Positions 1 through 64,000 of a stretch of DNA of 64,000 bases are shown one piece after another. Both the position numbers and the translations under genes were made by a program. The stretch covers positions 10,982,555 to 11,046,554 of the forward strand of contig OX393569.1 of the NCBI GenBank assembly GCA_947652115.1, read 5' to 3'. The notes beneath the pieces were generated by a model. That model was given only the letters and a program-made list of their open reading frames with translations. It was not told the origin of the DNA and made no database searches. This DNA is from Blastomussa wellsi (taxonomy: Eukaryota > Cnidaria > Anthozoa > Scleractinia > Plerogyridae). Numbering within the stretch: position 1 is the first letter of the stretch; the number at the start of each line of letters is the position of its first letter.

Positions 1-480
1 AAAGTCTAACAGGTTCGATTCATGTTTGCTCGCACGTATTAAAGGAGCTACATCACGGAAACTCATCTTGAATAAACTGGCAAGTTTTTTCAAGTTTGTC
101 GTTTTTAATCGGTCTATATCGTTGTCATTCGAAACAATCTTTGTATAATTTCAGCATTTTATTATCCCGTTGGTGTTTTTCGGCATTAGGAAACTCTTAC
201 TTTCAGATTTCCTTCAATTTGAAAGTAAATGGGAAAATGACTTCAAATGCCGCGACACTGCTCCTTTAAATTCAATGCGCTGTCTGTCAGCTCAAATGCA
301 AAATGAAAAATTTATCGCAAGTTACTATAAGCAAACCTAAAGTTGCGAACAAAACATCAATTGCTCGACTAAATCTTCGAACTTTTGTTGAATAACCAGT
401 GAAAACACTCTCGAGAAATTTTATCTTTTTCACGAGATAATTTTCCCGTAATTTATGCCAAAAATTTCCGCTACATACAA
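1..480. other. Intergenic, no feature recognised
   Basis: AT-rich DNA with no supportable gene, and no tandem or inverted repeat that I could see. Confidence 0.5.
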
Positions 481-554
481 CTTATTCATAAATGGCGGAC
501 GCGCGCAGAAAAACTGGTAGCTAGACATGAAAACGAGGCGTTTTAGGAAAAACA

Positions 555-740
555 ATATAATTTGGTTTTATCAACTGAGTTGATAATGTGAATTGGCCAC
601 CGTAAAGAGATTCAAGACCTGCGTTTCGAGCGTTAGCCCTTCGCTCGACGAAGGGCTAACGCTCGAAACGTCAGCTCTTGAATCTCTTTACGGTGGCCAA
701 TTCACATTATCAACCCAGCTGATAAAACCAAATTATATTG
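555..740. repeat. Copy of an abundant coral-type repeat (palindromic pair)
   Basis: Two inverted copies of one unit flank a short loop. The unit includes TTGAATCTCTTTACGGTGGC, CAATTCACATTATCAACC and GTTGATAAAACCAAATTATA. The same unit recurs at 1608-1700, 20430-20515 and beside the gap at 26253-26300, so it is dispersed through the window. It lies inside the larger palindromic element. Confidence 0.75.
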
Positions 741-1607
741 TTATACTTCCCACCGACGCAGCACCCCAGTTTCTTTTGAAACCTACCCCCTCTATTCATT
801 AGGATAAACAACTTTCGTTTCACAAGCGTTTCAGAAGGAAATTTGCGTGTTTCATAGTTTAGAACCTATTTTTTTGTCGAATGACGCGTTTAGAGTGTTT
901 TTCGTGATCAATTACTCAATGAGAGTTTGAAGTCAAATATCTGTTGTTTTGTGACCGGTTGTACACATAAGGGAACTGTTGATCCGAAGGGAAGAGAGCT
1001 GAATTTTTTTGGTTTCCTCGCATCTTCGACAGGAATGGCTAGCGAAACTATGGTGAGACGTTGGCCCTCATTTCAAGGTTACAGAGGCTGCAAAGCTATG
1101 CTCTTTGCATTTTGCGAACGTAGCTTTTTGCTACAAGGTGCTTCAGTTGTTCCTAGTGTTGGTGGATGGCGCTTTTGAGGAGAAGTTCTCCAAGGAAACC
1201 TCGAGAACCAAGCTCCTTTACACAAAGCCATTTTTGCCTCCGATCCTTTCTTCATATCAGTAGGGTAAAAATACATAGAGCATACCTTTGTAGCCTCTGT
1301 AAGCTTGAAATGCGGGCCAACATTTCGCTGTATTTTCGCAAGCCATTCCTGTCAAAGAAGTGAGGCCTTCGGGGAAACCAAACACTCCAACTCTACGAAC
1401 TCTATTCCCTTCCGGATCAACAGTTCCCATCCGTGTACAACCGGTAACACAACAACAGATATTTGACTTAAAACTCATATTGAGCTCACTAATTTCGAAA
1501 ATGATCACGAAAACGCTCTAAACGCCCCGGTTGGCTTAAAAAAAAAGCTTCTAAACTATGAAACACACAAAATTCCTTCTGAAACGCGAATTGGGTTCGC
1601 TCCGACG

Positions 1608-1700
1608 AGGGCTAACGCTCGAAACGTCAGCAACTGAATCTCTTTACGGTGGCCAATTGACATTATCAACCCAGTTGATAAAACCAAATTATATTGTTAT
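1608..1700 (+). repeat. Second copy of the ACGGTGGCCAATT repeat
   Basis: This single-orientation copy of the unit seen at 555-740 has the same GAGGGCTAACGCTCGAAACG start and AGTTGATAAAACCAAATTAT end. It forms part of the right arm of the palindromic element. Confidence 0.7.
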
Positions 1701-1702
1701 AC

Positions 1703-1746
<44 letters not shown>

Positions 1747-1869
1747 CTCCCCTGAAACGAAAGTTGTTTATCCTAAAACGCCTCGTTTCCATGTCTATTG
1801 CCAGGTTTTCCGCGCGCGCTCGCCATTTATGAATAAGGAGACGAGAGTGGTAACTTACCTCTGAGCGGT

Positions 1870-2260
1870 ACTGTGCATGATCTCACAGCAATTACAACAT
1901 ATTTTTGTAGTCTATATATATATTATTTCAACAGCAAAATGTTCCTGTTAGAACCTTGACAGTTTGTAATAAAACATCCACTGTTTAGCAGGGTAAATGA
2001 TGACACTGCATGATACTTTATAGTTGATTTTAGAACATATTTTGTAGTCTTATTCATTTCAATATGTTTCAACATGAAAATGTTGCTGTTAAAACCTTAA
2101 CAGTTTGTGATAAAATTAACTGCTAGGCAGGGTGATAGCACTGCAATTTCAAATTCATGATTATAGTTTGTAGTTTTACAACATTGATAGTTACTGTTAA
2201 GAGGCATCATTTATATCAATAGCGAAATGTTGATCTTACAATGTTAATAGCTGACAACAA
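1870..2260. repeat. Degenerate tandem repeat, about 145-bp unit
   Basis: Three decayed copies of a unit share the order TTTTGTAGTCT, TTTCAACA-AAAATGTT, GTTA-AACCTT-ACAGTTTGT and GCAGGGT-ATGA. They start near 1895, 2035 and 2170, and the third is the weakest. No coding potential is seen. Confidence 0.5.
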
Positions 2261-3417
2261 ACGCTTGTTTTATAGTTTTATTAAAGAGCTTTTTTCTGTA
2301 CTGTCCTTTGCAGAATGTTGATACTTGGGGGGCCGTTCAAATTTTTATGGAAGACGGGTGGTATAAGATGGGGAGCTTGACAGTAAATGTGCCTTACGCT
2401 CCAAATGTGACTTTGAATTAGCATAGTTGTAAGAATGGAATCTCACATCTCTTCATTGTTCCAAGCAGACAAATAGTACAGTTCATAATGTTACTGCTAG
2501 CACAGTTATTTCGTCCTCCCCTTTGCATTTTTACCATTTAGGTATACTAGTTATTCAAATGTTGCAATAAATGGTTGTTGGTTGTAAAAAACATTAAAAA
2601 GAAAAAAAGTTAAAACATTTTTGAACATTTAATAAAAGAATTAAATTAAAGTTTAATTCTTTTAACCCCTCAAAACTGTAGTAAGCCACCTTAAGTTAGA
2701 CCAGTTTGCAATAAAAATATCGAAGATACCATAACAGGATTTATAATTGAAAGGCTCAGTGGAAAAAGTGCCTTAGCGATTTTTTGGCTAAAATGGGCAT
2801 TGCCGAAACAGCTACAAATCTCGCATGCTGGTTTGTTTTTGTCTAAAACACTGCTCTATGTTTATTTTTGCTGGTTCTACTTCGTTTTCGAGATATAACG
2901 CGCAGTTTTTGCTAAATATCTCTAGTGCCCAGGCCCTTTTTAACTAGCGAGAAATTATTATTGACGTTTAATAGCCGCATACCAGCACAGGTCCTAAACA
3001 TGAATAATAAAGTCAATGACCAGTGTCTATATATAAGAGAAATAGAAATCTACCTGAGCGAACGTCTTGGGATCAGCAGAAACAAAAAAACAACAATAAT
3101 AAAGCATTATCGTTTGTCACAAAATGTGTAGTTGCTTGAGATTTTACATTGCTGAAATGTTCTGGCAGAACGGAAGCCTACTCTGGGACCTTGAGTCACC
3201 GTAGCTTTGAGCGACTTTGGGCGATTTAAGGCAACTTAAGCAAAATTAGCCAGACAAACATGGCGATTTAAGGCGACGTAAGGCCACCTGAGGCAATTTT
3301 TGGCAACTAAAATTACTACATTGTGGAGGGATTTCACCAGCCATATTGCAGGCTAATCTCACTTGGACTAATAAGAATAAGGAGACATGATTGATGGAGA
3401 CATGACATGATTATCTA
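2261..3417. other. Intergenic, low-complexity traces only
   Basis: No gene was recognised. Around 3200-3310 there are scattered near-copies of GCGATTTAAGGCAACTTAAG, probably an old degenerate short tandem. Confidence 0.4.
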
Positions 3418-3523
3418 GCCCATTTAACGGCTATATTGGATTTTTGGTTGAGTGAGAATAAAATTTACTTAGAGCATAACCAAAATTTAAAGTTTTATAA
3501 AATCCAATCTAGTTTAAATGGGC
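3418..3523. mobile_element. Small fold-back MITE
   Basis: The left end GCCCATTTAACGGCTATATT is the imperfect reverse complement of the right end AATCCAATCTAGTTTAAATG. The arms are about 27 bp around an AT-rich centre. No target duplication could be fixed. Confidence 0.55.
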
Positions 3524-3529
3524 CTTTGA

Positions 3530-4390
3530 AGCCTACAGCATAATGAACTTAAGACCAAAAGTGATAGCCATCAATGGTTGAAGTTAAATTGCACTATTTA
3601 TTAATATCAATGAGAAAAATCAACCATAAATTTAAACCAGTTACAATTCTGATACGCAGTGCCTCAATTGACTACCAATAACAATGGTTCTCATATAAAT
3701 TACTCATGCCAAATGAATTAAATCCAACACCAGACACTAATCCTCACAAATTGTAATAATCAGACAGTCACAATATCATCATCAACTGCAGCAGCAACTG
3801 AAAGATGGTGATACGACTCCAAGCTGCGTGCAGCTATAATATAAATGATAACAACTAAAGTTTATTAAATCATATTTCACTTAGGCTATTTGTTTTTAAT
3901 TTCTTGGAAAGTACAAAAAAGATTATATTTTCAAAATAATATCTTAGGTCGCGTCCAAATACAATAAAAAGGTGTTTTAATGTCTCAATAATATTTTTTT
4001 AAATACGGTACCTTCTGTTCCGTGGCAAAATATGTTCAGAGCTGAGCAGTACAAGTCATTTTTGGATCAGGTCCGGTCATGTCGATCCCCCCGTAACCAC
4101 TATTTCCAAACGCTACCACATGGCGCTCAAAATTTCCATTTTAAAAACTGACATGTTTAAGAATTACAAGACCAATTTTATGGATCTTTGCTGTTGCGAA
4201 TGAAAATTCAACACCAGCGACTAAATACAGGAATTGTACCGAGCTCCAAATGCACTGGGACCTACTATGGTTAGCTCCCAGGGCCCCTTGTTACTATTGT
4301 TTGTTTATCATTTTTTCAGCCAATATTGTACACCCCCTCCGGTTAGCCTACTGTAGCACTATAAATTTTTAAAAATTTTGAAGGGTGTAA
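3530..4390. other. Intergenic, no feature recognised
   Basis: No supportable gene or repeat structure was seen in this AT-rich stretch. Confidence 0.4.
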
Positions 4391-4393
4391 TTT

Positions 4394-4434
4394 GCAGGTC
4401 GCAGGTCGCAGGTCGCAGATTGCAGGTCGCAGGT
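4394..4434 (+). repeat. GCAGGTC heptamer tandem repeat
   Basis: About six copies of a GCAGGTC-type 7-mer occur, one reading GCAGATT. It resembles the ACTGCAG heptamer array inside the element at 7656-8657 and could be the subterminal remnant of a relative. Confidence 0.7.
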
Positions 4435-5103
4435 GAAGTAATAATAAAAATAATAATAACAATAATTATAATAAAATAATTATAATAATTACTAGTAGTA
4501 ATCAAAGATTAGTGATGCGTTCGACGTCTTCGATTCACTTGGCTTCATTTTGACTTGCTTCCCAAAATTCAATCTTTCTTTAATGCTGAAATCAACATTT
4601 TTAAATATCAGCATGAAACTCTTAACATAACTGTAGTTGATGAACATAATTCTTCCGATTTATTCATAAAAATACAATGGTTGGAGTCTTTTGCATTGCG
4701 CGACACCGCTATTTACGAATAACAAAGTTGTAGTCAGTGTATTTAAAACCGGAGACGGTGGAACTGATTAATTGCCAGCCAAAACATTAAAAAATCGGCA
4801 AGTAGCAGCAGTAGCCAAATAACCACAAACCTGAAGACGAGAATGACAAAATAATATCATTTCTTTGTCGCCCAACAAATGTAAACAAATCAAAGCAGAA
4901 AACGGCCGGAACACATGCAGGCTAAAATGCAAACATTAAATTCATGATTACAAAGACTGTCACGGCGCCGATTGAAGTCTGCTGTTATATATTCGCACCA
5001 GAAGTTGTACAATCTTCGCTACAAGGTTCTTCTTGGATAACAATAAGGCTGATTTGAACAGTAGAGCGTCACAACTCTGTACGCGGCAGAAGTTGAATTT
5101 CCA

Positions 5104-5163
5104 AACACACAAAGACAAGGGTGCTCCTGGCACACCAGAACCACCCTCGTCTTTGTGTGTGGT
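5104..5163. repeat. Short hairpin
   Basis: ACACACAAAGACAAGGGTG and CCACCCTCGTCTTTGTGTGT form an inverted repeat around a 20-base loop. The downstream G-rich open frame at 5155-5565 looks non-coding. Confidence 0.6.
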
Positions 5164-6035
5164 TGCGTGGTTGCTGAGCGGTTGCTAAGTGGTGGCGGGG
5201 TGGAGGGGAGGGGTGGCAGGGGTTGGCAGGGGGTTGGTAGCCCAGAATCTCAAAACATGTGTGCCAAACGCAAACACAAAACCGCCAAAGCGAGCGGTGT
5301 GCCACAAATAATATTCCCTGTTGAAGAAATGTATGCACTTGTTTATACACAATTGTGTGCCATAATTATATTCCATTTGAAGAAATATCAGCTCAAGTAT
5401 ATACGAAAACATGGCTGTACTAAACGAATTTGGCAAGATTTCCGCACAGCCCCATACATTATGCATGCAGTTCTTTGTTTATTGAAGACAATAACTGGAA
5501 CAATAGAGACCCTTTGGGACTTACGCTCTTTGTTTGAGTCATTTCTTTGTTCGACTAACTTTTGATTTTTTTTCCAAGTCCAAAATAGTTTTAAACTTAG
5601 AAAAATTTAACGAAATTTGTCTGGAATAGCGTGAAAAATAGGTTAAATAAATTTTTCAAATTTAGCGTCTAAAATAAGGAAAATCAAAAGGAAAAGTTAA
5701 ATTTTTGGGCGATGTCACGATGTATTAAAATTAAATACGCGAGTAGAAATGGTTTAAAATAGTGATTTAGGCCTTGGGGTTAGCTTTAAAATGTTGTTTG
5801 GGTCATCAAGTATTTTATTTAATGATACAAAATAAAGAATAAATGTTTTGCTTACCTTTCTCGTTGTATTTTGTCGTTGTTTTCCGTTGTTTTGATTACG
5901 TGAGTAGAGAATACAGGTCTAATTCCTTTAAGTCTTCGTAGTCAGAGCTCGCAGCGAAATGAATCCATCCACCATCAATCGATCAAACAGTCAGTCAGCA
6001 GATCACGAACAATGCATACACTGAGTACTTGGAAC

Positions 6036-6535
6036 TCTTATACGTCCTTGCGGACTTCATAAAGATCGGCGATATGCTTGATTATGTTACCAAAAGGATC
6101 CTCTCCATAGTGCTTACGCCACAACCACTCCTTTAGGTAGCTTTCGAAGAGATCTTTGAATATTCCTCTACGGGGCATACTTCGTTTTATTCCCCACCAT
6201 GTATTACAATGCTGTCTGGGACTACGAAGTTTAGGCTGTGGATAACTGTGAGGTGACTATAGCCCTTGCCATTGAGGCAATCGTAAGCTTTCCACGTGTC
6301 GCTCATCCTGCGTGTTCCAGGCAATATTTGAGCGCGAATGGTGGGTAAGAGAGTATCTTTATCCTTGCTCTCAACGAAATAGTATTATTACAGGCTTCTC
6401 GAGGACACTTTATTGAGGACTCGAGCAGATTGTGTTCCTTGTACCACTGTATGCACGGTCATGATCTGAGATTATGTAGAACAGCTTGAACAGATTTATG
6501 GACGTCAACGACATAGCAGTACACAGGAAACAGGA
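6036..6535 (-). pseudogene. Merlin (IS1016/ISXO2-like) transposase relic
   Basis: Translated in pieces on the minus strand, this region shows the ISXO2-type DDE order of the Merlin superfamily. It has an N-terminal LLESSIKCPREAC, then MSDTWKAYDCLNGKGYSHLT, FVVPDS, the conserved NTWWGIKRSMPRRG block and a C-terminal YLKEWLWRKHYG. The pieces are in different frames: a shift near 6450, an internal deletion near 6380 that removes much of the core, and a shift near 6205. The relic is therefore dead. No terminal inverted repeats were located. Family assignment rests on the spacing of the SDxWxAY, H and TWWGIKR motifs, known from this family. Confidence 0.75.
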
Positions 6536-6845
6536 AACGACGAAAAATTGACGAAGAACGGACGAAACAAATAAACAGAAGATAACGTAGAAAAATGAAG
6601 CAAAATATAGGTTGATAATTTGTGGTTGCACTAGTGTATTCGGGAAAATGATCGAGAAGGTGAGAAATGCAAACACTTCTTTTTATTTGGCGAGGGAGCC
6701 AATGGAAATGAAATATTCTGCATGTTTTCATGCAGGGATAAGGAATTGTTAAATAACAGAATAAAGGATTGTAATGCAAATTTCTCTTTGTCTACAAAAG
6801 TAACGAAGAAATAAAATTTAATTTTAAACCACCAGTTTCCAACTG

Positions 6846-6908
6846 AACCTCGTGGTGTAGTGGTATAGATGATGGACTAGTAATCCGACAACGGTATTGA
6901 CAGTAGGT
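6846..6908 (+). repeat. tRNA-derived SINE, 5' half with A box
   Basis: TGGTGTAGTGG at 6853-6863 fits the RNA polymerase III A box, and the following GGACTAGTAATCCGA resembles an anticodon stem-loop. No B box follows here. It reappears at 8991-9000, after the inserted element, so the SINE is split. ACAGTAGGT at 6900-6908 is one copy of the insertion duplication. Confidence 0.7.
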
Positions 6909-7090
6909 ATGGTGGCCTAGAGCTGCCATAAGGACTTTCGGTGTTTTTCCGTCTTTTCTTTTATATTATATTTCATTTTACTTATTTAGTTTATTTTATT
7001 TGATTTCATTCGCTTTATTTTATTTTATTTCATTTTCAAAAACAATTTATTACAGAAGTAAAATGAAATAAAAAAAACTGTTTGTCTAAA

Positions 7091-7216
7091 ATGTAATTTA
7101 ATTCAAAGTAAAGTCCAATGAAACCAAATGAAAGTAAAAGCAAATGAAAATTACAATAATTTAATTCAAAGTCAAGTCAAATGAAAACAAATGAAAGTAA
7201 AAGCAAATGAAAATTT
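7091..7216 (+). repeat. Tandem duplication of an about 64-bp unit
   Basis: Two copies of a unit running TAATTTAATTCAAAGT to AAAGCAAATGAAAATT sit just inside the left arm of the 6909-8971 element. They are absent from its right arm. Confidence 0.7.
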
Positions 7217-7286
7217 TTACACCGTGGCCTAAAACTGCCATAGACCAAGATGCCTTGGGGCCGGATTTTACCCATAACAAAACAAC

Positions 7287-8830
7287 ATGGCGGACAGGAA
7301 AAAGAAGTCTTGGGCCACTTTTAAGAACGAGATGAAAGCAAGGAGGCGTAAAACTGGAGATGGCGGTGGGAGGAAAAACGAAAAAGGCAACATTCTTGAG
7401 AGACCAGAATTAGTAGTGCAAAGACTGAGCTCAGAAGTATCCGGGAAAGCCCAAAAATATACTCGAGTAGGGCCACGTGAGTTCGTGCGGTACGATGAGG
7501 AGGAACTCTCCATTGAAGGGATCAAAGCAGCTTGCGAAAAACATTTTTCACATTCATTAGAACGCAAGGGATTGTCATGTGATATTTTGGCTGGTGAGCA
7601 AGGGCCATCTTGTCACTCAATGAAGCACATTCCCGATTTCGAGGTGATCCACGTACGGTGTCTGACATTTGCAGACTGCAGACTGCAGACTGCAGACTGC
7701 AGACTGCAGATTGCAGACTGCAGACTATAGTTTTGTTTCCCAGTGATTTTAAATGAGAGCGTTTTTCTACGAAACCCTTGTACAATTTCGTGTAAAAACA
7801 AATGTTAGGCGGCGAAAACCGGAAGTGGGGTCGGATTTTTACGTTTGACCGCTGTCAAACTCTTCTAACCGACTGCAGGCCACTGACACTGACGTCATCA
7901 GCTAATTTCCCGCGCTCAGCTGACATCGCCTTGTGCCTTGAGCCTTGAATTATGGCGAGCGAGTCCAGGTGAGTTTTTCTACTTTCTTGAAAGTTATTGT
8001 TGTAGAATTATTACATTTAACCGACCAGTAAATGCCTAAACCACTCTAAATGTCTTCGGCTGAACAGAAGATTCCGTAAACATTACACCGAAGACAGAGC
8101 CAAAGAAGTGATGCAAATTACAATAGACAAATTTAAATCTTACTACCTGGGATTTTGCCTAACTCTTTTCCGAGGTTTCCTCACGACTTGGAACGTAAGA
8201 ACGTTATTTAAACTGTTTTCGACATTTATGGTTTTTGAGCTCTTCCAACATTTTTTTATGATAAGCGTATTTTCATCATGGATGGTTATGCAAATTTTGT
8301 GTACTGTGAATTAAAAGTAACTACCGTAAGAATCTGATCATTTTAACATACTTTTTTTTAAGCTTTTCGCTACCATACTCATAATTAACAATATATATAT
8401 CGGTTCCATTCAGAAATAGTGCTTTTTTCCTTAACTTTTTTGATCTGGTTTGAGTGCGTGAAAGCCGTGTGTCAAAGCTGTGTTCGCAATTCGCTGTCAA
8501 ACGTAAAAATCCGACCCCACTTCCGGTTTTCGCCGCCTCGAACTTCCTAACATTTGTTTTTACACGAAATTGTACAAGGGTTTCGTAGAAAAACGCTCTC
8601 ATTTAAAATCACTGGGAAACAAAACTATAGTCTGCAGTCTGCAAATGTCAGACACCGTCCACGTAAGATTTATCAAGTCATCCAGTTCACCAACTTGGCA
8701 GTTGGAAGAGGACAATGCATTGAATTCGAGTAGACAGCATTGCATCAGTGGACCTGTGACTCCTCCGCGACCAAGCCGCCAGAACCCAACAAACAAGGCA
8801 AGTTTTTTTTATTTCATTTTACTTCTGTAA
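7287..8830 (+). CDS. Unknown protein of the 6909-8971 element, split by an insertion
   Basis: The frame opens at 7287 (ATG in a good context) with MADRKKKSWATFKNEMKARR, a very basic start. It then runs through an acidic and hydrophilic segment (VRYDEEELS) to 7655. There the inner element 7656-8657 is inserted. Skipping it and one 8-bp duplicate, the frame continues without a break from 8666 with FIKSSSSP, a Pro/Arg-rich stretch (TPPRPSRQ), and a stop at 8830 inside the right terminal repeat. I recognise no domain. It may be a DNA-binding or accessory protein of the element rather than a transposase. It is about 175 codons without the insert. Confidence 0.55.
7656..8657. mobile_element. Inner TIR element with 8-bp target duplication
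   Basis: Both ends begin CGGTGTCTGACATTTGCAGA and are flanked by identical TCCACGTA (7648-7655 and 8658-8665). The left end carries a run of ACTGCAG heptamers (7676-7728), and the right end has fewer. Inverted homology continues to about 7870 and from about 8480. An 8-bp duplication fits hAT or P-type elements. The centre holds ATGGCGAGCGAGTCCAG followed by GTGAGT at about 7952, which looks like a first coding exon with a donor site. No transposase body is present. Confidence 0.85.
7676..7728 (+). repeat. ACTGCAG heptamer array
   Basis: About seven head-to-tail ACTGCAG units, one reading ATTGCAG, form a subterminal array of the inner element. Only about two units remain at the opposite end (8631-8644), so the array has expanded or contracted since insertion. 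Confidence 0.85.
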
Positions 8831-8971
8831 TAAATTGTTTTTGAAAATGAAATAAAATAAAATAAAGCGAATGAAATCAAATAAAATAAACTAAATAAGT
8901 AAAATGAAATATAATATAAAAGAAAAGACGGAAAAACACCGAAAATCCTTATGGCAGCTCTAGGCCACCAT

Positions 8972-9016
8972 ACAGTAGGTGAAGGCCGAGGGTTCGAGGC
9001 TTGCTGGGGTAAAAAA
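8972..9016 (+). repeat. tRNA-derived SINE, 3' half with B box and A tail
   Basis: It starts with the duplicated ACAGTAGGT and carries the B box GGTTCGAGGC at 8991-9000 and a run of ten A after GGGGT. Together with 6846-6908 it makes one tRNA-like SINE, interrupted between its two promoter boxes. Confidence 0.7.
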
Positions 9017-9274
9017 AAAAGAAGAAAAATTCGAGGGGAATCTGGACAGAGAAATGCAGAGTAGAAGAGAGGGAAATAAGAAGAAGAAAAGGGGAGAAAG
9101 GGGACGAGAAAGAGAGAGCAGACAAGACCATTTTTATTCAAACTGAAAGTACAATTAACGATGTATGTATTCAAATACTTGGGGGATATCTATTGTTTAA
9201 AAGACAATAAAGTGCATGCATAATTAAGTATTCAGCATGCATAATAAATGTATGGGGCTGTGCGGAAATTTTTC

Positions 9275-9466
9275 CGAAACAAATAACAAAACATGTTATG
9301 CCTGAAAATATGCCAATTGCACATCGCCATGAGGAAACAAATTACAAACATCTCATGCCGGAAAATATGCCAAATACACATCGGCCATGAGGAAACAAAT
9401 AACAAAACATCTCATGCCGGAAAATATGCCAAATACACATCGGCCATGAGGAAACAAATAAAACAA
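9275..9466 (+). repeat. 59-bp tandem repeat, about 3.3 copies
   Basis: The unit runs GAGGAAACAAATAACAAAAC to TACACATCGGCCAT and is nearly identical in the last two copies, with a more diverged first copy. It creates spurious repeated open frames on both strands. Confidence 0.85.
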
Positions 9467-9818
9467 AATGAAGACTGAAATAAGGGCCCACGCTGAAATA
9501 AGTTGAGAATACAAAGGGAAGCCAAGACAATAAGACAAGGGGAAACAAAATACCTCAAGTTGCTCGAGTTATACCCGTAAGTTGGTTCGGAACAGTCAGC
9601 TTCTCTCCTGGCGCCGTTGGCTGCACAACTTGCCCGGGCTTGAGCGATATGAAAAGGCATGCGAGTTAACTGTTGCCATAAACGGTGAGTTGTAGAGCGA
9701 AAGCCACAGTGCGAAGTACGGCATAGCGAAATAGTGAGTCTTGAAGCAAGGACAACAAGACGTGTACAGCGCACGAGTGTGCGAGAAAAGAGGGCGAGTC
9801 TATGGTTGATTCTCCTTA

Positions 9819-9993
9819 TATTTTCTACTTGCACAATCCCATAATACATCGCTTCTACCCCGAAAAAATTTGATAAGCATTGTTTTAGATTTCCCTCGGG
9901 ACATCTTCATGTCTCAGGAGAAATTGCAAACAATTATTATGCAAAATTTGGGGGGTAAAAGGTGTATTATGGGATTTGTGCAAGTAGAGAATA
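9819..9993. mobile_element. MITE with TTCTACTTGCACAATCCC termini
   Basis: TTTTCTACTTGCACAATCCC on the left and GGGATTTGTGCAAGTAGAG on the right are inverted. They enclose a second inverted pair, ATTGTTTTAGATTTCCCTC with GAGAAATTGCAAACAAT. It has the size and structure of a coral MITE. Confidence 0.75.
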
Positions 9994-10194
9994 AGCTTAG
10001 GTGAGACCGCTGAGAATAGGTAATCAACCCACCGTAAGGAAAAAAGACTGGTATATTTACCTATAATGCTTTGCGCGCGAAAACCATAAAAGAGCGTATA
10101 AAAACAAAAAGAAACGTTGTAAGTCGTTAAAAATCCACAAGAGCAACGTTGTTAGTACAGGACAGCCGCCATCTTTTATCTTATGGTGGATTAC

Positions 10195-10345
10195 ATAAAT
10201 GAGTAATCGATACGCCACAAAATTTTCGGGCTTTGATTACTCATCGATTACTCATTCATCATCGCCAATAATCAACGACTAATCAACTGATTAGCCATCG
10301 ATTACTTATTGATTACCAATTGATGTCATTGATTATCGATTAGTT
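10195..10345. repeat. GATTA-rich simple-sequence stretch
   Basis: Many near-copies of ATCGATTACTCATT and its complement occur close together. It is a degenerate microsatellite-like tract without coding potential. Confidence 0.5.
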
Positions 10346-11556
10346 ATGTCTGGTGTATTGGCAAGTCAAATCACGAATGACGAGTGAAATCAGTATACAG
10401 GGACATATTGTCTAATAACAGCTTTATTATATTTCTACCTAAAACTAGATTGAGTACTGTGTTACCTGTGTTGCACTCAGTTAGCTAAGCAGGGGACTAC
10501 AACTCAGTGTGCGCTCATTATTTGTACTCCAATGAACCAAACTAGCTATAATTAGTCCATCAGAGTTTTTTTGCTTGTTGTCTGGTATCACAAATTTGTT
10601 TATTTTTGTAAGAAGGGTGAAATAAACATGCATCCACAATTAATGCAGCTAATGCACAGGTTTCCTGTTTTTTTTTAATAGCACTAAATGTTTCATCATT
10701 GATAACACAAAAAAACCTATACGCATAACCGGGTACAGTGTAAAAAATCGTATGTTATGCTGATTTCTAATCAATGCAACTAAGAAATCTCAGACATACA
10801 TTAATGTTTGAGCTTGTTGCTTTCCATCAAAAAAGTAATTATACTCAATAAATACGAAACACCGGTATCGATCTTGCTGTATTTGGAATTCTATCAAAGG
10901 TTCGGCAACCTAACGATGTCGACAGTAAAACCAAGTCAAGCATCTATCAATTACCATTGTCGGATGTGCATGACATTGTAATTGTCGAAAGTGGTCAAAC
11001 CCTAAAGCTAACAACTTTAACTACTTAAGGTTTTCGTTTAACTATTTTTCGTTTTCCTAGCAAAACTGACATTTTAACCATTGTGAATTATGTAAGTGGA
11101 CGAAAGATGAAAGAGTTCTGGCAATGATTTTTTTTCATACACTTACGCTGACTGAACCATTTTGAAAGTTTCTAGCAATTATTAGAGGGTGTATTCTGCC
11201 AATTTGACAAATGTACATGAAAAGGAAACTTTCAAACTTTAAAAGCTTCAATAAGATGTGAAAAATTAAGTCTATTAACCTCGTAGAGACTTTTGTAAAA
11301 TGAAATATACAGCTCTAAATTAAACGAGAAAGTTATTTGTCAACGTTACTGTGATAAAATTACAAAGACCGGAGACCCTTATTAAGCACTGTGAGTGACA
11401 ACTTAATAACTATTCATTCCTATCAGCTCGCAGCAGATCACATACAAAGAGCCCTATGCTAATTTTAATATATTTGCTTACTAATGTCAAACATAACAAG
11501 GATTATCATTGACTTCACCCAACCATACAATTTAGATGCTGGTTTTACCGCATTAT
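10346..11556. other. Intergenic DNA downstream of MVP
   Basis: No gene was recognised between the GATTA tract and the MVP polyadenylation signal. Only AT-rich unique-looking sequence is seen. Confidence 0.4.
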
Positions 11557-11562
11557 TTTATT
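11557..11562 (-). terminator. MVP polyadenylation signal AATAAA
   Basis: A canonical AATAAA on the minus strand lies 12 nt after the MVP stop codon. It implies a very short 3' UTR unless a more distal signal is used. The hexamer is visible; its use is inferred. Confidence 0.45.
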
Positions 11563-11574
11563 AGCCAGTGTTAG

Positions 11575-11706
11575 TCAGTAGTCTGTGGAGGAGCCTGGTG
11601 TTTGAAGAGCACCAATCAGACCTTGAGCTGTGCTAAACAAGTTGATTGGAGAGCTACCATCAGTTATCAGGGTAGACTTCAGACCCAAAGACTGCAGCAG
11701 CTTCAC
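11575..11706 (-). CDS. MVP: MVP terminal exon: cap ring and stop
   Basis: The exon is 132 nt, with acceptor GCTGCAG. It encodes [20 protein letters not shown] and [10 protein letters not shown], then a short tail, PGSSTDY, and TGA at 11577-11575. The Ser/Pro/Gln-rich C-terminal extension of vertebrate MVP is absent, so the protein ends almost at the cap ring. Confidence 0.96.
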
Positions 11707-14700
11707 CTGCAGCACAGCAACACAAACACGATTTACAGGAGTTGTATTAACTGAAGTCAACATGCATGTAAAGTAGTCAGTTAACCAACAAATGTCAGTT
11801 TGTATCTAAGGAAAAAAATAACAAGACACTTTTGCAGGTTGTAGCCTATCAGTATTAAGGTACAAACCTGCATCTCTGGTCCAGCTGTGGCTATTGCCTG
11901 AATAGTATCTGAACCAATAGAGGACACCATGTTCTTAAATTTGTCAGTCTCAATGGCCCCCATCTCTTTGGCCTTTGTTACATCCAGGACGTTCTGTTCT
12001 TGTTGGTATTTCAACTCTGCCTCCCTTGTTTTACTTAGACGCTGCAGTTCTGATTCCTTTTAAGAACAAACAAATCAAAATAACTCAAGACTACGTCTGT
12101 TTACATTGAACACCTGTAGTGCTGTTCAGAAGACATTCACTAAACAAGATCCCACACACACTATTCAATGAGAAGTTTTAACTTCATCTGTACTGCCATT
12201 AAAGTGCCTACGAAGCGAAATTGTTTTCTGTATAATTGAAAAATTTACCATTTGAAATACCCAATTCCAAAGTTTGAGAATTCTACGATGAAAATTGTCG
12301 ATTTTACAAGCGCTGAAAGTTACACATTTTTGCCTTAAAATACCACGTGACATCATGGTGTGACGTCAGTTTGTTTGCAAAAGTTCGAACAAATATGGCC
12401 TACAGTAAGAAGGAACAGCGCAGAGAAGGACAGCATTGCGTTGCTGGGGTTCCAAATGATTTAAGCAGCTAAAGCAAATCATTCACGGAGGAGTAATAAT
12501 GCTCTAGTATCCATCTGAGCCATTTCTTTGGGGAAAACAGGTACAATTTGGTCGGGGACATCTCGTTGATTGCAACATGTCGCGGTACTCCGCACATTTA
12601 AAGGCCTCGTGCGAAAGGAACGCTCTTCTGTGCTCGTTAGTTTTGATTTTGCGGATGAAAAGGAGCTATTCCCACCAGCTATAATGAGCACAGAAAAGGC
12701 AAGTAAGCTAAGAATGACTGTTGTGTATCATGTAAAGCACAGTCTTGTTTTTGCTCGTTTTCTTATGAAAATGAATGAACCGAAGTATTCTTGTTTCTCC
12801 TGTTAACTTAATCTGGAGTAAAACGAGTAGAAAATCGCACAGCTATAATATTCATGGTGGTCTAGTTGACTCTATCTATGCAGTGACTTCATGTTGTATA
12901 GGAAAACTGATCATGAAACAAGTGTCAGCAGGTTTTTAGGGGAGTAGAGTTCCTTGTGTTGTAAACACAGTCTTGTTTCATTGAACTGAGAACTGGCAAA
13001 TTTAAAGATTGACATATTCATTGGCAATTTAGGAATTGCACGTCACATCTTTAAATTAAAGTTGTATTGACAGCAACCAGGCAATAAAGTATCTGGGAAA
13101 CACAAACTGTCAACTTTATTCTTCACTTGCAGTTGCATTTTGTACTGCAGTCACTAATATCCTTATCCTGATGAATGCATCTAAGATCCAACAGTGTGGG
13201 TTATGTGTTTTGGAATTCACATTTCTTTTCCCTTTTCGGGTCAAAGTGCCATGCCTATAATTTAGCAGTTTAACATTGAGCTAAATTTGTTGTAGTTCTA
13301 GTTGGTACAATGTTACAAGTGGTTGGCCATACTGTACAACACATTTATTCGCAAAAACAGAGAGTAACCAACCAGCCCAGGAGTGGTCCAAAGAAAAAGT
13401 TTCACCATAAAATAATAATGAGTTACATGTCATTCAGTTCTCCAGGGAAGTTTTCTGGCCAGTCGACTTACCCTTTTCCACTTTTCATGTTCATTTACCT
13501 GATAGGCAAGGTCATAGCAATGGGTTTGATTGATTTTTCATGTGGATTCATTCCATTGGTTACACCAGGTACACAAATGAATAACTGAAGATATGATGTG
13601 TGTTTATCTCAGTCAGAATGCCTGTTGTATTTATCATTGACATGCAGTCAAAACTGACAATCAATAATTTAATTTTTTGATGGCCTCTTGATTGCCTATA
13701 TGATCCTGGTGGCTTATCCATCCAAGAGTTTATCCTGGTTCCCTTAGGATGAAGCCACATTGCAGGGTAGCCCCCACCATTCAATTAGCCAGTGACCATT
13801 TAATATACACCTGGGCCCTGTTGTTCAAAGGCTGGATAACACTATCCACCGGATAAATCACTATCCAGTGGATAAATGTCCACGAAACAGAATAAGCTAT
13901 CCAATGAATAGTAACATTTACCCCGTGGATACATTATTCAGCCTTTGAACAACTGGGGCCTGAGTGATGAGAGGCACTATGAGAATGTAAAGTGCCTTTC
14001 CAAAAACAACACAATACTCTGACTAGGGCACAAGCCCAGACCACTCGACCTGGAGCCCAGTGCCCTCAGTAATCATGAGACTGGAATGCCTCCTATAATT
14101 ATTGATTGCATGTGTGGTTTGAATTGATATCCCACCCCATTGACCCTTGGCAGCAGGTGGAGTATCCAATGATAACATTCCAGATGAAACTGCAAGAAAA
14201 AAGAAAATAACACTGAACCACAACATCAACATCTAAATGGCATCAAATCTATGATGAACATTTTACCTAACTAAATGGTGAGCTGGTGGTGGTTTGTAAG
14301 GATATTGTTAAGTATGTATAATATTTTCAGGTTGAAATGGGGCCCTAGGCCCCATCTATATACTCGAGACAACCCTCCCCCCGAGTTACCCCAGGCAAGC
14401 TAACTTTTCACTAAAAGCTGAAAAGTTCCACCAACTGTTTATATGATCCTACCCAAGTTGTCTCGGAGGCAAGACAACTCAGGTAGGCGAGTTGCCTCGT
14501 CCCAGCAGGTAGGGTAACCCCTGGCAGGCGGGACAACTTCTTTTCATATAAACACTTTGGGTCACTGAATGCCACATACTCTCTGGATTTCAGGTTTTCA
14601 AGCAAAAAATTGCACCAATGAAATAGAATTTAACCCAAGGCCAACAGTGATTGAATAAACGAAAGAAATTCAAAGGAAGAAGGATAAAATACTTTATGAA

Positions 14701-17700
14701 TACTCAAACAGGATCAAATTTAACTCGGCTGACAGGGACAATTTTTTCTCATATAAACACCAGGTAAAGTTGTCTCGGGGGTGGAGGGAGGAGGGTTATC
14801 TCGGGTACCAGAGACCATCTAACTGCTGAGGCCTTATCCTCATTATACTGGGGCTGGAGTATATATAAAATCTGAACAAGTCTTTAATCACACGACCGCT
14901 TTTCATTTTGGTGATGTAGCCTCAACGATGCATAACTTACACAAATAAGAAAAATTGGTCTTCACGGAACAGTATTTGCAACATGGGAAAGGGAGCAATA
15001 TGTTTTCAAGGGTCAAAACCGTAGTTAATCAATTATTGTAAAAATATATATGCTGTAGACCTGTCTTATCAGACGATAGAACTCAAAAAGCCTTCAAAAT
15101 TTCGATACACTGAGTGCTTCAACAGCAGTACAAGGTTCGATATTGCGAGAATTAATGCACATGAAGCCATAGCCATAAATGCTGTCAAAAGTATACAAAC
15201 CAGGCGTTCACTGTAACTTCCCCCTCGCATCCTGCCCTGCTATACTGCCGGAGATAGGCCATTTTAATAAATCCTGTGAGCAGTGGTTCCTCCTCCAAGC
15301 TTCGTGTTCAATTTCGATGTCGGCCCAGTGGTTCGTCTTCGTATGGCATTATAATCATTATTTTGCTGCACAGAATCTTTCAATATCGTTCTCTTCTTCC
15401 TTCAGAATATCTTCTTTAGACCTCTTCGATAATTCCGAAAACTACTCGATTCAGAATAACACAATTTTAGATCTCTCTCTTGAAAAGTCTTTCAATATCA
15501 GTCACAGGAGACGAACAGCTGCAAACAAACTGACATCACAGGTTGGCTTTTCGTAATAAATTCGGACCCAGTCCTTTGGACACTTTTGAAGGCAGTTTAA
15601 GCCAACTTTCAGCGCTTATAAAATCGACAATTTTTATCGTAGAATTCTTAAACTTTGGAATTGTGTATTTCAAAAAGTGAACTTTTAAATTATGCAGAAC
15701 AAAATTTCGCTTCATAGGCACTTTAATACAATTTAGAACATGTCTCAATAAACAGCTGTTTACATAGATTCGTCAAAGCTTGCTTCGCCGAAAGCACATG
15801 GTGTTGACGAAATACTCGAAGCTTGCTTCGTTGAAAGCACATCGTTCGGCACAATCGTTGTCCTTACTATCGCTCATTCGATTGGTTCTGATTGTTATCG
15901 ACTGCCCACTTCGGATCAGGAAGAAATTACAGGTTATTGTCGATGACTATTACGCAGACAAAGTACGTCATGTGTAATGTCACGAGGGGGACACCTCGGT
16001 GAAACTCTATTAGCATGACGTCATAATTTGCCTTATATGAAGCCCCCATCAAAAATTTTAGCATTATAGCACTTTGTCTGTGCTTCGCCCGGCACAAGAC
16101 ACAAAAATCACGTCTACTATGTATTTAAGTGCCAATGAAGTGAATTAGTTTGTTATTTAGTTTTAAAATTTACCTTGTGAAATAAGCGACTCCAAAGTTT
16201 GAGACGTCTGGCGTTAAAAGTAACGATTTTACAAGCCTTCTAAAGTTGAGCCACTTTGCTCTTAAAAATGGTATTTGAATCGCGCGGTCAAAATACCACG
16301 CAACAACAACCTCTGACGTTATTTGCGTGCCAAAAATTGTTTATATTTCCTCGGGGTTGCTGGATCTTTCTGAAAAATCGCTCATTTCCGAATCGTTCGA
16401 CATGTTTATCGCGCAATCACTCCTCGCTGACAAGAAACTTTGATCGTGCAAACAAAGTGACGTCACGGCGTGGTATTTTTGGACCCATTCCCCTGAACAT
16501 TTTGGAGGGCAAAATGCGCAACTTTGAAGGCTTGTAAAATCGATACTTGTAATCCCAGGTCTCAAACTCTGAAATCGCGTATTTCACAAAGTAAATTTTA
16601 AAACAAAACACAAAAAAAAAATTCACTTCATAGACACTTTAACAGGTTACTGCCAAACAAAAGAACTTCGCTAAAATGAACCGTCCTGACAGAAACGTTC
16701 ATCACAAAAAGAACAGCATCGAAAGTAAAACCAAAACAGCTAGCATAAAAATTAGTCGCCAAAAACTTGTTTTAAAATCAATGCACTTGGCTCGTTAAAG
16801 TTCTCAAGGTTGTTGAAGCCTACTTCTCGTACTGAAAAGCACTTACAAAACAGCTTGCGAATCGAGGCGAAAGTATAAAAAGTGAATGAACTGCGTAGTT
16901 TGACTTGTTAGGCCGCCTGCCTATGGCACAATATTGCGAGAACTGATCTGACTCTATTTTGTTATAGCATTTCATTTTCTTGAATGGTGGTTAATAGTGT
17001 TTTGTTTTGGAAAAAACAATAGCACCAAAAGTAAGACAGTTTGGATGATAAACAGGATCGGTAAATTCTGCCAATAAAGAAAAAGAATCAGACTCGTCTT
17101 TTGGAGAACTTCAAGGCCTATAATTTGCTAACTAAATAATTTGTCCTTTCACATTCACAACAGTTGATTCCCGCCTGCTTACGCGCTTAGAAAAAATAAA
17201 CAATTTATTGTAGTCAAAGGGCTTACAGCCTCGATCTTAGCAGCTTCTGCCTTCAACTTGGCCTGCTGTACAGCAGCCTCCCCTTCAATTCGAGCTGCCT
17301 CTGCTCGGGACTGTGCCTCAGCTTTAGCTTGCCCTGTTGACTCCACTGCAGCACTCTGAGCCTGCAGCTCTAACAACTCCTTTCTGGCACGTTCCGCCTC
17401 AGCCTCGTCTGTTATCTTCTGCCTTTCCAGTCGACCCTTGGCTTCTTGTTCTAGCCGCTCTGCTTCATGTCTGGAATGTAGACATAAAGTGAGTACAGTT
17501 TGGAAACAGATACATGACTGTGTAAAATTATATGCTAATCAAATAACAGTTGTTGTTTCTCGAGAAACAATTCAAAAGCTTGACAAAACTATTTGTGTTT
17601 CCAGTGCTGAAGTTAGGGTATCTTAAAAAAATAGAATCTTAAAATATAACCCAACTGAGGTATAAAATCATACATTCAAGGACAATTAAATCAAAGGAAT

Positions 17701-20700
17701 GATTGAGATGAATTCGATCACAAAATCAGTTAATGCCTCAACTTATTGCCTAAGGTGCCGCACAACAGTTTCCAGAAAATTCCAGCTTTCATGCTTTGAC
17801 GGGAAAGCACTTCCACTCTTTGTCATTTAATGCGCAAGTACTGGTATCAAACAAACGCCCAATCATTGGCGAACAAGTTGTGATTATTTTCTTGATGTTA
17901 CTGATTTTCATAGAGACAGTATAACCTGTTAAAAACACCCTTAATTTTAGCTTTAAGTGCTTATAAGTAAAAACCTTTTAACCTTGCAGAAAGTTGCATC
18001 TTAGTATGCTGATCAAAATTCAGTTATAAAAAATGGGGGTCACCGTGCTCATTTTTGAGTAATAAGCACTTAAACCTAATAATGTTGAAGCTAATGTTGT
18101 TATATTAACCAGTAATGTTACGAAAATAATCACAATATGTTCACCAATGATTGGGCATTTGTTTGATACCAATGTTATAGAATCAACTGATAAAGAGTGG
18201 TAGTGCTGAACCATCGAAGTTTAAGAGCTGAAATGTTCTGGAAACTAGTGCCAGCCACCTCAAATAGTAACTCATTTAACTTTACCTTGCTGTAGCTTCC
18301 TGAGAATTAGTTGTTATCTCAATGGCCAGCTGGACTGACTTCTGAAGTGCATCCCTGGTGCGTTGATCCACTGGCTCGACGGACTGGATATCTATGCTTG
18401 TTATGTTAAGATTGTTTGCAGGGAAAGTGAACTTGTTTCGAATCTTGTGATTTTCATCAATGCCAAACACTGAGGTACGGATGATCTTTGCTGAATTCTG
18501 CAAAATATAGACTTTTTAGCTTGTGTATTCTTTCGTTAATTAAATAGCATTTGTTGTAGAACTGTTAAACCTAAAAGTGTAATTTTTGATAATCTTTTTG
18601 CAGATTCTTTATTGTCTTTAACCCACAGAAAAAAAGAAACTGATTTAAACTTATGCCTGGTTTCCATGTGAATTACAGGTTGTAAATCCTACGAATCACA
18701 CAGAAGTATGCACATTCTTGCACTTGCAATTAAAGAGAACCAAGGATCTCATGGTTCCTACAACGATACTGCAAACATCAACCTTTGAGCAATTGTCAAT
18801 AATAACCAAACATTAGAAGTCCCATACATAAGGTTTTTCACTATCATACACATATTTCGTCTCTTGTTTGGCGGCTGTGACATGCTGATGTCATTAAGCC
18901 CACAATTAATGGAACATGAATGCACCTTGTGAAAGTCATCGAACTGGACCCCAGCCACTGCACCACGTATCCTTGAAGCAATTGCTTTACACGCATCTCC
19001 GACAAAGTCTGGAACAGAGAACAATTTGGCAGCATCTTTTGCACTCTTGTCACCAACTTCAAAGTGCCTGTTAAAGAAAAACAGGTTACACTAAGTTAGA
19101 GCAAGTTTCAATTGAGTGCCGAAAAACCACAACCTAACTGAGTAATTACTTTGCTCAATCACAATGGACGGAGACAATCCAGTGAACCAATCAAAACTCA
19201 AAGTAATTAGACGTAGCCGACACAAAGCGCGGGACAACATGCCCGCAAGAGTCACGATTGGTTTTGGTTTTACTTCACATTGCACATACATACATACTTG
19301 ATTCAAGTTGATTCAAGATGGAAGTAAAAAAAAAATACTTCTTGGAAAAGGGGAGTTATGAGGTTATCCCTATGTAAGAACTCCCTAAAAGAATACTGAG
19401 ATAGAAAAAAATTTAAATTAGATTAAAATACTCTAATAAAATATCAATTTAAACAATGAAGCTGAAGCTTAGATTTGAACAGCTGCAGGAGGCTACCAGC
19501 TTCTACTTCAGTCCACAACTTTAGTATGCTAATGATTAACGAGTGTTGATTACAATTAATGCAAGCAAGTTTCACATAAAGTTTGTAGAAGTGATTGGTT
19601 CTTGTGTACTTAGTTGTGGAAAATTCGAAATAGTCATCAAAATTCAAATGATAATAGCCAAAACCTCTTATAACACTGATTGGTTGAAAAAGTGGCACGC
19701 GATTTTTAAACCAATCACTGAGCAGACTAATGCAAAACCAAAGCAATTCACTAATTACTTTTGACAATCAAAATGAAAACCACTGCAACAGACCAAATAA
19801 GAACAAAAACAATACTACCACCCCAACCCCCACCCCTGGCAAATACATAAAACAATTTGAATTCATCAGTAAAGGGAACCTCGGCTCTTGAAAAAAGTTG
19901 ACGCTAAGTAGTCTAAAATAGTACCTAAATTACAAATGTTACCGGACAATGGAGATATAACATTTCATAATGATAAATAGTGAGACAACTCAGATAGTGC
20001 AGAGTGTTATATAAAACTGAACATGTAAACAAGTACAACAAGGCCATGGCAAATGATCGAGGACACATTGTTGCTCTTTTCGAGCAAACTGGGAAACATT
20101 TTTTTGCAAACACAAAATGTTTCTGAACCAAAAAAACAGAAACATTTTTTTGTGTTAACAGGCAAACAGGGAAATATTTGTGTCTGCAACGGCCTTTAGG
20201 ATGGTCATCTACATAGGTGACAGTACTCATGCAGGTCCCCCGCCTACTCCCAGCCTGTATAGACCAATTGCAACATATTAAATTCTAACATGGTGCCGAG
20301 GCTTAGGGGAATAAAACAAAATAAATTATTTATTCATCCCTACACTTTCCTGAAAGCAACCGCGTAGTCCCTCGCTTCTCGCGACTTATCCGCACTTATC
20401 GGGACGTCGTCCTAAATAAAATTATAAGGGAATCAACGCTCGAAACGTCAGCTCTTGAATCTCTTTCCGGTGGCCAATTGACATTATCAACCCAGTTGAT
20501 AAAACCAAATTAGATTTTTAACGTGGGTCGTTTCTCTAAACGTAAAACGGATCGAATCCAAAAACATGCTATTTGAAAGATATTTCGAAGCGTAGTACAG
20601 ATGTTATATCTGTTTCCTATCTGTTTATGAAATTTGCCACGAAAATCCCAGTAGAAGTTTTTGTATATTTAATCAAGCTGTCAAATTTTTGCCTCATTGC

Positions 20701-23700
20701 TCCACGACTGATTTTAAAACGAAAATTCTTGTCATGCGATTTTTAATGAAGGCTGTTTCTCTAAACATAATAAACGGATGAAATCCAAAAACATCATATT
20801 GGAAAGACATTTTGAAGCGTAGTACAGATGTTATACCTGCTTCCTGTCTGTTTAAAAAAAATTGGCACGAAAATCCCGGTGGAAGTTTTTGCATATTTAA
20901 TCACGAAAGTGCCGTGGAAATATTTAACTAGCAAAACTGTGATGAAACTCCAGCACACGCATCTTTCAAACTTACTTCGAAAGGTATTTGAATTATTTTT
21001 TCGATAAAAGAGTTCGCCAATAACATGATGTCATTTGAACTAAACAGCACCCTTCAGCGCAGAGATTGTCCCGCAACGGACGTAGGACGCACGTGTACTT
21101 CACGTTGTATTCTGATCGCCCGAATAGAAATTGTCGTTCCAGTTAATCATTGCCTACCGCTGCCCATGTAATATAGACGTTTCTTCTGCGCATTCGTAAA
21201 GAGCATAGCCCTTTCTTCTAGTAAAGGAATACTACCACAAGGAAAGAGAGGGGTTACTAAACCAAATATATACCTTGGTGATATGACTTCAGAAGTAATT
21301 ATATTTATCTGGAGTTTTAACTTAGGCCCTGTTTATACGTCGCACAATCGTCGAATTAAATTCGGACGAATTTAATTCAAGTACCTGCTGGTAATTAAAT
21401 TCGACGATTGAGCGACGTATAAATCGAATTACATTCGTCGGATGAATTAAATTCGTCCAAGACGTTTTATCCGTCTGGCTAGGACGGATACAATTGCGAT
21501 AGCGCGTCTTCAATTTAAACGTCGCACAACAGACGCATCGAATTTAATGCATACATTATTAAAATGTATATATAATGTATATCCTTTGAGCCCGTGGTAC
21601 ATTTCGTTCATGTCGCATGCGCAAAAAGTTCCTTCGTTCTAACTTTTTTCCCGCACTATTCCCGCTTTTCTTTGCTCGAAACGTCTTTGTGGGTAAAAAA
21701 GTTGCCGTCCGCGTGCACAATTTGCCAGAGGAATACAAAGTATTCACGCATATCTTGTGGAAAAAGTGTATGTGTTTGATTGGAATGTTTGATTGCCGAA
21801 TAGACTATTCACAGTCCGCTATTTTTTCGTATTTTTCCTCGATCGGCAAACGCGGCGAATGAATCGCGAGATAACTGGACTCCGGCGCAAAACGTGATGA
21901 AGAGACGTTGGGATGGGAGGCAAACATAAGTGTGTATTATTGTCTGCCGCGTGCTGGGCTACTGGGCAAAATGAACCTTTCAACGAAGCCCCTCGCCATT
22001 TTATTTTTGTTCATCCACGTAATCTGCGTGTTTCATGCGTGTTTTTAAATTCACCGCTGTTTAACAGATAAATTCTGAAGGCTCGTGTATGGAAGCCCGG
22101 GTAAAAAAATTAAATTCGTGTTATAAATTCGCCGTCTAAACCACCCTTCGACTAATCGTCGACTGATCGACGAATTTAATTTGAATTGAATTCGTCTGAA
22201 TTAAATTCGACGTATAAACTAGGCCTTACGCACGATGGATAGTAAAGTAGTTGTTATTAATCAATTAATCGATTGATTGGCTTTCAATTAGTGGTCGAGT
22301 GGGGTTTGGGTCTTGTTACCGACAAAAAACAAGGAGCTCATAGAGCTGAAAGCAGCGCCATTTTTTAGTGCCTACTTAAACTCCATTTTTGCGCTTAAAA
22401 AGGGATAATCAACTTCTTTTTCTGTCGCTAGAAGGTTACCTGATTTACCAGAAAAATAATTGTAGGGCGACGCGCATTCAAGACCCTGGATCCACCCCGG
22501 ATAAGTGGTTATTCTTGGCTGCCCATCAAAAAGTGATTTGGTCGATTTTGCGGAATGTGAGAACTTGTGCATATTATGTGTTGGTTGATTTACTGCTCAA
22601 ACGGTGAAGAAGTCCTCAACCACAGCTTTATAACTTATTAACGTCATTTGAATGACACCTTTCAAATCTAGGGAACTGTCACGTGGGTGCATCGCCCCCG
22701 GGGGGATACTCCCTTATATGTAAGCTGTCCGCAGTTGCAGCCCTGCATTATCGGTTTCTGTCGTATTGTTGTCTTGCAAAGTCAACTTTTTCACATAGTA
22801 TCAACCTTGCAGTGATGTTTGTGTTACAGTTTATTTTTGGCTGATTAGGTCTCTTGTATATCCTACGTCAACTGGCAGCATTATCGTTCCCAGTCCTTAG
22901 CAGTTTTCACTTCTCCCTTATATGGGCTATACGGGGACGTGCCGCTGGATAGGGTATGAACAGGGTATGGATATTAAGGAGTGGTTGACAGGGTATGGCT
23001 TCAAGACGTTCCTCAAGTTTGAAATCAAAAATGTTTATCAACATTTATTTTTATTATATACATAGTGACAATTTTAGGCAATAAACCTTGCAAATAGAAT
23101 TCTATATGCTATATTTTCACATGTGAGAAAAACCATACGTCCAATCAGCTTCGCGTAAAGCTTTCTTCATAACCAATCAGCATCAAGAGAACGACCTAAC
23201 CAATCAGAGCGCGTAAATTCAAATGTTTACCAATGAGGTTGTGAAAACAACGAGCGGCAAGTTCGCATGCTCTTGAAGACAGTTTTTGTTTTGGCTACAA
23301 ATTTTGTACTTTTGAGAACTTTATGGAAAGGAAAGCCATCAGAAACACGCCAAGCAAAACCTTAACAACACAGTTATGATATGGAAATGCTAAAATTATT
23401 ATTCAGGCGGAGCGAAGACAAACTAAATGTCGATACTAGTAAGGGAAAGCCAAGAAATGAAAGACTTTAATTGTAGCTTTGATACAACACAGCCGTGGAC
23501 TTTCTAAGAAAATTCAAGCACTCTTGGAAACACCGCGGTAAAGTATTATTTTCTAATTAACCGAATCCTTGTGTTATCACAATTTTTGTTCAAAAATTCG
23601 CCCGTTGATTTGCAGTAGTTGATTCACTTCTGGATACGTTTCTCGATGTGATAGCAAAAGTTTTTAAAAAGTGTTATTACACAGTGTGTTTTATACCGCT

Positions 23701-26700
23701 ATTTAATAGAGATCTCGCTTGGAAAGCCACCAGAATGCATTTACAGCTTTGTTTTCCTCGCGCTGCGTTTAATTAAAGATCAGAAAAATCGCTTTACGTT
23801 TACAATGGTTTAGTACTCGTTATATAAAATAAACAAATTACAGCATAGAAAGTGCTTTGTACGGATTATTATTCACTCGTCGCAAAACTTTGGAAACGCA
23901 CTCGTTCGCTGCGCACACTCGTTCGTTTTCCAAAGTTTTGCAACTTGTGAATAAAAATCCGTACGTCGCACTTTCTATGAAGTAATCTATATATTTATAG
24001 CCAGTCATCAGTCAACATTAGATCACTTTCAGGACATTATTAGCTGTATAGTATATATATAAAAAGTTTTCTATGTTTTCGCCCAACGGAAGTGGCCTCT
24101 CGTGACATGCAATAAACGATTTATATCTTGATTTTAGAAAACTTGACATGTTGCGTGACTCGAAGTTCCCAGTTTCATGGCAAGAATATTTAGCACTCGC
24201 TATAAAGCAAGCGCTGAAAAATACATTTCACACTCGTTAAAAGCCGACAGACTATTCGCCAAATTTCTATTCGCTGGAAATCTTGGAATATTGCGTGATT
24301 CGAACCCCTGCCGACCACAGTTGCGAGCCGAGTAGGGACAAGTATGTCCATGAAGTTTTCAAAACTACACTTTTCGAGGACTGGACATTTTTCTTTTCGT
24401 TCTCAAAGAGTTCACGATTTCCTGGCGTGATAAGAACTGCAGCATGATATCCATTCCGAAGCAAGCATTTCAGTTTTCAAACGGCGACCTCGATTCAAAA
24501 CTCAAATGTTAATTTCATTATTGCTCATTGTCTCTGGCTTCACGGAGTTCACTAGCCAGGCCTCAAGGACCTGGAATAGGTTAAGAGTTCATGCGACAGG
24601 CACGCAAGTATTTGTCTTGTCAACTGAAGACATATCCGAAATCAGAAACGTTCATCATCATTCCTTTAGCCGGTCATCAGTCAACATTCAATCATTTTCA
24701 GGAGTCGGACTAGACATTGGAGCTATAGTATAAGTTGCGTCATGTCAAATTCCTGCTGAGACTTGCAAATATCTATTTTACAGTATAAATAAACACAAGC
24801 TCTAGCTTAATGGCACAAAAACGAAATTCTGTTCACTCGAAAGCCGAAGACGAAAAAAAATTGGTAAATATGAGAAGAAAATCTTATAACTCAAACTGAC
24901 TGCTATTTTTCTCGAAAAAGAAACTGGAAAGCAGAGAGGCCTTTCATGGTATTGTGATCCAGCAAAAATTGTGTTATGTTGAAGCGTGGCATTCAGATAC
25001 ACGATACATGATACTCGGCCGTGAATAAGTATGAAGTGTGATTACCGCCAAAATTAGTACTTGGTATTTTGCTATTTGAACCTGTAGTTTTGTAATTGAG
25101 TTTTGATATCTTGCTTTTGTAAACTGTTCTTTTTCTATTGCGTTCTGGTATCTTGCTATTGGGACCTGCTCTTTTCAATTGTGTTCTTGCATTCTGACAT
25201 TTTGCCATTGGAACATTACACCTGCACTTTTGTCATTTTGTTCTGAAATCTTGCTATTGAAAATCGCTTTTTTGTTATTGCGTTGTGACATTCTGCTATT
25301 GGAACACTATGACCTGCACTTTTGTTATTGCGTTATTCTAGTTTGATGGTGTTCATTTCATTTTGGTGTTTTGACAAGGTAACATGCAGTTCGGCATGGC
25401 ACTCAGTAACGCGTTTTGGACACAATAATTTATTTCTGGAGTCCAAGATGGCGGACGAGCAGGCAATGATAACTCGCTCGTTGCTATCATAAGGGAATTG
25501 GCTTCAGAAATACTTAACAGAATCGCAATGAGGTTAGCAAGGAGTTGACAGGCTTATCACGGCTCCCGCTGTCTCGTAATGTGACAAGTCTGTGACCTTC
25601 AGAGGGTATGTCTTTTAGAGATTTACCTTTCCTGTAAGAAATGAAAGGTGGTTCCCTGCATATTTCTCTCAGCAATGGTTGATTATCTATTATGTTGTGT
25701 GAAAAAGTGACAGGCCAAACACGACTTCCGTTTGTCGATTTTAGCCTTCACTGAGAGCAGTAGATGATTTCATGCTATTTTAAGAGCCGTTTAATAGTAT
25801 GTTTATGCCGTCGTGTTTGCTAGCTTTGTGGCATTTGGTTATATTTATTGGCTCGTTTTCTGCTTCCAGATCTTTTGTAGCCTTTAAAATGTTATCTTGT
25901 AAACTTTTGATCTTTTAAGTCAGCCGGATCAGTTGATTTCTCTAACAGTGACCTTTTGTTTATCGCAAGCTTCTGGTTAGCATGTACGATACTCTTTCTC
26001 ACATTAACGGAGTTTTAAGATCCCAGTCTTTTCTAAGCTACTGTTCTCTAAAATCATCAAGAGCTGTATTCCAGCCGTTACGAACTGCACCTCCATTGCC
26101 TAGATCTATATTGTTGCGTTACTAGCATCCAACGTTTGAAATCTCTGGAATACTGCAATGATACCTTCTGGCAAATGCTCATTCTATATCACATTGTGTC
26201 TGTTTCATTCTCAAACAGAGGTTAGCAAGGTCAACAAGGGCTAAGGTTAAGGTTATAGTTTGGTTTTATCAACTGGGTTGATAATGTGAATTGGCCACCG
26301 NNNNNNNNNNNNNNNNNNNNNNNNNNNNNNNNNNNNNNNNNNNNNNNNNNNNNNNNNNNNNNNNNNNNNNNNNNNNNNNNNNNNNNNNNNNNNNNNNNNN
26401 NNNNNNNNNNNNNNNNNNNNNNNNNNNNNNNNNNNNNNNNNNNNNNNNNNNNNNNNNNNNNNNNNNNNNNNNNNNNNNNNNNNNNNNNNNNNNNNNNNNN
26501 CAAAATGAAATGAACACCATCAAACTAGAATAACGCAATAACAAAAGTGCAGGTCGTAATGTTCCAATAGCAGAATGTCACAACGCAATAACAAAAAAGC
26601 GATTTTCAATAGCAAGATTTCAGAACAAAATGACAAAAATGTTCCAATGGCAAAATGTCAGAATGCAAGAACACAATTGAAAAGAGAAGGTCCCAATAGC

Positions 26701-29700
26701 AAGATACCAGAACGCAATAGAAAAAGAACAGTTTGCAAAAGCAAGATATCGAAACTCAATTACAAAACTACAGGTTCAAATAGCAAAATACCAAGTACTA
26801 ATTTTGGCGGTAATCACACTTCATAAATAAGTTCAAACACTGCAATCCTCTTAGACAAGAAGTCATCTTTGGTCTTTGTGTCATACCGCTTGACACAAAA
26901 TGTGTATTTCACACTAAATTCCAAATTCCGAATTCCGGATTCCGGGATTCCTGCTTTTCCAGCCTACCGGGACCACTTCGGGCATGTTTTCACTTCGGTA
27001 ATGTTTTTGACTCTAAGGATCCGAATCGTTGTCAGAAAAAGTTTCACTTTTTATTAAAAAATAAAATTCCGAATTCCGAATTCCGGATTCTGAATTCCAG
27101 GATTCCTGCTTTTCCAACCTACCTGTAATTTGTCTCTCTACCGCTTGCCAAAATGTGTATCTGACACTAAGTAGATAGCAAACTAATCTTAAACGAGAAC
27201 TTAAAATTCAATATAAATGACAGCTAACGAGAAACGGCTTGATCGATCCGCCAAAAAAAAGGAATTAACACGGAGACGTGTGGGAATGTTTTTGCAAGTT
27301 AAGCAAATTCCGTGAATGACGTGGTGCTCTTCATTTATCAACGTTACATGTCGAAACAGGTTTCGGCCTGGCCGGCTACACGGCTCGCTGACGTAATACC
27401 TTTTTAGCTTATTTAATATTCCCTTCGAATCCAACGCTTCGATAAAACCAAATGAAAATGTATTTTATACACAGTAAAGAAAACAATATCCGTACAATGT
27501 TTCAACAGCTTTTGGCGAATAAACATAACAAGTTGCACGATTCAAAGTCCAGAACACGATTTGGCCGAGTGGAGGTTTGGGTCTGGTCACCGACACGAAA
27601 AACAAGAAGCTCGAAGAGCTTATAACCGCGCTAACTGACTTTTTGTTTAAAAAATTAAAAGTTATCTGCATTTTGCTCGCAAACACTCAGCAAGCTATGA
27701 TCGCGTATATACGTTAGTTTGGAACTACACGTCGATCGGACAATGCGTGACTCCAAGTTTGAGCGTGTAGACACCTATTATCTTATCGTTTAGGAATGTT
27801 ATGATCTCGACAAATTCCTCGAGTGCCGATGTGCTGGTACCTATTAAAGACTCTCTGTCGACCGGAATGCTTTGTGTGCCTCGCCCGAGGTTTCGTAGCC
27901 CACAAAACCTCCAATTTGTTGACTTGCAGATCAACAAGAAGCTCGAAGAGCTTATAACCGCGCTACCTGACTTTTTGTTTAAAAAATTAAAAGTTATCTG
28001 CGTTTTGCTCGCAAACACTCAGCAAGCTATGATCGTGTATATGCGTTAGTATGAAACTACACGTCGATCGGACAATGCGCGACTCCAAGTTTGAGCGGGT
28101 AGACACCTATGATCTCATTGTTTAAGAATGTTACGATCTCGACAAATTCCTTGAGTGCCGATGTGATGGTACTTATTAAAGACTCTCTGTCAACCGGAAT
28201 GCTTTGTGTGCCTCGCACGAGGTTTCGTAGCCCACGAAACCTCCAATTTGTTGACTTCAATCCTTTATAATTCCTAGGCATCCATCTCAATTGCTTGACA
28301 GTTATTGCTTTAATGGCAAGATTTATTATCGTTCTTAACGTTGAGGAGATTATTTGGCCGTTAATTGTTCGTTTGGTACATATTCGAGAAGCTTTTATCA
28401 ACTGCTGGAACACTATGTTTCTTGGGCCATGGCGAATGCGAAGAACCCCGCGAAAGGCCGACTGGGAGAGGCTCTGTATGAGAAGTATTTGAGAAAATCT
28501 GTCCAGGATCTGTGGAGTAACAAGGAAGATGCACTTGGATGCAAGAAAATGAAAAAGAATTTCCCCGATTGCTGCAGTAGTGACATTGACTCATTGCTCG
28601 TCTACAGAACAGCTGAGAACAGGAACAGCCGAGACTTGCATTGCTTGTACATTGTACTCTTCTTTTTTTGAGATAACTTGAGATTTATCTCGATGATAGG
28701 TGCTTTCTCTTCTGTGTTTGATTTCTGGTAAAGGATACCTTTTATTTAGAAACAGTGAACTGAAAATGTTCGAGTATCCGTACGTGACCGCCCATCGACA
28801 AATCCGTGCAGGAATTCCAAACCGCGGTATGAAAATCGCCAACGGAAAAGTAAAATATGTTCATAGCTCGTATTCTACATCTTCGTTTGGAGAGTATTTT
28901 AAGCATGGTAAGTACTATTTATTCTGCAAATGTGATTGTGAACGCAAATAAAAAGCAAGTTTATATGACGGAGTTGTCATTTTCAAAGTGTTGCGTGACG
29001 CTACAACACGCGTCAGGAGCCGTGACCCCGAACGTCTTTTTAATCAGTCTGCATTCAACGGCTTATATGCTCTTCTGTGGAAATAATCCGAAAAGAATAT
29101 GCCACTCTTTGTCTGTTCATAAAGCTATGAATCAAAGAATGTTTTCATTTGAGGGAATTATTGAATGACGCGTATAGGCGATAAATAGAAACGTTCATGG
29201 TTGCAAGTGAACGTAATAAAGTTACTTTCAAGTCTTCTTTTCATACTCGTGTTTGCTGGGTTCATTTTTCGTTCGTGGCGCAAGACAAGAAACATTTCGA
29301 AAGTTATCAGATGGCGCGACAAATTATTGGAGTTTCCCTTTCTTGCATATTTAATTAGGTGTACTTTCTTCTGAAAGTTTCAGTCCGTGGTCAATATTCA
29401 CATTAAAATATAATCAAACTGCTGAAAGACGAAGAAAAAGAGGGTTTACCTCGGTGTAAAAACCTGTGACTTTTTTCTTTGTTCTTGATCTATTGCTTTT
29501 TTGCTCCATCTTGTTTCAACGTTCGTTCTTTGTTTTACGTCACTCGTGAGTTTCACAGGCTTTTACACCGAGGATTAGCCGAAAAAGAACATTTTTCTTT
29601 CACGAAAGCAATTTACTTTAAAATGTTAATTTGTACAGATCAGAAAATGAGTCTGTGAGAGTGAAAAATATTTCGGCGTGCTGTTTATTTACATTTCACA

Positions 29701-32700
29701 AGAGGTTTAAATCCATTTAATCGTCGCACAAAACTCCAGAGTGAGAAAGAAATCGCAAGTTAAACACACTTTTGGCCACTTTTAAACACTCAGGTCAAGA
29801 AAGTAATCCAAGGATGTGACTCGCATCCATTTAATATCATCACGGCGTGAAATTTTGAAATTTCACGTTTCATGGTGAGCTTCTGAAGCCCCCTTTTTGT
29901 GTGAAGGGTCACAATAATTATAACGTCATATAATACAAAACAGGTGGATTCAGCTGAAATGTATTTTAATGGTATAAATCTGGGAAATCTGAAAGAATTT
30001 GTGTATGGAAAAAAGCTTTTAATTTTCTTGTCAGCATGGAACCACGGCAACATTAACAAAAGCAATACTTTGGTTTCTTCGGTTTCTTACAACAAGATCG
30101 ATCGATTGTTCACACACCTACAGCTTTATATGTCAAAACGGATTTAATTGTCGAGAGTTGATAAGACACTTCCGTTAAACACGGAAGAGAAACATGACTT
30201 CGATTCTTGACATACTCTTGAGTACAGTATTGACAGTCCTGTAATGTTCAAGAGTCAACAAGATCCAACTTTTTTATTCCAACATGGCTGCCCACAGTTC
30301 TGGTACAAATGCGCATGTCTATACTTATACGAAAAACCGCTGTTCATTACAACTTTCCCCTAACAAAACAAAAAGAAAAAAAACGAAGAACATGCACACT
30401 GATACCAAAATGAGTAACACTGTACAATAACAAAAAAAAACAACTTCATGTAAAGGTCGTGTAAATGTCCATAGTGTTTCATCAAATTTCAATATGTGAG
30501 ACGTGTTCATTGTCACATAACGTAATCCTTGAAACGTAGAGGCCTTCTCACAGTTCTTCCACTTGCTGTCTTGGGAGGCTCTGAAACTTCCTCCTCAGCT
30601 GAATAAATTTCCTCTTACTCTTGAGAAGTAGGCTACACAACAAATGGGACTGCCTGATTGGCTGCTTCCTCGGTGGGTGAATGTTCATTTGCTCTCGCCA
30701 ATGGAGACTTGAAATGAGGTTAAATGTCTGTTGCTGATGGACTGCTTTCTGGTGATTTTATCAACACTATTCTATTTCTGCGATATTCTCTACCTTCATC
30801 AGTTCGAATCCTATCAGATCTCGGTGTTCCTGCATGTTCTGTTACAACGCCTGGTTTCCCATGGTTTCCCATTTCTACTCTGATTCGGTTACCTTTCTCT
30901 GTTTGAACTCCTTTCTAAACAAGACCATTTGCCTTGGGGTACAGTGGACTGACAGTAGTATGTTTGAATTCCCACTGTTTAGCAAACAGTGAAAAGTCCT
31001 TTGAGGAGTACTGGGGACCATTATCGCTGATTACTTCTGATGGCATTCCATGTCTGGAAAATATGGATTTGGTGTAGGTGATGACTGTGGTACTTTTGGT
31101 GTCTGGTAGTTTGGCTACTTCAAAATATCTTGAGTGATAGTCAACAATTATCAGGTATTCAGATTTGTCCCATGTGAACAAGTCTGTGGCGACTATTTCC
31201 CAGGGCTTGCTGGGTATGGGAGAAGGGATCATCGGCTCTTTCGTGTTTTGCTGTTGATGCTCCAAGCAATTGGTGCATCTCGATATCATGCCGCTGATTT
31301 GAGAATTCATTCCTGGCCAGTATAGTACATCTCTTGCTCGTCGTTTGGATTTTTCGATCCCCATGTGGCCTTGATGTATCCTTTGGAGCATCTTTTCTCA
31401 TAGAAGATGGTACTAGTATTCTGTCATTTTTTAGAATAACACCCTCGACTTCAGAATGCTCATCTCTTACATTCCAGTAGACTTGAATGCTTGCTGGCAT
31501 GTGAGATTTTGTTTCTGGCCATCCAGACTTGATCATTTGCTTCAGTTCTCGTAATGATGGGTTATTTGCTGCGGCTTCTTTAATTTCTTCTAGTTTGGGC
31601 TTCGAGACTGGAAGGTGAGAAGTTAGCAGGTGGACATGTAGTGCAATTTCTTCTTCCATGCTGCCAGATGCTGTTTCAGTAAGTGGTGCTCTGGAGCGCA
31701 TGCCAGGAAGCACTAGTCATACCTCTGCATTCTGAGTAGAATTATTTTTAGTCTTGGTGGTGCTGATGCCAGTGCCTTTTTAACAATGGCCTCTAGTGGC
31801 TTGTGATCTGACTCAATGGTGACTCTCTTTCCATAGGTGTATTGGTTGAAACGTTCTAAAATCTCAGGACTGGCCCTCCATCTTTGGTTAGGATGCTTTT
31901 GATTTCTTGAAGCACTTTATCTTGTTCATAAGACCATTTAAATTCAATGTCCTTTCGTAGAAGAACTCTGATAGGTTCAGTGACAGTTGCCAGATTTAGG
32001 ATGAACTTGCCCTGATAGTTGATTGTTCCAAGGAGTCTTTCTACGCCTTTCTTATCAGTTGGTGCAGGCATGTCATTAATGGCAAACATCTTTTCATCAT
32101 CAGGTTTGATTCCTTCTTGTGTGAGTTTGTGACCAATGTAGGTGACTTCTTCGACTTTGAAGATGCATTTTTCTTTTTTTAGTGTTAGGTTAATCTTCTC
32201 ACATAGTTCCAGGACAGCTTGTAGATGATGGTCATGTTTTAATTCTGTTTCTGCATGGACTATTGTCATCGATGTCGGTTTCAACTCCTTCCTAGTCGCC
32301 AAAGTGTTGACTCATCCGCTTTTGGAAAACTTCATGGGCAGATGTGATTCCAAATGGAGTGACCTGATAGCAGTACTGCCCGAACGGAGTGTTGAAAGTA
32401 GTTAGAAGCTGACTTTCTTCGTCAAGAGGTATCTGCCAGTATCCCCGGTTTGCATCTAGCTTGGTGAACCACTTTGCATTTGCCATGCATATAGTGATAT
32501 CTTCAATGGTGGGTAGCTGAAAATGTTCCCGCTTTATTGTTTCATTGAGGTGCCTTGGATCTAAACAGATCTGCAGACTACCGTTAGGCTTTTCAACAAT
32601 GGCCACAGAGTTTACCCAATCTGTGGGTTCTTCTATCTTGCGAACAACTCCTCGCTTTTCCATGTCATCCAATTCTTCTTTCACTCTGTTGCGAAGAGCT

Positions 32701-35700
32701 GCTGGGACGGTTCTAGGTGGGTTTACGACAATGTGGTCCACTTTAATGTGGTAAGGTTTCTCCAAACGTCCCAACCCAGTGAACACCTGCGTGTATTCCT
32801 GCAGTACTTCTTCTTTCAGTTCTTCAGACAACTTTGTAACTTCCTCACCTCTGTCTGGTTCGGTTTGCTTTTCTTCTGACTTGGCCATCATAACTACCGT
32901 ACTTCGATTAGACCCAGATCTTGAGATGATGTGAGCCCCAATAATCCAGGTTGATTTGTTTCCACTATGTGGAATGTCAGCTCATGTTCTACATCTGTTT
33001 TAGATTTCACTTCTAGTTTGGCTGTGCCGAGTACAGTTAGCTTGTCTCTGGAGTAACTGACTAGCTTATGGGTGCAGGCATTTATCTGCGGATTGCTTCC
33101 AACTATCTTCTTTAGGTCTTTAAATGGCAGGATGTTAACTTGAGAGCCAGTGTCTATCTTGGGTTTTGTGATACGCCCTTTCACTAGCAACATCACATAG
33201 CACTCCTCATTATTGTTATTTGCTGCGGTTCAAAGAATAGCAGCAAATCGTTGTTTTCACGGTTCGCCGGTTTTTTTACTATGGCGATGCAAGTACTATA
33301 AGGGCGGTATTTTGCTGATTTGAGCCATTCTATGCTGACGTCGCTGCCAACTTGCATTCATTTCGAGATTTTCTCAGATCAAGTTTTTTCATTAGCCCAG
33401 CACATAGTAGTCAAGTTCCAAGGTCCAAGTCGTCTTCAGATTCTGTATCAGGACGCAATGTTTTTCAATATTCCAAACAGATGGATCCAGCCATTCAAGC
33501 CGAAATTGACTGGCAGCAGTCTAGCATGCTTGAAAAGCATGCTCTTCAATCATCGACAATAAACTAGACTCCATGAAAAGACAGCTGGACGAGCCCTGTA
33601 ACTCTCAAATGAGTGAATTAAAAAAGATCCGCTTTACGGAACCACGTACATTCAAAAAGAAAGGACACGAACAACAGTACAAACACAACCAGCAGGTGAA
33701 GACCGTAGTCAGTGAAGCCAAAGATGCCGTCACCAGCGGAAAACAGGACGCATGCATCGCTAAGCTGAATGAAGGTATTGAACTTATTGATCAACGCCAG
33801 AAGCTCATTCTAATAGCGGACAAATTGGACGAGTATGGCTGGAAAACCATCGGTGAATACCTGGACAACGAACTTGCCGATAACGACCAGGACGCCAAGA
33901 AAATGAAAAAGGCGGAAAAAAAGCTCAGAGAAAACTTGCCGAAACGAAATTCAGCCTCCAAGGCTGCGAAGGCTCGCTCCTGGTCATTCAAGTCTACGAG
34001 AGCAGTGGGAAGCACAACCATTTCGCCATTACCAAGCCCGTTCACCTTCCCATCAGGGAATTACACATCCCGTTTTTCCCCAACCGCGGGTGGCACAAGA
34101 CATATTGGTCCATTTGTAGGCGGTTCTTCCCAGAAACGTGGCACATGTTTCAGTTGTGGTAAATCAGGCCATTGGCGAAATGAATGTCCTTTGTTGTTCG
34201 TTGCACAGGCGCAACCAGATGGAAAGAAGTTAAGTAATCATTTTATTGATTTATGTGATAGTGAATCCATGTCGGGGAGCAATGATGCCTTTGAGCATGA
34301 TTCTGAAATAGATAATAGACCCCTTGAGAAGGGAGATTTTCTAGAGCGAGAATGCCGTCCAGACAGCGTTCGAGGGAGGCTTAAGACATATTTTGGCGTG
34401 GAAAGAGCTCACCGAAGCGGTTCTGAGTGTAATCAAAGAGGGTTATAAATTACCATTACACACTATTCCGGAGTCTTGCGTTTTGCGGAATAATAAATCT
34501 GCCTTGAATAATAACGACGTCGTCACGGAGGCCTTGAATGATCTCTTAGTCACCCAGTGTATTTCCATCGTTGAAAGCCAGCCATGGGTAGTGAACCCTC
34601 TCACCATGTTTACCCGGGACGATGGGAAAAGACGTTTGGTACTTGATTTACGACATGTTAACCCCCACCTTTTCAAAGATAAATTTAAATGTGAAGACAT
34701 TACTACAGCCCAGGACCTACTAGGGGAAGGTTATTATCTGTATACATTCGATATCAAGAGTGCTTATCATCACGTTGAAATTTTTTAAAGCCACAGAACG
34801 TACCTAGGATTCCAATGGCCCTATCAGGGTAAAGCCACTTATTTCGTTTTTAACGTGTTACCCTTCAGTTTGTCCACCGCGCCTTACATATTCACCAAAC
34901 TCCTGAAACCTCTGGTAAGTCATTGGAGGGGTTCAGAGAGAATTTGCATGTTTTTAGACGATGGTTTAGGCGCCAATTCTCCCAAAGAGTCCGTTGCTGT
35001 TGACGCCAAAGCAGTCAAGGAAGATCTCAGCCAGTTGGGCTTTGTTCTCAGTGAAAACAAGTGTGTTTGGGAACCGTTTGTACGTAACTGAAACTAGGTT
35101 GTCAAAACTAAAGGAATCCCTTTCATCAGTTCTGGAAAGAACTGAAAATGTTTCAGCCAAACTCCTAGCCCAGGTTACCGGCCGCATTATATCCATGCCA
35201 AAAGCCATCGGGTCTGCCGTTCATTTGTACACCAGACACATGTATTTCGCGATAGAAACTAGGCAATCGTGGGACGCCATTATTCCTTGCTCTTCAAAGG
35301 TTATAGAAGAACTACAATTCTTGGATAAAAATGTGGGCCAGTTAAATGGCAAGAAGCTGTTTGCCGAGCCTCATGATTTTGATTCCGTGGTTTATTCAGA
35401 CGCATCCGAGTAGGGCTTTGGCGGTTACATAGTTTCCGCAAAACACAATCTGGTTTGTCAGGACAATGGGCAGCTAACAAAAAGGGAAAGAGATCTACTT
35501 GGCGAGAGCTTAAAGCCGCACACAATATGTTATTGTCCGTTGGACATAACCTTAGGGGGCATAACGTACAATGGCATACTGACAATCAGAACATCGTTTG
35601 TGTTATCGACAGAGGGAGCACGAAACCTGATCTTCAATCATTGGTTGAAGACATTGTTTATTTGTGTGCTGAAAATCACGTTGTGGTTGTTCCCGTTTGG

Positions 35701-38700
35701 GTACCCCGGGAGCAGAACCAGTTGGCTGATTGCCTCAGCAAACTAACAGACATTGACGATTGGGGTATAAATCCAGATATTTTTCTGTGGATCAGCACTC
35801 TCTGGGGCCCTTTTGCAGTAGACAGATTCGCAACTTGGTATAACACCAAATGTCTTAAATTTAATTCCCGCTTCTGGAATCCCGGCTGTGAGGGCGTGGA
35901 TTCTTTCACCCAAAATTGGCAGGGGGAAAACAACTGGCTGGTACCCCCCACCAAGCCAGATAATTAGGGTATGGCGACATCTTAAGCTTTGCAAAGCAAA
36001 GGGGGCTTTAATAATACCCCTGTGGAAAAGAGCTTTGTTTTGGCCCTGTGTATGTCCAGATGGGGTTCATTTAGCTAAATGTGTTTTGGACTGGGTTGGA
36101 GTCACAGAATTTAGCTTGGCCGCCACGACAAGGGGCAGGACTTATAATTCCATGTTCCATGGTGAACATCTCGAGTTCAGACTTATAGCTTTGTACATAA
36201 ACTGGCAGTCTATTCGCCAGGGAAGCAGTGACAGAGGTTTTTGCTTGTCAGCAAAAGGTTTGTGTGAACATTGCATTCGAGGTTAAGCAAAGTACAGACC
36301 CTTAACTTTGCCAGCTACGGCATTAGTAAATTGCAGCCTACAGGTGGCAAGAAAACGAGGAACCCACAAGCGGTTTATTAAGGAACCCACAGGTGGTTTT
36401 GAACACCAGGCCCTTAAATATTGTTCACTGCACTCACATAGTAGGGAAATGTTTGCAGTCTAATGTTAGCATCGGAGATGTCTTCTTTCTCATACTTGTC
36501 TTTATTCCGCACAGTCTCTCTGTCTCTCACAGGTTTAAACCTCTAGGATCAAGGCCCGAGGAAGGAGCTTCAAGGCCGTTCAAGATCTGGCCATGGAAAC
36601 ATTCATCTCAATCGCTTGTTTGAAGTGTTAAAGCAAACAGCCCTTTCTTCAAAAGCTTGTGGAACAGTTGTTAACTATACTAGCTCTTTAAATCGTTGGA
36701 TTAAGTTCGCTCACAGCAATAATTTAGTCGTTTTTCCAGTTGCTGTTGTTGATGTCGCTTTGTATTTTACCTATTTGTCCACTTCTCAAGTTTCTGCCTC
36801 CGTGATAGAAACTAGTTTTTGCGCTTTAAAATGGATTCACGACATTGCTGGGGTTGACCTGAACTTCTGTAGTGACAGCTCCTACAAATAGGGTAGAGTC
36901 AAGATCTTGAACTTCTTCTTGTTGCTCTACGTCCAGTCCATGGATTTTTTTCCGTGATCTGCACACACTCTGGAAGTGATTTCGTCTCTGACATAGTTAC
37001 ATGTTTTGTCATATGTAGGACACTCCCTTGCACCATGTCTGGTTCCACAGTTTCAGCAACTGAACTTCTTGCTTGGAGGTCTTTTGTCTTCATTATCTGA
37101 GGGTGTTTTCTTGTCTGTTGAGGAATCACTGTCCAGTTCTTTTATTTGCATTTCCGTTTCCTCTGCAGATCATACCACATCTAATGCTTTCTCAAGTGTA
37201 AGGTCTGACACCCTGAGTAATCTTTTTTGTGTTGTTTACACCAAGCACAATTCGGTCTTTCATGAGAGAGTTTTTCATGTTCCAAATTCACATGTTTCGC
37301 AGCGCTTTCTTAATATCGTAACGTACTGGTCGATACTTTTGCGGCTTTGAGAAGAATTGGCATCTCTCGTAACTGACATTTTTCTTTGGTTCCCAGTGTT
37401 CCTCAAATTTCAACAGTACCCTATTCGATTTTCCTGTTATCGCCTTCATCATCCCAGGTTAGAGTGACGGACGTAACAGGAATCAACTGATCCTGTGACA
37501 TGAACTATGATCGCCGATGTTGACTGCTTTGAAATACGGCCACATTGTACCTATACGGTACAAATGGGCATGTCTATACTTATATGAAAAACCGCTGATC
37601 ATTACACGTGCTACTTGTCAGCCGCATATAGACGCCCAACGGATTCAAAAGTTTACAACTGAAGGAAGGAGGGAACGACTGACCGACCGAGCGAGTGATT
37701 TGGGGCTAGCCACAACACTCCTGAAACCACTGGCTGCGAACGTAGTTGGTCTAAAGCTGCATTCCAGCGCAAGTTTCTATCATTTTCCCACAGCTATTAA
37801 AACCCAAAACTGCAGGAGTACACGAGCATGTGAACATGTCTGAGGATTCACACAATGACTCATGACACAATCTTAATCCAGAATTTCAGGATTCGTCATT
37901 CATGTAACATTGCACTCATGTAACATAACGTTTGCAAAAGGCTTTACTGTAATTTCAAACGAAGTTTATCCTTGGCCGCATAATAGGGGTTTTACCGTAA
38001 ACTATCAGGAACGAACAACAACTACTTCTATCTTATAAATTTGAAACAATAAAATGTTTTCTTCGATTTCATTTTCCTTGTTTTTGACTGCAAACATTTG
38101 AGAAAATCGCAACTTGTTTAGTTTAGATGGACATTTCTTCTTGAAATTAACTTTTGGCTGTAACAATAGGTAAAATGCGTCTGTTAAAATTTGGTCATAA
38201 ATATTAGGCAAATATTGTAAACAAAGTAACTGTATACACCTAACTGCAACTCGCAACTCCAACTCGCAACTTCAACTTGAAACTCGCAGACTCGCATTGT
38301 TCCCACACCCGTTTTCCGAAACATATATACCTTTTGATATTGAAGAAGGAGTATCACAGATACTCGCGTTTTATGTGGTACTGTGCACACCGGTTACTAC
38401 TAACCCCCACCCCCTCTGCAAGACTAATTAATTAATTGATATTAATTAATTAAGCAAACATTAAAGTTTACACATTAGTGCTTTAGTGCTTTAGCTCCTT
38501 AGCGCCTTAGTGCATTATAAGACAACAGCCCACAAAACATCATTTCAATAGCGCACTCTGCACTACAAACGGAAAGATTATCGCTTTTAAATTCCTGTGC
38601 ACCACCACGTTGGATTATGATGTTGTATAGAATAATGATGTTTTTATAGGATGGCGATGTAGTTTTGTAGGTTTACGATTTTTGTTGTTATGTTTATTAT

Positions 38701-41700
38701 GTCAAGCGCTTTTGTTCCATTGGGAATTTTTATAGAATGACAATGTAGTTTTGTAGGTTTAGGATTTTGTTGTTATTTTTATTATGTAAAGCGCTTTTGG
38801 ACCATTGGGAATTAGCGCTCTATAAATATTGTATATTATTATTATTTATTATTATTAATGCGAGATTCTTTTGTGTCAAACAATAGGAAAACACACCAAC
38901 GTCAAAATCCAAAATGGCGGCGTGCAGGAAATTTAAAAGCGAGAATCTTTTTCTCGCTTGATAAGTATGAAATGTTACATGCCCCTCATCCAGTAAAATT
39001 TTTCATTTAGCCACTATTTTAGACAACCTAATGCCAACTTGTTTCAAGAGCCGAGGTTCTCTTTAATTAGAAATTCCAATAATTTATTACTTAAAATTGT
39101 TTCAAGTGATTAAAAGGACAATAATTGTCCTCGGTTTAAAGCGATTTAACATGAAAACAAAACTGAAATACAACACAGCCCTGCACAATGACATAGTAGT
39201 TACCAGTTGTAAGATAGCTGCAGCTGCAGCCTCGCATGGTCAGATGTCTCTACAGTGACAATGTCAGTACAGAAGTCAGGGCCAAGAAGCAGACACAGTG
39301 CTTTGATTACGTTGGGTTTCTTTGGTTTTCCTCCTGACAGACTAAGCTGTGTAAACTGTTCATCAGGACACAGCATAACCAGCTCGGGACCAAATACAAC
39401 TCTGTAAAGAAACAATGAAAAAGCTATAAACTTGCAAAGACAAAGCAATGTTTCAGTGGGGACAATCGAACCGTGAACACTTGACATTTTATTGTACATT
39501 TTCTTTTACCATTGTCCAATGTTAACCATTGATATCAATAGAAGAATTAATACTTTTGTCTATATCAAGGGCTCTCACTGGATGATCACAAAAAATGCAA
39601 AAATAAATGTCAAGTATTCAAGGTTTGAGTGTCCACACTGCAATTGGTGCAGGAACCTAACTGTAACATCTCCCTAGCTTGCATTTCATCAAAGCTAGGC
39701 CTGTTTTTGCAAAGGTAGACACATTCCACGAATTATATTTCCAATAATAACAAGACAGCCGGAATTACCTTGGATGCACAAGAGAAACAAGTAACCGAAA
39801 CACTTGACCTTATGATTCACGTTGTAGCATCATATATCGTATATAAGATGTCACACCTCAGTATAACACAACAACGGCAAATAATGTTACTAGGCCCATG
39901 TAGTTGAATCAAATGCGTAGATCCGTGTATTTTCATTTGGCGGATAGATCTAGCCGTTTGTCGTTAGCTGTCATTTATTTTGAAATTTAAGTTTTAAGAC
40001 TAGTTTGCTATCTGTTGTTTTTGTCAAGTGGTATGAGTATACTATAAGTATACTAAGACTAAAGAGACAAATTATATTTTATGACTTTATGAAAACAGCA
40101 CAGCAGCGTTTGACCTTACAGTTTTGGCAATGCCACGCTTTAAAATAACGCAGCTTTTGTTTAACCACAACATCAAAAATGGCTGCATTTCAGTTGTTTT
40201 TTCAAATGAAATAGCAGTCATTTGTAAGATTTGCTTGTTAAATTTGCCAATTTTTTCCCTCTTCAGCATTGGAGTGAAATGACTTTTGTTTTTGTGTCAT
40301 TCAGCAAGAGCTTATGTTTACTTGTACAGTAAAATAGTTACCTGCAAGTTTTCACTTTATGCGAATTAAGGAAATTTTTCAGATACTCGAATAAATAAAT
40401 AAATATACCGTTTATTTGCCACATAATGAAATCAACATTTCAGTTTTGAATGGCGTCGACAAAGCCCATATTGCACTAAGTCTCCTAATTAACCTTTAGG
40501 AAGTGGACGATGTTTGCTCACAATCAAATAGAGTAATCATTTATAGAGATCAGGAGCCGGGTGAGTTGCCATAGCATCACCAAAATATACACCAAGTGGT
40601 GTATTTCTTAAGGTATAACGTGCCCACCAAGTTACCGGGTTCAGGGATGTAATTTGTGAAAACATCCCAACGGACAACATCAACAGGATAAGTTGGAATC
40701 TTGTCTTCTGTGAATGCCATCAAAAGATTAGGTCCAAGCTGTTGTTCATCTTCACTCAACCATCCCATTTTCTTGGACAGTGTAGCGTTGACTTTGAATG
40801 TCACGCCACGATGTTTTTTCGTGGTTCCCATGTTTTTTACGATCAATTCGTCACCATCCCATTTGAAATTGGCAAATGTTTGTCCTCTGTCTACTCGACT
40901 GATAAAAGAAGCTCCCCATTCTGGATTGTAAATCGGAGCGCCATTGCCACCGGTTTTGTATCTTTTTTGATCATAAAAATTCACCACGCTTTTCATGAAT
41001 TCCACACCATTCAGTCTGGAGAATACATTGTTCAAATCGCTGATGTTCAATCGGCTTGTGTAGTAGTGATTGTCATTCTCGCCATGAAACCATTCGTACT
41101 TGAACAGGACAGTTTTGGGATCATACGTGACAGCAGGGATTGTGAGTCACCAATTTTCCCGTCTTGTTTTTCACGGGTTCTATCCACGCGTATTTGAACA
41201 ACACTTCTCAAACTCATTAATAATTCATCGAGTTAAAACAAAGAAAATCATAACCGTGAAGGAGGTTTTGATACCCGATCTTAATTAGCATAGATTTTGA
41301 CGATTTTATTTCTCCGTTTACTCCTTGGTTTTTGTTTCAATTGAGAAGATATATCAAACACTCGAGACTGTTTCATCGGATATCCAAACACCTCGAAGTT
41401 CGTTAAAAATACTCCGCTGCGCGTCGTGTTTTCAACTCTCTTCTCGGTGTTTGGATATCCCGATGAAACACTGTCTCTCGTGTTTGATATATTACGTCCA
41501 AAACGATCAGCAGGTAATGGTTGCCTTTGTTTTGTTTGGCCAAGGTTTGCACTTCCACCAAATCAGCTACCCATTGTTGATCGATATTAAACACCAAGAC
41601 GGGAGAAGTAGTGTATTGCCTCCTTCTGGGTTTACGAAGCGTGTGTCCCAATTCTCTTTCCAAGAGTTTCTTGACTCTGTTGACAGGTAATTTTTGAGCC

Positions 41701-44700
41701 TTGGCGAATCGTTCAATACCTCCCAAACTACCAGGTTTGGTGGGATCGCGGTAATCTTTAAAGATGTTTTGGTCATTTTTCTTCTTCTTTTTACCTTTCT
41801 GTGGCATTGTTGACGGCTTCACGCAGTGCAAAGAAACTGCGTCTCACGATCGACAGTCGCATTCTATATATGATGTCGTACCATTCCGTTGCATGTTGCT
41901 GTTTTTCAACCACATCACAAAGGGTACCAATCGAAATGCATTGCATGCCACGTCCACCTGGTCAAACAGGTCTAAGGGAACGCATTCAATTCCGTAGGGT
42001 AACTCGATGTTTTCGTCGAATCTCGACCACACTTCATCACACAAATCGCAAACGGTTGTCCACCTGATCTTTTCTTCCATTTTAAAAGCAAGGTTTCGAT
42101 CCTCTGCGCCACTCTGTCTTCATCCGATCATTTATATGATGTTTTTGGTGCACATCATCCCGATTTTTTGCCTTATATGGAGTGATTGGTCTGTACAAAG
42201 GTCGATTCACAGCACCATATGAGTTGTTGACGCATCTGGAAAGTCCAAAGATCATCGCGCAACTTTGACGTGATTGGTTTAACCACTTTCAGTAACCGGT
42301 TTGACTGCTGGCGTCACTCGATTCTGATTGGTTGTTTGGTTTTATATAAAGAAGAACGCTTTTTCGTTGTTTATCATTTCAAGAATGGAGCAAGCAGAGA
42401 TGCCGGAGATCAAGAAAGAAGAGGCAGAACTGACTGACTACATCAAGTTGTTGACAAGTGAAGAAGAAGGTAATCTTCCCGCTATTTATTATCAACCCGG
42501 TGATGTATCGCCGATACGCACATGTTTGACTAAAAAAAGTCAAACCGCGGTAAAAAGAAAAAAAATAAAGAAGGAGATGAATCTCCCACACGTTACATGT
42601 TGCCTAAAGATTTCCCACCGGCTTCCAACAAGAAGAAGAAGAATAAGAAGAAGAAGACAAGCAAAGAACAAACAGAAGTGGAAGTGATGGAAGAGGGTGA
42701 AATACCGTCGTACGATGAAGCCATTGATTTTTTCAACAAGTTCTGTAAATCCATTCCACAAGCAGAAGTGAGTTGCCCGATTCACATCAATGTTCCACTT
42801 CAAGAAAAAACAGCAAGCAATGGATGGAAGTACCTGGTTTGTAGTGTGGGAAGAGATGATCGCAAAGATCATTGTTTTGTCTTGGTGGACAAAAACAAAG
42901 CCAAAACGTATCTCGACATCATTCGAAATACGAACACTGTGATGACTTACTGCTCTAACAACCTGGATAAATTGTTGTGTTACTGCGACGAACCGGCCAT
43001 TCTTAGCATCTCTAATTCGACGAAGAATCCAGATCGCCCTTACTTCCGCTGCAGACAAAACATGTGCAAGTTCTTTCAATGGGCTGATTTGCTACCGAGA
43101 GGAAAAGTCTTGGCTTGGATAGAAGGAGGAAAATGGCGACACCCATTGGTCCAGAGATGAACAAGGTTACCCAATGAGAGGACAAGATTCTCCTTGGTAT
43201 CACAAAGCCACCTACACAGATGTCAATTCCATTCCTTTTGACCAGCTGTTGTGGCTCGAGTGTCAAGCCGAAAACATCACGTTCATGGAACAGAATCAAG
43301 AGGTAATAAGTCCTCCAGAAATAAGGGGACGTTACTATACAAAAGAGAATGAACCTGCGTTGAAGAATCAGATTTACATCAGACGTCTAATGAAGAAGCA
43401 CGGTCTGACAGATCAAGAATGAAATAGAAAGTGTGTATGATATTGGACTTGGAGGGATTTTTTTGTCAACAAGAAGTTTCAAGTGCGGGAACTGGGATAT
43501 TACGCTTGGACAGGAGATCACGGACGATACGCACTTTACGCAAAAGTACCTTGGTACAATTTATCCATCAAAGACAAAAGAACTGCTGCCTATCAAAAGT
43601 ATAACATTCATGGACTGACGTACGATCCCAAAAAACAAGAAAGAGGATACGAGTCTCACCAGTTGGAAGAGATATTAATGAATTTGTATCAGAACAATAA
43701 ATGCAGTGAAAGACATGTAATAGCCTACAAAGGGGGACATGTGGAAAATGATTTGTTGAACAGACTGAACATTCCAAGTTTAAACCTTGAAGTGTATAAT
43801 TGTCCTAAATACGAAATACTAAAATCGAGTGTTGTCGAGCCTTTGCCCGATTGCGGATTTCATTTCAATTGTTGTAACACTCATTGTAGCATAGTCGAAT
43901 GTCATGCTTTTTGGTTATGGATGATCACTTGCGTAGAATAAAATCACAGAGACTTTTTCAAATGTGTCAACATTGTTTTAATCATACTTCTCCTAATATA
44001 CATCTCTTTGTTTCTAACGTTTACAAATCAAAAATTTTCAAACGTGACAATAATCCTGATCTACATCGCTTTAATTCCAACGTTTACAAAACAAAAGTCT
44101 TCACGAATTTCATACGAGCGAGTGCTACATCAAGATTCTCACCTAAAAATACAGTTGTAAAGTTCCAGTCCTCAATGTCAACGTTAGACCATTAGGTTCC
44201 TCGTGGAACAAAGGGCGGACAATGTCATAGTACTCTCCGTAAATAGAACAGCAACAAGTCAAGAAAACGCGACCAAGACACCACTTCGCTGTTATTTCGC
44301 CCCATTTGATTTCTTTCACGAACTTCTCATGATGAGCATTGTGCACCCTGCGAAGAGGTTGTGTACACGTGGGAGGTTCCTTGCCACAAACCAGACAACA
44401 AGAAGGTAAATTTCTGCAAAACATGACTGACAAAAGAAAAAAAATCAAATATCGACGCCATAACTCTCGGAAATGTTCATTTCCCCATACAATACAAAGT
44501 CTGCCTCGCGTATGGCATCACGCAGCTGCCACAAGTGATGGTGGTGTTGTTCACAACGTCTGGTAACACGTGCAAGTTCACGAATGGTTCTCATCAACCT
44601 GCACAGAACTCTGACAAGCTTCCTGTATCGCTCTGTCTTCATGTTTTCTTTGTCTTCGACCAACGTTCTTTCACAGTCCACTAGTCTGATTTTGCACTCA

Positions 44701-47700
44701 CAAAAAAACATCGATCGGTTCCATGACTCACCTCAACTCAAACTCAGCTTCAAAGGGTAATAGGTGGTGTGGGATGGAAAGCGAATGCCTTATATACAAT
44801 CAAAACAGGTCACGTGATACCAAGGGTATGGGGATGGGGGTATCCCCCTTATGAGAGGTTGAACACACTATATCAGGAACTCACTTGCAGCGTTTACTTC
44901 ATTCTCAAGTTTGAAACTGTGGAGACATACAAGATGGCAAGCAATGATGACAGAGAGAAGTTATGGAGGAAGAAAGGGCCAATGCAATGGGAGTTCCTTG
45001 GAGAAGAAAAAGAAATAGAAGAGGTAAGAAGTTATTGAGATGCACTGGCAGAAGAAATCAAAGAAAAGATGCAATGGGCAAGTGTAGAAATGCATGTACA
45101 GGAACGATTGAACACTCGTTGCGAGATTAAGAAGCTAGAAGTAAATGAAGATCGTCATTATCTCCATCTACCTGTGACTTTGAACACTACACATGTATAA
45201 AAACTGTTATGTTAGATAAAAGCAAAACAGAATTTGGAACTTGGGAATTAATTCATTTATTCTTGGATCCTTGCGAAAGTTGCGATTTATTCCTCTCTCA
45301 TTACGCAGAAAAAACAAATGAAACAGGAGACATTGTAAATCAAGATACATTGTATTGCGATTTAGATCGAATTCCTTTCACGAAAACGAAATAAGAACAA
45401 TGAACGTTGGTTTCATCAAGAGTGTATGACAACCATGGATATTGTTGCCTGTGTGCAACATATTTCGATCCGGAAACCGCATGCAATGACTTTCGTCACT
45501 TCTTCTTTTATCCCAGAGATGAAAAGTACAAAGAAATCAAAAAGTTACCGTTTTGTGATGAAGACAAATTGGTTGTTCATTTTCTTGTTTGAAATAAAAT
45601 TCCTTTTCATCGCAGATAATCAGTCATTGGGATATTCTTCCCGTCGAAATACAACAAAAGATACAAAGGAAAGCAGATCGTTTGATGATTGAGACAAAAC
45701 GTAAATTCAAATATTGGTTCAACTTGAAAGTTGTATTGGATCAATGTTCTCATTGCGGATTCTTCATCGATATGAGACATCGCATAGATGAAGAAGGAAA
45801 TTTCAAGAGGAACAGATTCGTAGTAAAAAGTTACAGCAACTTTTGGTCATTACAAATATTTAAATCACATTTGGGACATTGATCGTTTACCTCCTCGCAT
45901 GATTGAGCGGAGTGGGGAAAAATCACCATCGTGGAAACAATACATTCGTACCGTGACTGAGGAAGAATGCGTAACATTTTGCGACGAAGGATTATGGATA
46001 CACCCAGATTGCATTTTACCCTATCACATTTCTATTCACAGGGAATGGGAGTTAACCCATGGGATCAATTACCAGACGAACTGAAACCAATCATACAGCG
46101 ACAAGCTGATCAAATCATGATCAATATCATTCACCATTTGCCATATTGGCCTGCTTTGTTTACTTCCTTGGATCCTTGTATTTATTGTCATAGTTTCATA
46201 CACTATCATTCAATGGAAAAACCTCCATCGTGTCTATGGCTCAAATCGCGTTTACCTTGGCACTATTACACAACAGAGGGAAGATATGTATCTGCATTTT
46301 ACGTTGACAGAATTGAAAACAAAAACAGAATAAAACCAGAATCAACATGGATCCATTGCTATTGCATTGGAAATCACGTTCTATCCTCAAACTTTTCACA
46401 CACACCATAGTGATCTCATTTCTGTTCGCAGGAAGCGGGAGCCAATCACTGGAAACTATTACCAGATGAACTGAAACGAATTATACAACGGGAAGCTGAT
46501 CAAATTATGATCAATATCATTCACCATTCGCCTTATTGGGATGCTTTGGATTCGACCTTGGACCCTTGTATTCATTGTAACACTTTCATTTTCACTTGCG
46601 GCACAGGATACTGTCCACTATCTCTATGGCACAAATGCACTTTACCTTGCTACTATTTCGCAAATGATGGTTACGTAACTGAGTTTTACATTGACAAATT
46701 CAAACAAGCAGACTTACAACGCACAAGAGAAGTACTGAAAAATCATTCTGAATTAAAAAAATGGAGATATATGAGGAAACCCCATATTTATTGACAACAC
46801 ATGGCGAATACCATCCATGTGTCATATCAAGCCCAGTGAATCAGATTGGCATCACAATTATTGTTGTCTTGACATGATTGCAGATTGATGACGACACAAT
46901 GAACGAAGCGGCAAGAGAATGGGAACGCGGATTTGATTTCATTTTAACTCCACACGTGGACAGACGATTGAGACGATTTGATTTACATCACAGAAATTAC
47001 ACTGCGCGACTGGCACAGCACGGTGGTGCATTGGTCAACTTGGACAGAGCCATTTTGCCGGGACAAATCAAGGAAGCCTTGCAACGCAGCATAAACAAAC
47101 AAATATTAGAAGACTCAGAAGTACGACCCGACGATCATTTGCTGATCAACATCAACTCAAACAGACTGAAAAACGCTTATCATTTCAGACAAGTGCGAGT
47201 GCGTGATTGGAGAAACAATACGTTGATCGCTCGCACCGTTTTGGAAGAATTAAGCAGACTGTTAAACTCCAACGAGAATTTCAGAATGGACGATACGCTC
47301 AACTTGAACATTTCTCACATAAAAGCCACTGGGATGGGAAGCGGACGACCGAGACTAAAACTGGGAACAGAGCACATTGAGAAACTCTTAAACTCAGAAC
47401 CCAAAAGAAATGGAAGAAAAAAGAAAAAGGAGAAAGAGAAAAGCGGACGACACTCAGCAAAAAGAAGAACCTCCCATTTTTGTGACTTGGGATGCAGAAG
47501 CCATGCAAGAAAGAGGAATTCACGTACCCAATTTGATTTGCGCCATGACCTCGAACAGTAACTTGCAATACAAGTTCGAGGGTTTGACATGTGTGACAGA
47601 CTTTCTCGACTGGTTACGAGAAATAGCCATCGACAATAAAGTCATTGCCATTGCTCACAATTTCAAAGGGTACGATTCCTATTTCACTTTGAACGAACTA

Positions 47701-50700
47701 TACCGTCAAGGTATCTGTCCGGATCAATTAGTAAACGGAAGCAAGATTTTGTCAATGAAAGTCCACGACATTGAATTCAAGGACTCGATGTGTTTTCTTC
47801 AGATGCCGCTTTCTGCCTTCCCAAAATCCTTTGGACTGACGGAACAGAAAAAAGGGTTTTTCCTCATTTCTTCAATATTCCAGACAACCAATCGTACGTG
47901 GGTCCCATTCCGGCACGCGATCATTACGACCCGGGAGGTATGAAACCAGAAAGAAAAACAGAATTTGAGGAATGGCACCTGTTTGATTTCCAGGCGGAAC
48001 AGTTGGCCTATTGCCAATCGGATGTGAAATTGTTACACGACGGATGTAAGGTGTTCCGACAACAATTCCAACAAGTGGCCGGATTTGATCCCATGAAAAA
48101 GTGTTTGACCATTACATCGGCTTGCAACCTGTACTACCGCACAACATGCATGCCCAATAACTGTTTGGCCTTGGAACCCATACGAGGTTGGCACGGAAAA
48201 GGAAAACCTCACTCCCAGGCTTCCATCGAATGGTTACATTACTTGAACCGCAATGCCACATCAACCGACCGAACGGTGGAGAACACGTGATCCGTGTGGG
48301 TAACAGACGAGTGCACGTTGATGGGTACGCGGCGTCCACCAATACCGTGTACGAATTCTACGGTTGCTTCTATCACGGTTGCCCCACTTGTTTTCCAAAC
48401 CGATACCAGAAACACACCAAACTGGACGAACGTACCATGCACGACGTGCACGAAACCATGCAACATCGAGCTGATCAGATCCGACACGCAGGTTACAATC
48501 TCATGGAAATCTGGGAATGTCAATGGAACAATCTCAAAAAACGAGACAGGGACATTCAAACCTACCTGAAATCTTTAAACTTGACGGAGCGACTAGAACC
48601 CAGAGATGCTTTTTTCGGGGGCAGAACCAATGCAGCCAAACTTCATCACAAGCCGCAAGAGGATGAAAAGATCCATTACGTGGATTTCACGTCACTTTAT
48701 CCCTTCGTAAACAAAAACTGTGTTTACCCCATAGGACATCCCGTCATCGTGCTAGAACCAGGGCACACAGATCTATCCGAGTTTTTCGGACTTGCCAAAT
48801 GCACTGTGTCACCACCCTACGGGTTATACCACGCCGTCTTACCCTACCGCAGCGGCGGAAAACTGACCTTCCCGTTATGCCGCACCTGCGTAGAAACGGA
48901 ACAATCCAAACCGTTAACAGAACGCAGCGCAAGTTGCAGTCACACGCTTAAAGAAAGAGAACTCACCGGTACTTGGTGTACCCCTGAATTAGAAGAAGCA
49001 GTGCGTCAAGGATACGTGATCCAACACGTGCATGAAGTGTGCCATTTTCAAAACACGTCCGACACGTTGTTCAAATCGTACGTGAACACTTTCGTGAAAA
49101 TCAAGCAAGAAGCCAGCGGGTGGCCAAAACGGGTTGGAAATGATACCGACAAACGCGTGAAATCACGGACTGAGAAAAAGGAAGGAATCAAATTAGAACC
49201 GGACAAGATAGAAGAAAATCCGGGAAAACGATCTCTAGCCAAAATGATGCTAAACTCTTTCTGGGGAAAGTACGGGCAACAAAGCAACAAGACTCAAGTT
49301 CAAACGTACACCAGTCCAGCCCTATTCCATAAGTTGTTGGAAGACGACAGCAAGGAAATAAACGACATCCGCATCGTCAATGAGGAAATGATCGAAGTTG
49401 TCCACAAGTATCAAAGCGAGTGTGACCCCATTCAAGTGAACATAAACATTTTCATGGCTTGCTTCACCACTTGCTGGGCAAGACTACGATTGTATCAAGA
49501 AGGTCTCTTAAAACTGAATCCTCTACAGACTTTGTACTTTGACACTGACTCCATCATTTATCCCCACAAAGGAAATGAACCCATTTTACCGTTGGGTGTT
49601 TTCCTAGGAGAATACACAGAGGAATTGAAAGACCCGGAAGATTACATTGTAGAATTCGCTGCTGCGTGGCTTCTCGCTGAAGACACGCGGACAAGAACAA
49701 TTGAACTATGACATCCTAAAAGAAAATGTCATGGATGAAGTGACACAACCCTTGGAGGAAAAACAACAGCAAATTCCCATCTTCAATCCATTCAAGATCA
49801 CAAGAGACAATAAAACCAAACATTTAGAAACAATGACTGAAATAAAACGTTACCAAATCGTTTTTGACAAATGAGCAGTGGATCCCATCACGTTTCACTC
49901 TTACCCATATGGCTATTACGAAGAATTCGAATGGGATGAACAAGATGAATTGAATTTGCAAAGTTTATTGCTTTGTTAAGACTTTCGGCAAAAGGCGCAT
50001 GTGTTCCCCCACATCTTCTTGGCATATTGATAGACGAAAAACCCGATCTGGATGGGTCCATCTTGAGTCTCTTCTTGGCACTCTTGATCTCGTACACTCC
50101 TGCAGCCAATTCTTCCAAATCACGAAAGAAGAAACTGTTGATGGCACGTGCGACTTTGCTGACGTCTTCTGTGTAGGCCACTTTCTGGTGGGGGGCCACA
50201 TCCATGAGGAACCGATCGTACCCTGCATTCCTGACGGTTTTCGCCGTCTCCCCCAGAATCTTTTGGTTCGAGTCTGCATCGGCTTGCCTGTGTCAATCAC
50301 TCACGAAAGGACCAAAACAGTCTTTACTACTCCACTGGACGGCATGGTGGACGCGAGTGACTACTAACCCTTCTTCCAAGTAAAATTTTAGAAGAGGTGT
50401 GGCCAGGAGAATCTTTTCTCCAAAATAGCTTCCAATCAGTGATCGACGCGGTGTGGACAGGATGTCGTGTTCTTGTGCAAATTGGTGCATGTGTTGGCCA
50501 ACATCCTCCGAGGAAATTTCCATGTTTTTGAAAATGGGTGTCATTTCGCTAAACTTCTCTTGATTGCATCAGGAACTATCTTTCTCCTTCAAGTATCGTC
50601 GTCCTTCTCTTCACAAAAAAGACAAAAATTCACAATAATAAAATAACACTTCGCTCGTTCAGTTATTGCATGACATTGAACTGAGTGACTTTTCACTCGT

Positions 50701-53154
50701 TATTGCGTGACACTTTAGTTATTGCGTGACATGTATATTTCTGTGACCATTAAAATTTATTTGAATTCAAATACTGTCTCCTCATTGGTTTATGGCTTGT
50801 GACGTTTTTGCTGACGCAATTTGCGGTTTAGAAAAGTCACGTGTTTGAAATACGATTGGTCCATTCAAATTATACTCGATTCTGAAAGGTCGGTTGTCAA
50901 ACCATACGCTCTTACTACTATCGAGTTGGAGGCTTATTATTAAACAAAGTCAGTTACTCTCCCCTCCACATTTGTTAAATGGTACCTTGTTTGTTACAAT
51001 GACGGATGGATGGAAAAAGTGTTGATATTTTAAAAGCTACATCAAAATTACTTTACAAAGAATTTAATTCCAAAAAGCAAACCCCTCCAACTGCCCAAAA
51101 GAAGCTGCAGCATAAATACCCCCAGCTAGAGGTGGAATGGACAAAGATCTATTCCCTTCCGTTTTTTGTTACAACAGAAACAAAGCTACGTGAATTTCAA
51201 TATAAGCTTTTGAACAATATTATTTTTACAAACGAAAAGCTTTTCAGATTTAAAATGATTGATTCACCTTCATGTAATTTTTGTAAAAAGGAAGTCGAAT
51301 CCCTCGAACATCTATTTTTTCACTGTAAGTGTACAGAGGCCTTTTGGCAAGCTCTTATATCTTGGCTTAGAAAACATAATTTTTGTGTAGAGACCATAAC
51401 GTTCATAACTATTTTATTCGGCGAGTTTAGAGAAAGTGAAGATAACATGATTTTAAATCACCTGATACTCATGGCAACGTTTTTTTATCAATAAAGGCAA
51501 ACTGAATAATATGGAACCATCATTAAAGGTTTTCGCAGCCAAGATTAAGATTGTCTATGACATAGAGCAACAAATAGCAGTCAAGCATAATAAGTTGACT
51601 AAACATTACAATAAATGGGAAAAACTTTTAAAGTGCACCTTACCCCAAAGTATTTTTTCGCTACAATAAACCATTGCACCAGATCGAAACGCGTTACACC
51701 TTTCGTTTCTCCTTTTTACTAAATGCGGACTATTTATAGCATTTAAAAGTTACGAAAAACTGTACGTTATTTGGTTCACAACCGAGTCAGAAGGGGCATG
51801 GGTCTATTCCTGGATTGACGTCACAAACTGATTTGCATGCAACGTTACATTGTATATTGTGACAGGAAATGTCCCTTTTGCTAACAACGCATATTGCGGG
51901 CTCGCAACATTCCATACTTTTCCTAATCTTGTACCGAGATCTTCTCAACCCTCGAGAGAGAACATCTAGTAAAAGCCGATTTTGCTTGCGACAAATGTGT
52001 CAGAAATCTGACACATGATGCCACTACGCATGCTCGACAATTTAAATGGATGGAAAGCTCACTCGTTACACCTAGGTCATCATACTTTCACATACAGGGA
52101 AACTCCAGTACCACGGTATTGAGATGGAGTTTTTTGAAGAAAAGAAGTTGACACTCATGTTTTGCTAATAAATTTAAGTCGTCAACGCAGCTGGAAAAAG
52201 CCGTGATAAAAAGAGCGCACGTTGTGATGGACGTGTATAAGCTCACCATACGCGTCAGCTTTGCGAAGTTTTCTAGACCTTTCTATACATCTTCTCTTTC
52301 ACATACATGTTTATTGACAACCGTTGGTACTTACAAGCTTGATAGTAAAACTATTTCTGTAGCTAATTAATTCACTTTAGAAACGTTTAAAAGAAGGAAG
52401 TGTTTTAATAGAATTTGAAGCTTTAAAAGCCGCCATATTTTCTTACAAGCTCACGTATGCAAGACAAAGTTTGTATTATCCGCACGCAAATGATGATGCA
52501 GTTCACTGACCAATCAGAATGGCGAACCGAGCGGACTTGGCCAGATGTTTCCTACAAAGTGAGTAAACATCTGTGTATGAGATTATACTTTTCGAACCGT
52601 GACGACACCTTCCACGTGAAAACATGGCTCCTAACTTTTTGGTCTTGGCGACAACTTTGGAAAATTTTGGAGCCAGATGGCTCCTTGAAAAAAAAGTTAA
52701 TTTCGTGCCCTGGATATATATGTATGGTTGTCGTTTTTTTAGTGCTTAGGATTATATGAATTATTTTCAAATACGTCATATAACTTCAGATAGTATTTTC
52801 TCAAATTGCCTAAAACCCATAGACCCTTTGCATAAATGATGCCTAACAATACTTTGTACATCCTTAGCCTCGTACTTATGTTTCTAGACAAAGGATTTTT
52901 CACATAAATGTGAGGCTTAGGATGTATTGTTAATCAAATTTTGGCACCATTTATGCAAGAGGTCTATGAAATTTGTAAAAACTCAATGAGCTTAAAATGT
53001 ACAAACTACGATGTTGATAATGTCTCTTGTCAGTACACGTACCTGGCAGTCTTCTCTTTGTAATCATATATCTGCACAGCTGCATTATGAGGCACTCTGA
53101 ATGTCACAACTCTGGTTTTGTTTCTTCCAAAGTTACTCCTGGGTTCTCTTTGTG
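11575..53154 (-). CDS. MVP: Major vault protein, C-terminal half (7 exons; 5' part outside window)
   Basis: This gene encodes the protein that forms the shell of the cytoplasmic vault ribonucleoprotein particle. Seven minus-strand exons, 53154-53043, 39401-39204, 19067-18926, 18497-18286, 17470-17227, 12056-11868 and 11706-11575, join in phase with GT-AG introns and yield 408 complete residues plus a stop. Read in order they cover the end of the last vault repeat ([12 protein letters not shown]), the SPFH-like shoulder ([44 protein letters not shown]), the Ala/Glu/Lys-rich cap helix and the cap ring ending [17 protein letters not shown]. These are diagnostic MVP signatures known from vertebrates. 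No disruption was found in any exon, so the gene looks functional. Introns are 13,641, 20,136, 428, 815, 5,170 and 161 nt and are full of transposons. The exons for the N-terminal repeats were not found up to 64000. The protein stops soon after the cap ring and lacks the longer tail of the human protein. Confidence 0.96.
11868..12056 (-). CDS. MVP: MVP exon: distal cap helix and start of cap ring
   Basis: The exon is 189 nt and 63 codons, phase 0 at both ends. It contains a helical segment ([19 protein letters not shown]), then [20 protein letters not shown] and PEMQ, which matches the cap-ring entry of other vault proteins. The acceptor is TTAAAAG, with a weaker pyrimidine tract than the other exons, and the donor is GTTTGT. 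Confidence 0.95.
13813..13960. mobile_element. MITE with GGGCC-CTGTTGTTCAAAGGC termini
   Basis: GGGCCCTGTTGTTCAAAGGC on the left pairs with GCCTTTGAACAACTGGGGCC on the right. The interior repeats ATCCAC(T/C)GGATAA motifs. I recognise it as a type widespread in cnidarian DNA. It is nested inside the 3.5-kb TTAA element. Confidence 0.8.
14358..14822. mobile_element. TIR element rich in CTCGAGACAACCC motifs
   Basis: The left end TACTCGAGACAACCCTCCCC pairs imperfectly with the right end GGAGGGTTATCTCGGGTACC. The interior repeats GTTGTCTCG, GGGACAACTT and TCATATAAACAC motifs in both orientations. It is also nested within the 3.5-kb element. Confidence 0.65.
16139..16638. mobile_element. 500-bp TTAA-flanked MITE related to the 3.5-kb element
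   Basis: The termini GTGCCAATGAAGTGAATT and AGTGTCTATGAAGTGAATT are inverted, with TTAA at 16135-16138 and 16639-16642. The sequence just inside, TCCAAAGTTTGAGA and CGATTTTACAAGC, is shared with the 12203-15722 element. It is therefore a short relative in the same MVP intron. Confidence 0.75.
17227..17470 (-). CDS. MVP: MVP exon: cap helix coiled coil
   Basis: The exon is 244 nt: one base completing Arg plus 81 codons. It encodes a long Ala/Glu/Lys/Gln-rich amphipathic helix (for example [20 protein letters not shown] and [20 protein letters not shown]) typical of the vault cap helix. The acceptor is CATTCCAG and the donor is GTAAGC. It ends exactly between codons. Confidence 0.96.
17767..18246. 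mobile_element. MITE in the 815-bp MVP intron
   Basis: Both ends read AGTTTCCAGAA-ATT-CAGC inward. Further inside, GGTATCAAACAAA-GCCCAAT is inverted at 17842 and 18150, so the arms are about 130 bp. The element makes up most of this intron. Confidence 0.75.
18286..18497 (-). CDS. MVP: MVP exon: end of shoulder, start of cap helix
   Basis: The exon is 212 nt, opens in phase 0 with [12 protein letters not shown], contains [20 protein letters not shown] and [14 protein letters not shown], and ends with AG of a split Arg codon. The acceptor is TTTTGCAG and the donor is GTAAAG. It is a clean match to the conserved hinge between shoulder and cap helix. Confidence 0.97.
18926..19067 (-). CDS. MVP: MVP exon: shoulder domain, middle part
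   Basis: The exon is 142 nt: one base completing Trp plus 47 codons. It carries [20 protein letters not shown] followed by [16 protein letters not shown] and FDDFHK. The acceptor is TTTAACAG and the donor is GTGCATTC. This is the most conserved MVP stretch in the window. Confidence 0.97.
19098..19785. mobile_element. Fold-back element interrupted by an about 390-bp insertion
   Basis: The first half (about 19098-19278, with GGACGGAGACAATCCAGTGA) and the second half (about 19672-19785, with GGTTGAAAAAGTGGCACGCG) look like parts of one coral-type repeat. The ends CAATTGAGTGCCGAAA and TTTTGACAATCAAAATG are inverted. The intervening DNA is unrelated and has no ends that I could define. Confidence 0.5.
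19925..20240. repeat. Dispersed repeat shared with 61735-61985
   Basis: AGTGCAGAGTGTTAT, AACTGAACATGTA, GAGGACACATTGTTGC and GCAAACTGGGAAACA occur in the same order in both places. It has no recognisable termini or gene. Confidence 0.6.
20430..20515 (+). repeat. Solitary copy of the ACGGTGGCCAATT repeat
   Basis: The same unit as at 1608-1700, with ATCTCTTTCCGGTGGCCAAT and ACCCAGTTGATAAAACC. Confidence 0.75.
20521..20905 (+). repeat. Tandem duplication, 225-bp period
   Basis: Two copies share TTTCTCTAAAC, ATCCAAAAACAT, AAGCGTAGTACAGATGTTAT and GCACGAAAATCCC, starting at 20531 and 20756. No coding potential is evident. Confidence 0.8.
21323..22226. mobile_element. 0.9-kb TIR element with TTTATACGTCG termini
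   Basis: The left end TTAGGCCCTGTTTATACGTC and the right-end complement TAAGGCCTAGTTTATACGTC match. The subterminal DNA is saturated with GAATTAAATTCG, CGTCGAAT and related palindromic words. hAT-type non-autonomous elements look like this, but I could not fix an 8-bp duplication. Confidence 0.7.
22230..23840. other. Intronic, no gene recognised
   Basis: A short GGTTTGGGTCTTGTTACCGA block at about 22301 is also seen, in variant form, at 27574 (GGTTTGGGTCTGGTCACCGA), so part of this stretch is repeat-derived. Nothing else is supportable. Confidence 0.4.
23844..23979. repeat. Long hairpin
   Basis: CATAGAAAGTGC, GTACGGATTATTATTCAC and CGCAAAACTTTGGAAA are repeated in inverted order on the right (TTTCCAAAGTTTTGCAAC, GTGAATAAAAATCCGTAC, GCACTTTCTATG). 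The loop is about 24 bases, CGCACTCGTTCGCTGCGCAC and flanking bases. It is probably a small fold-back MITE. Confidence 0.8.
25030..26826. mobile_element. Fold-back element with subrepeat-built inverted arms
   Basis: The left arm (about 25030-25368) and the right arm (26501-26826) are reverse complements over about 330 bp. Each arm is itself about seven head-to-tail units of about 42 bp built on AGCAAGAT--CAGAACGCAAT and ACAAAA. Inverted arms made of tandem subrepeats are the hallmark of FB-type fold-back elements. The centre contains a copy of the ACGGTGGCCAATT repeat and an assembly gap, so the internal content is incomplete. The open frames in the arms encode repetitive NSKI peptides and are not genes. 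Confidence 0.75.
26301..26500. other. Assembly gap (200 N)
   Basis: The 200 undetermined bases begin directly after a truncated ACGGTGGCCAATT repeat and end at the right arm of the fold-back element. The round number suggests a placeholder length. Confidence 0.99.
26920..27125 (+). repeat. ATTCCGA minisatellite and duplicated block
   Basis: Two blocks of ATTCCGAATTCCGGATTC followed by GGATTCCTGCTTTTCCA occur at about 26920 and 27070. The block as a whole is duplicated around non-repetitive DNA. Confidence 0.7.
27596..28265 (+). repeat. Tandem duplication, about 335-bp period, 2 copies
   Basis: AACAAGAAGCTCGAAGAGCT recurs at 27601 and 27938, and CGATCGGACAATGCG at 27734 and 28071. The copies differ by few substitutions. 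The plus-strand frame 27801-28049 is open in one copy but not conserved in the other, so I do not call a gene. Confidence 0.8.
28354..28671 (+). CDS. Orphan open frame, hypothetical
   Basis: A 105-codon frame has non-simple composition, including [40 protein letters not shown] and [13 protein letters not shown] recognise no family. It lies antisense within the giant MVP intron and could be a relic of a transposon exon or a chance frame. There is no clear start context. Confidence 0.2.
   Translation: MAVNCSFGTYSRSFYQLLEHYVSWAMANAKNPAKGRLGEALYEKYLRKSVQDLWSNKEDALGCKKMKKNFPDCCSSDIDSLLVYRTAENRNSRDLHCLYIVLFFF
28690..30140. other. Intronic, nothing recognised
   Basis: No supportable gene or repeat was seen. 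Short open frames here are weak and lack recognisable motifs. Confidence 0.4.
30302..30351 (-). repeat. 3' LTR, aligned 5' portion
   Basis: It starts TGTAATGAACAGCGG on the minus strand directly after the purine tract AGGGGAAAG and contains the TATA-like GTATAAGTATAG. It matches 37557-37606 at 47 of 50 positions. The LTR probably continues below 30302 through AATAAA (about 30265) to about 30165. Confidence 0.75.
30513..30914 (-). pseudogene. Ty3/gypsy integrase C-terminal tail
   Basis: A basic, low-complexity tail ([12 protein letters not shown]) runs to a terminal [16 protein letters not shown] and stop at 30513. Such RP-rich ends are usual in gypsy integrases. The central part of integrase between the core and this tail is missing. 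Confidence 0.65.
30915..31713 (-). pseudogene. Ty3/gypsy integrase (truncated)
   Basis: It has the HHCC zinc region ([20 protein letters not shown] then CTNC), and the catalytic core shows the first Asp in IVATDLF and the second in [11 protein letters not shown] stop falls just where the catalytic Glu is expected after KANGLV. There is a frameshift near 31390. Confidence 0.85.
31715..32891 (-). pseudogene. Ty3/gypsy reverse transcriptase and RNase H
   Basis: Upstream motifs include [32 protein letters not shown] and the catalytic-palm block [20 protein letters not shown], with [15 protein letters not shown]. The catalytic YxDD position reads DIDD near 32268 after a frameshift. The connection ([17 protein letters not shown]) and RNase H ([19 protein letters not shown]) follow, ending near 31715. 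At least one frameshift and one stop break it. Confidence 0.85.
32894..33228 (-). pseudogene. Ty3/gypsy aspartic protease domain
   Basis: The segment contains the active-site [11 protein letters not shown] and a downstream hydrophobic-Gly motif, GLLGL, as in retropepsins. It is the first pol domain after the nested element. The frame is open here but is separated from reverse transcriptase by a stop. Confidence 0.8.
33573..34448 (+). CDS. DIRS gag-like protein with CCHC zinc knuckle
   Basis: A 291-codon intact frame with a Lys-rich, helical first half ([14 protein letters not shown]), a Ser/Pro/Gly-rich linker and a canonical zinc knuckle, [14 protein letters not shown], at about residue 190. 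It ends in an acidic tail. It is the nucleic-acid-binding capsid-like protein of the element and overlaps the reverse transcriptase frame by 56 bases. Confidence 0.75.
   Translation: MKRQLDEPCNSQMSELKKIRFTEPRTFKKKGHEQQYKHNQQVKTVVSEAKDAVTSGKQDACIAKLNEGIELIDQRQKLILIADKLDEYGWKTIGEYLDNELADNDQDAKKMKKAEKKLRENLPKRNSASKAAKARSWSFKSTRAVGSTTISPLPSPFTFPSGNYTSRFSPTAGGTRHIGPFVGGSSQKRGTCFSCGKSGHWRNECPLLFVAQAQPDGKKLSNHFIDLCDSESMSGSNDAFEHDSEIDNRPLEKGDFLERECRPDSVRGRLKTYFGVERAHRSGSECNQRGL
34393..35091 (+). pseudogene. DIRS reverse transcriptase
   Basis: It contains [20 protein letters not shown], then [13 protein letters not shown], which holds the first catalytic Asp. A stop follows at 34786, then in the same frame [17 protein letters not shown] and FLDDGLG, which holds the catalytic pair. 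One stop and a later frameshift near 35085 break the frame. Confidence 0.85.
35092..35967 (+). pseudogene. DIRS RNase H and C-terminal region
   Basis: VVYSDASE precedes a stop at 35411-35413, followed by [10 protein letters not shown], then [24 protein letters not shown] and [15 protein letters not shown], giving the D, E, D and D pattern of DIRS RNase H. Downstream [11 protein letters not shown] and [19 protein letters not shown] are characteristic of these elements. A stop and a frameshift near 35455 disable it. Confidence 0.8.
36600..36892 (+). pseudogene. DIRS tyrosine recombinase, N-terminal core-binding part
   Basis: [20 protein letters not shown] and [17 protein letters not shown] resemble the SAM-like core-binding domain of tyrosine recombinases. 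The sequence ends at 36892 before the catalytic R-H-R-Y region, where gypsy gag sequence resumes. Confidence 0.6.
36893..37501 (-). pseudogene. Ty3/gypsy gag fragment
   Basis: From the ATG at 37501 the pieces show [18 protein letters not shown], then in other frames [20 protein letters not shown] (a gag capsid-type segment), MKDRIVLG and a zinc-knuckle-like [20 protein letters not shown]. At least two frameshifts and one deletion break it. It ends where the DIRS element begins; the next part of the polyprotein resumes below 33229. Confidence 0.65.
37557..37606 (-). repeat. 5' LTR remnant
   Basis: It begins TGTAATGATCAGCGG and carries CATATAAGTATAG. Homology with the 3' LTR stops abruptly at 37557, so the rest of this LTR up to the gag start has been deleted or has diverged. 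Confidence 0.75.
37620..38470. other. Intronic, nothing recognised
   Basis: Between the gypsy LTR and the short tandem at 38476 no gene was found. TAATTAATTAATTGATATTA at about 38425 is a short AT palindrome. Confidence 0.4.
38476..38516 (+). repeat. TTAGTGCTT short tandem
   Basis: Five imperfect copies of a TTAGTGCT/TTAGCGCC-type unit. Confidence 0.6.
38630..38865 (+). repeat. Retroposon 3' tail, duplicated, ending in ATT microsatellite
   Basis: Two adjacent copies share AATGTAGTTTTGTAGGTTTA, TTGTTGTTA, AAGCGCTTTTG and CCATTGGGAATT. The second ends with GCGCTCTATAAATATTGTAT and TATTATTATTATT. Such CGCTATATAAAT plus ATT-repeat tails are typical of LINE/SINE 3' ends in marine invertebrates. 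Confidence 0.65.
39204..39401 (-). CDS. MVP: MVP exon: shoulder domain, first part
   Basis: The exon is 198 nt, with acceptor TTTACAG and donor GTAACT. It encodes VVFGPELV, a Pro/Lys-rich loop, [10 protein letters not shown] and [14 protein letters not shown], the characteristic start of the MVP shoulder. It ends with TG of a Trp codon that is completed by the G opening the next exon 20.1 kb away. It stands alone between two transposon-filled introns. Confidence 0.96.
40577..41145 (-). pseudogene. Virus-like element protein of unknown function
   Basis: This long open frame contains [38 protein letters not shown] and [20 protein letters not shown]. The alternation of aromatic and polar residues in short beta-like stretches is compatible with a structural (virion-type) protein, but no family is recognised. 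At its 5' side it runs directly into the integrase relic in another frame, so a deletion has probably joined two genes. It stops at 40577. Confidence 0.45.
41146..41831 (-). pseudogene. Retroviral-type integrase relic, interrupted
   Basis: From the start near 41807 the frame has a Lys-rich opening, [20 protein letters not shown], a helix-turn-helix-like [14 protein letters not shown] and the core beginning WVADLVEV, which carries the first catalytic Asp. It breaks after LLIVLDV at about 41509. About 300 bases of foreign DNA with a hairpin follow, and the core resumes at about 41212 with [14 protein letters not shown]. The second Asp and the Glu are absent. Similar integrases occur in Polintons and related transposons. 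Confidence 0.7.
41345..41502. mobile_element. Fold-back MITE inside the integrase
   Basis: GATATATCAAACACTCGAGA, CTGTTTCATCGGATATCC and AAACACCTCG are repeated in inverted order at the right, with arms of about 55 bp and a loop of about 40. It lies within the foreign 41213-41508 segment that splits the integrase; the true ends of the insert are unclear. Confidence 0.75.
41844..42080 (-). CDS. Small Cys-containing protein of the virus-like element
   Basis: A 78-codon frame starts [20 protein letters not shown], with a Cys-x2-Cys pair, and ends with CDCRS. Its start lies about 90 bases downstream of a CCATATAAGGC TATA motif. It is unrecognised and could be an independent small gene or the 5' end of the integrase gene. 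Confidence 0.4.
   Translation of the reverse strand: MEEKIRWTTVCDLCDEVWSRFDENIELPYGIECVPLDLFDQVDVACNAFRLVPFVMWLKNSNMQRNGTTSYIECDCRS
42170..42180 (-). promoter_or_regulatory. TATA-type promoter, leftward genes
   Basis: CCATATAAGGC on the minus strand lies about 90 bases before the ATG at 42080. The same ATATAAGGC core occurs before the leftward gene at 44711. Confidence 0.5.
42341..42350 (+). promoter_or_regulatory. TATA box of the GRF gene
   Basis: TTTATATAAA lies 35 bases upstream of the ATG at 42385, in the gap between divergent genes. The short distance implies a very short leader, a common arrangement in viral promoters. Confidence 0.55.
42385..43422 (+). pseudogene. GRF-type zinc-finger protein, two frame breaks
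   Basis: The start at 42385 opens an acidic N-terminus ([11 protein letters not shown]), followed by a Lys-run linker. After a frame break at an A8 run (42558-42565) the frame continues with [19 protein letters not shown], a Cys/His patch ([17 protein letters not shown]) and a GRF finger. The finger has [11 protein letters not shown], then [17 protein letters not shown], with the Cys pairs and terminal Trp-Ala-Asp typical of this ssDNA-binding finger. A second break near 43140 separates the C-terminal part ([10 protein letters not shown] to GLTDQE). GRF fingers occur in nucleases, topoisomerases and large DNA viruses. The role here is probably in DNA replication or repair. Confidence 0.65.
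43437..43941 (+). pseudogene. Exonuclease-like (RNase H fold?) protein, one frame break
   Basis: The ATG at 43437 begins ILDLEGFF, which looks like the Asp-x-Glu motif of DEDD exonucleases. A T7 run (43458-43464) shifts the frame; the continuation has [32 protein letters not shown] and [14 protein letters not shown]. It ends with a Cys/His cluster, [19 protein letters not shown]. The function is inferred from the first motif and general layout only. It could be a proofreading-like or RNA-directed nuclease of the element. Confidence 0.4.
44143..44711 (-). pseudogene. Hypothetical leftward protein with C-terminal Cys/His cluster
   Basis: The ATG at 44711 starts [20 protein letters not shown], followed by a helical Arg-rich segment ([20 protein letters not shown]). 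The frame breaks at an A8/T8 run (44437-44444) and continues with [14 protein letters not shown] and HNAHHEKF, a possible zinc site. A TATA motif lies about 80 bases upstream. No family is recognised. Confidence 0.4.
44787..44797 (-). promoter_or_regulatory. TATA-type promoter of the 44711 gene
   Basis: GTATATAAGGC on the minus strand lies 76-86 bases before the ATG at 44711. It shares ATATAAGGC with the motif at 42170-42180. Confidence 0.5.
44934..45200 (+). CDS. Cys-module array: N-terminal segment with LAEE motif
   Basis: The ATG at 44934 opens [15 protein letters not shown] and [13 protein letters not shown] at 45036 interrupts, and the same frame continues with [20 protein letters not shown], ending at 45200. 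The second part resembles the F-box-like LP-EL---IQR-AD segment of the downstream modules (3-5), so it is probably a diverged first module. The TGA means either a short spliced-out piece or decay. Confidence 0.35.
45209..45394 (+). CDS. Cys module 1 (LDPCESC)
   Basis: [20 protein letters not shown] is the module core seen again at 45700, 46150 and 46540. [11 protein letters not shown] at the end matches the VDRI/IDKF segment of the later modules. Only the second half of a module is present here. It would belong to one zinc-binding repeat. Confidence 0.45.
   Translation: MLDKSKTEFGTWELIHLFLDPCESCDLFLSHYAEKTNETGDIVNQDTLYCDLDRIPFTKTK
45430..45592 (+). CDS. Cys-rich segment between modules
   Basis: The frame contains [20 protein letters not shown] and [14 protein letters not shown]. 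It has a Cys-x2-Cys pair but not the LD-x-C-x2-C core, so it is either a diverged module or a linker. It is in another frame than its neighbours. Confidence 0.3.
45616..45882 (+). CDS. Cys module 3 (F-box-like motif plus LDQCSHC)
   Basis: After an acceptor-like CTTTTCATCGCAG the frame reads [20 protein letters not shown], an LP-x-E-[IL] motif like an F-box start. [20 protein letters not shown] and a short basic tail follow, to a stop at 45882. It shares the order W-x2-LP-x-E, IQR-x-AD, YW and LD-x-C-x2-C with modules 4 and 5. Confidence 0.5.
   Translation: MISHWDILPVEIQQKIQRKADRLMIETKRKFKYWFNLKVVLDQCSHCGFFIDMRHRIDEEGNFKRNRFVVKSYSNFWSLQIFKSHLGH
46042..46410 (+). CDS. Cys module 4 (F-box-like motif plus LDPCIYC)
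   Basis: It is preceded by TTTCTATTCACAG, an acceptor-like sequence. The frame reads [49 protein letters not shown], a Trp/Lys/Leu-Pro segment ([12 protein letters not shown]) and [11 protein letters not shown]. It is strongly similar to module 5 at both DNA and protein level, so the pair arose by tandem duplication. Confidence 0.55.
   Translation, partial: GMGVNPWDQLPDELKPIIQRQADQIMINIIHHLPYWPALFTSLDPCIYCHSFIHYHSMEKPPSCLWLKSRLPWHYYTTEGRYVSAFYVDRIENKNRIKPESTWIHCYCIGNHVLSSNFSHTP
46432..46794 (+). CDS. Cys module 5 (F-box-like motif plus LDPCIHC)
   Basis: It is preceded by TTTCTGTTCGCAG. The frame reads [62 protein letters not shown] and [10 protein letters not shown], ending [10 protein letters not shown]. 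Acceptor-like bases lie exactly 75 nt before the internal MINIIHH in both modules 4 and 5, so each module may be an exon. Confidence 0.55.
   Translation, partial: EAGANHWKLLPDELKRIIQREADQIMINIIHHSPYWDALDSTLDPCIHCNTFIFTCGTGYCPLSLWHKCTLPCYYFANDGYVTEFYIDKFKQADLQRTREVLKNHSELKKWRYMRKPHIY
46899..47561 (+). CDS. N-terminal domain or leader protein of the PolB gene
   Basis: The first ATG is at 46899; an acceptor-like TTGCAG lies at 46878-46883. The protein has [58 protein letters not shown] and [20 protein letters not shown], then a long Lys/Arg run. Comparable domains precede PolB in virus-like elements of animals, from general knowledge. It overlaps the polymerase frame by about 150 bases; the last 50 codons are probably an out-of-frame extension. 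Either one frameshifted gene or two overlapping genes would explain this. Confidence 0.55.
   Translation: MNEAAREWERGFDFILTPHVDRRLRRFDLHHRNYTARLAQHGGALVNLDRAILPGQIKEALQRSINKQILEDSEVRPDDHLLININSNRLKNAYHFRQVRVRDWRNNTLIARTVLEELSRLLNSNENFRMDDTLNLNISHIKATGMGSGRPRLKLGTEHIEKLLNSEPKRNGRKKKKEKEKSGRHSAKRRTSHFCDLGCRSHARKRNSRTQFDLRHDLEQ
47410..49981 (+). pseudogene. Family-B (protein-primed type) DNA polymerase, broken in several places
   Basis: From the ATG at 47410 the 3'-5' exonuclease motifs are seen: Exo I WDAEAM (47488-47505), Exo [13 protein letters not shown] (about 47654) and Exo [12 protein letters not shown] (48009). The polymerase motifs are [10 protein letters not shown] (about 48680), [14 protein letters not shown] (about 49238) and C YFDTDS (49535-49552). 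Extra Cys-rich insertions ([15 protein letters not shown]) sit between. Length and motif spacing fit the DNA_pol_B_2 group of Polintons, adenoviruses and linear plasmids. Breaks are a T5-run shift (47857-47861), a shift near 48240, a deletion near 49665 that removes the segment before LRGFSL, and a TGA at 49872-49874. All catalytic motifs are nonetheless intact. Confidence 0.85.
49965..50600 (-). pseudogene. Second, different PolB fragment (palm region), leftward
   Basis: The minus strand carries [40 protein letters not shown] and [13 protein letters not shown]. After a shift there is a degenerate motif-B-like NAGYDRF block, [19 protein letters not shown], and an [11 protein letters not shown] segment followed by GFFVYQYAK in another frame. 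These are the hallmarks of the region around motif B in another DNA_pol_B_2 lineage, distinct in sequence from the plus-strand polymerase. Exonuclease motifs and motif C are absent. At least three frame breaks occur, including one at an A3 run (50544-50546). It meets the plus-strand polymerase tail to tail. Confidence 0.6.
50655..50730 (+). repeat. TTATTGCGTGACA short tandem
   Basis: Three spaced copies of GTTATTGC(A/G)TGACA lie just outside the virus-like block. Confidence 0.6.
51006..51669 (+). pseudogene. LINE ORF2 C-terminus (L1/Tx1 type)
   Basis: The frame starts inside a LINE ORF2 and shows [20 protein letters not shown], then a zinc-binding region [18 protein letters not shown], then [16 protein letters not shown] frameshift at a T7 run (about 51480-51486) leads into the final [15 protein letters not shown] segment, with a stop at 51669. 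It is a 5'-truncated insertion, the usual outcome of target-primed reverse transcription. It may belong to the same family as the fragment at the right edge of the window. Confidence 0.8.
51675..52815. other. Intronic, nothing recognised
   Basis: The LINE 3' UTR may extend a little past 51669. Beyond that, no gene or clear repeat was seen. Confidence 0.4.
52818..52968. mobile_element. MITE with CATAGACC termini
   Basis: CATAGACCCTTTGCATAAAT on the left pairs with TTTATGCAAGAGGTCTATG on the right. Further inside, CATCCTTAGCCTC pairs with GAGGCTTAGGATG. It lies 75 bases downstream of the MVP exon at 53043. Confidence 0.8.
53043..53154 (-). CDS. MVP: MVP exon: end of last vault repeat
   Basis: The exon is 112 nt: two bases completing a codon, 36 codons, then AG of a split Arg codon. 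It contains [20 protein letters not shown], which matches the conserved segment just before the shoulder domain. The acceptor is TTTCTAG and the donor is GTACGT. The split Arg codon is completed by the first base of the exon ending at 39401, across a 13.6-kb intron that contains the virus-like element. Confidence 0.93.
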
Positions 53155-54090
53155 CTAGAAAGCAACAACTAAAATGTTAAAATGTTAGTATTACCTCAGC
53201 AAGTTTTCTGAACCAAATAAACCCCTTTCTGATATAGAGGAAACAATCATTTGAATGGGAGATAAAGGAGAAAGGGTGGAGCTGGGGAGAGGTGGAGAAA
53301 TTAGAGAAGGACAAACAACACTGGCGTTCACTGGTAATGGCCTACTGTGCCGACACACAAAGCGGATTAAGTAAGTGATATGTATACAGAACATAGATTT
53401 ACCGTGTGTTTTACCTAATGCACACTGTCAGGTGTTCTGCACACCAGGGTCTGGGTTGGCTGTTTTTTTTTTTTTGCAGAGGAACCTCATTAATTAACAC
53501 AGGAATTAATTAACGTTGATGACATCATAGGCTATGGACTTCATCTCATGAATAAAACACGCTGGATTGTCATTATCTTCCCCTATTTTATTTGTAAATA
53601 AAGAAACAATAGGCCCATCAATCCTTGACATTTCTTTTTTATGAGAAAACTTAATCCTAACCAAAGACGTTCAAAAGTGTTTCCTCCTCCTCCTATACCT
53701 CCCCTTCCCCCTCCTCAATGGAGACTTTAAGCAAATCACTACACCTGGCACTGCTACAGCTGCCACAAGTAAATAAGACACTGCATGTACGTCAGTTGCA
53801 TCCAGGCGTACCCTCAAATCTGTCTATGTGGGCTACTACGTTTGGGTTTATTTCGCTTAACTGGCCCTTTTCAACATACATCTCGGCATTTTAAGAGTTC
53901 CAATGGATAATATATCCTTCAAAGTCAATTTCAGTCAAAAATTGTCTCAAGGTTGCCACTCATAAGCTTGTAAATCCATATTATAAATTCCACTTATATC
54001 AAACTCTGCCAGTCCCAGAGGAGGCAGTGGAATATTAGCAATAGGACAGGGATCTATATTGCATTTTTGAGTTATTTTTAAAAAAAAAAT
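53155..54090. other. Upstream of the last visible MVP exon, nothing recognised
   Basis: This is a continuation of an MVP intron. A T11 run and CCTCC-rich tracts are the only features seen. No further MVP exon was found. Confidence 0.4.
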
Positions 54091-55131
54091 CTCTTAGTCG
54101 GCATACCGACGTATGCCGCTATTCAGTGGATGGATGGATGGATCGGTGGACGAGCGATGTATTTCACATCAATAAGAATTAGGATACTATCGATCAATAA
54201 CCAATGAAATTGCCGCTTGTATATATCGTTTAATTTTGTATCAATATTTGTTTCGGATTCAAGGGACGGCCATCTTTATTTTCGTATAAACTTGGCCTTA
54301 TTGGGCGGTGTTGGCATGATGTCTCTATTTCCAGCACTCGGTGTTTATGCAGCTCTGGTGTACAACGTTGCGTGCGGGTTTTAAGTGGAAAACTGTTTGG
54401 AAATTTTCATGGTGGTGAAGAAGGTACGAGGATGTGAAATTTTACATGCTGCGAGCAGTCTGTTTTGGCGGCTTTCGGTTGAGGGATTGTTGTTTGATTG
54501 CAGTTAGATGTGAATAAGAACCATGTTGAATTTTAAAATGTTTCTGACTGAAGTAACGATAGCTTTAATTTTGGTTAAATTTGAAGTTGTGGATGTACCC
54601 AGCTTCCTATTTCTCGGAGAAGAGTTGTTTGAAATCAGTTGAGCTGAGAGATCAGACATGATCAGAGACTGCTTCAGGACATAGTAGATGTCATACGGCA
54701 TTTAAGAATTTGACGGTAGGGACAGGGTACAGCAATTCCGGAGAAACAGCTTTCATTGCAGACGTACCAGCTCTGGTAAATATTTCACAAACCGTTCGTA
54801 ATTGAATATGCAAAATCTTTCACCAGGATTTTCGGCACAAATTTCGTAACAACCAGAGAACAATGTACTAACTGTACTACGTTTTAAAAACCCTTTGGAA
54901 AGATATATTTTTCCATTTGATCCGCTTATTGTCTTTCAATAAAAAAATATGACGCTTTGTGTTGAAAATCAGCAAAGTATCATGTTTCAACATTTCGAAG
55001 AAAAACAAAAGTATCATATTACAAATAAACAAAAGTATCGTGTTACCGCTGTCAAGAATCACGTTTGTTGCATTCTGCACTGTCCTTTGAGTTGCTGGGT
55101 TTTTCATTTTCAGGTAGAAATAGCTTTGTTA

Positions 55132-55809
55132 CAGCGGTTACCGATCACACGCGCCCTCCAACGATTTTTTCTTGTTTGAAAATTAAGTTTTGCTGGACGT
55201 CAGTCATCGCATGCGCCAGTTTCGATTTGCTTTTTTATCGCCAAACACAACAACAAGACGACAATATTCTAACCTTTTGTGAACTATTTCCATGATTTGA
55301 TGAGTGTTTCAAAAAAGCGTCTAAACATTTAAGCAATAGGCCGTAACTCGAATTCCACAGAGCAAGCTAGAGCGTAATATTGTGACAAAACAAAAAGCTG
55401 GCCACTAAAAAGCGACTGCTCTCGCCAAAGCATCACGCCAAATACTTATGGAAACCAAATATTTTTGAAGTGGTTCGTTCGAAGAATGAAAGTATCTATC
55501 TTTCTTATTGCAGCTATATAACACGACTGTGTTGACAACGAATTACCTGAATATCGACTCGCTTCATGAAATTCGTTCATTACGCATGATCATGTTTCTT
55601 TTTTTGCAATTTCACCGACAATATTCAGGACTTGAGTGCTGTTTCTCTTTCCAAAGGGTGAAAAACAGCTGCCGGAAAGCCGAATGTCACTCCACGGCTT
55701 GAATGAAACCTACTACTGTCATGGAAACAGATGATTGACGTCCATCGAAACTCATTTTTCAAACAGAAAAAAACATCGTTGGAGGGCACGTGTGATCGGT
55801 AACAGCTGT
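55132..55809. mobile_element. 678-bp TIR element, absent from the paralogous copy
   Basis: The ends CAGCGGTTACCGATCACACG and CAGCTGTTACCGATCACACG are inverted over about 55 bp, extending through CCCTCCAACGAT. It is flanked by TTA on the left and TAA on the right. The other copy of the host repeat at about 61051-61063 is uninterrupted. A 3-bp TWA target would fit PIF/Harbinger, but the flanks are not identical. Confidence 0.8.
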
Positions 55810-56090
55810 AATTAGAATTGGCATTTAGTCACAACAAGCGGTAGGTGGGTATGTCTTCACAACATTGTAATGCCGTGTAGTAATGAGTAGGGTTAAAGAA
55901 GAGAGTATAAAAGCATTGACATTTTCTAAAGATTTGTTGCATGGAATCCCTCAAATATTGCTGCAGACTTTGTGGCGGCAAGTGTAACCGCAAAGTAATC
56001 AAATTAGACTTTTAGGCGTCACACCCAAGTTAGTGACGTACATCAATCCAATCAGGTTTGGGGTTGCATCAAGAAACCAGTCAAATTGTC

Positions 56091-56158
56091 AATCTCGTCC
56101 CCAGAGCCCGTTTTTTGTGATGCTGACCAAAAGAAAAGCAGGCTCTGGGGACAAGATT
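56091..56158. mobile_element. Small inverted-repeat MITE (CTCGTCCCCAGAGCC)
   Basis: AATCTCGTCCCCAGAGCCCG pairs with GCAGGCTCTGGGGACAAGAT around a GATGCTGACCAAAAG loop. It is flanked by GTCAAATTG and GTGAAATTG and is missing from copy 2 of the host repeat, so it is a later insertion with a duplication of about 8-9 bp. Confidence 0.75.
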
Positions 56159-56161
56159 GTG

Positions 56162-56256
56162 AAATTGTTTGATAAAAATGGAATGACATGCGCAGTTAAG
56201 TGATTGTTAATTAATCACTTTACTGCGCATGTTATTCCATTTTTATCAAACAATTT
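56162..56256. repeat. Near-perfect 95-base hairpin
   Basis: AAATTGTTTGATAAAAATGG and the following ATGACATGCGCAGT are repeated inverted, ending CCATTTTTATCAAACAATTT. Arms are about 43 bases with a TTAATTAA centre. Copy 2 has only the left half. Confidence 0.85.
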
Positions 56257-56695
56257 CTGATTACTGCAGTTTTTACAGATATATTATTCATGGTCGACAG
56301 GAAAGTTTCGTCGTGAATGAATTCGCTAGTCAAACGTCAGCAAAAGGCCCAACACTAAATTGGTCATTTGGCATTCCTTTTTATCGGGCTAGTTTTGCTG
56401 AACCAAAAAAAAATACCCAATACGTCTATATCAAAACTGTTTCCTTGAAGTTGTCAGCTGGGCAGATAGGCCAGATAACATACTTGCTTTACAAAATTTT
56501 TCTTACCCATTTGAAAAGGAAAGAATGGTAACACATCAACATGAAAATGTAAGGAAAATTTCTTCTTTTGTCATTTTCACATGATCAGTTTTGGGGTTGT
56601 TTAAGGGTGGAGAGCCCTATCTGCAACGGTTTCTAAGGATGACTTCTAACCATCATAACCAACATCTTGGTTTTAGTTTTTTGCCATGCTTGTTC

Positions 56696-56862
56696 CATAG
56701 ACCTTTTACACTCGTTTGTTATTCATTTGTATTCATGCTAATCTGCCCACCCAACCTCATTTCTGAGTACAAGTTCTTTTCTACTTTGTGCATGGTGACG
56801 AGGCTTGGCAGGCAGATTAGCATGAACACAAAAGAATAACAAATGAGTGAAAAAGGTCTATT
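56696..56862. mobile_element. MITE with CATAGACCTTTTACACTC termini
   Basis: CATAGACCTTTTACACTCGT pairs with ATGAGTGAAAAAGGTCTAT, and ATGCTAATCTGCC pairs with GGCAGATTAGCAT. It shares the terminal CATAGACC with the MITE at 52818-52968. Confidence 0.75.
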
Positions 56863-56923
56863 GGAGGCTCCTTCCACTTTTGCAGGAAGTGAGCATATTA
56901 GGAAAGGCATGTTATCGGATGAA

Positions 56924-57070
56924 ACCAAAGCCAACTGCACATGTCAGACTGCATTCAGAAGCAAAATCTGTAGTACGGATTTCTAAAGCTTCGAGGTCAT
57001 AAACTTTTTGTGCGAATTTCAACAAATCTATACCACAGATTTTGCATCTGAATGCACTGTTGGCTTTGGA
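56924..57070. mobile_element. Inverted-repeat element, about 150 bp
   Basis: CCAAAGCCAACTGCACATGT pairs with GCACTGTTGGCTTTGG, and AGCAAAATCTGT pairs with ACAGATTTTGC. No duplication was located. Confidence 0.6.
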
Positions 57071-57079
57071 AAGAGAAAG

Positions 57080-59960
57080 ACATAAGCTGTGGTATTGTGA
57101 TGACATCATAGATTTAGAATAAGTAATTTTCTCAAAATCAAAGACTTAACTCTTAAAATAATATAGAATTATATCTAGAATTCATGTAGATCTTCCAATT
57201 AATGAGATTCCTATGCAAAACCGCTTTTTAATCACGTGCTTGGTCATGAAGTTGACTTAATCGTTAAACCATTTCAAACCAAACCAGACGAGATAGGCTT
57301 CAGTTCACATGGAACCGTTTGGAACCAATGTGGGTGTTAATAGTAGATCTTTATGGAACTGGTCCGGCACCGATCCAAAATTGGACCTGAAAATTACATG
57401 TCCTGTTTTGGATCAGTTCTATAGCTATGCCAGTTCCAGAACAGTCCCATGTAAAATGAAGGCCTATTTGGTCTGAGTTTTGGACCAGGTCCATTTGGAT
57501 CCGTTTGGAACTGATCTCATGAAGAGAACATATGCGCACTAACAAACGTAGGCACTGTTCTTAAAGGGGTACTGCCACTGGGATTTTGCTGTTTTGGGGT
57601 CAATTCTGCCAAAATCATTGTCTTGTGCCCATGATGATGTTATAGTGTACAAAATGCTCTTGCAGAATTCTCAATTGCAATTTAGCTGCAATTGCAACTG
57701 CAATTTTCAAATTTACATTTTCAAGTTTCAATTTCATTGTAGCTTTCTACAATGATGCCATAAGCACATGTAGCATGCCAATACCCCATGTCAATACCCT
57801 TTAACCCACTGACTCCAACACTCCCACTTTCTCTTCTCTTTTTGATTTGTGCGCATGCCTGAGCTAAAATATCATATAATGCGATTCTAGTCTTTATTTT
57901 GCAAATGCATTTTGGAGAGATTTGGACCAGATTTAGCCTACAACTGACTAAAAAATGTTCAAAATGTCTTAACAACGCGTTTTTTGTAAAAATCTCCAGG
58001 AGTCAATGGGTTAATTTAAGCCTTAGCCTATACCTTGCCTGTCCATTATTATTTTCTAGACTACAAGTAGTCCCATTTTTCTTTGTCAAAAAAGAATAAC
58101 CGTGCGAAACCTGGGAGACACGCCCATGCGGTGAGGCATGAAAAAAAGGGAATACCGACTAAGCCACAGCATTTGAATTATGCGTTGCTCTCACAATGCA
58201 AAAATATTATTGGCTAACGCTTTGAGTGCTGACAAGAACATGTCAACAAATTGTCAACACTTGAGTCTGTCTTTGCGTGCTAGTTTACGATGGATGACAT
58301 CCTGCAGGAATGCTCATCTCTGCTTCCAAAATAAAGGCTTAGAAACCGGAACAAACACAAACGTCGAAAGCTCTTCTTGTGGGTCACGACGTTCTTGCTA
58401 TTTTGCCAACTGGATTTCGAAAAAGCCTCATTTATCAAATGTTTTGTCAAGCAAAGCTCTCTTAGCTTTGAATGGAAAGGCGACAGTGTTAGTGGTTTCA
58501 CCACTTGAGGTAGTAGAACTGCTATAAACATGTCCATTTTGAAAATTAGTATCATCAATGTTAAATAATTTTAAGAAATAAAACTTACATAGGCTTATTA
58601 ACCAAGACTTGGACTTTCAGAAAATTAATATGCGAGGTGTCAATTTTCACACCTTACGCGTGAATTCCTATTTAAATCGCAGGCTCAGAAAATCAAAGAT
58701 TGCAGATTTCTGGCTTTCCTTGATAGTTGCAGGAAAAATAAACATTGAAACCAATTCATGCTTAGAATGTTAAGTTACCTTTAAATACCCGAGACATGCC
58801 GGCGAAATGTTCTTGAGATTTTTGTGGTCAAAATAATTTGAAATGTCCCTTGACTTTCAGCGACCATAATTCACTCCAGAATGCCTGGTACGTCCCAGGT
58901 ATTGAAGGAGCATTTCCTCAATGTTATATGAATAAACCAGCCAAGTTATAAAAAGATCCGGAAATTATTCATTTCTTTACTTGATTTTCTTGTCAGTGTA
59001 GTTTCTAAAATCCTTGAAATTAGGCCTAATTCCTGTCACGTCACGCTCTTTATTCGTCGCCATTTTGAATTTTAGTGGGTAAACCGCTGGTCTTAATGTC
59101 TGCTGCGATTCAGATTTGATAATAACACTGCTTTGAAGTCGGCCCGTGACGGATTGTCAATATGACATGCATGTACTGAAGACATCATGCAATCACGTGA
59201 CTCGAAAGAGTTCGGCCTTGTGCGTTTTGCTGGTTGATTTGTAAAGTAAAATAGTCGGTCGGTGTATTTCCCCCAAAGACGGCACATAAAAGGGACATTT
59301 ATGGATTAATTACTGCAAAATTTCGGCTGTGGACATCTCTGCTTGCAGCAGACTCGAAGCTGTAATATTATTTTTTGATTTGCAGACAACTTAACATGAA
59401 CCTTTTCAGTTATCAAACTTTTGGAGATGGTTTTGATAGCAGTTTTACTACGTTAACAGCATAATCAAAGAACAAGTCGCTGAGCTAACCGAACTCGGTT
59501 TTCCTTCCGTTCAACCGAAAGAGAACGATTCAGATTGCATGAAAGCCATTTTAACATACTGTAACTCCACTCATTAATCTTTAACTTTAATCTTGTTTTG
59601 CACTTTTTTCTAAATTGTGCAGTGTTTGGTTTCAGTCAATTGCAGTGCCATTGTTAGTCTCATTGTTAGTTAATTGTTTTGTGTTGTGTTATTTTATTTT
59701 ATATTTCCCAGAGAAATTATTAGACCTTTGTCTTTTTTTTTTGTCTCCTTTCACATACTGCTTTTCAGTTATTGGGTCATACATTCTTTAACAATATAGT
59801 TCATGAGATTAACCTTTTCACACAGCAATGGCATGTAAACTAAAAGTCCTCTCGCTAAATGTGTGAGGTATAAGAAATCCAAACAAAAGGAGTGCAATAT
59901 TTCGTTATTTAAAACAGCAAAAAGCTACTATTTTTGAGTTTTTTTTTATTCAAAAAACAT
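57080..59960. other. No gene recognised
   Basis: Open frames here are short and lack motifs. CCAATTTTGGATC-type words near 57300-57500 (GGTCC, GGATC, GGAACC) are locally repeated, suggesting an old element. Confidence 0.35.
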
Positions 59961-59965
59961 AACCC

Positions 59966-61575
59966 TTAGTCGGCGTACGGATGTATGTCGCTATTCAGTG
60001 GGTGGATGGATGGATGGATGGGCGAACGATGTATTTCACACCAATCAGAATTAGGATACTATCGATCGATAACCAATGAAATTGCCGCTTGTATGCATCG
60101 TTTAATTTTGTATCAATATTTGTTTCGGATTCAAGGGACGGCCATCTTTATTTTCATATAAACTTGGCCTTATTGGGCGGTGTTGGCATGATGTCTCTAT
60201 TTCCAGCACTCTGTGTTTATGTAACGTAGAACGTTGTGGTTGGGTTTTAAGCGGGAAACTGTTCGGAAATTTTCATGGCAGTGAAGAAGGTACGAGGATG
60301 TGAAATTTTACATGCTGCGAGCAGTCTGTTTTGGCGGCTTTGGGTTGAGGGATTGTTTTTTGATCGCGGTTAGTTGTGAAAAAGAGCCATGCTGAATTTC
60401 AAAATGTTTCTGACTGAAGTAACGATAGCTTTAACTTTGGTTAAAATTGAAGTTGAGTATGTGCACAGCTTCCTATTTCTCGGAGATGAGTTGTTTGAAA
60501 TCAGTAGAGCTGAGGGATCAGACATGATCAGAGACTTTGCTTCAGGACATAGTAGATGTCATACGGCAAGGAGGCCACATACTCAAGAACGCAGGGTACA
60601 GTAATTCCGGAGAAACAGCTTTCATTGCAGACGTACCAGCTCTGGTAAATATTTCACGAACCATTCGTAATTAAATATGCAAAATCTTTCATCAAGATTT
60701 TCGGCACAAATTTCGTAACAACCAGAGAACAATGTACTAACTGTACTACATTTTTAAACCCTTTCGAAAGATATATTTTTCCATTTGATCCGTTCATTGT
60801 CTTTCGATAAAATACTTTGGTGCGTGTTTAATAAATCACAAAATATGACTCTTTGTTTTGAAAATCAGCGATGCGGAAAAACAAAGTATCATGTTACAAC
60901 ATTTCGAAGAAAAACAAAAGTATCATATTACAAATAAACAAAAGTATCGGGTTACCTCTGCCAAGAAAAAGCTAGGAATCACGTTTGGTGTTGCATTCTG
61001 CCTGTCCTTTGAGTCTCTGAGTTTTTTATTTTCTGGTAGAAATAGCTTTGTTAGTTAGAATTGGCATTTAGTCACAACAAGTGGTAGGTGGAGGATTTAC
61101 TTTTTAAGTATGTCTTCACAAGATTGTAATGCCGTGTAGTAATGAGTAGTAGTAAAGAAGAGAGTTTCAAAGCATTGATATTTTCTAAAGATTTGTGGTA
61201 TGGAACGCTTCAAATATTGCTGCAGACTTTGTTGCGGCAAGTGTAACCACAAAGTAATCAAATTCGACTTTTAGACGTCACACCCGAGTTAGTGACGTAC
61301 ATCAATCCAATCAGGAAACCAGTCAAATTGTGTGATAAAAATGGGATGACATGCGCAATACAGTGATTGATTGTGATTGATTAAACTGATCACTGCAGTT
61401 TTTACAGATATATTGTTCATGGTCGACAGGAAAGTTTCGTCGAGAATGAATTCGCTGGTCAAATGTATTTTGCGTTGCGCTCATTTACTTAAAATGCACA
61501 CGCCGTCAGCAAAAGGCCCAACACTAAATTGGTCATTGAGCGTTCGTTTTGGACGGGCTAGTTTGCTGGATGCAG
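59966..61575 (+). repeat. Dispersed direct duplication, copy 2
   Basis: The partner of 54095-56420, without the 678-bp and 68-bp insertions. Substitutions and small indels are scattered throughout, so the duplication is not recent. No gene is recognised in either copy. Confidence 0.85.
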
Positions 61576-61734
61576 GTATCTGCTCATATATGCTGACCAA
61601 AAGAAAAATACCCAATATGTAAATATCAGAAAGGGAAAAAAATAACTCTCGCACGCATTGCGTACCTATGTTTTTATAAGTGAACGAAATAATGTGATGA
61701 CAACAATAATTTATCAAATAAGCGTTGCGGAGAT

Positions 61735-61985
61735 GGTTCCGCAAATTGATTCTGTACTGCCTTTCTCCATGTATATATAAATGCAATTATCAACTGAGAC
61801 AATCTCATAGTGCAGAGTGTTATCTACAACTGAACATGTACAACCCTTACGAGGATACATTGTTGCGGACAAATTGTTGCTCCTTTCGGGCAAAACATGT
61901 AGCAAACTGGGAAACAATTTTTTTTTGCACACACAAAATGTTTCTGGTCATCTACATACATTAGGTAACAGTAGTCATGCAGGTA
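61735..61985. repeat. Dispersed repeat shared with 19925-20240
   Basis: It has AGTGCAGAGTGTTAT, ACTGAACATGTA, GAGGATACATTGTTGC and GCAAACTGGGAAACA in the same order as the copy in the giant MVP intron. Confidence 0.6.
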
Positions 61986-61989
61986 TCTG

Positions 61990-63150
61990 CTCATATTTGC
62001 TTGCCAAATATGAGCAGACAAGCAAACAGAAACTTCGATTTGCTTTTAGCTCAGTAACATGATAATTTTTGATTTCTCGAAAAACATTTAAGATTTGCTT
62101 CTTTTTTTTTCAAGACCAGAGATAACTGGTAGAACGTTAAATATCTGATTAAAAAAAATTGAAAGAGAAAAGATTTTGCTTCATTCAAAAAACAGTTTTT
62201 CATTGAAGTGATAAACAAGAACTAATTTAATTATGGACTAGTCATGAATAGTACGTCCTTGTTCTGTTGCCGTCATCGCTTGTATTATCTTCTGTAAAAA
62301 CCACTTAAAATTATATTTATATACAATGATATCGATTTATCTAGGAAGCATTTCAAGGAAACATGAAGTAATGAAGGAAAACAGCTTTGCTTGACCGAGA
62401 GTTTCCTGCATGAAAAAGAAACGCCTTATTTGCGGTTTCGGAAGGTGCCACGGAGTCTGCAGCAATATTTGGGAAGCTTTCTTGCTTCAACCCGAAAAAA
62501 TATTGTCCAAACCTTAACATTTTGACTCTTCTTTTTCAGTGAACAACCCGTTCATAAAAAGATTAAACCCTGGCAGGTAACTTAAGTTGTGGAGGCGCCA
62601 GGCAGTGTGCAACAATGCCTTCAAATTTAACAAGTTTCCGGTAATGGCACAAAGTTGGCGGAAAGCTTGAACTAACTTTGAACGTTTTACAAGATTAGAG
62701 TGAACATTTGTTGATCAACAAAAGTTGAAAGATGTTGAACCGTGTATCATTGGCTTTACACGTTGTGTTCAACAGAAGGGAAGAGCACGAGCTTGCAGCA
62801 TGTAAATTCACATCCTTGTACCTTCTTCACCACCATGAAAATTTCCCAACAATTTTCCGTTTAAAACCCACACGAAAACTTCTAGACCACAGCTACATAA
62901 ACACAGAGTGCCGAAAATAGATACATCATGCCAACAACGCCTTATAGGGCCTATACGAGTCTATACGAAAAAAAATTATACGAGCGATACAGCTTTACAA
63001 GCGGCAATTTGATTGGTTCTTAGCTTTGATAATAACTCCAATCTGATTGGTGTAACATACATACATGAATGAATGAGTGAAGAGTCACATAGTCCACTTG
63101 CGCTGACTAATAGTTATTTTTTACAAAAAATAACTCATGTAACTCAAACA
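61990..63150. other. No gene recognised
   Basis: Apart from a short inverted pair TATCTGCTCATATTTGCTTG / ATATGAGCAGA at about 61983-62018, nothing supportable was seen. Confidence 0.35.
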
Positions 63151-63167
63151 TAATCTTCAAGGAAATA

Positions 63168-64000
63168 TTTCTCATTGTTAATATCTATGCACCCACTGAT
63201 TACCGAGATCAAAATGAATTTATAAAGAATTTAAGTGAACTTCTCGAAAGAAAAACGGATACCTCCAGGTTATTTTAATTATCGCGGGGGATTGGAATTG
63301 TACACTTTCTAAAGCAGGTAAAAGTTGGAGTGTAGTCTGGAAATACGCGAACTACAGAGATGCTGTTGACAACCTCATGAATGAGTTGAATCTTATTGAT
63401 ACCAGATTCTATTGCAAATTGCACCAAAATACAAAAGCTTTTACCTACGAATCCAAAACTATTAACTTGAAATCAAGAATAGATTTCATCCTTGTCTCCT
63501 GCCCGATCTCCATTGAGGCCCAAAATGCTGAGATTCGAATTTCAGTTGCACCAGACCACAAAGCTACTTTTTTTAAAGATTAACATTAGAAACGAGCTCA
63601 AGAGAGGTCTGGGTATGTGGAAATTCAACAATTCTCTTTTAGCAGATGACGATTTTAAAGAACGTATTGCATTCTTTTATCCTCGAATACACGAGAAATA
63701 CACCGATGTTCAAGATAAGCAACTATTGTGGGAATTAATCAAAATGGAAATACGAATGGAAACAATTAAATACTCCAAAGAAAAAAGATTAGAAAGATTA
63801 GAACTTAGAAAAAGGGAATCAGCACTTCAAAAAGAATTACAAGACCTTGACTATAAGACTTGCAACGGGGATTTTGAAACTTTAGATCAAAACATTCTTG
63901 TGGAGTATGAAGCAGCTAAAGATATACGAATACAAAGGGAAAGAGGTTATCTTTAGATCTAAAGTGAAATGGCTGGAATAGGGAGAAAAACCCACAGAAT
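63168..64000 (+). pseudogene. LINE ORF2 N-terminal part (endonuclease), runs off the window
   Basis: Translated in pieces, the region shows the endonuclease/exonuclease/phosphatase order of L1/Tx1-type LINEs: IVNIYAPTDYRDQNEFIKNL, then GDWNCTLSKAGKSW, SRIDFILVS and VAPDHKATFF. The helical linker before reverse transcriptase follows (KEKRLERLELRKRESALQKE) and GEKPT near the end. Frameshifts near 63270 and 63575 and a stop at 63956 break it. The reverse transcriptase should lie past 64000. Confidence 0.8.

What the first reader, a model, noticed from the sequence alone, without database searches (positions are those of the whole stretch)
40577..50620. Decayed virus-like element with integrase and family-B polymerase lodged in an MVP intron
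A retroviral-type integrase relic and a DNA polymerase with all Exo I-III and A-C motifs sit within 10 kb, with GRF-finger and exonuclease-like genes between them. That pairing defines Polinton/adintovirus-type elements, but the other genes do not match the standard Polinton set, and capsid, ATPase and protease were not seen. It may represent a distinct anthozoan lineage of such elements.
Basis: partly seen in the sequence, partly recalled or inferred. Interest (0 to 1): 0.8.

Follow-up and report, generated by a model that had tools for sequence, protein, structure and literature searches.

The report
Broken Polinton in a coral intron
This is the dead, shortened copy of a virus-like jumping element (a Polinton, or Maverick) sitting inside a host gene's intron, and the same genome holds longer, apparently intact relatives with capsid genes, so it is a further example of something already known from stony corals.

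Summary
An integrase fragment, a GRF-finger gene, an exonuclease-like gene and a DNA polymerase B lie together at window 40634-50919, inside what is inferred to be an intron of a major vault protein gene. They form one element: the block 41494-49985 recurs collinearly in 6 of 6 close copies examined in the same genome. Longer copies are complete Polinton/Maverick elements, one spanning 24,568 bp, with (AGT)2//(ACT)2 ends and 6-bp target duplications in 4 of 4 copies examined at both ends. Beyond the integrase, sister copies carry a double-jelly-roll capsid protein, an A32-like ATPase and an adenain-like protease. The window copy lacks them because its left half is gone; its right terminus, at 50919, is exact. 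Two copies with different target duplications differ at 5 of 10,000 bases, so the family moved recently. Coral polintoviruses are already in print. The most interesting point is a capsid-side gene whose middle comes in sharply bounded, discrete variants; the window keeps the rarer one.

The parts
39197..39283 (-). exon piece of the host major vault protein (shoulder domain, positions 1-29)
   Evidence: PF11978 match at C15:11021751-11021837, E 1.4e-8, one stop inside the match
40634..50919 (.). left-truncated remnant of a Polinton/Maverick element
   Evidence: collinear blocks in 6 of 6 close copies; right terminus CTTACTACT ends at 50919
40634..41140 (-). fragment (central variable domain) of the capsid-side gene called FYL1 here
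   Evidence: 95.3% over 507 bp to copy L017; 54.7% aa to FYL1 of the C22 copy
41141..41493 (.). insert in the integrase region, with a 40-bp near-palindrome at 41378-41460
   Evidence: no blastn match of 80 bp or more in 6 of 6 close copies; inverted repeat I2
41494..41843 (-). integrase, N-terminal part only
   Evidence: 88% aa over 121 residues to L009:1-1020(-), which hits rve 2e-13
42328..43422 (+). GRF zinc-finger gene, broken into three open frames
   Evidence: PF06839 1.5e-8; 67-86% aa to L009:1547-2575
43441..43941 (+). exonuclease-like gene (motif level only), frame broken at its start
   Evidence: 91% aa over 160 residues to L009:2515-3093; no nuclease family hit
44727..46791 (+). 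array of cysteine/histidine-rich repeat frames, broken; includes a 177-nt direct repeat (46023-46199, 46413-46589)
   Evidence: 71-84% aa to L009 frames in 4323-6299; repeat D1
46878..49871 (+). DNA polymerase B pseudogene; about 0.77 kb of its N-terminal half missing at 47393/47394
   Evidence: PF03175; 82-100% aa to L009/L010 PolB frames; gap relative to 6 of 6 close copies
50664..50919 (.). right terminal inverted repeat, partial, ending CTTACTACT
   Evidence: 77-82% to the right ends of 6 of 6 close copies; terminus

Best explanation
The feature is the right-hand 10.3 kb of a Polinton/Maverick (polintovirus) that integrated into an MVP intron and then decayed. In intact relatives the element is linear DNA with inverted terminal repeats. 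Its integrase joins both ends to host DNA with a 6-bp stagger. Its PolB is thought to copy it from the ends by protein priming, using an N-terminal priming domain that a built-in protease-like domain cuts off. A capsid half (major capsid protein, protease, packaging ATPase, capsid-side genes) is thought to build particles. Shown here: gene set, ends, target duplications, copy number, recent movement, double-jelly-roll fold of the predicted capsid protein. Inferred from the family: priming, release, packaging, particle formation. The window copy can do none of this: its left half is gone, its integrase is cut before the active site is complete, and its PolB has a deletion and broken frames.
Against: The window copy has no left terminus, so its own target duplication cannot be tested. 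ATPase and protease scores in the C22 copy lie just under the Pfam cut-offs (21.1 vs 22.8; 19.6 vs 21.3); the ATPase passes in a second lineage (23.6), the protease does not in any of the three scanned. No penton was shown by structure. In the fourth copy the terminal-repeat alignment is only about 77%, part of it flanking satellite. One of the six close copies (C10) lacks the counterpart of window 44537-45884. At 24.6 kb the C22 copy is longer than the 15-20 kb quoted for Polintons (PMC4028283, passages).
Confidence: 0.96

Rival explanations
1. Two unrelated insertions (an integrase-bearing element and a PolB-bearing element) happen to lie side by side.
For: In the window alone the integrase and PolB are 5 kb apart, on opposite strands, with decayed DNA between.
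Against: Same order and spacing in 6 of 6 close copies; single termini with one target duplication per copy in 4 of 4.
Confidence: 0.01
2. A distinct, capsid-less integrase-plus-PolB mobile element of anthozoans.
For: No capsid, ATPase or protease match among the 20 window frames scanned.
Against: Sister copies that share the block carry a double-jelly-roll capsid protein, a protease and an ATPase between the same termini. The window's left edge at 40634 cuts through the capsid-side gene.
Confidence: 0.02
3. Better filed as an adintovirus than as a Polinton.
For: An adintovirus/polinton from the coral Stylophora is named in PMC11071308 (passages). The PolB N-terminal part has Cys and His columns conserved in 4 of 4 sequences of three lineages, as expected for an OTU-like domain.
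Against: No adintovirus sequence was on hand. No chromodomain was found in the integrase by Pfam. A profile search of the PDB with the N-terminal part found no OTU.
Confidence: 0.25

Closest known systems
Polinton/Maverick elements (polintoviruses, class Polintoviricetes)
   Same: rve integrase, PolB of the DNA_pol_B_2 family, double-jelly-roll capsid protein, A32-like ATPase, adenain-like protease, inverted terminal repeats, 6-bp target duplications, (AGT)2//(ACT)2 end motif
   Different: 24.6 kb in the C22 copy against the 15-20 kb quoted; extra GRF-finger, exonuclease-like, cysteine-rich repeat and SLATT-like genes, whose presence in other Polintons was not surveyed
Polintoviruses of stony corals (Stephens, Faghihi and Moniruzzaman 2024, Virus Evolution veae039)
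   Same: copies of Polinton-type elements in a genome whose named matches are stony corals
   Different: paper not held; seen only as a reference and in passages of other papers, so no gene-by-gene comparison was possible
Adintoviruses (including Stylophora coral adintovirus)
   Same: PolB, integrase and double-jelly-roll capsid protein in one element; PolB N-terminal part with conserved Cys and His
   Different: not tested against any adintovirus sequence; integrase chromodomain not seen in Pfam

Membership tests
Polinton/Maverick | family B DNA polymerase of the protein-primed (DNA_pol_B_2) type | tested here: met
   PF03175 1.9e-24 in the window, 4.8e-24 in a sister copy; priming itself not tested
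Polinton/Maverick | retrovirus-type (rve) integrase | tested here: met
   PF00665 2e-13 in a sister copy; the window keeps the first 121 residues
[quoted passage not shown]
Polinton/Maverick | packaging ATPase of the FtsK/A32 family | tested here: met
   PF04665 23.6 bits, over the cut-off 22.8, in lineage B; 21.1 bits, just under, in the C22 copy; 19.6 in lineage C
Polinton/Maverick | adenain/Ulp1-type cysteine protease | tested here: inconclusive
   PF00770 19.6 bits, cut-off 21.3, E 8e-4, next to the capsid gene; weaker in lineages B and C
Polinton/Maverick | single-jelly-roll penton (minor capsid protein) | tested here: inconclusive
   FYL1 lies directly upstream of the capsid gene; its model has mean pLDDT 53
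Polinton/Maverick | inverted terminal repeats with 6-bp target duplication | tested here: met
   perfect 6-bp duplications in 4 of 4 copies examined at both ends; terminal repeats 98.6-99.4% in 3, about 77% in the fourth alignment, which includes satellite. Not testable in the window copy (left end lost)
Adintovirus (definition from PMC11071296, passages) | PolB with N-terminal OTU-like domain | tested here: inconclusive
   Cys and His conserved in 4 of 4 N-terminal sequences; profile search of the PDB found no OTU
Adintovirus (definition from PMC11071296, passages) | hexon reciprocally recognisable by BLASTP | not testable with these tools
   no adintovirus sequences to hand
Adintovirus (definition from PMC11071296, passages) | integrase with C-terminal chromodomain | tested here: inconclusive
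   no Pfam chromodomain match up to E 1 in the 340-aa sister integrase

The most novel reading that the evidence does not exclude
The capsid-side gene FYL1 carries an exchangeable central domain. Within one family of elements whose capsid proteins are 94-100% alike, it exists as discrete variants with sharp edges, spread by recombination, as expected of a surface or receptor-recognition protein of an infectious virus. Coral Polintons would then be, or recently have been, infecting viruses rather than only transposons, and the window preserves a fossil of the rarer variant.
Probability: 0.3. Interest if true: 0.65.

Novelty: new member of a known kind. Interest (0 to 1): 0.4.

Why it matters
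It shows that an incomplete-looking polymerase-plus-integrase relic is the truncated end of a large, recently mobile Polinton family, so gene absence in one decayed copy should not be read as a new lineage. The genome offers at least three lineages, with near-identical, independently inserted copies in one of them, a good setting to ask whether animal Polintons form particles. The discrete FYL1 variants give that question a sequence-level handle.

Tried and rejected
Scans of IMG/VR viral contigs with the PolB frame, the 40577-41146 frame, a PolB alignment and the capsid alignment found a relative in 0 of 4 scans; absence there says little about free virus. The 40577-41146 frame alone found no homologue among proteins; it was identified only through sister copies. 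The FYL1 structure model was too weak (mean pLDDT 53) and was not searched. Profile searches of the PDB with the PolB N-terminal part and with the exonuclease-like protein gave no OTU and no nuclease; the one low E-value (3.2e-5, a chain named k-cTRP5, a designed repeat protein by recall) was set aside. Placement among named Polintons, adintoviruses and linear plasmids was not possible. I first took window 49888-50568 (minus) for a fragment of another PolB from its look; no match supports that (best outside hit E 0.38), so it is left unexplained. An own-genome DNA search for that stretch did not complete, nor were an integrase search and an exonuclease search. Lineage counts are by identity cut on all 92 rows, where some copies give more than one row and one row is the window itself. 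A first pairing of capsid and FYL1 rows used 71 of 92 and 57 of 118 rows and wrongly left out some FYL1 rows with a capsid row nearby; it was replaced, which uses all 92 and all 118.

Full report
What is in the window. The window is C15:10982555-11046554 of a 367.8-Mb genome in 124 contigs. Among the 120 listed PolB matches (of 1864) the named ones include Acropora palmata, Oculina patagonica and Montipora capricornis; the one capsid match named among 120 listed (of 496) is from Oculina patagonica. The host is therefore probably a stony coral; the genome itself is unnamed. Frames in 40577-50620 include an integrase start, a GRF finger (PF06839, 1.5e-8), an exonuclease-like frame and a PolB (PF03175, 1.9e-24). 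All six PolB motifs (patterns recalled) can be read, but in three different reading frames.

Where it sits. MVP shoulder matches lie at window 18366-18500, 18896-19075 and 39197-39283 (minus). Four Vault-repeat matches lie at C15:11058289-11136435 (minus), to the right of the window. Strand and order fit one gene of at least 130 kb, with the element in an intron; this is inferred, as no transcript was seen. A second MVP-like locus lies on C2.

One element, not two. A search with the PolB frame gave 92 matches in the genome (83 of 674 candidates scored). By identity these fall into 57 rows at 77% or more (the window among them), 9 at 60-76% and 26 below 60%. Open frames of 1300 aa or more without stops occur in 10 of 57, 5 of 9 and 15 of 26 rows (rows are not quite copies). 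I fetched DNA around six close copies, two copies of the 65% group (lineage B) and two of the 48% group (lineage C). The window block 41494-49985 is collinear in 6 of 6 close copies, mostly at 81-96% identity, and the right end up to about 50919 at 77-82%. The C10 copy lacks the counterpart of 44537-45884, but also matches 40634-41140 at 95.3%. Window 49985-50664 has no blastn counterpart. The six are not all independent: two C12 copies are 99.95% alike over one piece, and C22 and C2 about 98%. Relative to all six, the window lacks about 1.4 kb at 46757 and about 0.77 kb at 47393, the latter within PolB and covering the conserved Cys and His columns of its N-terminal part.

Ends. The C22 copy runs from C22:11170744 to 11195311, 24,568 bp. 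Ends read AGTAGTAAG at the left and CTTACTACT at the right, and flanking 6-bp duplications are perfect in 4 of 4 copies examined at both ends: GTTGTT, GACGAC, ACTAGT, CATAAT. Terminal repeats are 98.6%, 99.1% and 99.4% identical over 358-469 bp in three of them. The fourth sits in a satellite array and its alignment is about 77%. The window's right end is the same motif, ending at 50919; its left end is lost at about 40634. PMC8097293 (passages) gives this end motif and a 6-bp target duplication for vertebrate Mavericks.

Recent movement. Two copies 0.5 Mb apart on C12 differ at 5 of 10,000 bases in one piece and 2 of 2,527 in another, and match in 450 of 450 terminal bases, yet have different flanks and different target duplications. 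They are therefore independent recent insertions. One of them sits inside another Polinton: its left flank encodes FYL1 residues 308-345 (84%), and its right flank encodes that element's capsid protein, protease and ATPase (68-74%).

A variable capsid-side gene. Between the C22 and C10 copies, FYL1 and its surroundings are 90-100% identical in 100-column steps on both sides of a block of about 600 columns at 51-84%, with sharp edges. The first 200 columns, at FYL2, are 50-68% because the C10 copy is shortened there. Against the C12 copy there is no such drop (95-100%). The window fragment is 92-99% identical to the C10 variant and 49-86% to the C22 variant in that block. Over all 92 capsid and 118 FYL1 rows, 24 capsid rows are at 92% or more. 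Of these, 20 have a FYL1 row within 4 kb (their capsid identity is 94-100%): FYL1 is at 93% or more in 14 of 20 and at 69-76% in 6 of 20. Only 2 of those 6 are full-length FYL1 matches, the other 4 partial. In the 51 rows with capsid identity of 71-91%, 38 have FYL1: 16 at 62-66%, 16 at 50-51%, 2 at 59% and 4 split fragments; this second split could simply reflect sublineages. Both lists are capped at the best-scored candidates. Whether FYL1 is the penton is not shown (model pLDDT 53); its place directly upstream of the capsid gene fits what PMC4028283 (passages) reports for pentons.

How it works. From the family (PMC11071308, passages): a terminal-protein domain of PolB primes copying from the ends, an OTU-like domain is thought to release it, and the integrase inserts the linear DNA. 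Here the 6-bp duplications and end motifs show the integration step; priming, release and packaging are inferred. The OTU-like domain is supported only by conserved Cys and His columns in 4 of 4 sequences.

Known or new. Polintons of stony corals are in print (Stephens et al. 2024, cited in PMC12220804 and PMC12945077, passages, and in the reference list of PMC12721341; the paper itself was not held), as is a Stylophora adintovirus. So this is a new member of a known kind. Searches for print on a hypervariable or recombining capsid gene in Polintons matched 7 and 31 papers by term, of which I saw only the listings; I cannot say whether the FYL1 observation is new.

Noticed in passing
L029:3095-3625 (-); L021:3962-4750 (+): A small protein near the ATPase resembles the SLATT two-membrane-helix effector domain (NCBIfam 5.3e-5, 23.2 bits against a cut-off of 41) and is 80% identical over 138 residues between two element lineages. 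SLATT genes are reported in cryptophyte polinton-like viruses (PMC12220804, passages).
   Followed up: partly
L029:7693-8775 (-), window 40634-41140: The central part of the capsid-side gene FYL1 comes in discrete variants with sharp edges between elements whose capsid proteins are 94-100% alike.
   Followed up: yes
L033:132-250 and L012:2528-5925: One close copy is nested in another Polinton: its left flank encodes part of a FYL-type gene and its right flank that element's capsid protein, protease and ATPase.
   Followed up: yes
window 49888-50568 (-): Two open frames between the PolB end and the right terminus; apart from antisense overlap with the PolB end they match nothing in the close copies or proteins on hand, and 49985-50664 has no blastn counterpart.
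   Followed up: partly
window 41378-41460: Forty-base near-palindrome inside the insert that interrupts the integrase region; looks like a small non-coding mobile element.
   Followed up: no
window 51003-51494 (+): Fragment with the zinc-binding domain of a reverse transcriptase (PF13966, 3e-11), probably a LINE remnant right beside the element.
   Followed up: no
window 55129-55811: Inverted pair of 45-bp arms, 91% complementary, 593 nt apart, as in a short inverted-repeat transposon.
   Followed up: no
L020, L035: The C2 copy is inserted in a tandem satellite array with a period of roughly 71 bp.
   Followed up: no
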